NCBI GenBank assembly: GCA_947448395.1
Contig: CANFNA010000010.1
Coordinates: 1 to 38,244 of the forward strand
Source: Chthoniobacteraceae bacterium
GTDB lineage: Bacteria; Verrucomicrobiota; Verrucomicrobiia; Chthoniobacterales; Chthoniobacteraceae
Direction of reading: 5' to 3'
DNA: 38,244 nt
The position numbers and the translations under genes are program-made. The notes under the pieces were generated by a model that saw nothing but the letters and a program-made list of their open reading frames with translations, had not been told where the DNA came from and made no database searches. The number at the start of each line of letters is the position of its first letter. The stretch's first letter is position 1. Shown one piece after another: positions 1 through 38,244 of the stretch.

Positions 1-1788
1 CCTCCAAACGAACAAGACGCGGCCGTCGCTCGGTACGAAAAGCGAAAGATCATTGTTTCCACAAACGTTGCTGAAACCTCTCTCACCATCGACGGCGTTC
101 GGGTCGTGCTCGATGCGGGTTACGCGCGCATTGCGCGCTTCGATCCCTACCGCAGCATCAATACGCTCCTCATTGAGCGCATTAGCCGCGCTTCTGCAGA
201 CCAGCGCGCAGGCCGCGCTGGGCGGACCGCTCCGGGCCTGTGTCTGCGATTGTGGACGGAGAGAGAACATTTCGACAGGGCTCCTCAGGAATTGCCGGAA
301 GTCAAACGCCTTGATCTCGCTGAGGTTGTCCTCACTTTAAAAGCCAGTGGCGTCGCGGACGTCGCCGCTTTCCGCTGGCTGGAACCGCCCGATCCAAAAT
401 CCCTCGCCCGAGCTCTGTTGCTGCTCACAGACCTCGGAGCATTAAACGCCGAGGGCCTCCTGACCGAACTTGGGCGCCGGATGCTAGCCTTTCCGGCGCA
501 TCCTCGATATGCGCGCATGCTACTAGCTGCCGAAGAGCAGGGATGTGTTCCCGCGATCGCGCAGGTTGCCGCTCTCACGCAGGGTAGAAGCCTCCTCCGC
601 CGCGCAGAAGATCGCCGGATGGAGGAAGAGCGCGAAGCTGTCTTTGGCGATGACGCAGAATCGGACCTCGTGGTCATGATGCGAGCCCTCCAATTTGCCG
701 AGCAGGCGCAATTTCAAGTCCAACGCTGCAAGCCGCTCGGTATCCACGCCGGTGCGGCGCGAGAGGCAGCGACACTTGCCCGACAATTCCTCCAAATCGC
801 CCGCGACGAAAAGCTCCACACCGGCGCTCCCAATCCGACGCCGGACGCGATTCAGCGATGCGTACTCGCCGGTTTCCCTGATCAGGTTGCGCTTCGCATG
901 GACGAGGGAACGTTGCGCTGCAATCTCGTGCATGGACGGCGCGCAGTTTTGGCGAGGGAAAGCGCGGTCCGACACGCTACGCTGCTCGTGGCTTGTGAGG
1001 TGCGTGAGGTAGAGGGCAAAGACTCGGAGCGTCAGGTGTTACTCACGCAGGCCACAGCAATTCGCGAGGAATGGCTGCGCGAACTTTTTCCTGACCACAT
1101 TGCGGAGCGGATCGACGTAGCCTTTGACGCGCTTCAGAAGCGAGTCGTGGCACGTCGTGTCGTTCGGTTTCGCGATCTTGTGCTCCGGTCTAAGGAGACT
1201 GATGAAGTTCCAGAAGATGCAGCGGCTCGTATTTTGGCGGACGAAGTTGAAGCAGGGCGTTGTTTTCTCAAACATTGGGATGACGCTGTCGATCAGTGGG
1301 TGACGCGTGTGAACTTAGTCGCCGAATGGTTTCCAGACTGGAGCATTCCGCCGATTGGCGAAGAGGATAAGCGCCTTTTGGTGGAGCAGATTTGCCATGG
1401 TGCCACGAGCCATCGTGAAATCAAAGAACGCCCAGTGTGGCCGGTGGTCAAAAGTTGGCTGTCTGATACGCAGCTCGGACTGGTTGAAAAGTACGCTCCT
1501 GAAAGAGTGGAAATGCCTAATGGAAGAAAGTTTAAGGTGGCCTATGCAGGGAAAGCCGCTCCAACCATTGCGGTCCGGATTCAGGACCTTTATGGCATTG
1601 AGGGCGAGATTCGCATTGCCGGTAACCGCATCCCCCTCGTGATCCAAGTCCTAGCGCCGAACCAGCGGCCCATTCAGGTGACGCAAAACTTGTCTAACTT
1701 TTGGAAAGAGAGTTATCCGCGCATTAAACAGGAGCTTCAACGAAAGTATCCAAAGCACGAGTGGCGGGACGTTAAACCCACCTACTAA
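1..1788 (+). CDS. hrpB: ATP-dependent RNA helicase HrpB, 3' part (5' end outside window)
   Basis: DEAH-box superfamily 2 helicase of the HrpB type; the family uses ATP to remodel RNA, though the physiological role of HrpB is poorly defined. The frame is open from base 1, so the start lies upstream and 595 residues are visible. Visible residues 20-29 give helicase motif V (STNVAETSLT) and residues 68-75 give motif VI (QRAGRAGR with its arginine fingers). A helicase-associated HA2/winged-helix region follows, with typical text such as LTELGRRMLAFPAHPRYARM. The last ~130 residues are the HrpB-specific C-terminal domain, including NFWKESYPRIKQELQRKYPK and the characteristic final PKHEW. HrpB is normally about 800-850 residues, so roughly the first third (Walker A, DEAH box) is missing because of the window edge, not truncation. 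The HrpB C-terminal domain separates it from HrpA. Confidence is high. Confidence 0.95.
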   Translation, partial: PPNEQDAAVARYEKRKIIVSTNVAETSLTIDGVRVVLDAGYARIARFDPYRSINTLLIERISRASADQRAGRAGRTAPGLCLRLWTEREHFDRAPQELPEVKRLDLAEVVLTLKASGVADVAAFRWLEPPDPKSLARALLLLTDLGALNAEGLLTELGRRMLAFPAHPRYARMLLAAEEQGCVPAIAQVAALTQGRSLLRRAEDRRMEEEREAVFGDDAESDLVVMMRALQFAEQAQFQVQRCKPLGIHAGAAREAATLARQFLQIARDEKLHTGAPNPTPDAIQRCVLAGFPDQVALRMDEGTLRCNLVHGRRAVLARESAVRHATLLVACEVREVEGKDSERQVLLTQATAIREEWLRELFPDHIAERIDVAFDALQKRVVARRVVRFRDLVLRSKETDEVPEDAAARILADEVEAGRCFLKHWDDAVDQWVTRVNLVAEWFPDWSIPPIGEEDKRLLVEQICHGATSHREIKERPVWPVVKSWLSDTQLGLVEKYAPERVEMPNGRKFKVAYAGKAAPTIAVRIQDLYGIEGEIRIAGNRIPLVIQVLAPNQRPIQVTQNLSNFWKESYPRIKQELQRKYPKHEWRDVKPTY

Positions 1789-1818
1789 TCGATCCGAATG
1801 AGCCTCAAAAGGAAGCCC

Positions 1819-1835
1819 GCTTTCGGAAAGCTTTT
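1819..1835 (+). terminator. Weak candidate intrinsic terminator after hrpB
   Basis: Thirty bases after the hrpB stop, GCTTT and AAAGC pair around a CGG loop and are followed by TTTT. The stem is only five base pairs and the T-run is short. It may be a weak Rho-independent terminator or chance. Nothing stronger is visible between hrpB and the giant gene. Confidence 0.25.
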
Positions 1836-1860
1836 GGCGCAGTCTCGTTATTCATGTGGA

Positions 1861-1890
1861 TAGCTAATTTTTAACTATAAATATAGGGCG
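1861..1890 (+). promoter_or_regulatory. AT-rich leader, candidate promoter of the giant surface-protein gene
   Basis: An abrupt AT-rich tract lies in otherwise GC-rich sequence, with a TATAAA box at 1876-1881 about 50 bases before the first ATG. No convincing -35 element stands at 16-18 bases upstream. It is the only promoter-like composition in the gap between hrpB and the giant gene, so it is the likeliest place for transcription to begin. A weak AGAGG at 1906-1910 could serve as a ribosome site for the ATG at 1926, but the 15-base spacing is long. Confidence 0.3.
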
Positions 1891-1925
1891 GGGTTAGTTA
1901 ATTTTAGAGGCTAAGCCTTCTGATT

Positions 1926-4900
1926 ATGAGACTAATCTCGACCTGCAGGTTCTCGTCTTTGAGACGAGAACCGCTTTACCCCGTCGCCAAGACTAGCGTC
2001 TTGGTGATTTTGGAACGGGTGATCTTTTTGCTTTGGGTCGCAGGTGTGCTCCTGCTTGGTGCCCAGCCCTCGTTGGCCGCGCCGGTGACTTTCAAAAGTC
2101 CGGTGACCGTCACTGGGGAGGTCGACGTCTTGAACGCAGGCACTGCGGTTTTGGCCTACCGCTACTGGGGTGGTAATAACCTGACACTCAATGGAGTCGA
2201 TTTTGCCACGATTACCTCCACCACGGGCGCGGGAAACTTTGGTCTCTCGGTTGCCGGTGGGATCTATTTCAATGGGTACGGAAATTCGGGAACTTACTAC
2301 AACGCGTTGTCGTCGAATTACCAACAGTTGCTCAATGGGGGCGTTTACAGCGATGGCGGAAATCTGATGACCATCACCTTGGGCGGGCTGACCGCGAACC
2401 GAGCCTATGCGCTTCAAGTTTGGGCCAACGACTCTCGCCCGGGCGACCCGCTGATTTATCGGCGCGACACCCTGACGTCCGCTGGAGGCAACAGCGTTAC
2501 CTTGAACTTCAACAGTCAGCAAATTGCAGGTGGCGTCGGCCAGTATGTGATTGGGGGATTTTTGGCAAACGCAGCAACCCAGACCTTCACGATCACCGGT
2601 TTCCTCGCTCCGGGATATACGCTCAACTCTCCGTCGTCCCAGATCAACGCGATTGCGTTGCGTGATGTCACCGGAATGTGGAGTGGCGACACGAACGGGA
2701 ACTGGGATGCGGCCTCGCTTAATTGGTCTGGTGGGCAGGCGTTTTCCACGATGCCGACGGGAGCGCCGCTCACTTTTGGAGACAAAAGCGGATTGGGCGA
2801 TCCGGTAACGAACGCTGCTCTTACCGTCCAAGCGGCAGGCGTTTCGGTCAACGGCGCGATGAATTTCATTAGTAGTTCGGTGAACTACAGCATCAACACC
2901 GCGGGCGGCACTGTTGGAATATCGGGAACCGGAGTGCTAAACAAATCCGGTGCCGGGCTTCTTTCCCTCGGAGGCACGCACACGTTCACGGGAGGCGTCA
3001 ATCTGAACACGGGCAGTCTCGTTGTCCTTTCACCACGTGCGCTCGGTGCAGGCTCCCTCAATGTGGCAACCGGAACACGGCTGAGTCTCAATGGAAATGA
3101 TCAGTCGCTCAAAGCCGTTGTGAACAATGGAACCATCTCCAACTCCACTGGAGTGGCGACGCTCATGACTGCGGGTTATTCGGGCAGTGGTACGCTCACA
3201 GGGACGGTCCATTTGGGGCTGCTTTCACAGGCCTCGGCCCTTACGCAAACCGTTGCGAGTAACCACTCAGGGGACCTGATCTTGCAAGCCAACGGGGCTG
3301 GGCTACTCAAGGTTTCTGGGGATTTAAATCACACCGGAATGATCATCAACACCGGCACCGCCAACGCCGGCGCGCTTGCGGCAACAACCGCTTTAGTCGG
3401 GGGCTCGGCTGCTTATTTGACTGGCGCGATTGGGAGTAAGGTGACGAAGGTCATTCAGAATAGCCCTACCTCCCCGCTCGTCCTCTACGCGGCGAATGGC
3501 AACTTTGCAGGGCCTGTTGAAATTCAAAGTGGCGCTCTCGTCATCGGAATTAACAAGACCCTTGGCATCGTGAATTTTCCGAACGTTGCCGGCACTGGAT
3601 TGATCACCGTAGGGACCGGTTCCGCCGATGCCGCGCTCGTCTACGCCGCGCGTTATGCGGGTGGGGGAGACAACTTCACGCTCCCCAACAACATCGTCAT
3701 CGCAGGCTCCGGCAAAAACATGATCGTGAACAGCGACTACTCCATGGCGCTTGGCGGGACGCTTACTTTGCAAAATGCCGACGTCATTCTCGCCAACACA
3801 AACCCGGGGAATGTTCTTGGAATCTACGAGTTTTTGAATGTCGAGGGTGGCGTGGTTGGAACTGGGAACGTGATCGTCACCAACTCCAGCGGAGCCGGTA
3901 ATACGACCGTGAGTTTCAACACTCTCCCCCTGAATAATCAGGGCTCTATCACCTTCAACACGGGCTCCGTCCTAGGCGGTGTTCCGGGCACCGGTACCGG
4001 TGGAAACACCATCTCTGGCGGGGTGGGTTCGAACGTCACCGCGATCACCAACGACAGTGATACCAACCCGCTCACCATCAGCGGCGGCTCCATCACGGTG
4101 AATCCCTCGGGACTCACCCTCAACTCGACCGGAAACGCGTCCACTACGGTCTCAGCTCCAACCACTGGAACGGGGGCTCTCACGCTCAATGTTGCTGCTG
4201 CGGGTGGCATCACTATGACAGGCGCCTTTGGACACACCGGAGGCCTCACGTTGAATCGCACGGGCTCCGGCACCCTCTCGATTCCAACTTCCTACTCGAT
4301 TGGCGGGCCTTTCATTTTCAGTGGCACCAATTCGAGCGCGCTCTCGCTGTCCAACAGCATCACGGCTTCCAACACGATGCTCACGCAGGCCAATTCAAAC
4401 GCCGCTCTTACGCTCTCGGGATCTTTGCTCGTGGGAGGCTCTGGAAAAACCATTGTGACGTCGGGTTCAGCCTTCACGCTTTCGGGAGCCGCGAATGGAA
4501 CCGGAAATCTCACCCTGCAGGCAAACGCCTCTGGTGTCCTCACCATGAGCGGTGCGTTCAATGTCGCGGGGACTGTCACCAACACCGGTTTTGGAAATTC
4601 AGGTACGCTCTACTCCACCGCAGGCACCGGACCCGGTTCGGTGCTTTTCACCTCTGCGCTGGGAGGATCCGTCACCCGGTTGATCCAAGACAGTCCGACC
4701 TCTGCCTTGGTTTTTGCGGGGAGTAGTCCGTCGCTGACTGCCCCGATTGAAATCCGCCAGGGGAGGGTGGTTGCGGCTTTCAACAGCGCCGCCAATGTTC
4801 TTGGAAGTGGAACGGTCTACCTTGGTACCGGCGCGACAGATGCCGCGCTATTTTACTCTGGGCGTTATGGGGCACCCGCTGGATCCACGGGCGGGGATGG

Positions 4901-7900
4901 TACGATTCCGAACCCCATTCTGGCCGGAGGAACCGGCGTCGACGTGATTGCGGCCTCAGATTGGAATCCAACTTTCAGCGGACCTATTACGCTCGCCAAC
5001 GATTTGATGATCGCGACCCTGAATTCTTCGGGATCGAAGCTTACTTTTACTGGGGGCCTGACTGGGCTCGGGAATCTTGCCGTAGTGAATGCAAGTGGAA
5101 GCCCGAGCGGAGCGAGCTTTTTTGCTTTCACCACCAAGCCTATCAACACACAGGGCACCCTGACTTTTCTCAACGCCGCCGTGCTCGGTGGTTTGGCAGG
5201 GACCAACACGGATACCAACTCCATCGCGGGCGGCATCGGAGCGAATGTTTCCTCCATCTCGCAAGCCAGCTCCACAAACCCCCTGACGATCAGCTCCGGA
5301 ACCGTTTGGGTTGGCGCGGTTGGAAAGGTGATCAAGGGAGGCGGCGCTGCACTGACGGTTTCGAGCCCGTTTGAGGGTGCAGGTGATGTCACCATTCAGA
5401 ACAACGCGGCCTCGCTCGCTTCGTTTTCCGGAGCGATGAATTTCTCTGGGACCCTCGTCAATTCAGGGACCGCCTCCAGTGGCAACTGGGCCACTTCCGC
5501 CGGCACGCCGAACGGTAGTGTCCTTGTCACTGGCGCTCTCAAGTCGGGAATCAGCCGAATCGTGCAGGATAGTCCGACGTCAGCCCTTGTGGTTTATGCG
5601 ACCAACACAAACCTTTCTGCCCCCATCGAAGTCCGTCGTGGAAACGTCGTGGTTGCCAATAACGTCGCGCAAAGCAGCATCCTTGGAAGTGGAACGATTT
5701 ACTTGGGCGTGGGTTCCGATAACGCTGGGCTGATCTATGCGGGCCGCGCGGGAATTCCGGGTGCTACCACCGGAGGCGGCGTGTACACGCTGACCAATCC
5801 AATTAAGGTCAGTGGAACTGGTACCAATTTGATTGCGGTCACGGATTGGGGTCTTTTGCTGTCTGCACCCCTGACCTTGGGTGGAGATTTGACGCTTGGA
5901 GTGGCCAATGGGGGCGGCTCTAGCCTCACGCTGAATGGGACGATCAGCGGGACTGGGAACCTGACGCTGACCAATGCAAGCGGCAGTTCTGCGAATGCCT
6001 CGAGCGTGACTTTCAACGGCTCACTCAATCATTCAGGAACCGTGACCGACAATGACGCGCCGCTTTTGGGGGGCGCAGCGGGTGCCAATGCGAGTGCCAT
6101 CTCGTATTCGATCACTGGCGGCGTGGGTCCAAATGTGACTGGCATCTTTCACAGTTCGATTGGGGGGCTCACCATCTCTACGGGTACCATCACGGTGGGG
6201 GCATCTGACTTGTCGCTCAACACGACTGCGTCATCGGAATTCAACGTGAGTGCGCCGATCGTCGGTACCGGCGCGCTCAACCTAAATCTAAACGGTTCGG
6301 GCGCTCTTAAAGTCAGCGGGGCGATTTCAGCGTCGGGCGGTTTGGCTGTGAACCGAACCGGTACTGGAGCAGTGACGATTTCAGGCGCGGTGAATGTCCC
6401 GGGCTCGCTCGAAAACTTGGGCTCCGGAACGGGTACGGTAACTGTTAGTGGCGCTTTGGGTGCAAGCGTTACGGAGGTCCACCAAAACAGCAAAAATTCC
6501 ACATTGGTTCTTTCCGGAAACAACGGGTCTTTCACCGGGCCCGTTAAGGTTTCCGATGGAACTTTGACGCTCGGTGGCTCCTCCGGAGCGGAGTTGGGCG
6601 CGCAGGCCAGTTCGGGCACCGTCAACATGAACGGCGGGAAGCTGAATTTCGGAAGCTACACCGCCTACACCGTTGGCGCGATTGCGGGCAGTGGGTCCTT
6701 GAAGCTCACGAACTCAAGCAACGCCGCTGTGGCGCTCACCTTGGGTAACAGCCGGAACCTGTCTGCAATCTTCTCGGGTTCCATTTCAGGAAGTGGTCAG
6801 ATTCTCAAGGTGGGTACAGGCACATGGGATTTGCAGGGCACTAGCATCTTCGCGGGTTCGGGGGCGAGTGCTGGCGAAATTTGGTTCAAGGGTGGCACGC
6901 TTCGGGTGAGTAGCGGCGCCAGAGTGGAGGGGCTTGCGACCCTAGCGGGTCAGACGGGAGGCGCGCTCGTGATTACCAACGCGACTGTGACCATGGGGGC
7001 GGCCGGGAACTTTGCAGCAGGCTACGGGATTGCCGGAACTTCGTCTGTCACCGTCGGGGCCTCTGGGGTTCTGAATTTGGGAGCGGGAGCCAGTTCGAGC
7101 GGAGGAAAGGTATTCATTGGCGGAGGAAACCTTGGAGGGGCAATGGGCAACGGGATTTTGACGCTCACCGACAACGGCTCCGTCAATGTGGATCCGGGCG
7201 CTGGCGCTTCTCCCTTCGAGCATCTTTATCTGGGCGGCTACGGTGGGTATGGGACGCTCAATCTGGACGGGGGAACGCTCACCACCCAGCGCGATATCGC
7301 CGATGGCACTGGTGGTGGGTTGATTAACTTCAACGGTGGCGTGCTGCGTGCCGCAACCAGTGCGCTCAGTCTCAACTGGCCGGGGCTTACGGCTTCGGTG
7401 AAGGCCGGGGGAGCTGTGATCGATACAAATGGCTTCAACATCACCATCCCGAAGGCGTTCGCGGAAGCAGCTGGTTCCCTTGGCGGCGGGTTAAAAAAAA
7501 TCGGGTCCGGCACGCTCGCGTTGTCGGGAGTCAACACCTATACCGGCTCGACGGTGGTCGAGGCAGGAACGCTGCAAGTTGGGAATGGGTCCACCACGGG
7601 TTCGTTAAACACTGCGAGTGCTATCACTGTGGGAACGGGGGCGAGTGTTGCGTTCCAACGCAGTAACGCGGTGGTGCAGGGAACGGATTTTGCCGCTGGG
7701 ATTTCTGGCGCTGGGGGAGTCATTCAACGCGGAACGGGAATGCTTACCCTCAGTGGGACGAACACCTACACGGGGCCCACAATCGTTCTGTCGGGTTCGG
7801 TGACTTTTGACGGCCCAAATGCGTTTCCGGCGAACTCCGCGCTCACGATTGCTTCGGGTGCCACGGTCGTATTGCAGAATGGGGCGCAGGTCAGTGATTT

Positions 7901-10900
7901 TACGGGCGCCGGCACTTTGTTGTTTGGTCCGGGATCTCCGGTGTTGCTCGGTGGAGGAAATGCCTCCGGGACTTATAGCGCCGCCATCTCGGGCACGGTG
8001 ACGGTGACGAAGGCTGGTACAGGCTCCATGACGGTTTCCGGAAATAACACCTACACTGGCGCGACTTTCATCAACGCGGGAACGCTGATGGCTGGCGGAA
8101 CGCAGGCGTTCGGGGTGAATTCGCTGGTGAAACTCGCCAACGCCGCAGGCTCCACGCTCAATCTAAATGGTTTCAGCAACACCATTGGCGCGCTCGTCGG
8201 TGGGGGCTTCTCCGGTGGAAACGTGGTGTTGGGAGCCGGAACGTTGACGTTAAACGCCAATGCTGCCGGAGCCTCTGACGTAGTGAAAGTGGCCAGCGGG
8301 AATTTTAGCTTTCACAGTTTGTTTTTGAAGAGCGACGGAACCGCGTGGGCGGCAGGGAAGAACGATAATGGGCAACTCGGGGATGGAACGACCGTTCCAA
8401 AAACGATGCCAGTCCAAGTGCAGAGCGGTGTGACGGCCGTGGCCGCTGGCCAGAACCACAGTTTGTTTCTGAAGAGTGACGGAAGCGTGTGGGCAAGTGG
8501 CTACAACAACAGTGGTCAACTTGGCGACGGGACCACCGTGAGGAGGACAACGCCAATTCAGGTGATGAGTGGGGTGGCTGCTGTGGCTGCGGGCCAGAAC
8601 CACAGTTTATTTTTGAAGAATGACGGAAGCGTCTGGGCCACAGGTTACAACAACGAAGGTCAGCTAGGGGACGGGACCATGGTGAATAAGACGACGCCGG
8701 TTCAGGTTTTGACCGGGGTGACGGCAATTGCTGCAGGTCAGAACCATAGTTTGTTTTTGAAGAGTGACGGGAGTGTGTGGGCAACTGGCTACAACAATTA
8801 TGGCCAGCTTGGGGATGGAACGATCGTTCAAAAGACGATGCCGGTTCAGGTGATGAGCGGGGTGACCGCCGTAGCGGTGGGCGCCTACCACAGCTTGTTT
8901 TTGAAGAGTGACGGGAGCGCGTGGGCGGTTGGCTATAACAACATGGGCCAGCTTGGAGATGGTACGCTCGTAAATAAGGCGACTCCGGTGCAAGTGCAGA
9001 GCGGGGTGACGGCAGTGGCCGGCGGGTACGGCTATAGTCTCTTCCTGAAGATGGATGGAAGCGTGTGGGCGACCGGTGACAACAGTAGTGGACAACTTGG
9101 GGATGGAACGGCCGTTCAAAAGACGATGCCGGTTCAGGTGATGAGCGGGGTGACCGCTCTGGCAGCGGGACAGAGCCATAGCTTACTTCTGAAAAGGGAT
9201 GGCAGCATTTGGGCGACTGGGGGCAATTACTACGGCCAGCTCGGGGACGGAACAACCGTGGACAAGAGCCTTCCCGTGGCCATGTTGAATCCCTCCGTTT
9301 ACGAATCCGCGATTTCCGGATCTGGCGGTCTGGTGGTATCGGGTTCCGGCGCGCAGGTCTTCACGGCACTTCACACGTACTCCGGAGCGACTACTCTCAA
9401 AGGAGGGATTTTCTCAGTGTCCGCGCTGGCCAATGGCGGTCAGGCGAGCGGTCTCGGCTCTTCGTCTAACGCAGCGTCCAACTTGGTGTTTGCGGGCGGT
9501 ACGCTTCTTTACTCGGGGACTTCCGCGGCCAGTACAGATCGAGCCATGACGATCTCCGGGACTGGTACGGCAACAATCCAACTCGCGAACGCAGTGAGTT
9601 TATCGTTGAGCGGAGCCATTGGAGGAAGTGGGGGATTCAGCGCGACGGGATCGGGGACGATTGTGCTGAGCGGTAGCAATACCTATTCAGGAAAGACTTC
9701 GGTGTCGTCGGGTTCGCTGAGCGTTTCGACGCTGAACAAAGTGGTGGGAGGGGTTTCGGCTAGCGCATTGGGAGCGCCGCTGACGGCAGCTAACGGAACG
9801 ATCGACCTCGGAGCATCGTCCGCCGTTGTGCTTGTCGTCACGGGAGGCTCGCAGACAACCGATCGCATCCTAAATCTCGCCGGTGGTTCGAATGGGCTCA
9901 CGCTGGACCAATCCGGCACTGGAGCACTGGTGTTTGCGGGTTCGGTAACGGCGACAGGAGCGGGTTCGAAGACCTTAACGCTGCGAGGCTCGACGGCTGG
10001 CACTGGCGAAATTTCGGGAGTCATCTCCAACAACAGCACGACCAACAAAACCGCCCTCTCCAAATTGGGATCGGGAAAATGGATGCTGTCGGGCGCGAAC
10101 ACTTACTCAGGCAATACGAGCCTATCCGAAGGTATCTTGGCGCTCGGAGGTTCTGGCGCTCTGGGCGCTGGCAGCCTGAATATTACTGGTGGAGGTCTCG
10201 ACGCGACGATCCCTCTAACGCTGCCTTCGATGGCGCACGTTTGGAGTGGCCCCTTTACCTTCGTTGGATCGAATGCGTTGGATTTGAGTGCCGGTTCTGT
10301 GACGCTTACGACCTCTCCCACGGTGACCGTTTCTGCGGGGGCTCTGACGGTTGGGAATGTGAGTAGCGGCACGGGGAGTTATGGGATTTCGAAAGCCGGT
10401 GTGGGTACGTTGGTGCTTTCCGGAACAAACAGCTACCTCGGGTCTACAACCGTGAATGGAGGAACGCTTCAAGTGAACGGTTCGCTCGCGAGTCCCACAA
10501 TTTCGAACAACGCAAAATTGGTGTTCTCTTCGATAGGGAGCCAGAGCTACGCCGGTGTGATCAGCGGTAGTGGTTCTCTGACGAAGATGGGTTCGGGGAG
10601 TCTGACGCTCAGCGGGACGAACAGCTACACGGGAGGGACGGTTGTGCAGGCTGGGTCTTTGCTTGTTGGGCCGAACGCGCTCACCACCGGCTCTGTGTCG
10701 GTTGCGGCGGGCGCGGCCGTGGTGTTTGATAACTCAGCCGGCAACCTCAATTTGCCGCAATTAACCGTTTCGGGAGCGGGTCAAATTCTGGTCCAGAATC
10801 CAAACTACACCGTGTTTTGGTCCGGCGGCGCGGCTGGGCTCATGCCTCCCACGATCCTCACGCACCCGGCGAATACGGTGGCCGAGTTGGGTGCTTCAGC

Positions 10901-13900
10901 AACGCTGAGCGTTGCCGCATCGGGCGGCGGGACCTTGACTTACCAGTGGCGCAAGGATGGCGTTTCGATTGCGGGCGCAACCAATGCCAGTTTCACGATT
11001 CCAGCAACCCAAGGGTCGGACGCGGGCACTTACACTGTCGCGGTGAGTAATGGCGCTGGTGGCGTCACGAGCAACGGGGCCGTTCTTTCGCTCATCAACC
11101 CGGTGCCCACCATCTTGACATTGCCGACCGCTTCTTCGGTTTACAATGGGCAACCGCTCTCCGCCTCGATCCTGAGTGGGGGTTCCGCCTCGGTGTCGGG
11201 GACTTTCGCGTTCAGCACGCCAAGCACCGTGCTCACGAGCGGCTCCGGATCGCAAACCGTGACTTTTACTCCGACAGATCTGCTGAATTTCGGGACCGTG
11301 AATGTCTCGGTGAATGTCCCCGTCCTGGGTCCTGGCAGTCCAGTGATCTTGGGCGATGCCAATGGGTTTGGTGCGGAGACGCTCACATTCTCTGGAACGT
11401 CGTCCCTGACCAAGATTGGAAACGGAACGATCACCCTTTCCGGAACCAATTCGTTCACGGGTAAAACCTGGATTCAGAATGGCACGCTGCGCGTTTCGTC
11501 TCTCAACACTGTGCCGGGTCTGCCTTCGAGTTCGTTGGGAGCGCCGAGTGACCTTGAGTCTGCGGTGATCCATTTAGGTTCCTTAACGAGCACGGGCGTA
11601 CTTGTGGTGAACGGCACTGCGCAAACAACAAACCGCCCGTTGAATCTCGCCGGGACCACTGGCGGAGGCATTCTCGACCAATCCGGCACAGGCGCGTTGC
11701 TCTTCACGGGAAGCGTGACTTCCAATGGCGCAGGCTCAAAAACCTTCACTCTGCAAGGTTCGACGACGGGCTCAGGCGAGATCTCGGGTGCGATCGCCGA
11801 TAATAGCCCCGCAAACAAAACCGCGCTGCTGAAACTGGGCTCCAGCAAATGGACCTTGTCAGGAATAAACACCTATTCCGGTGGCACGACGGTCTCGCAG
11901 GGGACGCTGCGCATTACGAGCGCCAGCGCGCTTGGCACCGGTGGACTCACGCTGAATGCAGGTGCAACCCTTGAGACTTCGGGAGCCATCCTCTTCCCCG
12001 CCGTTTCGCAATTTTGGAACGGGAACTTTAACCTGCTCCCAGGAGGTGCTCTGGATTGGAGTGCGGGCAGCGTGACGCTGCAGTCGGACTCAACGGTCAC
12101 CGTGTCCGTCATTCCGATGCCGACAGGCGGAGTCATCGCATCGTTTGGATTCAACGCAGATCCGAACGATACTTCGGGGAACGCGGAACACTTTACCACC
12201 GCTAATGCGATCACCTACGGCGTGGGGCGGGATGGCGCCGCAAACAGTGCCGTCATCTTCAATGGAAACTCGAGTTACCTCCATCAAGCGTCTCTAAGTC
12301 AGGTTCCCGGTTCGCAGATGACAATTGCGGCGTGGATTAAAACAACGGCCATAGACGGTGTCTTGGTGGGTATCGGTCGTTCAGGGGGCGATACCAATGG
12401 TGAGCAGCTGTTTTCGGTTTCGGGCGGTTTTCTGAAGTATTGGGACTACTATGGCAGCTATGGATTCCCGGATGGTGTGACGTCCACCCAAGCGGTCAAT
12501 ACAGGGTCGTGGCGGCATGTTGCCTTTGTGAAAAACGGAGCGTCTGGCACCTACTATGTCGACGGTCAACCGGCAGGGACCATCTCGGGGGCGGAGGTCG
12601 CGCACGTCGGGCACGATTTTGTCATTGGAAAAGATTATCGCGATAACGGCACCTACTTTAACGGCGCCATCGATGACTTGAGTCTCTTTGGTCGTGCGTT
12701 GAGCGCGCAGGAAATCGCGGTCCTTGCCGCGGCCGCACCGGCCTCTGTCCAGCTAGCCAATCTTTCGGGGGCGCATTCGCTTGGCAAGGATGGGCCTGGA
12801 ACCTTGATCCTTTCCGGCACCAACACCTTTGCGGGTCCGCTTAACGTTCTGGGTGGATCGCTGATCCTAGATGGCCCTGGGGCGTTGCCATCGAATGTCA
12901 CGATCAACGCGTCTGCTGGAACTACCGTGCTCTTGCAGAATGGAGCTGCGATTCCAAATCTGTCCGGCTCGGGTACACTCGCTTTCGCGACTGGATCCAA
13001 CGCGGTTTTGGGCCTTAACAATGAGTCGTTAAGTTCTGCACTCCTTCTTTCTGGCAGCTCCGCGGTGACCAAGGCAGGAAACGGCACGATCACCCTGACC
13101 GGATTGAATTCCTACACAGGCACTACCTCGATTTGGAGCGGAGCGTTGAAAGTCAGCTCGCTCAACAGCGTTGTGGGCGGAACGGCAACGAGTTCGCTCG
13201 GCGCACCGACAACTGCTACGAATGGGACCATTCATCTCGGCAGTCTCACCTCAACGGGGTCGCTCGTCATGATAGGTGAAGGCGCAGCCTTTGCTTCCAC
13301 CACTGTCTACAACCTTTCTGCGGATGGCTCTAACCCATTCCTCCTATCCATCGACCTCGGCCAGAACTGGACCTTTGAGGCTGAGTACAAGATGAATTCC
13401 GGCAATGACCTGAACACACTTTTCTCTTACGGCAGCTATCACGATGGCATTTTGATCCGGACGCTCCGCGGCGATGCGCTCTTTTTGAGGGAAAACTTTT
13501 TCGGAACCATTGATATTTTCGGAGGCACCACGACTAACGGACAATTTGTTCCGCTCAAAATTACCTATGACAATGGGATCCTAAAGATCTACGCGTCGGG
13601 TTCATTGCTTCGCACCATGGAGGTGCCGGGAATCTTGAGTCCCGTTGACAAAACGCTTCGTATTGGCTCGGCGCAGCACGACAACTCGGAAGGGTTGGAC
13701 GGGCAGGTGCGTAACATTCGGATCACCAAGGCTTCGGGTAGTGGTCCATCGAACAGCACGGACCGAATGATCAACTTGGCAGGGACCACTGGTGGTGGGG
13801 TGCTCGATCAATCGGGCACCGATAGCGTTGCGTTTTCGGGCTCGATTACAGCCTCTGGCGCTGGAACCAAGACGCTCATTTTACAGGGCTCGACCACAGG

Positions 13901-16900
13901 CACGGGAGAGCTTTCCGGGGTTATTGCCAATAACAGTCCCTTAAATACCACGGCGTTATTCAAGCAAGGCTCGGGCGCGTGGACGCTCTCCGGAACCAAC
14001 ACCTACTCAGGCGGGACGACGCTCGCCGCCGGAACCTTACGGTTGAAGAATCTTGCAGCGCTCGGAGCGGGGTCTCTCACAATCACGGGTGGCTTCCTCG
14101 ATAATGCGTCCGGTTTCGACATGCTGATTCCAGGAACGCTCGCCCAAACTTGGGCCGGGGATTTCGGATTTATCGGCACGAACAGCCTGAAGTTTGCAAA
14201 GACGAATATCACGCTCGGCACAGATGTGACCCTTGCGATTGCCGGTTCGGCTTTGGAGTTGAACGGCGCGGTTCTTGGAGGACGTCAACTGACGAAGGCC
14301 GGACAGGGCACCCTCGTTTTGGGAGGCACCAACGTTTTCTCGGGTGTCTCGGTTTTCGCGGGAACACTTCAGCTCTCGAGTACCGGAGCGGCAGGGGCAG
14401 GAAACGTCTCGATGGCTTCCGGTGCAGTGGTTTCGCTCTCTCCTGGCGTCGTGTTGCCTGCCGGTTTGATCCATCGCTGGTCGTTTAATGAACTTGCGGG
14501 GAACGTGCTCACGGACTCCGTAGGAACGGCTCACGGAGCGATCGTGACGCCATCCGGTTCACCGAATGCATCCATCGCGGATGGAAAACTCCGAATGCTC
14601 GGTGGGAACAAGGGAACGGCCAGCTACGGAAGCCTTCCATCGAACCTCACGGCGGGGCTAACCGACATGACGATCGAAGTTTGGGCCTCACTGGATGTGG
14701 TGTCGGGATGGGCTCGGCTATTCGATCTTGGGGACGGAATCAACGCGGCCACCTCGTTTGTGGTGGCGGTTTGCGCGGGGACAGACACTGCTCACCCCGC
14801 CATTCATGACTGTGCTTACACTGGGGATGTTCTTTCCAGCGTTTCCCTAAGTCCGACCCTGGGTCAAACTTATCACTGGGCTTTGGTCTGGGACTCTTCG
14901 GATCATTTGGTGAAACTCTACAGAGAGGGCGTTCTCCTGTGCTCCTTTTCCAACGCGGGACACACGTTGTCTCAAATCCCCTCCTCTGCTTTCTGGCTCG
15001 GGCGCTCTCATTTTTCAGATCCGACTGCGGCGGCCACTTACTCGGAAGTCCGGATGTGGAACCGAGCACTGACACCCCAAGAAATTCTTCTTAACCGAAG
15101 TGCTGGGCCAGACGCCATGTTCAGTTCAAACTTGAGTTTTTCAAACGATCTAAACGGAGCCGGCTCCTTGCTAAAAGCTGGACCTGAAACGGCCGTGATC
15201 AGCGGATCCAACAGCTTCTCTGGCGGAACAACCGTAGCGAGCGGAACCCTGTCTGTGGCGTCCCCGTCCGCCTTGGGCGGCGGCTCTGTCGCGGTCAGCG
15301 CTGGTGCGACACTGGATCTGCATTTCGATACCGATGCCATCTTCTTCAACACGCTCTCCGGAGCTGGGGTTGTGGTGAAATCGGGTAGTGGCAGTGTGAT
15401 GCTTGCGGGCTCCAGCACCCTATCTGGGCCGCTGCTTGTTCAACAGGGCAGCCTCATCCTCGGATCCAGTACAATGCTAGGGTCGGGCAGTATCCAAGTA
15501 TTGCCTGGCGCGGTCTTGGCCTTCAATCCGACCAGCGACCGCGTACTCCCGAATACGATCACTGGATCGGTCGTGAACCTGAATCCGGTATTCAAAGTGA
15601 GTTGGAACGGAGGCGCTGTGGGAGGCCCATTGCCGGTTCTTGCGGGCTCTCTGAGCGCGAACGCTGAAGCTTGGCGTCCGTTCTCTTTCCAAGTGAACGC
15701 CACCAACCAACCCACCGCTTACGCGGCCACCGGCTTACCGCAGGGATTGAACATCAATGCGACCACCGGCCTCATTACCGGTTCCCCCCAGACCGCCGGC
15801 CAGTACAACGTCCAACTCAGCGTCACGAATCCCGGTGGAACCGCTACCGCTGCGCTCGCGCTGTCTGTCGATACCGTTCCCATCGTCATTGCACTCAACT
15901 TCGCCGACAGCGCTTCGGAAGCACTCGATAGTGTGACGCCTAAGGGCCCTCTTGGAACGAAACGCTGGAACGCAAGCACGGCAGGACAGTCTACTGGCTC
16001 CCAGACCGCTTTAGTTGATGACTTGGGGAATCCAACCTCAATCAACGGAAGCTGGAGCAGCGCGAATACGTGGAGAAACTCTTCCAGCACCGCTTCTCAG
16101 GATGGGAAAATCATCCATGGATATTTGGATGATGCGCCTGCCTCGGTGACCCTCACAAACATTCCGTTCGCCCGCTATAACGTTTATGGACTCGTCGGGA
16201 GTGACAACGATCTGAACCCCTACAACTCGCTGGATTTCCGCGTCAATGGAACGTGGGTTTTTGGCGGATCGGTTGCGTCGCTTGCCCCAGCCTATGGATC
16301 TTGGGAGGCTTCAGGACAACAATGGATCCAAATTGATAAAGCCACAAATCGCCGTGGCAACTACTGGAAGATGTCAGGACTCACCGGCGGTACTTTGACG
16401 ATCCAAGGTCAAATCGCTCAGGTACCAAACCGCGGGAGCCTTGCAGCAATTATCATCGAAGGGAATCCTGGGCCGGCATTCATGACGCAACCGTTGTCGT
16501 CCATTGTCACAGCCGGTTCCGCCGCGACGCTGACGGCAAATGCCGTCGGGACTGGGTCCATCACTTACCAATGGAAAAAAGATGGTCTCGCCATTCCAGG
16601 AGCCAGCAATTCGACTTACACCATCGCTTCCGCTCAGGCCCTTGATGCCGGAATTTATGAGTGTTTGGCTACGGACAGCGTGGGCACGGGCAAAAGCAGC
16701 CCAGCGGAGTTGGTCGTTTATCTGCCGGTGAACTTTGCTTCACAACCGCAGTCAACCGGCACTGCGTTGGGAGGCTCTCTAACTCTCAGCGTCGAGGCGA
16801 CTGGTACCGGACCGTTCACCTACCAATGGCGTCGGCAGGCGGCCGAGGGTGCGCAATCGCTCAACGTGGAGAGCACGCTGACGGCTCGTTATACCTTCAA

Positions 16901-19900
16901 CGAAACTTCCGGAAGCTCGGCTTCGGATGACTCCGGCCATTCTTACCACGGCACCTTGTACAACATGAACGACGTGGCCAACCGCGTCACTGGTGGTTTC
17001 AGCAGGGCGTTGTCGTTCAATGGAAGCAACAATTTTGTCCGAATCCCCAACTACACGGCTCCGGATTTCACGATCGCATGCTGGGTTAAAACGACCCAAG
17101 TATTTCCGCAGGGGGAGGAAACCTTCTTCGGCACGGGCATCCTGTGGTCGGATGTTGGTGGAGCCGCCAATGATTTCATTCTGGGTGCTACGAGGAGTGG
17201 TTCTGGCCTGAACCGACTCTCATTCTGGGATGGAAACGCGAACGCTTATGTGAGCGGAAATACCGCTATCAACACAGGAAGTTGGGTGCACGTGGCAGTC
17301 ACCCGTGATTCGGTCACTCATCAGACCCGACTTTTTGTGAATGGCGAGCTTGACGCACAGGGAACTGCAGGCAGCGGCTTCCTCCGAGCAAATCCGACGA
17401 TCGACATCGGCGGCAATACTGGCGACGGGCGCTATTTCAATGGGTTGATTGATGACGTTCACATCTACTCAAGAGTACTGACTCCCGATGAAGTTGCCGA
17501 GCTTGTGCGGTTCTCCGGTATTCCCGGTGCCGCCGGACCCACGCTCACGCTCAATCCTGTGCAGGCAAAGGATGCTGGCACTTATGAATGTGTGGTCACT
17601 AATCCGGTGGGCTCCTTTGTGAGTGGCAGCGCAACTGTGAGCGTCGGCATTCCACCGACCTTCAGCGCGCAACCGGTGGCAGGCTCGGTGCTGGCGAGTG
17701 GAAGTTATGCGTTTAATGTCACGGCAAGTGGGACTGCTCCGCTTGCGTACCAGTGGCGTCGCAATGGGGAGCCGCTTGAAGGCGGCACTGGGGCATCGTG
17801 GATGATCGGGAATGCGGGTGCGAATGACGTCGGTGCGTACAGCGTCATTGTGTCTAACGCTTATGGTCAGGTCGCGAGCAATCCCGCCAACCTCGCGGTC
17901 AACTTCCCGCCGATCATACTGGTGTCCCCAACGTCCATGGAGCTCACGCCCGGTACCAATGCGCAGCTGCGCGTCGAGGCCGCTGGGACTCCGCCGCTCA
18001 ACTTTGACTGGGTGAAGAACGGGAGTATTCCGATCACCGGTAGTAATGTGGTCAGCGGCGGTTCCATCTCTACGCTTGCCATCATAAACGCCGGAACTAT
18101 CGACTCTGGATCTTATCGGGTTCGGATCTCAAATGCGTTCGGATCGATTTCCAGTGGCACCGTCATGGTGACCGTGGGGGCGCCCCCGAGCATTCTCGTT
18201 CAACCGCTCGCGACGAATCTCCTCGTCGGCCAAACTCTCAACTTGAGCGTCACGGCGGCTGGAACCGCACCGCTGACCTATCGGTGGACCAAGTCAGGCG
18301 TGACGGTTCCGGGCGCCACGACGTCTACGTTGACTGTCCCCTCGGCGGGCACGGACAAGGCCGGAGTGTATCAATGCGTTGTCACCAATTCGATCGGATC
18401 AGCCACTAGTAATCCCGTGAATGTGGCGATAAACGTCCCCCCTGCGATCACGCAACAACCGATCGCGGGAGCCGTTGTCCTAGGCGGAAACGTTTCCTTC
18501 AACGTCACAGCGATTGGCACCGGTCCCCTCTCCTATGTGTGGCGAAAAAACGGGATACCAGTCTTTGGGGGTAGTGCACCGCTACTGTTGATCCCCGGCG
18601 CGTCACCGGCAGACGCAGGCGCATATGACTGCGTCGTGACCAGCGCGTTTGGAAGTGTCACCAGCGCCATGGCCAATCTTCTGGTGAACGTGCCGCCGCA
18701 GATTGTGGCGCCACCTGCGTCTCTGACGCTGGTATCCGGCGGCACGGCAACTTTTTCGGTTTCGGCGTCCGGCACAGCTCCGCTTTCTTACCAGTGGCGT
18801 AAGGACGGTGTGCCGTTGCCAAGTGCGACAAACAGCCAGTGGACGTTGGTTGGAGTGAAACCCAGCGATGCCTCTGCGTATGACTGTGTGATCACCAACA
18901 TCGCGGGATCCGTAACTAGCCCAGTGGCGAAGTTGACCGTGAATCTACCGCCGACTTTAGGCGCGACGCTTCGTCCAGAAATGAGTCTCACGTTTAATTC
19001 TGTGACGTTCCGCGTGAACCCCAGTGGCACGCTGCCGTTTGCCTTCCAATGGAGAAAGGCGGGCGTTCCGATCTCCGGAGCTACCGCGGCATCATGGACC
19101 ATTGGGGCGTCTGAACTCTTGGATCCAGCTCCATACGACTGCGTGATCACTAACGTAGGAGGCAGCATTGAAACCGAAAAGGTCGCTGTTCCCTTGCGGA
19201 TTACCGCGCAGCCCAAGGCGCAACTGATCACTGCTGGCGGAGCGCTGAACCTGAGCGTTCAAGCCACGGCGACTGGGCCGATTCAGTACCAATGGTTCAG
19301 AAATGGCGCGCCGATTGTGGGTGCCAATGGGTCTAGCCTGCAAAAGCTGAGCACCAGCCCCGAGGACAACGGACGCTATTTCGTGCAGCTCACGCTTGAG
19401 CCGCTGACCCTCCGAAGTGAAGAAGTGATGGTCGAACAAGTCCTGGCCAACCTAGCGATGACCCCAGCAGTCGGCGCTACGCTGGTTGTTGGAGGCAGTA
19501 GTACCCTTTCGGTCGAGGTCACCAATGGAGCTTTCCTCGCTGAAAAACAGATCCCGCTCACGTACTCGTGGACCCTGAATGGAAAGCCGGTTTCGGGCGC
19601 TTCCTCGTCGGTCTTGCAACTGCAGAACATTCAGCCGAGCGGCGCGGGAGTCTACGAGGTGACGGTGCGAGCCGGCAGCTTTGGGACGTCCACGGCCAAA
19701 GCCGTTGTTCAAGTCGCAGATATCGGAATCATCGAGCAGCCCCAAAGTGCCCAAGTTCTTCTTGGCGGCGAAGTGCGCCTGAAAGTGGCACCCCTTGCTC
19801 CCGAGGGTGTGCCGGTGTCGTACCAGTGGCGCAAAGGCGGGCTTGCCATACCGTCAGCCACCGCCTCGACGTACACTATTTCCAATGTGACGGATTCGGA

Positions 19901-22900
19901 TGTGGCCGCCTACGACGTCGAAATCACCGCCGGTCCGGCACGCGTGGTGAGCCAGTCAGCGACGGTCGGCCTTCTCAAACCAGTCGTGCTCGATACCGCC
20001 CAGTTCGCTCGGCAGGCCCGACTGTTGAATCCCGGCCAGCCGCTGTCGCTCCGCGTAGTCGCCACTTCCGGATCCGAGCCGCTCGCTTACCAGTGGTACC
20101 GAGATTCGCAACTACTCCAGGCGGAAACCAAGGCTGTCCTGAACCTCCCTGCCATCAAGCCTGAGGACGCAGGCCTTTATTCTGTGCGCGTGTCTAACGC
20201 TGCAACGCCGGTTCCTGTTGATTCCGGAACCGCACAGGTTCGTGTGAACAGTCTTCCGCCCGCTGGTGCGGTGTCATTCTCCTTGGACGGTGGACCGGTG
20301 ACGCAGGGCGCAAGGGTCGATGTGACGCCTGGCCAGACCGTTGAGCTCTCCGTCATCCTGCCGGATTCGGTGGACAAGGAAAACCTTGCCTACACGTGGC
20401 GCCGTAACGGAGTTGCCCTCCCGAGCGCAACCAATGCCACGTTGTCGCTGGGCGCTGTGAAGTCCATCGACAAGGAAGGCGCTTATGATGTGGTCGTGCG
20501 CAACACGATTGGGTCTGTCCTGTGGCGGTCCGTGGAGCTCGTGTTGACGGAACGCCCGCTGATTCGCCAAGGCGATCTCATGCCGCTCACCGTGCTTTCC
20601 GGGTCCGATTTGAAATGGAGTGCGTTCGTGGTCAATCCCGTGACCCCGTCCGTTCGGTTCAACTGGCAGCGCGATGGCAAACCTGTCGCTGGGGGAACAT
20701 CGGCGGTCCTCGAGATTCGCGGTCTCTCCAAGGCAGAACATGCCGGTGTCTATACGGTCAGCGGATCCAACAGCTTCAGCACCGTCAGCAGCTCCGCTGC
20801 AAGGTTGACTGTCATCGATCGCGCACAGATCACAGGCCTGATCGCCGGCGGCACTTACAATCCGGGCCAGCCCGTCAAATTCGAAGTGCAGACCACAGGG
20901 GACGCCGTCCAAATCCAATGGCAACGTGACGGTCAAGTGATTCCCGGCGCTACGGGCGCCGCGTTCACACTGCCATCGATTTCGTCAGCGGATGCAGCAT
21001 CGAAATACTCTGTTCGCGTATTTAACGAGGACCCCTTTACGCATCGTATTTTGAGTAGTGAAACACGGGTTGTCCCAGCATTTGGTGTTCGGTCGCCGGT
21101 GTCTTTCGGCGAGCTTTCGGTCGGAGGCGCAAACGCGAACCTCTTGAAGAAAGACCAAGTGGCTACTTTGAACATTCCAGTGTTCGGGACAGGCCCCTTC
21201 CAATTCCAATGGCGCAAGGACGGAGCGCCGATCTCGAGCGCGAGCGGGACCATCCCAAATCCTGGTCCGCTCAGTTACACGGTGCCGCCCGCGGGCGAAT
21301 CGACGAAAGGACGCTACGATGTCGTGGTCACCAATATGGTCGGGGCCCTCGTGAGTCCCGCGGCGGACCTTGGATTGCGGGTTCCAGTGAGCATCACGCA
21401 GCACCCGCAAGGTCGTGCAGCTAACTCAGGCACGCCTGTCACCCTGACTGTTGGCGTTGCAGGCACTGGGCCGTTCACCTTCCAATGGTCCAAGGACGGA
21501 CAGGCTCTGCCTTTTGCGAATGGGCCGACCTATACCATCCCGAGTTTGAGCGACGCAGACGAAGGCACCTACGCTGTTTCGGTTTCAGATGAAGATGGTG
21601 CCGCAGCCACCAGCAACCGAGCGACGGTGGTTCTCAACGATGACGTCACGATTGTGGCTCAACCCGAGAGCCCAGCACCGATCCTGCTGGATTCAACCCA
21701 GACACGCGGCCCGATTACCCTCTCCATAGGCGCGGTCACCAAAGGGCGTGCGCTTCGTTACCAGTGGAGAAAAGACGGCAAAGTCATTCCCGGAGCGGTT
21801 TCCTCTGTTTATCGCGTGGAAAAGGTCACCCTTGCCGATGCTGGCGCCTACGATGTGCTCGTGAGCAGCGGGGGAAGTGCCGTGGCAAGCGAACCGGCGA
21901 CTATCACCGTCTTCGCGCCGCTGGCGGTTCGCTTAAAGCCGGAGAATGGTTATCCGGAGGCGGTTTTTGCGAAGGCGGCCGCCTCCAAGCTGTTCCGGCT
22001 TGAGGCGAATGCGACTAGCTCCGGCGACTTGATCTATCGGTGGTTCCGCAATGGAGAGGCCTATGCCGAGGGTTCGAGTATCGAAGTTGAGGCGGAGGAG
22101 GAACGCGCTCTCTATCGCGTCGAAGTGACCCTGAGTCACGGCGCTACACCTGTGGGCACCGTTTCCTCGAAGGAAGTTCCCGTCCAATTGATGGTGCCGG
22201 CATCGATCACCACGAATCCATCCTCTGTAACCGTCGAGGCCGGAAAGCGGGCCGCCTTCCTTATGGATGGAGTGGGTGGTGGGTCTCTCGCTTTCACTTG
22301 GGAAAAGTTGCGCAGTGGACGATGGGAGCCCGTGTCGGGAGCGACCGGCAAAGAGTTCAAACTGAACACCGCCAGATTGAGTGATGCAGGCTCCTATCGA
22401 GCGGTCGTTGCAAATGCCCGCAATGCGGCCACTGCGGAAGTGAGTCTCGTTGTCCGTGAGGCCGAGGTGATTTCCAAACAACCCGTCGCGCAAACCATCA
22501 ATGCAGGGGATTCTGCGGTCTTGGAAGTGGAAGCGAAAGGGGTCGATCTTTCCTACCAATGGCGCCGTAATGGTGTGTCGATCGGAGGGGCTTCTGCCGC
22601 GGGTTACACCGTGACGGAGGCGGGGCTGTACGATGTATTAGTCAAACACGCTTTTGGCTCCTCATTGAGCGAAAGTGTCCGTGTAACGGTTCGTCAACCC
22701 GTCAAAATTTTGCGTTCTCCCGCCAATACGAGCATGCGGCGCGGCACGCAGGCAACCCTGTTTGTGAAGGCGACTGGGACAGAACCCATCGCTTATCAAT
22801 GGCGCAAGGATGGGGCTCTCCTCACTGGTGAAACCAGCGCTCAAGTCGTTGTCACCAGTGCCGGCGTCTACGATGTGGTCGTGACCAATCCGGCGGGCAG

Positions 22901-25900
22901 TACCGTGAGCGATCCTGCCGCCGTCACTATTCCAGACCCAGTCGAAATCAAAGTGCAGCCAGCCGCCGCACTTGTTTCGCGTCCGGGAGAGAGCGTACAG
23001 CTGAGCGCAGTGGCTTCAGGAACGCCGCCGGAGGGCCAAACCGCTCTGACTTACCAGTGGAAATGTTGGAACGGAAAAATCTGGGCCGATGTTCAGAATG
23101 GCGCGGGAATCAGTGGGGCACAGAGTGATACTCTGCGGATCGCTGGGGTCCAGCCTCTGACAGCCAACTCTGCTGGATCCGCTGGCATGTATCGGTTGGA
23201 CGTCACCGGTCAACTCAACACCCTGTCAACCGTGCCTTCCCAGTTGACTGTTTTCTCGCCGCCGTCGATTACAAGGCACCCGAGTAAGGCGGTCGTGAAA
23301 CTTCCTGGAATGGCGGTCTTCAGCGTTGCGGTCACCGGCACTCCGCCGTTCACCTACAAATGGTTCGAGAACGGAGTCGCCATGACAAATCCGAAGGTGA
23401 CCGATTCCGGAAGCCGTTTGGTGGTCAATGCCGACACGGCTGCTTTTGACGGCCGCCAGTATTCGGTAGAAGTTCGGAACGATTACGGGACGGTTACGAG
23501 TGACTCCACGAAGCTGTCTGTCGTCTCCGCCCGGTTGGGTGTGGCTTTCAGCCAGCTGGACGAGGCCACTGACGAATCGAAGCGAGTCAAAGTCGTCGCC
23601 AAAGGTGGCACATTTGCGCTGAGCGCAACGCCGATCGCTGTTGAGGAAGGAACGCGCCTGGCCTATCAGTGGCGTCTAGATGGGATCGACATCTCGGGAG
23701 CCACCTCCAGAACCCTCACGCTTAATCCGGTGTCCAAGGAGTTTGCGGGTCTTTACGATGTGAGCGTGCGTTTGCTCGTCGATACTCCCGAGGGCGAAAA
23801 TGATGGGGTGGAGCTGGCGCGAGGAACCCAGCCGGGGACCTTGCTGGTGGTCGATGGAGGTCCGGTCGTTCAGCCTTTCGGCGAACAAAGCTTCCGCCCA
23901 GGACAAAGCTTCTCATTGGCCCCAGTCGTTCAAGTGCTGGATCCCGTCACTCGTACGCTGGTGCCTGCACTTGCAGCGGGTGTGACTTTCCAATGGAGAA
24001 AAGACGGTGTCGCGGTGGCCGGTGGCGTATCGGCCGCAGGCGTGCTTGCCGTATCGCAGGCGTCTTCCACAGACACCGGTGTCTATAGCGTTGTCGCTTC
24101 GTACGGAGGAATCTCAGGGGACCCTGTAATTGCAAAGGTGACGGTCGAGCCTGCGCTCAAAGTGACCGTCACAGCCGCCCAAGCTGCGTTATCCGGCAAT
24201 CTGCTTGCTGGCACGCAGGCTCAGCCGCTTGAGATCGTGGCCCGCTCCCGATTGAACCTCTCTGCGACCGTGGTGAAAGGCGATGGCCCTTTCAAATATC
24301 AGTGGCGTCTGAATGGTTCGAATCTTCTCGGAGGCACTTCGGATCGATACACCGTTCCTTCCGTACTGGCGCGAAACGCCGGGCGTTACGATGTCGTGGT
24401 CACAGGCGCAACGGAGAGGGTCGTGAGCGACTCCATATACGTCCGCCTCCACGATCCGCTCACCATCACCGCTCAGCCTCAAGCTGTCACCGTTGTGAAC
24501 CCAGGTTCGAAGGTCAGCATTCCAGTCGGCTTGAACACTTCGGATGCGTCTTTCCAGTGGTTCAAAGGGACCGGCTCCAACTCGGTAGCCATCCCAGGAC
24601 AGACAACCAACGTGCTGACCTTTTCCGCGGTGCAGGAATCGGATGATGCCAGCTACCGTCTTGTTGTCAGTGGCAGCAATGGCCTTGGCCGATTGGTCAG
24701 TAACGTTGCCAAGATTGTGGTGAATAAGCCCGTGAGAATTACCAGCTCGCCGGTGTCACCGTCCGGATCCTTGGTTCCGGGCAAAGCAGCTTCGTTCCGC
24801 GTCACCGCCTCTGGCACAGGGCCGCTGACCTATCAGTGGACGCGCGACGGGGTGCCAATTCCCGGCGCAAACAGTGACCAGTTTACCCTACCCTCGGTTT
24901 CCGTGTCGGATGCCGGAGCTTACCGTGCGGTGGTTCGCAGCCCCGTCAACACCGATGGCGTGGCCTCCGATCCGGCGATATTGGTCGTTTCCCTGCCCGT
25001 CTCGATTACGCGTCAACCGGAGGATCAAACGCTGGCAGTGGGCGATAAACCACCGGTTCTGTTGTCTGTGACTGCAAATGGGGATGGTGTGCTGAGTTAC
25101 CAATGGCGCCGTAATGGTTTGAGCATCACTGGCGGAACTCAGGCTGCGCTACTCCTACCCAAGGGAGTGGGATTCTATGATGCAGGAAACTACGACGTCT
25201 TGATCGCCAACACAGTTGGTGGAATTCCAGTGTCGAGAGTGGTCAGCCGCGTAGCGTCTGTCCGCGTGAATGGAACCCCTCCTGAAGATGGTGGCGCATC
25301 GATCACCGATGGATGGCGGGCGAACGAAGGCGAGACCGTCATGTTCCCTTGCTATGGCGAAACCGCGAATTGGAGTCGGGTTGGTTCGGGAAGTCTGTCT
25401 TTCGATCTCGAACGTACGAAGGGAATCACCGGAAGTGCAGTGCTTACTTTACGCAACGTGAAACCGGTCGATGCAGGAACGTACGCTGCTGCGCTTCTCT
25501 CCAACGGCACCCTCACTGGGAAGACTGTGAAATGGATCCTCGATATCGTGCCGGTTCCGGTGATCGACAAAGATCCAGTGGATGTGAAGGTGCTTCCTGG
25601 GGGCAAAACTTTGGTGAGCGCTGGATTGACCCTCACCAAGGACACTCGACTGCAGTGGCTCTTCCAATCGGCGAGCGATTCGCCTTGGGTGGCGATCCCC
25701 GGAGCGATTGACAGCACATACAACATTTCGAACGCCTCCGCGCGCGATGGCGGATACTACCGCCTCGAAGTCTCCAACTCCGCCGGTACGGTGACCAGTC
25801 GCAGTGCGAGGGTTACCGTTTACGAACCGGTGGGTGTTACCGCATCGATGCTGGTGGGAACCAGTGTACAAGGCGGCTCCCTCCTAAATGGTCGAATCTC

Positions 25901-28900
25901 CGGCGGATCGATTCAACCAGGAGCGATGACGGCTGCAAATGCCGACCCAGGTACTTCGGTGACCTTGATGGCGACACCGACCGGCGATCTGATTGATCCG
26001 GTGGAAACAGCCTATCAATGGTATCGCCTCTCCAGCAACAAAGCGTGGGCCGCCATCAACGGAGCAGTGAGCTCTACCCTCACCATTCAGGCGGTTCAGG
26101 AGGCCGACGATGTCTTCTACCGAGTCAGGGCGTTCGGGAAGGTAAATGGTGGCGTGGATAGCACCCCAATTCGGCTCTCCGTCAATGATCCGGTGGCCAT
26201 TAAGCCAGGGCAGTCCAGCAAAACCATTGCACTCGTGCAGGGTGACACCACTGTTCTGAGCGTCATCGCGAGCGGAACGGATGTGCATTACCAATGGACG
26301 CGAGATGGCGTGCCCGTGGGGACGGACTCCGCTTCTTACACCATCTCCCATGCCTCCGCGCTGGATGCAGGAACTTACGGCGTCATCGTGAGGAACCGGT
26401 TCTCCAGAGCGGGCGCTATTGCGTCCTCGACCGCAGAACCGATGCCGCAAACAGCACCTTTTGAAATTGCGAGAGTCTCCGTGAAAGGTGCCCCGAGTTT
26501 GCAACCGCTCGCTTTCGTTTCCGCAGCGGCATTCTCCGTAACGGCGCTGGAAGCTTCCACGGCTGAACTGGCGATGGTGGAGGAAGGCAAACCCTTCTCA
26601 CTTGGCGTCACTCTGAGCACGCCAACGGCGCTGCCTCTGACATATCAGTGGCGCCGGAACGGCGTTCTCTTGGCTGGCAAATCAGGCCGCTTGACCGCGC
26701 TGCCAGAAGGTCTCAACGACATTCGCCTCTCAGTTTCAGCTGCGACGGCAGACTCCGCCGGCGTTTATGATGTCGTTGTCAGCAACCTCTTTGGAGCAAC
26801 TGTTAGCTCTGCGATCCGAATGAGTGTGGATTTGAATCCGCTCATCACGCGGCAACCCGCCGATGCACTAGCTTCGGAGGGTGGTTCAGCCACCTTCCGT
26901 GTGGAGTCGCTCGGAAGCGGTCTGACTTACCGTTGGTTGTTGGGAAATTCCGCTAATTTTGCAGATGCAGATGGCATCGTGATCGGCACTGATTCCGTTC
27001 TGACCTTCGAGGGATTAAAGGCGGCGATGAACGGGAAGTACGTGAGGGTCATCGTGACCAAAGGCACAGCAACCGGTGTACCCTCCGCCACGAGTCGTAC
27101 GGCGCGAATCGATGTCACGCAACCCGGTGACCTCACGATTGCGGACCTTCAGTTTGCCGGCCTGACTTCCGACGGCGTGGCGTTACCCGGAAGCACCGTC
27201 AAACTGTCCGCAGCGGTCAAAGGAAGTGGCGTCCTAACATATCGCTGGCGCAAGGACGGCGCGGACATTGGAGGTGCCTTGGGTAGTGGCTCCGTCCAGT
27301 CAGGAACGAGCGTCGAGCTACCCATCAATGCCGCCAATGCGTCCGCTGGCGTTTACGATCTGCTGCTCACTAACGGCGCGGATATTGCCTATGGAAAACC
27401 GATGTCCCTCGCGGTCGATCCATTTGTGGAATCGTTTGAGGTCCCAGCCACCGCGAATCCCGGGGATGGTCTGCGATTCCAAGCAAAGGTTTCCAGTCCG
27501 AGTAAAAAGGCGCTGAAGTATCAATGGCTCTACCGAGCCAAAGGAGCTACCACGTGGCAGACGCTGACGGATAACAACGCTCGGATCTCTGGTGCCATTT
27601 CTGACGTGATGATGCTCAAAGACGCCTCTGCAAAGGATTCTGGCACCTACCGTGTCGAAGTCCGCTACGCGGATGGTTCTTACCCATTGCTTGTGGTCTC
27701 ACGTGAAGCGGATGTCGCTATCTCAAATCTCAGCATCACGACACAGCCCAAGAGTCTCGTACTCGAGGAAGGAGCAAGTGGCTCGTTGACGGTAGCTGCG
27801 GTGGATGCAACGGCGTACCGTTGGATGAAAGATGGTGTGACGATCCCTGGAGGCACAGGTTCGACCCTGCTTATTCAGGCAGGGACTTCCAGCGACGGCA
27901 CTTTTGCGTCGGCCGGGCTCTATCAAGTAGAGGTCTCTAACTCGAGTGGTGCATTGCTGAGCAGTGTTGCCAATGTGACCGTGAAAGCAGGACTGCATGT
28001 GAACATCGAGGCCCCTTCAGAAGCGGCGTTGGGCAGCTCCATCAACCTGACGGCTTCGGTCTCCGGCGTAGGCCCCTTCACGTTTGCTTGGAGCAAGGAT
28101 GGCAAATCCATCGGTTCGGAAGCGCGATATCGCATCGCCCCAGCGATCTTATCCGATACTGGTCTTTACCGAGTGCTGGTCACGGATGCTTCTGGAAAGA
28201 GCGCCTCTGCAGAGTTTTCTCTCTCCATCCGTAATGTCCCTGAGATCCTTGTGGGGCCTGTCACGCAGTCGGTCTCGGCTACTGGCAACGCGAAGTTGTT
28301 CGTGGTTGCGCGCTTCAATGGCCCGCTCAAATACCAGTGGTTTAAGAACGGCTCGGAACTGGCCGGAGCGACTACTCCACAGTGCTCGGTAACAGGCGCG
28401 GCCATTTCTGAGGCGGGTGACGCCTACACGGTCCGAGTCAGCAGCGCATCTGACTCGAGTGCGTACGCGGAGGCCGCTGCGAAGGTATCCAAGCGGAAGA
28501 CGACGGGTAGTGACGCAGGGTCGGGCACAACTGAGAGCGGTATCACCCTCGGCGAGGTAACGCAGGCTCAGTGGTGGATTTACGGAGCGCAGGCCAGTCA
28601 GCGTACGTGGACCGCCGGAGGCGTGCGTGATACCGCTGGTGACCGTCTCGGTTACTGGATCGTGGAACGCGTCGAAGATTCGACAACGGGCCAGGTGCGA
28701 GCAGGACGGACGGCATGGGTATGGTCCAATCAAACGGATGTTTGGACGGCCAACACGCAGACAGCCCAAGAAGTGGTGGATACTGCTCGCGGTGAGTTCT
28801 CGATCGTGGCGAGCCGCATGGCGAGTGATGCTGCGCTGCAAACCTTCGTTGTCAGCGGACGCTTCGAAGCAGGAACGGAAGCCGCCTCGTACGGTGCTCC

Positions 28901-29072
28901 GGAGATTCTGTACGGAGAAGCCATGGATTCGAAGGAATACGATCTCGAACTCACTTGGGATGCCACCCAGACCTCGACCTTCCGCCTGCTCGAGGCGCCT
29001 ACGCTCGGCGGCATCGTGGATGTGCTCAAGGCAGATCTCCTGCTCGGCCTATCACCGGCTCAGGGGGAATAG
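1926..29072 (+). CDS. Giant secreted PATR/LamG/RCC1/Ig-repeat surface protein (~9,048 aa)
   Basis: Probable extracellular adhesin or matrix protein; function is inferred from domains only. A signal peptide ends near residue 52 (hydrophobic VIFLLWVAGVLLLG, then PSLAAP). Next come a jelly-roll-like domain (about 53-245), a W-x-G...NW lead-in, and PATR beta-strand repeats to about residue 4570. These carry a seven-blade RCC1 propeller (about 2130-2465), one Ig plus one MBG-like domain (about 2975-3135) and three LamG-like inserts (about 3402, 3784, 4180). Then come an He_PIG-like domain, a second jelly-roll, 41 Ig-like domains (about 4851-8857, one split by a fourth LamG) and an unrecognised C-terminal domain. 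PATR proteins usually end in an autotransporter barrel or PEP-CTERM; neither is present. The first ATG gives a long n-region across the REP-like hairpins; GTG at 2004 or 2019 would give a more compact signal peptide. The frame is free of stops over 27 kb. Confidence 0.93.
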   Translation: MRLISTCRFSSLRREPLYPVAKTSVLVILERVIFLLWVAGVLLLGAQPSLAAPVTFKSPVTVTGEVDVLNAGTAVLAYRYWGGNNLTLNGVDFATITSTTGAGNFGLSVAGGIYFNGYGNSGTYYNALSSNYQQLLNGGVYSDGGNLMTITLGGLTANRAYALQVWANDSRPGDPLIYRRDTLTSAGGNSVTLNFNSQQIAGGVGQYVIGGFLANAATQTFTITGFLAPGYTLNSPSSQINAIALRDVTGMWSGDTNGNWDAASLNWSGGQAFSTMPTGAPLTFGDKSGLGDPVTNAALTVQAAGVSVNGAMNFISSSVNYSINTAGGTVGISGTGVLNKSGAGLLSLGGTHTFTGGVNLNTGSLVVLSPRALGAGSLNVATGTRLSLNGNDQSLKAVVNNGTISNSTGVATLMTAGYSGSGTLTGTVHLGLLSQASALTQTVASNHSGDLILQANGAGLLKVSGDLNHTGMIINTGTANAGALAATTALVGGSAAYLTGAIGSKVTKVIQNSPTSPLVLYAANGNFAGPVEIQSGALVIGINKTLGIVNFPNVAGTGLITVGTGSADAALVYAARYAGGGDNFTLPNNIVIAGSGKNMIVNSDYSMALGGTLTLQNADVILANTNPGNVLGIYEFLNVEGGVVGTGNVIVTNSSGAGNTTVSFNTLPLNNQGSITFNTGSVLGGVPGTGTGGNTISGGVGSNVTAITNDSDTNPLTISGGSITVNPSGLTLNSTGNASTTVSAPTTGTGALTLNVAAAGGITMTGAFGHTGGLTLNRTGSGTLSIPTSYSIGGPFIFSGTNSSALSLSNSITASNTMLTQANSNAALTLSGSLLVGGSGKTIVTSGSAFTLSGAANGTGNLTLQANASGVLTMSGAFNVAGTVTNTGFGNSGTLYSTAGTGPGSVLFTSALGGSVTRLIQDSPTSALVFAGSSPSLTAPIEIRQGRVVAAFNSAANVLGSGTVYLGTGATDAALFYSGRYGAPAGSTGGDGTIPNPILAGGTGVDVIAASDWNPTFSGPITLANDLMIATLNSSGSKLTFTGGLTGLGNLAVVNASGSPSGASFFAFTTKPINTQGTLTFLNAAVLGGLAGTNTDTNSIAGGIGANVSSISQASSTNPLTISSGTVWVGAVGKVIKGGGAALTVSSPFEGAGDVTIQNNAASLASFSGAMNFSGTLVNSGTASSGNWATSAGTPNGSVLVTGALKSGISRIVQDSPTSALVVYATNTNLSAPIEVRRGNVVVANNVAQSSILGSGTIYLGVGSDNAGLIYAGRAGIPGATTGGGVYTLTNPIKVSGTGTNLIAVTDWGLLLSAPLTLGGDLTLGVANGGGSSLTLNGTISGTGNLTLTNASGSSANASSVTFNGSLNHSGTVTDNDAPLLGGAAGANASAISYSITGGVGPNVTGIFHSSIGGLTISTGTITVGASDLSLNTTASSEFNVSAPIVGTGALNLNLNGSGALKVSGAISASGGLAVNRTGTGAVTISGAVNVPGSLENLGSGTGTVTVSGALGASVTEVHQNSKNSTLVLSGNNGSFTGPVKVSDGTLTLGGSSGAELGAQASSGTVNMNGGKLNFGSYTAYTVGAIAGSGSLKLTNSSNAAVALTLGNSRNLSAIFSGSISGSGQILKVGTGTWDLQGTSIFAGSGASAGEIWFKGGTLRVSSGARVEGLATLAGQTGGALVITNATVTMGAAGNFAAGYGIAGTSSVTVGASGVLNLGAGASSSGGKVFIGGGNLGGAMGNGILTLTDNGSVNVDPGAGASPFEHLYLGGYGGYGTLNLDGGTLTTQRDIADGTGGGLINFNGGVLRAATSALSLNWPGLTASVKAGGAVIDTNGFNITIPKAFAEAAGSLGGGLKKIGSGTLALSGVNTYTGSTVVEAGTLQVGNGSTTGSLNTASAITVGTGASVAFQRSNAVVQGTDFAAGISGAGGVIQRGTGMLTLSGTNTYTGPTIVLSGSVTFDGPNAFPANSALTIASGATVVLQNGAQVSDFTGAGTLLFGPGSPVLLGGGNASGTYSAAISGTVTVTKAGTGSMTVSGNNTYTGATFINAGTLMAGGTQAFGVNSLVKLANAAGSTLNLNGFSNTIGALVGGGFSGGNVVLGAGTLTLNANAAGASDVVKVASGNFSFHSLFLKSDGTAWAAGKNDNGQLGDGTTVPKTMPVQVQSGVTAVAAGQNHSLFLKSDGSVWASGYNNSGQLGDGTTVRRTTPIQVMSGVAAVAAGQNHSLFLKNDGSVWATGYNNEGQLGDGTMVNKTTPVQVLTGVTAIAAGQNHSLFLKSDGSVWATGYNNYGQLGDGTIVQKTMPVQVMSGVTAVAVGAYHSLFLKSDGSAWAVGYNNMGQLGDGTLVNKATPVQVQSGVTAVAGGYGYSLFLKMDGSVWATGDNSSGQLGDGTAVQKTMPVQVMSGVTALAAGQSHSLLLKRDGSIWATGGNYYGQLGDGTTVDKSLPVAMLNPSVYESAISGSGGLVVSGSGAQVFTALHTYSGATTLKGGIFSVSALANGGQASGLGSSSNAASNLVFAGGTLLYSGTSAASTDRAMTISGTGTATIQLANAVSLSLSGAIGGSGGFSATGSGTIVLSGSNTYSGKTSVSSGSLSVSTLNKVVGGVSASALGAPLTAANGTIDLGASSAVVLVVTGGSQTTDRILNLAGGSNGLTLDQSGTGALVFAGSVTATGAGSKTLTLRGSTAGTGEISGVISNNSTTNKTALSKLGSGKWMLSGANTYSGNTSLSEGILALGGSGALGAGSLNITGGGLDATIPLTLPSMAHVWSGPFTFVGSNALDLSAGSVTLTTSPTVTVSAGALTVGNVSSGTGSYGISKAGVGTLVLSGTNSYLGSTTVNGGTLQVNGSLASPTISNNAKLVFSSIGSQSYAGVISGSGSLTKMGSGSLTLSGTNSYTGGTVVQAGSLLVGPNALTTGSVSVAAGAAVVFDNSAGNLNLPQLTVSGAGQILVQNPNYTVFWSGGAAGLMPPTILTHPANTVAELGASATLSVAASGGGTLTYQWRKDGVSIAGATNASFTIPATQGSDAGTYTVAVSNGAGGVTSNGAVLSLINPVPTILTLPTASSVYNGQPLSASILSGGSASVSGTFAFSTPSTVLTSGSGSQTVTFTPTDLLNFGTVNVSVNVPVLGPGSPVILGDANGFGAETLTFSGTSSLTKIGNGTITLSGTNSFTGKTWIQNGTLRVSSLNTVPGLPSSSLGAPSDLESAVIHLGSLTSTGVLVVNGTAQTTNRPLNLAGTTGGGILDQSGTGALLFTGSVTSNGAGSKTFTLQGSTTGSGEISGAIADNSPANKTALLKLGSSKWTLSGINTYSGGTTVSQGTLRITSASALGTGGLTLNAGATLETSGAILFPAVSQFWNGNFNLLPGGALDWSAGSVTLQSDSTVTVSVIPMPTGGVIASFGFNADPNDTSGNAEHFTTANAITYGVGRDGAANSAVIFNGNSSYLHQASLSQVPGSQMTIAAWIKTTAIDGVLVGIGRSGGDTNGEQLFSVSGGFLKYWDYYGSYGFPDGVTSTQAVNTGSWRHVAFVKNGASGTYYVDGQPAGTISGAEVAHVGHDFVIGKDYRDNGTYFNGAIDDLSLFGRALSAQEIAVLAAAAPASVQLANLSGAHSLGKDGPGTLILSGTNTFAGPLNVLGGSLILDGPGALPSNVTINASAGTTVLLQNGAAIPNLSGSGTLAFATGSNAVLGLNNESLSSALLLSGSSAVTKAGNGTITLTGLNSYTGTTSIWSGALKVSSLNSVVGGTATSSLGAPTTATNGTIHLGSLTSTGSLVMIGEGAAFASTTVYNLSADGSNPFLLSIDLGQNWTFEAEYKMNSGNDLNTLFSYGSYHDGILIRTLRGDALFLRENFFGTIDIFGGTTTNGQFVPLKITYDNGILKIYASGSLLRTMEVPGILSPVDKTLRIGSAQHDNSEGLDGQVRNIRITKASGSGPSNSTDRMINLAGTTGGGVLDQSGTDSVAFSGSITASGAGTKTLILQGSTTGTGELSGVIANNSPLNTTALFKQGSGAWTLSGTNTYSGGTTLAAGTLRLKNLAALGAGSLTITGGFLDNASGFDMLIPGTLAQTWAGDFGFIGTNSLKFAKTNITLGTDVTLAIAGSALELNGAVLGGRQLTKAGQGTLVLGGTNVFSGVSVFAGTLQLSSTGAAGAGNVSMASGAVVSLSPGVVLPAGLIHRWSFNELAGNVLTDSVGTAHGAIVTPSGSPNASIADGKLRMLGGNKGTASYGSLPSNLTAGLTDMTIEVWASLDVVSGWARLFDLGDGINAATSFVVAVCAGTDTAHPAIHDCAYTGDVLSSVSLSPTLGQTYHWALVWDSSDHLVKLYREGVLLCSFSNAGHTLSQIPSSAFWLGRSHFSDPTAAATYSEVRMWNRALTPQEILLNRSAGPDAMFSSNLSFSNDLNGAGSLLKAGPETAVISGSNSFSGGTTVASGTLSVASPSALGGGSVAVSAGATLDLHFDTDAIFFNTLSGAGVVVKSGSGSVMLAGSSTLSGPLLVQQGSLILGSSTMLGSGSIQVLPGAVLAFNPTSDRVLPNTITGSVVNLNPVFKVSWNGGAVGGPLPVLAGSLSANAEAWRPFSFQVNATNQPTAYAATGLPQGLNINATTGLITGSPQTAGQYNVQLSVTNPGGTATAALALSVDTVPIVIALNFADSASEALDSVTPKGPLGTKRWNASTAGQSTGSQTALVDDLGNPTSINGSWSSANTWRNSSSTASQDGKIIHGYLDDAPASVTLTNIPFARYNVYGLVGSDNDLNPYNSLDFRVNGTWVFGGSVASLAPAYGSWEASGQQWIQIDKATNRRGNYWKMSGLTGGTLTIQGQIAQVPNRGSLAAIIIEGNPGPAFMTQPLSSIVTAGSAATLTANAVGTGSITYQWKKDGLAIPGASNSTYTIASAQALDAGIYECLATDSVGTGKSSPAELVVYLPVNFASQPQSTGTALGGSLTLSVEATGTGPFTYQWRRQAAEGAQSLNVESTLTARYTFNETSGSSASDDSGHSYHGTLYNMNDVANRVTGGFSRALSFNGSNNFVRIPNYTAPDFTIACWVKTTQVFPQGEETFFGTGILWSDVGGAANDFILGATRSGSGLNRLSFWDGNANAYVSGNTAINTGSWVHVAVTRDSVTHQTRLFVNGELDAQGTAGSGFLRANPTIDIGGNTGDGRYFNGLIDDVHIYSRVLTPDEVAELVRFSGIPGAAGPTLTLNPVQAKDAGTYECVVTNPVGSFVSGSATVSVGIPPTFSAQPVAGSVLASGSYAFNVTASGTAPLAYQWRRNGEPLEGGTGASWMIGNAGANDVGAYSVIVSNAYGQVASNPANLAVNFPPIILVSPTSMELTPGTNAQLRVEAAGTPPLNFDWVKNGSIPITGSNVVSGGSISTLAIINAGTIDSGSYRVRISNAFGSISSGTVMVTVGAPPSILVQPLATNLLVGQTLNLSVTAAGTAPLTYRWTKSGVTVPGATTSTLTVPSAGTDKAGVYQCVVTNSIGSATSNPVNVAINVPPAITQQPIAGAVVLGGNVSFNVTAIGTGPLSYVWRKNGIPVFGGSAPLLLIPGASPADAGAYDCVVTSAFGSVTSAMANLLVNVPPQIVAPPASLTLVSGGTATFSVSASGTAPLSYQWRKDGVPLPSATNSQWTLVGVKPSDASAYDCVITNIAGSVTSPVAKLTVNLPPTLGATLRPEMSLTFNSVTFRVNPSGTLPFAFQWRKAGVPISGATAASWTIGASELLDPAPYDCVITNVGGSIETEKVAVPLRITAQPKAQLITAGGALNLSVQATATGPIQYQWFRNGAPIVGANGSSLQKLSTSPEDNGRYFVQLTLEPLTLRSEEVMVEQVLANLAMTPAVGATLVVGGSSTLSVEVTNGAFLAEKQIPLTYSWTLNGKPVSGASSSVLQLQNIQPSGAGVYEVTVRAGSFGTSTAKAVVQVADIGIIEQPQSAQVLLGGEVRLKVAPLAPEGVPVSYQWRKGGLAIPSATASTYTISNVTDSDVAAYDVEITAGPARVVSQSATVGLLKPVVLDTAQFARQARLLNPGQPLSLRVVATSGSEPLAYQWYRDSQLLQAETKAVLNLPAIKPEDAGLYSVRVSNAATPVPVDSGTAQVRVNSLPPAGAVSFSLDGGPVTQGARVDVTPGQTVELSVILPDSVDKENLAYTWRRNGVALPSATNATLSLGAVKSIDKEGAYDVVVRNTIGSVLWRSVELVLTERPLIRQGDLMPLTVLSGSDLKWSAFVVNPVTPSVRFNWQRDGKPVAGGTSAVLEIRGLSKAEHAGVYTVSGSNSFSTVSSSAARLTVIDRAQITGLIAGGTYNPGQPVKFEVQTTGDAVQIQWQRDGQVIPGATGAAFTLPSISSADAASKYSVRVFNEDPFTHRILSSETRVVPAFGVRSPVSFGELSVGGANANLLKKDQVATLNIPVFGTGPFQFQWRKDGAPISSASGTIPNPGPLSYTVPPAGESTKGRYDVVVTNMVGALVSPAADLGLRVPVSITQHPQGRAANSGTPVTLTVGVAGTGPFTFQWSKDGQALPFANGPTYTIPSLSDADEGTYAVSVSDEDGAAATSNRATVVLNDDVTIVAQPESPAPILLDSTQTRGPITLSIGAVTKGRALRYQWRKDGKVIPGAVSSVYRVEKVTLADAGAYDVLVSSGGSAVASEPATITVFAPLAVRLKPENGYPEAVFAKAAASKLFRLEANATSSGDLIYRWFRNGEAYAEGSSIEVEAEEERALYRVEVTLSHGATPVGTVSSKEVPVQLMVPASITTNPSSVTVEAGKRAAFLMDGVGGGSLAFTWEKLRSGRWEPVSGATGKEFKLNTARLSDAGSYRAVVANARNAATAEVSLVVREAEVISKQPVAQTINAGDSAVLEVEAKGVDLSYQWRRNGVSIGGASAAGYTVTEAGLYDVLVKHAFGSSLSESVRVTVRQPVKILRSPANTSMRRGTQATLFVKATGTEPIAYQWRKDGALLTGETSAQVVVTSAGVYDVVVTNPAGSTVSDPAAVTIPDPVEIKVQPAAALVSRPGESVQLSAVASGTPPEGQTALTYQWKCWNGKIWADVQNGAGISGAQSDTLRIAGVQPLTANSAGSAGMYRLDVTGQLNTLSTVPSQLTVFSPPSITRHPSKAVVKLPGMAVFSVAVTGTPPFTYKWFENGVAMTNPKVTDSGSRLVVNADTAAFDGRQYSVEVRNDYGTVTSDSTKLSVVSARLGVAFSQLDEATDESKRVKVVAKGGTFALSATPIAVEEGTRLAYQWRLDGIDISGATSRTLTLNPVSKEFAGLYDVSVRLLVDTPEGENDGVELARGTQPGTLLVVDGGPVVQPFGEQSFRPGQSFSLAPVVQVLDPVTRTLVPALAAGVTFQWRKDGVAVAGGVSAAGVLAVSQASSTDTGVYSVVASYGGISGDPVIAKVTVEPALKVTVTAAQAALSGNLLAGTQAQPLEIVARSRLNLSATVVKGDGPFKYQWRLNGSNLLGGTSDRYTVPSVLARNAGRYDVVVTGATERVVSDSIYVRLHDPLTITAQPQAVTVVNPGSKVSIPVGLNTSDASFQWFKGTGSNSVAIPGQTTNVLTFSAVQESDDASYRLVVSGSNGLGRLVSNVAKIVVNKPVRITSSPVSPSGSLVPGKAASFRVTASGTGPLTYQWTRDGVPIPGANSDQFTLPSVSVSDAGAYRAVVRSPVNTDGVASDPAILVVSLPVSITRQPEDQTLAVGDKPPVLLSVTANGDGVLSYQWRRNGLSITGGTQAALLLPKGVGFYDAGNYDVLIANTVGGIPVSRVVSRVASVRVNGTPPEDGGASITDGWRANEGETVMFPCYGETANWSRVGSGSLSFDLERTKGITGSAVLTLRNVKPVDAGTYAAALLSNGTLTGKTVKWILDIVPVPVIDKDPVDVKVLPGGKTLVSAGLTLTKDTRLQWLFQSASDSPWVAIPGAIDSTYNISNASARDGGYYRLEVSNSAGTVTSRSARVTVYEPVGVTASMLVGTSVQGGSLLNGRISGGSIQPGAMTAANADPGTSVTLMATPTGDLIDPVETAYQWYRLSSNKAWAAINGAVSSTLTIQAVQEADDVFYRVRAFGKVNGGVDSTPIRLSVNDPVAIKPGQSSKTIALVQGDTTVLSVIASGTDVHYQWTRDGVPVGTDSASYTISHASALDAGTYGVIVRNRFSRAGAIASSTAEPMPQTAPFEIARVSVKGAPSLQPLAFVSAAAFSVTALEASTAELAMVEEGKPFSLGVTLSTPTALPLTYQWRRNGVLLAGKSGRLTALPEGLNDIRLSVSAATADSAGVYDVVVSNLFGATVSSAIRMSVDLNPLITRQPADALASEGGSATFRVESLGSGLTYRWLLGNSANFADADGIVIGTDSVLTFEGLKAAMNGKYVRVIVTKGTATGVPSATSRTARIDVTQPGDLTIADLQFAGLTSDGVALPGSTVKLSAAVKGSGVLTYRWRKDGADIGGALGSGSVQSGTSVELPINAANASAGVYDLLLTNGADIAYGKPMSLAVDPFVESFEVPATANPGDGLRFQAKVSSPSKKALKYQWLYRAKGATTWQTLTDNNARISGAISDVMMLKDASAKDSGTYRVEVRYADGSYPLLVVSREADVAISNLSITTQPKSLVLEEGASGSLTVAAVDATAYRWMKDGVTIPGGTGSTLLIQAGTSSDGTFASAGLYQVEVSNSSGALLSSVANVTVKAGLHVNIEAPSEAALGSSINLTASVSGVGPFTFAWSKDGKSIGSEARYRIAPAILSDTGLYRVLVTDASGKSASAEFSLSIRNVPEILVGPVTQSVSATGNAKLFVVARFNGPLKYQWFKNGSELAGATTPQCSVTGAAISEAGDAYTVRVSSASDSSAYAEAAAKVSKRKTTGSDAGSGTTESGITLGEVTQAQWWIYGAQASQRTWTAGGVRDTAGDRLGYWIVERVEDSTTGQVRAGRTAWVWSNQTDVWTANTQTAQEVVDTARGEFSIVASRMASDAALQTFVVSGRFEAGTEAASYGAPEILYGEAMDSKEYDLELTWDATQTSTFRLLEAPTLGGIVDVLKADLLLGLSPAQGE
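1941..2008 (+). repeat. REP-like pair of perfect hairpins at the 5' end of the giant gene
   Basis: Three palindromic elements are packed into 68 bases. ACCTGCAGGT (1941-1950) is a perfect 10-base palindrome. GGTTCTCGTC (1948-1957) and GACGAGAACC (1963-1972) form a perfect 10-bp stem around TTTGA, extendable by an inner T-A pair and outer G-C pairs across a bulged A. CCAAGAC (1987-1993) and GTCTTGG (1998-2004) form a second stem around TAGC, extendable with wobble pairs to 1983-2008. Two adjacent unrelated stems resemble REP/BIME-type elements mobilised by REP-associated tyrosine transposases. They could instead be an mRNA leader structure. The element lies inside the open frame, so it bears on which start codon is real. 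Confidence 0.6.
2079..2670 (+). other. N-terminal jelly-roll-like domain of the giant protein
   Basis: Residues about 52-248, directly after the signal peptide. The text (AYRYWGG, GLTANRAYALQVWANDSRP, a final INAIALRD) has the beta-sandwich pattern of lectin-like modules that often open verrucomicrobial PATR proteins. It resembles in layout the second jelly-roll at 15885-16470 (FARYNVYGLVGSDND, AAIIIEG). The fold is inferred from pattern and the ligand is unknown. A W-S-G-D...NWD...LNWSGG segment at about 2678-2740 then introduces the PATR region, as is common in this protein class. Confidence 0.5.
3427..6540 (+). repeat. Large paralogous modules (~290-410 aa) in tandem in the giant protein
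   Basis: Three long modules each open with a G-x-x-V-T-x-x-I-Q-x-S-P-T-S-x-L-V signature, at about 3428, 4663 and 5540. A shorter fourth copy opens near 6455 (VTEVHQNSKNSTLVL). Each long module then has a PIEIR/PVEIQ segment, a (G)TIYLG...AALVYAGR segment and a late N-x-I-x-G-G-(I/V)-G-x-N-V segment. They are divergent at DNA level, so they are old duplications. No named family is recognised; they probably continue the beta-solenoid. Confidence 0.6.
8313..9320 (+). repeat. Seven RCC1 repeats with an exact 144-bp period (predicted seven-blade propeller)
   Basis: Seven copies of the RCC1 motif (HSLFLKSDGSVWATGYN, then GQLGDGT) begin at 8313, 8457, 8601, 8745, 8889, 9033 and 9177, exactly 144 bases (48 codons) apart with no indels. 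RCC1 repeats make seven-blade beta-propellers, so the count predicts one complete propeller. Residues are about 2130-2465. Copies 4 and 6 share a 45-base identical stretch (8825-8869 and 9113-9157), which suggests recent duplication or gene conversion. The block sits inside a PATR unit: left flank LTLNANAAGASDVV, right flank VYESAISGSGGLVVSG. Bacterial RCC1-like propellers are usually taken to mediate binding; the ligand is unknown. Confidence 0.92.
9715..10120 (+). repeat. Paralogous module X, copy 1 (uninterrupted)
   Basis: Runs from VSTLNKVVGG through TTDRILNLAGG, LDQSGTGALVFAGSVTATG and GEISGVISNNS to a PATR motif KWMLSGANTYSG. It is the uninterrupted reference for the copies at 11480 and 13135. 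Confidence 0.75.
10845..11330 (+). other. Single Ig-like domain plus MBG-like domain within the PATR region
   Basis: Residues about 2974-3135. The Ig part has LTYQWRKDGVSIAGATNASF and DAGTYTVAVSN, matching the C-terminal Ig array. The next ~75 residues (SSVYNGQPLSASI, TVTFTPTDLLNFGTVNVSV) resemble MBG/YDG-type bacterial beta-sandwich domains that often follow Ig modules. PATR text flanks both sides (GQILVQNPNYTVFWSGGAAG before; GPGSPVILGDANGFG after), so the pair appears inserted into the beta-helix region, possibly copied from the Ig array. Confidence 0.65.
11480..11885 (+). repeat. Paralogous module X, copy 2 (uninterrupted)
   Basis: Same layout as the copy at 9715: VSSLNTVPGLPSSSLGAP, GSLTSTGVLVVNGTAQTTNR, LNLAGTTGGGILDQSGTGAL, GEISGAIADNS and then the PATR motif KWTLSGINTYSGG. 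The join between VLVVNG and TTNRPLNLAG is continuous here, whereas the copy at 13135 carries a lectin-like insert at this point. Confidence 0.75.
12129..12740 (+). other. LamG-like domain 1 nested in a PATR-associated unit
   Basis: Residues about 3402-3605. Laminin-G/concanavalin-like features are seen in order: GVIASFGFNADPNDTSGN, a MTIAAWIKTT strand, GSWRHVAFVKNG, TYYVDGQPAG and the closing FNGAIDDLSLFGRALSAQEI. The flanks GALDWSAGSVTLQSDSTVTV and LGKDGPGTLILSG align to an uninterrupted unit near 10260-10425 (LDLSAGSVTLTTSPTVTV, then ISKAGVGTLVLSG). The domain is therefore inserted within that unit. The likely role is carbohydrate or protein binding. Confidence 0.85.
13135..14020 (+). repeat. 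Paralogous module X, copy 3, split by a lectin-like insert
   Basis: Starts like the copies at 9715 and 11480 (VSSLNSVVGG, GSLTSTGSLVMIG). It is broken by about 160 residues and resumes with STDRMINLAGTTGGGVLDQS, GELSGVIANNS and the PATR motif AWTLSGTNTYSGG. Confidence 0.75.
13275..13754 (+). other. LamG/concanavalin-like domain 2 nested in module X
   Basis: Residues about 3784-3943. The beta-sandwich text includes IDLGQNWTFEAEYKMNSG, LKITYDNGILKIYASGSLL and LDGQVRNIRITKASG, the pattern of concanavalin-like lectin/glucanase domains, though more divergent than the other three LamG domains. Alignment with the two intact copies of module X places both boundaries inside the module, just before STDRMINLAG. 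Confidence 0.65.
14463..15116 (+). other. LamG-like domain 3 nested in a PATR-associated unit
   Basis: Residues about 4180-4397. The clear LamG pattern runs GLIHRWSFNELAGNVLTDSV, MTIEVWASLD, YHWALVWDSSDHLVKLYREG and SEVRMWNRALTPQEI. The left flank MASGAVVSLSPGVVLPA and the right flank LSFSNDLNGAGSLLKAGPE together match the uninterrupted unit at about 15290-15390 (VSAGATLDLHFD, FFNTLSGAGVVVKSGSG), so the domain interrupts a repeat. It contains Cys residues (VAVCAGTD, IHDCAY, LLCSF), unusual for this protein. Confidence 0.85.
15636..16470 (+). other. He_PIG-like domain followed by a second jelly-roll-like domain
   Basis: Residues about 4571-4649 carry the putative-Ig (He_PIG) signature: ATGLPQGLNINATTGLITGS followed by AGQYNVQLSVTNPGG. 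Residues about 4654-4849 form a lectin-like beta-sandwich (ALNFADSASEALDS, ITNIPFARY-type strand, YNVYGLVGSDND, LAAIIIEGNPGP), a module that commonly neighbours Ig and PATR repeats in Verrucomicrobiota surface proteins. The pair marks the change from beta-helix head to Ig stalk. Assignments rest on pattern only. Confidence 0.55.
16476..28495 (+). repeat. Tandem array of 41 Ig-like domains
   Basis: Residues about 4851-8857. Each unit of about 80-110 residues has a C-strand Y-Q-W-R-K-D-G-x-x-(I)-x-G-A-x-(S/T) motif and an F/G-strand D-A-G-x-Y-x-V-x-V-(S/T)-N motif. Counting the C-strand Trp gives 41 units, one of them split by LamG domain 4 and one degenerate (about 25300-25550, with ETVMFPCYGETANWSRV). 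Units are divergent at DNA level, so the array is old. Most resemble the bacterial I-set/Ig_3-like domains of giant surface proteins. Six early units carry an F-strand Cys (YECVVTN, YDCVVTS) without the usual B-strand partner. The probable role is an extended stalk. Confidence 0.88.
16837..17510 (+). other. LamG-like domain 4 nested inside an Ig-like domain
   Basis: Residues about 4971-5195. LamG text includes LTARYTFNETSGSSASDDSG, FTIACWVKTTQ, GSWVHVAVTRD, LFVNGELDAQG and FNGLIDDVHIYSRVLTPDEV. The Ig domain starts normally (LTLSVEATGTGPFTYQWRR), is interrupted after the C-strand, and resumes with IPGAAGPTLTLNPVQAKDAG and TYECVVTNPVG. Neighbouring Ig units run straight from YQWRKDG to IPGA. 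The insertion point is the C-C' loop. Confidence 0.88.
28500..29069 (+). other. Unrecognised C-terminal domain of the giant protein
   Basis: Residues about 8859-9048. A polar linker (SKRKTTGSDAGSGTTESG) precedes about 170 residues rich in Trp and acidic residues (TQAQWWIYGAQ, LGYWIVERVEDS, TAWVWSNQTDVWT). The tail is LGGIVDVLKADLLLGLSPAQ. It has no Ig motif, hydrophobic anchor, LPXTG, PEP-CTERM tripartite tail, Por-type sorting signature or outer-membrane barrel with a terminal aromatic. It may be a novel sorting or cell-binding domain; no family is recognised. Confidence 0.45.
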
Positions 29073-29088
29073 CCGGACTCGGCGCTGT

Positions 29089-29121
29089 GAGTATCGACCT
29101 TCTCTTTGAGGGTCGATGCTC
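29089..29121 (+). terminator. Strong hairpin after the giant gene, probable terminator
   Basis: Seventeen bases after the stop, bases 29089-29102 pair with 29108-29121 as a 14-bp stem (two G-U pairs) around the loop TCTTT; the core is ATCGACC with GGTCGAT. No long T-run follows, so it is not a classic intrinsic terminator; it may act with Rho or as a 3' stabiliser. It covers the upstream candidate ATG at 29116, which favours the downstream start at 29212 for the next gene. Confidence 0.5.
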
Positions 29122-29211
29122 TTGCGATTCTTTCGCCTGCAAAGTGGTTTCCGATTCATCCCGCACAAGCTTTGGCCTTATCCTTGGACCAATCTGTTGC
29201 CCGTAAAACGC

Positions 29212-30150
29212 ATGTCGTCCCCACCCACCACAGCCTTTGTGCTCGGAGCCGGCCTCGGCACGAGGCTCAAGGTCCTCACTGCCAAGATCCCGAAACCGCT
29301 GATTCCCGTCTGCAACGAACCCCTAATTACTCGCGCACTTGGCCATCTCCAAGCCGGTGGTGTGCATCGTTTCGTCATTAACACGCATTGGAAGGCCGAG
29401 GCGTACCAGCGAGTCTTTCCGTCTGCAGCATGGAGCGGCTGCTCCTTAAACTTTAGCCATGAAAGTCCCGAGGTGCTCGAAACGGCGGGCGGGTTAAAGT
29501 TTGCCGAATCGCTTCTCCCAAAAAACGAGACGATTTGGGTTTATAACGGCGATATTCTGTCGGACTTGCCCCTACAGCGGGCTTGGGAGGCCCATGTTGC
29601 CGCCAGAAACGAGGTAACGCTCGTGCTCCGCACCAAAGACGGACCGCTGCAGGTTCTTTTCGATTCTGCATCCGGACGAGTCGCCGACATCGGTCGCCGT
29701 CTTTTTGCTGAGCAAACGCCAGCTCACCTATTCACCGGCATTTATCTAGTCGCGCCCTCGTTTTTGAGGAGGATTCCGCCGGCTACCAAAATCAGCGTGA
29801 TCCCCCTCTTCATCGAGATGATCCGCGAAGGTGCAAAATTAGGTGGCGTTGTGATTGATGAGGGCCATTGGTGGGATCTTGGGACCCGCGAGCAGTATCT
29901 TGCAGTTCATCAAAGTCTGGCACATGAAGATGCGCCGTGGATCGACGCGCAGGCTTCTGTGAGCTCCTCCGCGCGCTTGGTTGGCGCTTGTGCCATCGGC
30001 GCCAATGCTGATGTGGCAGCGGGTGCAGTATTGGAGGACACACTTGTCTGGCCAAATGCTCGGATTGCTGCGGGAACTCATTTAATCAGATGCATTGTGA
30101 CAGAAGGAGCTTCGGTCTCGGGCGTCCACACCGACATTGATTTTTCATGA
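29212..30150 (+). CDS. MurU-like sugar-1-phosphate nucleotidyltransferase with C-terminal beta-helix
   Basis: Cytosolic NTP-transfer enzyme (Rossmann-like NTP_transferase fold), probably converting MurNAc alpha-1-phosphate and UTP to UDP-MurNAc. The signature AFVLGAGLGTRL...PKPLIPV lies at residues 8-31 (Lys28 in the PKP element), YNGDIL with a metal-binding Asp at residue 114, and GHWWDLGTREQYLAVH near residue 220. Residues about 247-310 show hexapeptide-type repeats (VSSSARLVGACAIGANADVA) of a left-handed beta-helix, which short Pseudomonas-type MurU lacks. ATG 29212 is chosen because it sits seven residues before the conserved core; the upstream ATG at 29116 adds an unconserved leader and lies in the hairpin. 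The 4-base overlap with an AmgK-like kinase supports MurU. Other sugars (mannose, glucose or heptose 1-phosphates) remain possible. Confidence 0.85.
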   Translation: MSSPPTTAFVLGAGLGTRLKVLTAKIPKPLIPVCNEPLITRALGHLQAGGVHRFVINTHWKAEAYQRVFPSAAWSGCSLNFSHESPEVLETAGGLKFAESLLPKNETIWVYNGDILSDLPLQRAWEAHVAARNEVTLVLRTKDGPLQVLFDSASGRVADIGRRLFAEQTPAHLFTGIYLVAPSFLRRIPPATKISVIPLFIEMIREGAKLGGVVIDEGHWWDLGTREQYLAVHQSLAHEDAPWIDAQASVSSSARLVGACAIGANADVAAGAVLEDTLVWPNARIAAGTHLIRCIVTEGASVSGVHTDIDFS

Positions 30151-31151
30151 ACCCAACCCACGACAAAGTCATCGCATGGACCCGCGAGCGGTTTCCAAAT
30201 CTTCGAGCGGTGGAGGGTATCGTTGTGGAGCCGCTTGAAAAAGGAGGCTCAGACCGCACATTTCTCCGCCTTCGCGCCGAAGGCCACGCCCCTCTAATCT
30301 TTGTCCAATACGGTTCGCTACGGGAGGAGAACCGCCATTACGTCGAGATTGGAGCCTTCCTTGCGAAACAGGGTGTCCGGGTGCCGCAGATGTTTTTGCA
30401 CGAGTTGGAGCACGGGCGGATTTGGATGGAGGATCTCGGTGAAATTGATCTTTGGAGTTATCGAAACGAACCATGGAGTGTGCGCCGACCGCTTTACGAA
30501 GCTACACTCGAGGAGGTCCTGCATTTACATGTGCTCGCCGAGCGCGTGCCAGCGGATGACGTTGGGCTCCTTGGTCTCCAACCGGCTTTCGACGAAAAGC
30601 TCTATTTGTGGGAGCAAGATTACTTCTTCCAAAACTGTCTGATCCGTCACTTTGGCCACCCACCAGACACGCTTGAGTCAGTCCGGAAGGCCTTGCATCA
30701 AATTGCCTACCGTCTCGCGACCTATCGGCGCGTGCTAGTCCATCGCGATTTTCAGTCACAAAACATCATGATCAGCGCCGGCGCACCCTGCCTCATCGAT
30801 TTTCAGGGGATGAGATTTGGCCTCGCTCAGTACGATCTGGCCTCCCTTCTCTTGGATCCTTACGTGGAGCTGGAAGAGTCCGAACGCCGGCATCTGTTAC
30901 GCTTTTATTTAGAACGCCTCAAGGCCCTTGGCATCGTCTCCGACAACGACTTTGAAGCCGTCTATCCTCTGTGTGCCGCACAGCGGTTGATGCAGGCGTT
31001 GGGCGCTTACGGCTTCTTGGGACATGAGAAGGGACGGATGGATTTTCTTTCGCACATTCCGAAGGCACTGCCTCGTCTGTATCATATTGCGGTGGAGACA
31101 CCTGAGCTCGTTGATTTGGCGGCGATTCTTTCGCCGCTGGTGAGTCCGTAA
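30147..31151 (+). CDS. AmgK-like sugar kinase, aminoglycoside phosphotransferase (APH) family
   Basis: Cytosolic ATP-dependent kinase of the APH fold, 334 residues, about the size of AmgK. AmgK phosphorylates MurNAc/GlcNAc at the anomeric carbon, giving MurNAc alpha-1-phosphate for MurU. The Brenner-type catalytic motif VHRDFQSQNIM is at about residues 198-208 (catalytic Asp201) and the metal-binding LIDFQGMRFG has Asp218, followed by YDLASLLLDPYV as in AmgK. The N-lobe has a glycine-rich GGSDRTFLRL and an ME-DLG hinge-like segment. Its ATG overlaps the stop of the nucleotidyltransferase (ATGA), so the two are translationally coupled, as expected for the recycling branch that bypasses fosfomycin-sensitive MurA. 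An antibiotic-resistance kinase is unlikely given the pairing; substrate specificity is inferred. Confidence 0.85.
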   Translation: MNPTHDKVIAWTRERFPNLRAVEGIVVEPLEKGGSDRTFLRLRAEGHAPLIFVQYGSLREENRHYVEIGAFLAKQGVRVPQMFLHELEHGRIWMEDLGEIDLWSYRNEPWSVRRPLYEATLEEVLHLHVLAERVPADDVGLLGLQPAFDEKLYLWEQDYFFQNCLIRHFGHPPDTLESVRKALHQIAYRLATYRRVLVHRDFQSQNIMISAGAPCLIDFQGMRFGLAQYDLASLLLDPYVELEESERRHLLRFYLERLKALGIVSDNDFEAVYPLCAAQRLMQALGAYGFLGHEKGRMDFLSHIPKALPRLYHIAVETPELVDLAAILSPLVSP

Positions 31152-31192
31152 CCGACAAACAAAAAACGACTGCCTGCATATGTTTCCGCGTG

Positions 31193-31213
31193 ACAGTGCC
31201 ACTGGCGCACTGT
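31193..31213 (+). promoter_or_regulatory. Perfect dyad (7-7-7) before the MerR-type gene, candidate operator
   Basis: ACAGTGC (31193-31199) and GCACTGT (31207-31213) are perfect inverted repeats separated by seven bases. The dyad lies 11 bases before the ATG at 31225 of a MerR-type regulator. MerR proteins bind dyads in their own promoters, so autoregulation is plausible. If the gene instead starts at 31180, the dyad is intragenic. A hairpin role is also possible. No -35/-10 pair around it is convincing. Confidence 0.4.
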
Positions 31214-31224
31214 ATCGCAATGGC

Positions 31225-31731
31225 ATGTCAGAACGTCTTTCTCTTGAAGAACTCTCCGAAAAGGTGAACGGCTGGTGTGAGGCACATGGCGTTCTACCCG
31301 CCTCAGGAGGCGCCGGCGAAAAGGTTTCCGAGCGCAACATCCGCTACTACCGAACGCTCGGCCTCATCGAAGCCCCAGCGATGGGATTTTACGGTGAAAA
31401 GCACTTCCTCCAAATCGTTGCGCTTAGAATTCTACAATCCCGAGGGGTTCCTCTACGCCAGATCCGCGAGCTCCTTTATGGGCGCTCAGAAGCGGACCTA
31501 AAGGAAGTCCAGCGACGCGCCCTAGAAGAGATTTCGGCGAGGGCCACCTCCAGCCCCTTTTCTGCCGCTAGCGCTGAGGAGATCTGGCGTACGATCCCTA
31601 TCAACGAGGATTTCATTCTCATCTCGCGGAGAGGCACTCCCATCACCGCTGCCCAACGCAACGCCGTGGTCCAGGCCCTACAACCCGAAGACAAACAAAT
31701 GTCTCGGTCAAAAAAACTCTCCCTCAAATAG
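31225..31731 (+). CDS. MerR-type HTH transcriptional regulator
   Basis: Cytosolic DNA-binding protein, 168 residues from the chosen start. The N-terminal half is a MerR winged helix-turn-helix: ERLSLEELSEKVNGWCEAHG, then SERNIRYYRTLGLIEAP (the RYY/GLI recognition region) and LQIVALRILQSRGVPLRQIR with ELL, typical of the second helical pair. The C-terminal half (about 90 residues: IWRTIPINEDFILISRRGTP, then a Lys-rich SRSKKLSLK tail) matches no effector domain I know and has no Cys cluster for metal sensing. ATG 31225 is preferred because it directly precedes the HTH; an in-frame ATG at 31180 adds 15 unconserved residues and would place the dyad at 31193 inside the gene. Five bases separate it from the VIT-VWA gene, so the regulator probably controls or partners it. 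Confidence 0.8.
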   Translation: MSERLSLEELSEKVNGWCEAHGVLPASGGAGEKVSERNIRYYRTLGLIEAPAMGFYGEKHFLQIVALRILQSRGVPLRQIRELLYGRSEADLKEVQRRALEEISARATSSPFSAASAEEIWRTIPINEDFILISRRGTPITAAQRNAVVQALQPEDKQMSRSKKLSLK

Positions 31732-31736
31732 TCCCC

Positions 31737-34181
31737 ATGAAAAAACAACTCAACCCAGACCGCTTGGAAGAGATGGGCCTGATTGCATGGCTCAACAAGA
31801 CCCGTGTCATCTTACCTCTAAAGGCGATTCAGACTCAGTTCGAAATCCACGGCGCACTCGCGAGCGTTGACGTTGAGCAGGTCTATCATCAGAACAACGA
31901 GTCCTCCCTCGATTGCACCTACACATTCCCTGTTCCAGCCGGTGCCGCCGTCCACCGTTGCGAGGTTTTTATCAATGACCGCATCATTCGCGCCAAGATC
32001 GAGGATGCGACGCAGGCACGTAAGATTTTCAACCAGAAAAAAACCCACGGACGAAGAGCCGCTCTCGTGGAATCCAACCGCGAAAACCTCTTCACCTTGA
32101 CGCTCGGCAATATTCAACCGCAGGACTTGGTCGTGGTTCGTTTGTCTTGGATTCAGACGCTTGACCGGTCGAACCAGGGCTTCCGCCTGAGGATCCCAAC
32201 TTGTCCCGGAATTCGCTATATCCCGGGCGAAAGTGTGAGTCGCTTTTCGGAAGGGAACGGCCTTGCATCTCAAACCAACGGTGTCGCAGACGCCTTGTAT
32301 CTAAACCCGCCGAGGATTGATGCGTACCATCCCGATGCCGCCTATCTTAAGGTGTTTGGCCGTTTGAGCTCGGGAGATTTTTTGGAAGGGTCTGTGAGCT
32401 CTCCAAGCCATCTGATTTTCGCGCGTCCTGAGATCCTCGGTAGCCTCTGCATTACGCTGGCGGATGGCGGGGCGATCCCCGACGGGGATTTTATTTTAAT
32501 TTGGGAGCCGTTTGAAGCGCTCACGCTTGCGCCGAAAGTGTGGCGCTGGAGCGACGATGCATACGCATATGCCTTCGTCGAATTGCGGGCGCCAAACCAT
32601 GCGGATCAAGAAACCGACCATCCGCAGGACTTCTACTTTCTAGTGGACCGTTCCGGGAGTATGCAGGGCCGCAATTGGACTGCGGCGTGTAAGGCTCTGC
32701 ATGGCTTCGTCCGTCAATTGGGTCCGGAGGACCGGGTGTGGATTACCCATTTCGAGAGTGACTACTCCGACTTCTCGAACGTCCCAGTTCCTGCCAAGAA
32801 ACTCATGGACGATCCTCAATTTCTAAATCTCGAAACCCTTGGTGTCGGCGGTGGCACCCAACTCCTGCCCGCAGCCGAACATGTATTACAAAAAATCAAA
32901 ACGTTCTCTGCGCGCCGGCGCGTGAGCATCGTTCTACTGACGGATGGTCAGGTGGGTAATGAAGCCGAAATTCTGAAAGCTTTCCGTCGGCTTTCTCGCG
33001 TTCGAGTGCACACCTTTGGCATCGATCTGGCTGTGAATGACGCCTTCCTAAAATCCCTCGCGCGTCAGCATCAAGGAGGGTGCTGGTTACAAACTCCTGA
33101 TGACGATATTTCCGGGATAGTGGCCGCGTTGGGAGGCCGACTGAAGCGACCTCTGCTCACGAATTTGAACCTCGAAGGGGCATGGGAGACGGCCGGCGAG
33201 GCACTGCCCGACGTCCACGCCCAAGAGGTGATTACGCTGTGTCTCCGGACTAGCTCCAAGGACGAGCCGGTTGTGATCCGAGCAAGTTTGCCAAACGGGG
33301 TGCAACAACGATACGAGATTGCCGGCGAACAATCCGGGAGTGAGGCCGTCAAGTTAGTGTGGGCGCGGGAGAAAATGGCCCGGCTAATCGCCACGAACCG
33401 GCGAAAGCGAGCGGTGCAGTTGGCCAAGCAATTCAATCTCGCATGCGAGGGCGCCTCCTTCGTGGCTTGGGATGAAGCTGAGCAGGTTTGCCTAGCCACG
33501 CAGAACCTCTACCAGCCGGCTATGCAGCCGCATGCAGATGTCTCGGGGGATCACTCATTATCCTGCCTTTCATACGACCTAATGGGAGGCACGCAGTCCT
33601 ATTCGAGTGGACCGGATGATTTGGATCTCGAGCAGATACTGCGCAAACGCCGCAAGAGAGCAGAGCCCAGAGCCCAGTTTACGGCGAACGGCTTCGCCGA
33701 TGCAGTGAGTAAACTAGCGCCCTCAGCGCTGGAGAATGTTTTGCAATGGCCCGCCTATCGGTCGGTTGTAAGGAAGCCAAAGCAAAGCCACCCCGTGTTC
33801 AACGAGTTGGCGGAGGTCGTCGAGTGGTTCGGCCAGTGGATCTCCCATCCGTTGACCAAGCAGGAGGTCTCTGCAGGTCTGTGCGCTTCGGTACAAGCTT
33901 TGCTCGTTGGCTCGCAGGACAAGTTTTTGAACTGGGCCCGCGAGTTTCGTTTGAAATGGGATTTGTTGAACGAGCTTTTTGAATCGCTTCAAAAACACGA
34001 TTTCATTCCTAAGGAACAGTTCTCCGCCGTGATGGCGTGGATCATCCAGGATACAGGCATCGATGAGCAGCGTTTGGAAATCGCCTGCGAGCAGAGCGAA
34101 CGGATCGAGGATATCGAGGGGTCCGGCGGAGACCCCCGGCCGGTATGGAACGCGTTTCTCGCGGCCGTTGGTCTGAGCTAG
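31737..34181 (+). CDS. VIT and von Willebrand factor A domain protein (cytosolic)
   Basis: 814 residues. The N-terminal ~170 residues are a VIT (vault protein inter-alpha-trypsin) domain, seen in VDVEQVYHQNNESSLDCTYT with FPVPAGAAV, then ARKIFNQKKTHGRRAALVES and LTLGNIQPQDLVVVRLSW. A VWA domain follows at about residues 297-460 with an intact MIDAS metal site: DRSGS (Asp304, Ser306, Ser308), Thr374 in GVGGGT and Asp403 in LLTDGQVG. The C-terminal ~350 residues include the after-VWA segment common to VIT-VWA proteins (NRRKRAVQLAKQFNLACEG) and a unique tail. No signal peptide or membrane segment is visible, unlike sortase-associated VIT-VWA proteins, so it probably acts in the cytosol as a metal-dependent protein-binding scaffold. 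The partner is unknown. It follows the MerR gene by five bases and precedes the oxidoreductase gene by one. Confidence 0.88.
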   Translation: MKKQLNPDRLEEMGLIAWLNKTRVILPLKAIQTQFEIHGALASVDVEQVYHQNNESSLDCTYTFPVPAGAAVHRCEVFINDRIIRAKIEDATQARKIFNQKKTHGRRAALVESNRENLFTLTLGNIQPQDLVVVRLSWIQTLDRSNQGFRLRIPTCPGIRYIPGESVSRFSEGNGLASQTNGVADALYLNPPRIDAYHPDAAYLKVFGRLSSGDFLEGSVSSPSHLIFARPEILGSLCITLADGGAIPDGDFILIWEPFEALTLAPKVWRWSDDAYAYAFVELRAPNHADQETDHPQDFYFLVDRSGSMQGRNWTAACKALHGFVRQLGPEDRVWITHFESDYSDFSNVPVPAKKLMDDPQFLNLETLGVGGGTQLLPAAEHVLQKIKTFSARRRVSIVLLTDGQVGNEAEILKAFRRLSRVRVHTFGIDLAVNDAFLKSLARQHQGGCWLQTPDDDISGIVAALGGRLKRPLLTNLNLEGAWETAGEALPDVHAQEVITLCLRTSSKDEPVVIRASLPNGVQQRYEIAGEQSGSEAVKLVWAREKMARLIATNRRKRAVQLAKQFNLACEGASFVAWDEAEQVCLATQNLYQPAMQPHADVSGDHSLSCLSYDLMGGTQSYSSGPDDLDLEQILRKRRKRAEPRAQFTANGFADAVSKLAPSALENVLQWPAYRSVVRKPKQSHPVFNELAEVVEWFGQWISHPLTKQEVSAGLCASVQALLVGSQDKFLNWAREFRLKWDLLNELFESLQKHDFIPKEQFSAVMAWIIQDTGIDEQRLEIACEQSERIEDIEGSGGDPRPVWNAFLAAVGLS

Positions 34182-34182
34182 A

Positions 34183-35568
34183 ATGACTCCCTCCATCAAG
34201 AACGAGCCGACGCAGCTTGGGTGCGCATCTTGCTGCGTTATGGGGATGCAACTTTCCAGACGGCAGTTTCTGCACTCGGCCGCGGCCTCCTCAGTAGTCC
34301 TCGGGTTCCCCTCTATTTTGCGTTCTGCGTCTCCAAACAGCCATTTTCAGGTGGCTGCAATCGGGGCGCATGGAATGGGATTTGCAGATCTGAGCAAAAT
34401 CGGCACGCATCCCAAGGTGCGATTCGTTGCGTTCTGTGATGTCGATTCGAGTCGGTTTGACAAAGCGGACGCTGCCTATCCAAGGGTCCCGCATTTTGCA
34501 GATTTCCGCGAAATGTTCGCGAAAATGGGCGAGTCGATAGACGGCGTGAGTATTTCGATTCCAGACCACATGCATGCGTATGCCGCTATGGACGCCATGC
34601 GTCGCAAGAAGCATGTCTACTGTCAGAAGCCGCTGGCTCATACGGTTTGGGAAGCGCGGCAAATGCGTCTCCTAGCCGCACAAAGCGGGGTAACCACTCA
34701 AATGGGAAACCAAATCCACTCGAATCTGGAATACCGACTCGGAACGCGACTCATCCGAGAGGGTGCTATCGGCAAAATCCGAGAAGTCCACTCGTGGGCC
34801 TCGGTAACTGGGAATGAGCGAACCCACTTGCTTTCACCTCCCCGCGAGAACGCGGAGATTCCGGCGACATTGAATTGGGACCTTTGGTTGGGGGTGGCGC
34901 AAATGCGCGACTTCAAATCAGTCTATCATCCCTTTGTCTGGAGGGATTGGCAGGACTTCGGCTCAGGCGCGCTTGGAGATTTTGGGTGCCATATTTTAGA
35001 CCCAGTCTTTACGGCCCTCGGCTTGGACGCACCTTTACGAATTCGTTCCGAAAACTCGGGAGTCAACGAACATATCTGGCCGACGCTGGAGACGGTTCAA
35101 TACACCTTCCAGGGCAACGCTCTAACCCTGGGTGAGTTGAATGTCTTCTGGTATGATGGCGGCCTCAGGCCGGAGCGGAAACTTGCCGCGATGCCGCCGG
35201 ACCATGAGCTCCCAAAGAGCGGGTCGCTGTTCATCGGAGAGGGTGGCACCATGATCTTGCCTCATGTTGGAATGCCGAAACTTTATCCCGTTGAAAAATT
35301 CGCAACCTTCCCAATGCCCGAGGAGAAGGCGTTGAGTCACTGGCATGTCTGGATCGATGCCGCCATGGAAGGAAAACAAACGAGTGACGGATTCCACTAC
35401 TCCGGGCCTCTTTCGGAAACAGTGGCGCTTGGAAATGTGGCCACGCGCTTCCCGAAGAAAATGCTCGAGTGGGACTCAAAGGCCATGCGGGTGACAAATC
35501 TGCCCGAGGCAAACACGTACCTTACCAAGCGCTACAGGGAAGGCTGGGAAATCGCGCCTGTGGCGTAG
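34183..35568 (+). CDS. Tat-exported Gfo/Idh/MocA family oxidoreductase
   Basis: NAD(P)-dependent sugar or polyol dehydrogenase-like enzyme, 461 residues. A twin-arginine signal QLSRRQFLHSAAASSVVLGF (Arg26-Arg27) precedes an N-terminal Rossmann domain: AAIGAHGMGF with a GxxGxG-like turn, then FVAFCDVDSSR. The family lysine motif appears as HVYCQKPLAHT, and the C-terminal alpha/beta domain contains HSWASVTGNERTH, WDLWLGVA and FGSGALGDFGCHILDP. This secreted subfamily is abundant in Verrucomicrobiota and Planctomycetota and is linked to polysaccharide-derived sugars; the substrate is unknown. ATG 34183 lies one base after the preceding stop, favouring translational coupling, but it gives a long n-region; ATG 34240 or 34246 would give a more typical Tat peptide. 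A minus-strand gene converges on it 80 bases downstream, with only a short AGAGGCCTCT palindrome (35567-35576) and no clear terminator between. Confidence 0.92.
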   Translation: MTPSIKNEPTQLGCASCCVMGMQLSRRQFLHSAAASSVVLGFPSILRSASPNSHFQVAAIGAHGMGFADLSKIGTHPKVRFVAFCDVDSSRFDKADAAYPRVPHFADFREMFAKMGESIDGVSISIPDHMHAYAAMDAMRRKKHVYCQKPLAHTVWEARQMRLLAAQSGVTTQMGNQIHSNLEYRLGTRLIREGAIGKIREVHSWASVTGNERTHLLSPPRENAEIPATLNWDLWLGVAQMRDFKSVYHPFVWRDWQDFGSGALGDFGCHILDPVFTALGLDAPLRIRSENSGVNEHIWPTLETVQYTFQGNALTLGELNVFWYDGGLRPERKLAAMPPDHELPKSGSLFIGEGGTMILPHVGMPKLYPVEKFATFPMPEEKALSHWHVWIDAAMEGKQTSDGFHYSGPLSETVALGNVATRFPKKMLEWDSKAMRVTNLPEANTYLTKRYREGWEIAPVA

Positions 35569-35648
35569 AGGCCTCTTGATTCCACACGCGTACGATCCAA
35601 CTGCCCCTATTCGCAAAAATTACTTCTGCTACGCGGCCGTGGGAGACT

Positions 35649-36230
35649 TCATTTCAGGCGTAACATCACCTCGTTTCTTCGCAAAAACGGCGGCGTCCAA
35701 GGAGGGTCAAAATAGCCGTATATAGGCTCCCCGGAGGAGTCCAGCTGGAGCCCTTTCATCATATTCCGCAGGCTCTCAAGGGCGATGCGTTCGCGGCTTT
35801 CCGTGCCTCTTCCACTAAATCTCAGAACCGCAAACTGCCCCGCCTCAACCTGCCTGACCTGTAACGTCGCATCCAAGGGCTGGGGAATTCGTGAGACTGT
35901 GAATGTTTGAGGCATGACGAATGCCATGCTCCGCTGAGGGCCCTGAGTCGTCATGTAAACGGGCGTCGTCATCCTGATTTTCTCTTTGGCTGCGTTTTTA
36001 CCGGTGATGAAACCAAACAGACGCATAAAGCTCCCATCTTGTTTGTTCCCTGGATTCCCGCTCGGCGTCTCAACTAAAAGCAGCAATGGATATTCTCGGA
36101 TCTCGAACGCGGCTTCCTTCTTAAAGATAGTGTATGGAGCTGTTTCGTAGCCGCCTCGGATCGCCTGGCAACCTCCCAAAAGAAGAAGGATCGAGACCAA
36201 GACCAGAAATCCGATGAACAGCATTTTCAT
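35649..36230 (-). CDS. SOUL heme-binding family lipoprotein
   Basis: 193 residues. The N-terminus is a lipoprotein signal: MKMLFIGFLVLVSILLLLGG followed by the lipobox Cys21 (LLGGC), so the mature protein should be lipid-anchored outside the inner membrane. The rest matches the SOUL/HEBP family: YETAPYTIFKKEAAFEIREY at the start, FMRLFGFITGKN, KIRMTTPVYM, SMAFVMPQTF, and a late GYFDPPWTPPFLRRNEVMLR with the family's conserved Pro-Pro and RNE-(V/I) motif. SOUL proteins bind heme or related tetrapyrroles in animals and plants; in bacteria the ligand is mostly unproven. It is divergent from the YHYH-PEBP gene, with 125 bases between the starts that must hold both promoters, though no clear boxes are seen. 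No strong ribosome site precedes either nearby ATG. Confidence 0.92.
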   Translation of the reverse strand: MKMLFIGFLVLVSILLLLGGCQAIRGGYETAPYTIFKKEAAFEIREYPLLLLVETPSGNPGNKQDGSFMRLFGFITGKNAAKEKIRMTTPVYMTTQGPQRSMAFVMPQTFTVSRIPQPLDATLQVRQVEAGQFAVLRFSGRGTESRERIALESLRNMMKGLQLDSSGEPIYGYFDPPWTPPFLRRNEVMLRLK

Positions 36231-36355
36231 GTCAGCGTTGATTACCTCACTTGTACTGCTTTGAAAACTTCGGACTCACCCTATGAACTTGGACAAAATG
36301 GAAGACTGTATCCCTTGATCCTCTGTGCCATGATCCCCTTGCCGTTTCTCATCGT

Positions 36356-38062
36356 ATGAAAAGGGAACTCTCTCTCGCCATAAAATGGCACGCGTTCGGC
36401 TTGTGCTTAAGTTTGTGGATGCCACCGCATGTGAACGCTCACCCTGCGAGTGACGCACCTAACCAAGAGCGCAAAAACGGATCGGAGGCAGAGGCATTCG
36501 TCATTCAAAAACAATCCGGTCATGGTTGGGTTCTCGCTCAGGCAGGATCGTCCGCTCCACCGAAACCGGCCTTTGCAGGGAGTGGATCAAAGCCCGAATA
36601 CGCGTCCGCATTCGCGCCATTCGGCCCACGTGTAAAAGTCCGCTGGGACGATCGAAATCTGTATGTGGAGAGTAATGGTTTGCCGTTACACGGAATGATG
36701 AAGGGCATCACGGCTTGGCAGCAACAGGTCCCGCTCCCGCAAAACTACACGGGCAAGAATGCATGGCAAATTCCGCGAAATCCTGTTCCCGCAAAAATCT
36801 CGCAGTCAATTAAGGACCGCTTCTTGCGCGGTGCAGTTGCCTTGGCTGTGAATGGCATTCCAATCTTCAATCCGCAGAATAATCGTGGCGAAATATCTGC
36901 GGAAATTGGGGAGCTAGACCAGTGGGGAGGGCATTGCGGGCGCGCCGACGACTATCATTACCATGCGGCCCCGCTCCATTTGGAAGCAATTGCTGGCAAG
37001 GGACGCCCGATTGCCATCGCTCTGGACGGCTACCCGCTTTTTGGACTGACGGAACCCGACGGGGCTACGCCCGTTGGGCTTGACGCGTACAACGGGCATC
37101 ACACGTCAACGCTTGGGTATCATTACCACGCATCGTTAAAGTATCCGTATGTGAACGGTGGATTTTATGGCGAGGTGGTTGAACGTGAAGGCCAAGTGGA
37201 CCCTCAACCCAGGGCTCAGCCAATTAGGCCTGCGCTACAAGCTCTGCGAGGCGCTCAGATTCTCGGGTTCTCCGCGGCGGAGGACGAAAGAAAATTTTCG
37301 TTGCAGTACGAGCTGAATAAAAAATCGTTCGCGATCCGTTACTCGATGGTTGGTGCAGGTGATTGGAAATTTGAATTCACGAATGCCGATGGCTCAGTGA
37401 CGGACCAAATCTATCGCGCCGAAACTCAATCCGGAGGAGGTGGTGCGAAGGATGCGCAGCGAGGGGAAGCAAAAGGCCGTGAGGGAATGAAAAACGAAAG
37501 CCCCGACAGTCGGCGTCCAGACGAATCCCGCCCACCTCCTCCCCGCCAGCCCGCTCCAGAGGCTGCTCTGCCACCTCCTCTTCCCCAGATCGGGTCCTTT
37601 GCCCTGAAAAGTCCGGTGGTAACTGCAGACGGTTGTCTGCCAGTCGAATTCACCGGAGATGGCGCCGGAATATCTCCTCCCCTTGAGTGGAGTGGCGCAC
37701 CGACAGGAACCAAGAGCTACGTCCTGATAATGCACCACGTTGATCCTCAGGGAAAAATCAAGTGGTACTGGACGCTTTACAACCTAGCGGCGGATCTCCA
37801 ATCGCTTCCGAGTAATGCTCAAGGGATGGGACTCTCAGGGAGTAACAGCGTGAATAATCGTCTGGGATACGCGCCACCTCACTCCAAAGGGCCGGGCGCA
37901 AAGACTTACATCCTGACGCTCTATGCACTCTCAGAACCGTTACAGATCAAAGTCCCGCCTGCTACTGTGAATCGGGAACTGCTTCTCGAAGCGATGAAAG
38001 GCAAGATACTAGCCGCTGCAGAACTCCGAGTCCTGTATACACGTGGAGATCGGGCGCCATGA
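36356..38062 (+). CDS. Secreted YHYH-domain and PEBP (Raf kinase inhibitor-like) fusion protein
   Basis: 568 residues. A signal peptide ends near residue 29 (AFGLCLSLWMPPHVNAHP). A YHYH domain (PF14240 type) follows at about residues 75-300, with both diagnostic motifs, YHYH 200-203 (after GGHCGRADD) and YHYH 255-258, plus ALDGYPLFGL and YPYVNGGFYGEV. The His-rich motifs suggest metal binding; the function of the family is unknown. A Lys/Arg- and Pro-rich linker (about 370-411; RPPPPRQPAPEAALPPPLP) joins a phosphatidylethanolamine-binding protein domain of the YbhB type (about 412-565): FTGDGAGISPPLEWSGAP, WYWTLYNLAADLQSLP, YAPPHSKGPGAKTYILTLYA. The usual D-P-D-A-P ligand-pocket segment is altered to HHVDPQGK. 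The stop overlaps the next ATG (ATGA), implying an operon with another secreted protein. Confidence 0.9.
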   Translation: MKRELSLAIKWHAFGLCLSLWMPPHVNAHPASDAPNQERKNGSEAEAFVIQKQSGHGWVLAQAGSSAPPKPAFAGSGSKPEYASAFAPFGPRVKVRWDDRNLYVESNGLPLHGMMKGITAWQQQVPLPQNYTGKNAWQIPRNPVPAKISQSIKDRFLRGAVALAVNGIPIFNPQNNRGEISAEIGELDQWGGHCGRADDYHYHAAPLHLEAIAGKGRPIAIALDGYPLFGLTEPDGATPVGLDAYNGHHTSTLGYHYHASLKYPYVNGGFYGEVVEREGQVDPQPRAQPIRPALQALRGAQILGFSAAEDERKFSLQYELNKKSFAIRYSMVGAGDWKFEFTNADGSVTDQIYRAETQSGGGGAKDAQRGEAKGREGMKNESPDSRRPDESRPPPPRQPAPEAALPPPLPQIGSFALKSPVVTADGCLPVEFTGDGAGISPPLEWSGAPTGTKSYVLIMHHVDPQGKIKWYWTLYNLAADLQSLPSNAQGMGLSGSNSVNNRLGYAPPHSKGPGAKTYILTLYALSEPLQIKVPPATVNRELLLEAMKGKILAAAELRVLYTRGDRAP

Positions 38063-38244
38063 AAATGCTCCAAGCAATCCTCGTTTCTTTGTTCGGGCTG
38101 TGTGCTTTTTCTGGTGTGTTAGCAGCACCTGCCGCGCGTAAAGGCATCATGTACAAGCCGACTTCAGAGGGCGGCCGCGCGTGTTACATCGACGGCGCCT
38201 TCGCCTACAATATGCCAGCCGTTCCTCTTGGCATGTATGGAACC
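38059..38244 (+). CDS. Secreted protein of unknown function, 5' part (runs off window)
   Basis: The frame is open from ATG 38059 to the window edge, 62 codons, and its ATG overlaps the stop of the YHYH-PEBP gene (ATGA). The first ~23 residues are a classical signal peptide: MKMLQAILVSLFGLCAFSGV then LAAPAA with an Ala-x-Ala cleavage site. The visible mature part (KGIMYKPTSEGGRACYIDGA, then FAYNMPAVPLGMYG) matches no family I recognise. Coupling suggests it is made with the YHYH-PEBP protein and may act with it outside the cytoplasm. Confidence 0.75.
   Translation, partial: MKMLQAILVSLFGLCAFSGVLAAPAARKGIMYKPTSEGGRACYIDGAFAYNMPAVPLGMYGT

Follow-up and report, generated by a model that had tools for sequence, protein, structure and literature searches.

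Introduction

Passengers of beta-helix autotransporters carry extra domains, as exemplified by SPATEs like Hbp with their domain 2, and sialidase propellers contain inserted lectin domains, e.g., in the Vibrio cholerae sialidase. Domain insertion is often viewed as happening once and thereby establishing a fixed pair of host and insert. According to the accessible part of Schaeffer et al. 2026 (PMC13114784), the respective A1-B-A2 arrangement is found in 20% of multidomain proteins, where some families are insert-only and more are versatile, i.e., occur both as host and as insert. With regard to protein size, the accessible part of PMC11573180 describes huge proteins as enriched in bacteria of the PVC superphylum, with Big_9 and cadherin domains recurring in bacterial and Laminin_G_3 in archaeal ones.

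Here, we study a stretch of 38,244 nt (the window) from a freshwater Verrucomicrobiota bacterium, for which an initial annotation had proposed that five foreign domains are nested within repeat units of one giant protein. No titles describing such nested inserts were found in open-access PMC, which does not imply that they are unpublished.

Domain architecture and flank tests

The features of the window are listed in Table 1. The giant protein is probably secreted. Its first half consists of PATR-type beta-helix repeats, with PATR (PF12951) scoring above the cut-off (55-130 bits) in each of six pieces spanning this half, and is followed by Ig domains. The profile search yields 41 of the latter, i.e., one at aa 2976-3054 within the PATR part and the rest at aa 4852-8851. 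As judged by eye, the N terminus is signal-like. The C-terminal region has no Pfam match, and no autotransporter beta-barrel family was found in the last 1,748 aa (Pfam, E 0.001). Since hmmsearch overlooked domains in uncut giant proteins, chopped proteins were used instead.

Table 1. Coordinates of the giant protein, its inserts and the compared host units within the window.
Feature	Position	Strand	Remarks
Giant protein frame	1926-29072	+	one open frame, 9,048 aa, holding all features
Insert RCC1, seven RCC1 repeats	8280-9287	+	between PATR-type module strands; host resumes at NPSVYESAISGSGGL
Intact module X, LamG2 site empty	9678-10202	+	sequence comparison
Intact module X, LamG2 site empty	11448-11972	+	sequence comparison
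Insert LamG1 (Laminin_G_3)	12126-12740	+	after ..STVTVS; host resumes ASVQLANLSG..LGKDGPGT
Insert LamG2, divergent Laminin_G_3	13275-13754	+	module X split, with ..TSTGSLVMI before and STDRMINLAGTTGGGVLDQSG after the insert
Insert LamG3 (Laminin_G_3)	14463-15116	+	within PATR-type module
Split Ig, first half (strands A to C, ends ..YQWRR)	16722-16835	+	first part of Ig profile match 3-58; pLDDT 85-95
Insert LamG4 (Laminin_G_3)	16836-17519	+	in C-C' loop of Ig domain
Split Ig, second half	17517-17645	+	Ig profile 39-81; pLDDT mostly 87-93

Profile searches identify the five inserts as four LamG domains, of which LamG2 is marginal, and one RCC1 domain of seven repeats. Given the curated cut-off of 27.6 bits for Laminin_G_3 (PF13385), LamG1, LamG3 and LamG4 score 92.0, 66.4 and 97.3 bits, respectively, and LamG2 obtains 24.9 bits in one search and 28.7 bits in another. 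The RCC1 insert (PF00415) reaches 231 bits with seven repeat stretches. The positions initially given are correct to a few residues, except for RCC1 (8313-9320), which was placed ~11 aa too far downstream.

For each insert, with limits set by eye, 17 proteins were searched with the 60 aa upstream and, independently, with the 60 aa downstream. Of each pair of adjacent flank matches, the weaker one scores 30.4 (RCC1), 60.1 (LamG1), 82.8 (LamG2), 52.4 (LamG3) and 44.3 bits (LamG4), while the best of 40 composition shuffles gives 25.8, 23.1, 28.5, 26.6 and 20.8 bits, i.e., 0/40 shuffles equal the real flanks for each insert. That is, both flanks independently match adjacent positions of one intact unit, as expected if each insert splits a unit that is intact elsewhere. 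An earlier threshold of 18 bits was dropped as uninformative, with 15-20 of 20 shuffles passing it for the five inserts. Within the 17 proteins, the LamG1 to LamG4 sites are intact at about 46, 46, 30 and 29 loci, respectively. RCC1 is the weakest-supported insert, with one intact locus only at 30 bits. The 'interrupted' loci from this search are mostly neighbouring repeats and were left out of the counts; filled sites were instead counted via LamG HMM matches with flanks read by eye.

Intact counterparts of LamG1 and LamG3 could be read in translation, and those of module X, announced near 9715 and 11480, were found as listed in Table 1. The interruption of PATR units holds in so far as RCC1 and LamG1-3 cut a long module of ~100 aa between strands; it does not concern the 30-aa Pfam PATR core. 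The term 'nested' applies most strictly to the Ig case, since the beta-helix lacks a natural unit boundary. Here, LamG4 cuts the domain in mid-profile between positions ~35 and 39, in agreement with the proposed split at the C-C' loop, and the remaining 40 Ig matches are unsplit (36 of them spanning >65 of the 81 profile positions). The AF2 model of the split domain (pTM 0.60) is, given the pLDDT of both halves, consistent with an Ig host that closes across LamG4. LamG4 itself reaches only moderate model quality, with pLDDT below 50 at residues 43-94 and 138-151; in the underlying alignment, the register was kept by leaving PATR flanks attached to two of the LamG rows, and the first LamG strand is misaligned. 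For LamG2 (residues 124-283 of its model), pLDDT is 77-91 over residues 131-270, and the best PDB matches of the whole model prominently include LamG/LNS-type folds. Its beta-helix host is modelled fairly downstream only, with pLDDT <=54 for the upstream blocks. In structure searches, the models of LamG2 and LamG4 resemble LG/LNS domains, pentraxins and domain 4 of AbnA (target TM-scores ~0.5-0.6); AbnA domain 4, laminin/neurexin LG and pentraxins are also the nearest folds and solved relatives.

Shared sites and composite units in congeners

We compared proteins of congeners, which were selected for long LamG frames, i.e., non-randomly. Reading of the flanks shows an occupied RCC1 site in G002:C38 and in G005:C10 as well. 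The LamG1 site is also filled in G002, G003, G004 and G005, and the LamG2 site in G001 and twice in G004. The composite of LamG3 and its host unit is present in 12 filled copies from six genomes of the genus, the window included. In the copies read, the cut position at PATR sites is identical. Given the shared RCC1 and LamG1-3 sites and the multiplied LamG3 composite, the majority of inserts came down together with the module that hosts them, and the idea of five separate events in this one gene is not supported. As judged from these comparisons, filled units are copied as composites. An assembly artefact is unlikely, since separate congener assemblies show the same architecture. Empty sites within the same protein are found for G000:C23 (flanks 78 and 80% aa) and G003:C1 (60/73 and 63/80 aa).

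LamG4 within an Ig domain was found in the window only, without a second example in the material examined. Among the matches listed, those in G008, G021, G034 and G037 apparently spanning a LamG4 junction turned out, on reading, to have other sequence behind the LamG and are not Ig-nested. LamG is not always an insert in the genus, since G003:C20 has LamGs that are arranged end to end and bordered by whole Ig domains, one of these LamGs being itself a host.

Beside the HrpB-like or nucleotidyltransferase neighbours, the giant gene was not found in 18 congener stretches, several of which are short contig ends. Two long frames of these stretches that weakly match the giant protein, L055 (110 aa, 32%) and L060 (113 aa, 35%), are different genes. 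As no orthologue with or without individual inserts was found for the window gene in these stretches, we compared homologous modules instead. A comparison of the suggested orthologue type exists for one case outside the window, the filled/empty pair G010:C238 and G003:C20.

Inserts in other hosts

In G010:C238, a LamG contains an FGE domain of ~282 aa, which the matching LamG of G003:C20 lacks; the flanks around the FGE domain are identical at 198/263 (75%) and 91/107 (85%) aa. Conversely, a LamG splits the FGE-sulfatase domain of G000:C64 (profile positions 7-141 before and 159-254 after the insert), with one intact FGE domain directly upstream in the same genome. Nesting is hence reciprocal at the sequence level. 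The FGE-nested LamG is 66% identical to the PATR-hosted LamG of G000:C23 from the same genome. Another set of sister LamGs has PATR and an RCC1 propeller as hosts. Elsewhere, 34 FGE loci from 10 genomes have their halves separated by a median of 39 nt, and for a further 7 matches to the first half the second one is close by in all cases. With all 41 checked loci (41/41) free of LamG, the insertion into FGE is the derived state. Together with the intact loci at the LamG1-4 sites, this speaks against intact units being derived by deletion. In total, an A1-B-A2 split of the host is found for Ig, FGE-sulfatase, module X and LamG (by FGE).

The LamG2 lineage occurs in three phyla with PATR, Big_13 and cadherin-like domains as hosts. 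All 9 loci found (eight and the window, read by eye) are nested, one of them with weak support. In the flank tests, L151, L154 and L155 each show 0/40 shuffles as good as the real flanks, while support for a cadherin-like host in L153 is low (2/40). Laminin_G_3 scores of these relatives are above the cut-off for L138 (36.0) and L154 (34.4) and below for L151 (23.4 and 27.1), L152 (18.3) and L153 (19.7), with no match for L155. Monophyly of the PATR-site LamG2 is unsupported (61/12), and the window LamG2 has its closer relative in the planctomycete L151 (66%), with the LamG2 of congeners being more distant (57%). For these two reasons, LamG2 may have been inserted independently at one PATR site. 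Within an even draw of 387 genomes of the phylum, LamG2 was matched in its own genome only, where the known LamG2-bearing congeners are not among the matches; in the family of G436, it is found in 3/95. No LamG2 was found in viral contigs.

The change of hosts by inserts, as shown by these sequence comparisons, is a new point beyond the initial annotation. The repeated insertion process proposed there gains support, since the same type of event is seen in other genes and other host folds.

Origin of the inserts

We consider it quite probable that LamG and RCC1 domains were inserted in frame into loops of rod units, with ancestral sites, composite copying and changes of host. Based on the families involved, the gene would encode a very long, probably secreted rod that starts as a PATR-type beta-helix and continues as an Ig stalk. 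As the comparison of interrupted with intact units shows, LamG jelly rolls and the seven-repeat RCC1 propeller have been inserted in frame into inter-strand loops of this rod. Since four of the five sites are common to congeners, those insertions happened in the ancestral gene family, and filled units were subsequently copied as composites. LamG and propeller folds have neighbouring ends, such that a loop can accept them with the host left unbroken. The insertions themselves may have arisen by rare illegitimate or short-homology recombination, with selection retaining those that fold.

Joining of whole domains by ordinary shuffling, where LamGs sit at repeat boundaries and the array merely mimics nesting, would explain flank matches as well, given that any array junction has similar sequence on both sides and that PATR offers no unit boundary to decide by; moreover, the LamGs of G003:C20 are a true end-to-end case. 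For Ig and FGE, this explanation is refuted by LamG4 in mid-Ig and the LamG of G000:C64 in mid-FGE. It also fits poorly with the interruption of Big_13 in both L151 and L152 at position 85-86 of a profile of 102, with FGE inside a LamG, and with the constant cut position at PATR sites. Flank tests and split Ig profile thus favour insertion into loops, as initially proposed, over end-to-end joining, to which we assign little probability. Slightly less improbable, though still unlikely, are one or two ancient insertions in the genus that spread by module duplication and recombination of giant genes without any hopping. Along this line, LamGs cluster by site in a tree of 29 rows (9 label changes; minimum possible 7, shuffled mean 16.2), and the site-3 composites have multiplied. 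On the other hand, the stems above the site clades are long (0.79, 1.31 and 1.53 changes per column), which suggests separate source lineages. Furthermore, the site-1 clade includes both RCC1-nested LamGs (100/99) and the site-5 clade the FGE-nested one (100/100). Module duplication by itself leaves unexplained why sister LamGs reside in folds as unrelated as FGE, RCC1 and Big_13.

Insertion of the domains by a specialised mobile element, be it IS-, intein- or retron-like, would account for the sporadic spread over three phyla and the recurrent in-frame loop insertion, and one junction of G003:C1, an event beyond the 12 compared below, shows an imperfect 13-nt repeat (11/13, by eye). We nevertheless regard it as very improbable. 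The longest words shared between junctions are no longer than for random pairs in 11 of 12 events, with L153 being marginal (9 nt; 12 of 190 random pairs), such that the short direct repeats asked for are absent or non-significant and no significant target-site duplication was found across the 12 events tested. Element-like ends were not noticed in an unsystematic look; neither junction words nor this reading of ends revealed a mobile-element signature. GC3 of the five window inserts is inside the 5-95% range of the gene itself; composition therefore gives no sign of recent arrival. Low GC was discarded as a mark of recent transfer, given that total GC is below that of the flanks in 11/12 events and at third codon positions in only 7/11 (L152 left out).

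Returning to loop insertion, related inserts sit within unrelated folds of other proteins and phyla, so that the spread of these domains seems to involve plug-in cassettes and not just a beads-on-a-string arrangement. More tentatively, and with somewhat more doubt than trust, LamG lineages, RCC1 propellers and FGE could be a small set of compact cassettes that move between unrelated extracellular folds (LamG2 across phyla), are passed on within the host loops in which they land, and nest mutually, where the LamG2 lineage may be nested-only. It is plausible that the inserts protrude sideways from the rod as heads, for which the folds suggest a putative glycan- or surface-binding function.

Comparison with known systems

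The gene family combines many filled and empty sites, an insert lineage with multiple hosts and a filled/empty pair in congeners. It thus allows tests of which loops tolerate a domain, of whether an insert moves as a unit, and of how giant surface proteins of bacteria become more diverse in binding. Annotation by domain order alone would overlook the nesting. If true, plug-in cassettes would let bacteria equip any surface scaffold with binding heads in a modular manner.

As in SPATE passengers, globular structure protrudes from the rod of a beta-helix; there, it is one domain at one site, in contrast to several sites in one protein, LamG and RCC1 folds and no barrel by Pfam in our case. Sialidases resemble G003:C1 in that a jelly-roll lectin is nested in a beta-propeller, but they are enzymes, while here an RCC1-like propeller is part of a giant repeat protein. 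PMC11573180, in its accessible part, treats domain content and order and not nesting. The main text of Schaeffer et al. 2026 (PMC13114784) does not contain the words laminin, concanavalin, immunoglobulin, propeller or beta-helix. Like in the cases of its accessible part, one domain interrupts another and LamG and FGE are versatile; unlike in those, one LamG lineage has up to three unrelated hosts, filled units are copied as composites within giant repeat proteins, and nesting with FGE is reciprocal.

Nesting of the inserts

The initial annotation had read five inserts of the giant gene, an RCC1 propeller and LamG1 to LamG4, as lying within units that are intact elsewhere. For each insert, we searched the 60 aa upstream and the 60 aa downstream separately against 17 proteins, with insert limits set by eye. 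All five flank pairs match side by side (gap of at most 10 aa) in one intact unit. The initial observation is sound. The weaker flank match scores 30.4 (RCC1), 60.1 (LamG1), 82.8 (LamG2), 52.4 (LamG3) and 44.3 bits (LamG4), with a highest score of 28.5 for shuffled controls (40 per event) across the five inserts. When LamG2 is aligned with both intact copies of module X, the PATR-type module it splits, the cut falls directly before S(Q)TTDR..NLAG. In a continuous beta-helix, the flank test is blind to whether a cut lies within a unit or between two of them. This doubt does not touch the Ig, FGE-sulfatase (FGE) and Big_13 hosts.

The gene encodes 9,048 aa; the window that holds it is one of the 268 contigs of a 3.18-Mb genome. 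According to Pfam, the first half of the protein holds PATR repeats and the second half most of the Ig domains; RCC1 repeats (seven) and Laminin_G_3 domains (four) are also recognised. An Ig profile of 81 positions, trained on this protein itself, gives 42 hits in it, i.e., 40 unsplit Ig domains (36 covering more than 65 positions) plus one further Ig in two halves, with LamG4 in between. The last 193 aa, a candidate anchoring or sorting region, match no distinct Pfam family; they resemble the C terminus of a congener protein (G004:C6; 32% identity, E 8e-23) and, by eye, that of another (G003:C1). The nucleotidyltransferase and APH-type kinase genes downstream, which we take to be reminiscent of sugar-recycling enzymes, are unrelated to the nesting.

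Coordinates of the features discussed (loci outside the window in aa of the respective frame)
Feature	Location	Basis
Giant gene	window 1926-29072	one open frame
Halves of the split Ig	from aa 4938; aa 5198-5240 of the giant protein	Ig profile hits
C-terminal region	window 28491-29069 (aa 8856-9048)	
Nucleotidyltransferase and APH-type kinase genes	window 29116-31148	
Repeat-flanked LamG, L131-L133 (G003:C1)	aa 4043-4065 and 4280-4293	by eye
FGE-interrupted LamG, L204 (G010:C238)	aa 148-816 of frame 2-4984	profile hits, alignment
Counterpart LamG, L144 (G003:C20)	aa 1979-2353	profile hits, alignment

The predicted structure of LamG2 with its host has pLDDT values of 77-91 for residues 131-270, 58-84 downstream and at most 54 upstream (pTM 0.49); AbnA domain 4 and the laminin G and neurexin LNS domains are among its best matches in the PDB, at a target TM-score of about 0.5. 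For LamG4 within its Ig (pTM 0.60), pLDDT is 85-95 for residues 1-40, 87-93 for residues 271-310 and below 50 for residues 43-94 and 138-151. The LamG4 fold matches pentraxins and AbnA domain 4, the latter being also the nearest solved chain by sequence (E 5.5e-8). These confidence values are consistent with contact between the two halves of the split Ig.

Filled and empty sites

The congener stretches examined lack the giant gene at the matching locus; giant frames elsewhere in these genomes carry many LamG and RCC1 domains. We compared nine contigs from six congeners (G001-G006) and two further contigs of the source genome (G000), all picked for long LamG frames, i.e., not a random sample. 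According to the flanks, an insert occupies the RCC1 site in G002 and G005 as well as in the window, and the LamG1 site in the window and G002 to G005. The LamG2 site is occupied once each in the window and G001 and at two places in G004, and the LamG3 site 12 times across six genomes, window included. An additional PATR site carries an insert in both G000:C23 and G003:C1, and yet another in G003:C1 only. Thus, the insertions themselves stand, while the earlier picture of five events in this gene gives way to mostly old, inherited and composite-copied ones.

Among the 36 LamG hits in 12 proteins (32 general, four LamG2-type), 28 read as nested and two fall in neither class. The other six, in G003:C20, are not nested but lie between whole Igs; two of these hits are halves of one LamG that is itself interrupted. 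The 3' end of G004:C13 (L140) and the 5' end of G004:C6 (L138) share a stretch of about 35 aa in one open frame; if this overlap is real, both ends may belong to a single gene encoding about 15,300 aa, the two frames measuring 8,060 and 7,311 aa.

Counting a locus as intact when each flank scores at least 30 bits, we find about 46 for LamG1, 46 for LamG2, 30 for LamG3, 29 for LamG4 and six for the C23 site; the RCC1 site has a single intact locus above 30 bits. Insertion is the likelier derived state, since intact units outnumber interrupted ones where counted (LamG1-4, C23 and 41 FGE loci). Empty sites in the same protein, in G000:C23 (78 and 80% at the amino-acid level) and G003:C1 (about 80%), plainly reveal an insertion event.

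The initial annotation had proposed a look for short direct repeats at the insert junctions; in 11 of 12 events none is longer than random. One LamG of G003:C1 with an empty site in the same protein is flanked by an imperfect 13-nt direct repeat (11/13), which by a rough estimate falls short of significance once the number of events is taken into account. GC3 shows no consistent difference between inserts and flanks. We therefore favour a mechanism in which rare recombination would create domain insertions and selection would favour loops able to accommodate a domain whose ends lie close together.

Exchange of hosts

A scan of GTDB species genomes, with the LamG2 module as query, gave eight loci from three phyla, of which three are the congeners' PATR copies and five (L151-L155) match across the LamG part; the latter all read as embedded in other domains, such that nine of nine LamG2 loci, window included, are nested. 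The host is a Big_13 Ig-like domain in L151, L152 and L154, which belong to one GTDB family and are titled Planctomycetota or Kuenenia, and a cadherin-like domain in L153 (Chthoniobacter MAG) and L155 (Burkholderiales MAG). For L151 and L152, the Pfam Big_13 match stops at position 85-86 of 102. Shuffles scored as well as the flanks in 0/40 cases for L151, L154 and L155 and in 2/40 for L153; L152 was judged from its 85% identity to L151. The window LamG2 is 66% identical to L151 and 57% to its congeners, and the four PATR-hosted copies form one side of a branch lacking real support (61/12). L154, titled Candidatus Kuenenia, is grouped in the same family as two Planctomycetota lake MAGs; its label may be wrong.

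Two further folds act as hosts. On G000:C64, a LamG lies within an FGE domain (profile positions 7-141 before, 159-254 after), directly downstream of an intact FGE. This protein (L074) also combines a weak ALTTAQ-like repeat with PATR repeats. Among the matches listed, other FGE loci give 41 first-half and 34 second-half hits; 34 half pairs adjoin, at a median of 39 nt, in 10 genomes, and the seven leftover first halves likewise have a second half nearby. That is, all 41 loci checked among these matches, G000:C64 apart, are empty of LamG. On G003:C1, two LamGs each follow a partial RCC1 blade (profile positions 4-30 and 3-30 of 50; the second at 18.8 bits, below the cut-off of 21.7) and precede further blades. 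In a tree of 29 LamGs, whose deeper joins are unreliable because of long branches elsewhere, this RCC1-nested pair groups with the clade of the LamG1 site (100/99), and the LamG nested in FGE with that of the C23 site (100/100; 66% identity).

The reverse arrangement is found on the congener contig G010:C238, where two successive segments interrupt a LamG: the first has no Pfam match, and the second, of about 282 aa, contains an FGE domain (128 bits, profile positions 7-224 of 255). Its counterpart on G003:C20 has the first segment and lacks the FGE; the flanks are identical at 198/263 and 91/107 aa. The comparison of versions with and without an insert, which the initial annotation had called for, is thereby available for a congener pair, at a site other than those of the window. 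The Pfam-less segment measures about 170-190 aa in both, and the G010:C238 protein also has C-type lectin and TSP3 repeats.

Inserts thus change hosts, and host and insert can exchange roles. Domain insertion in general is well known, with a share of 20% of multidomain proteins given in PMC13114784; what is new here is the variant in which LamG lineages of giant Verrucomicrobiota proteins switch hosts.
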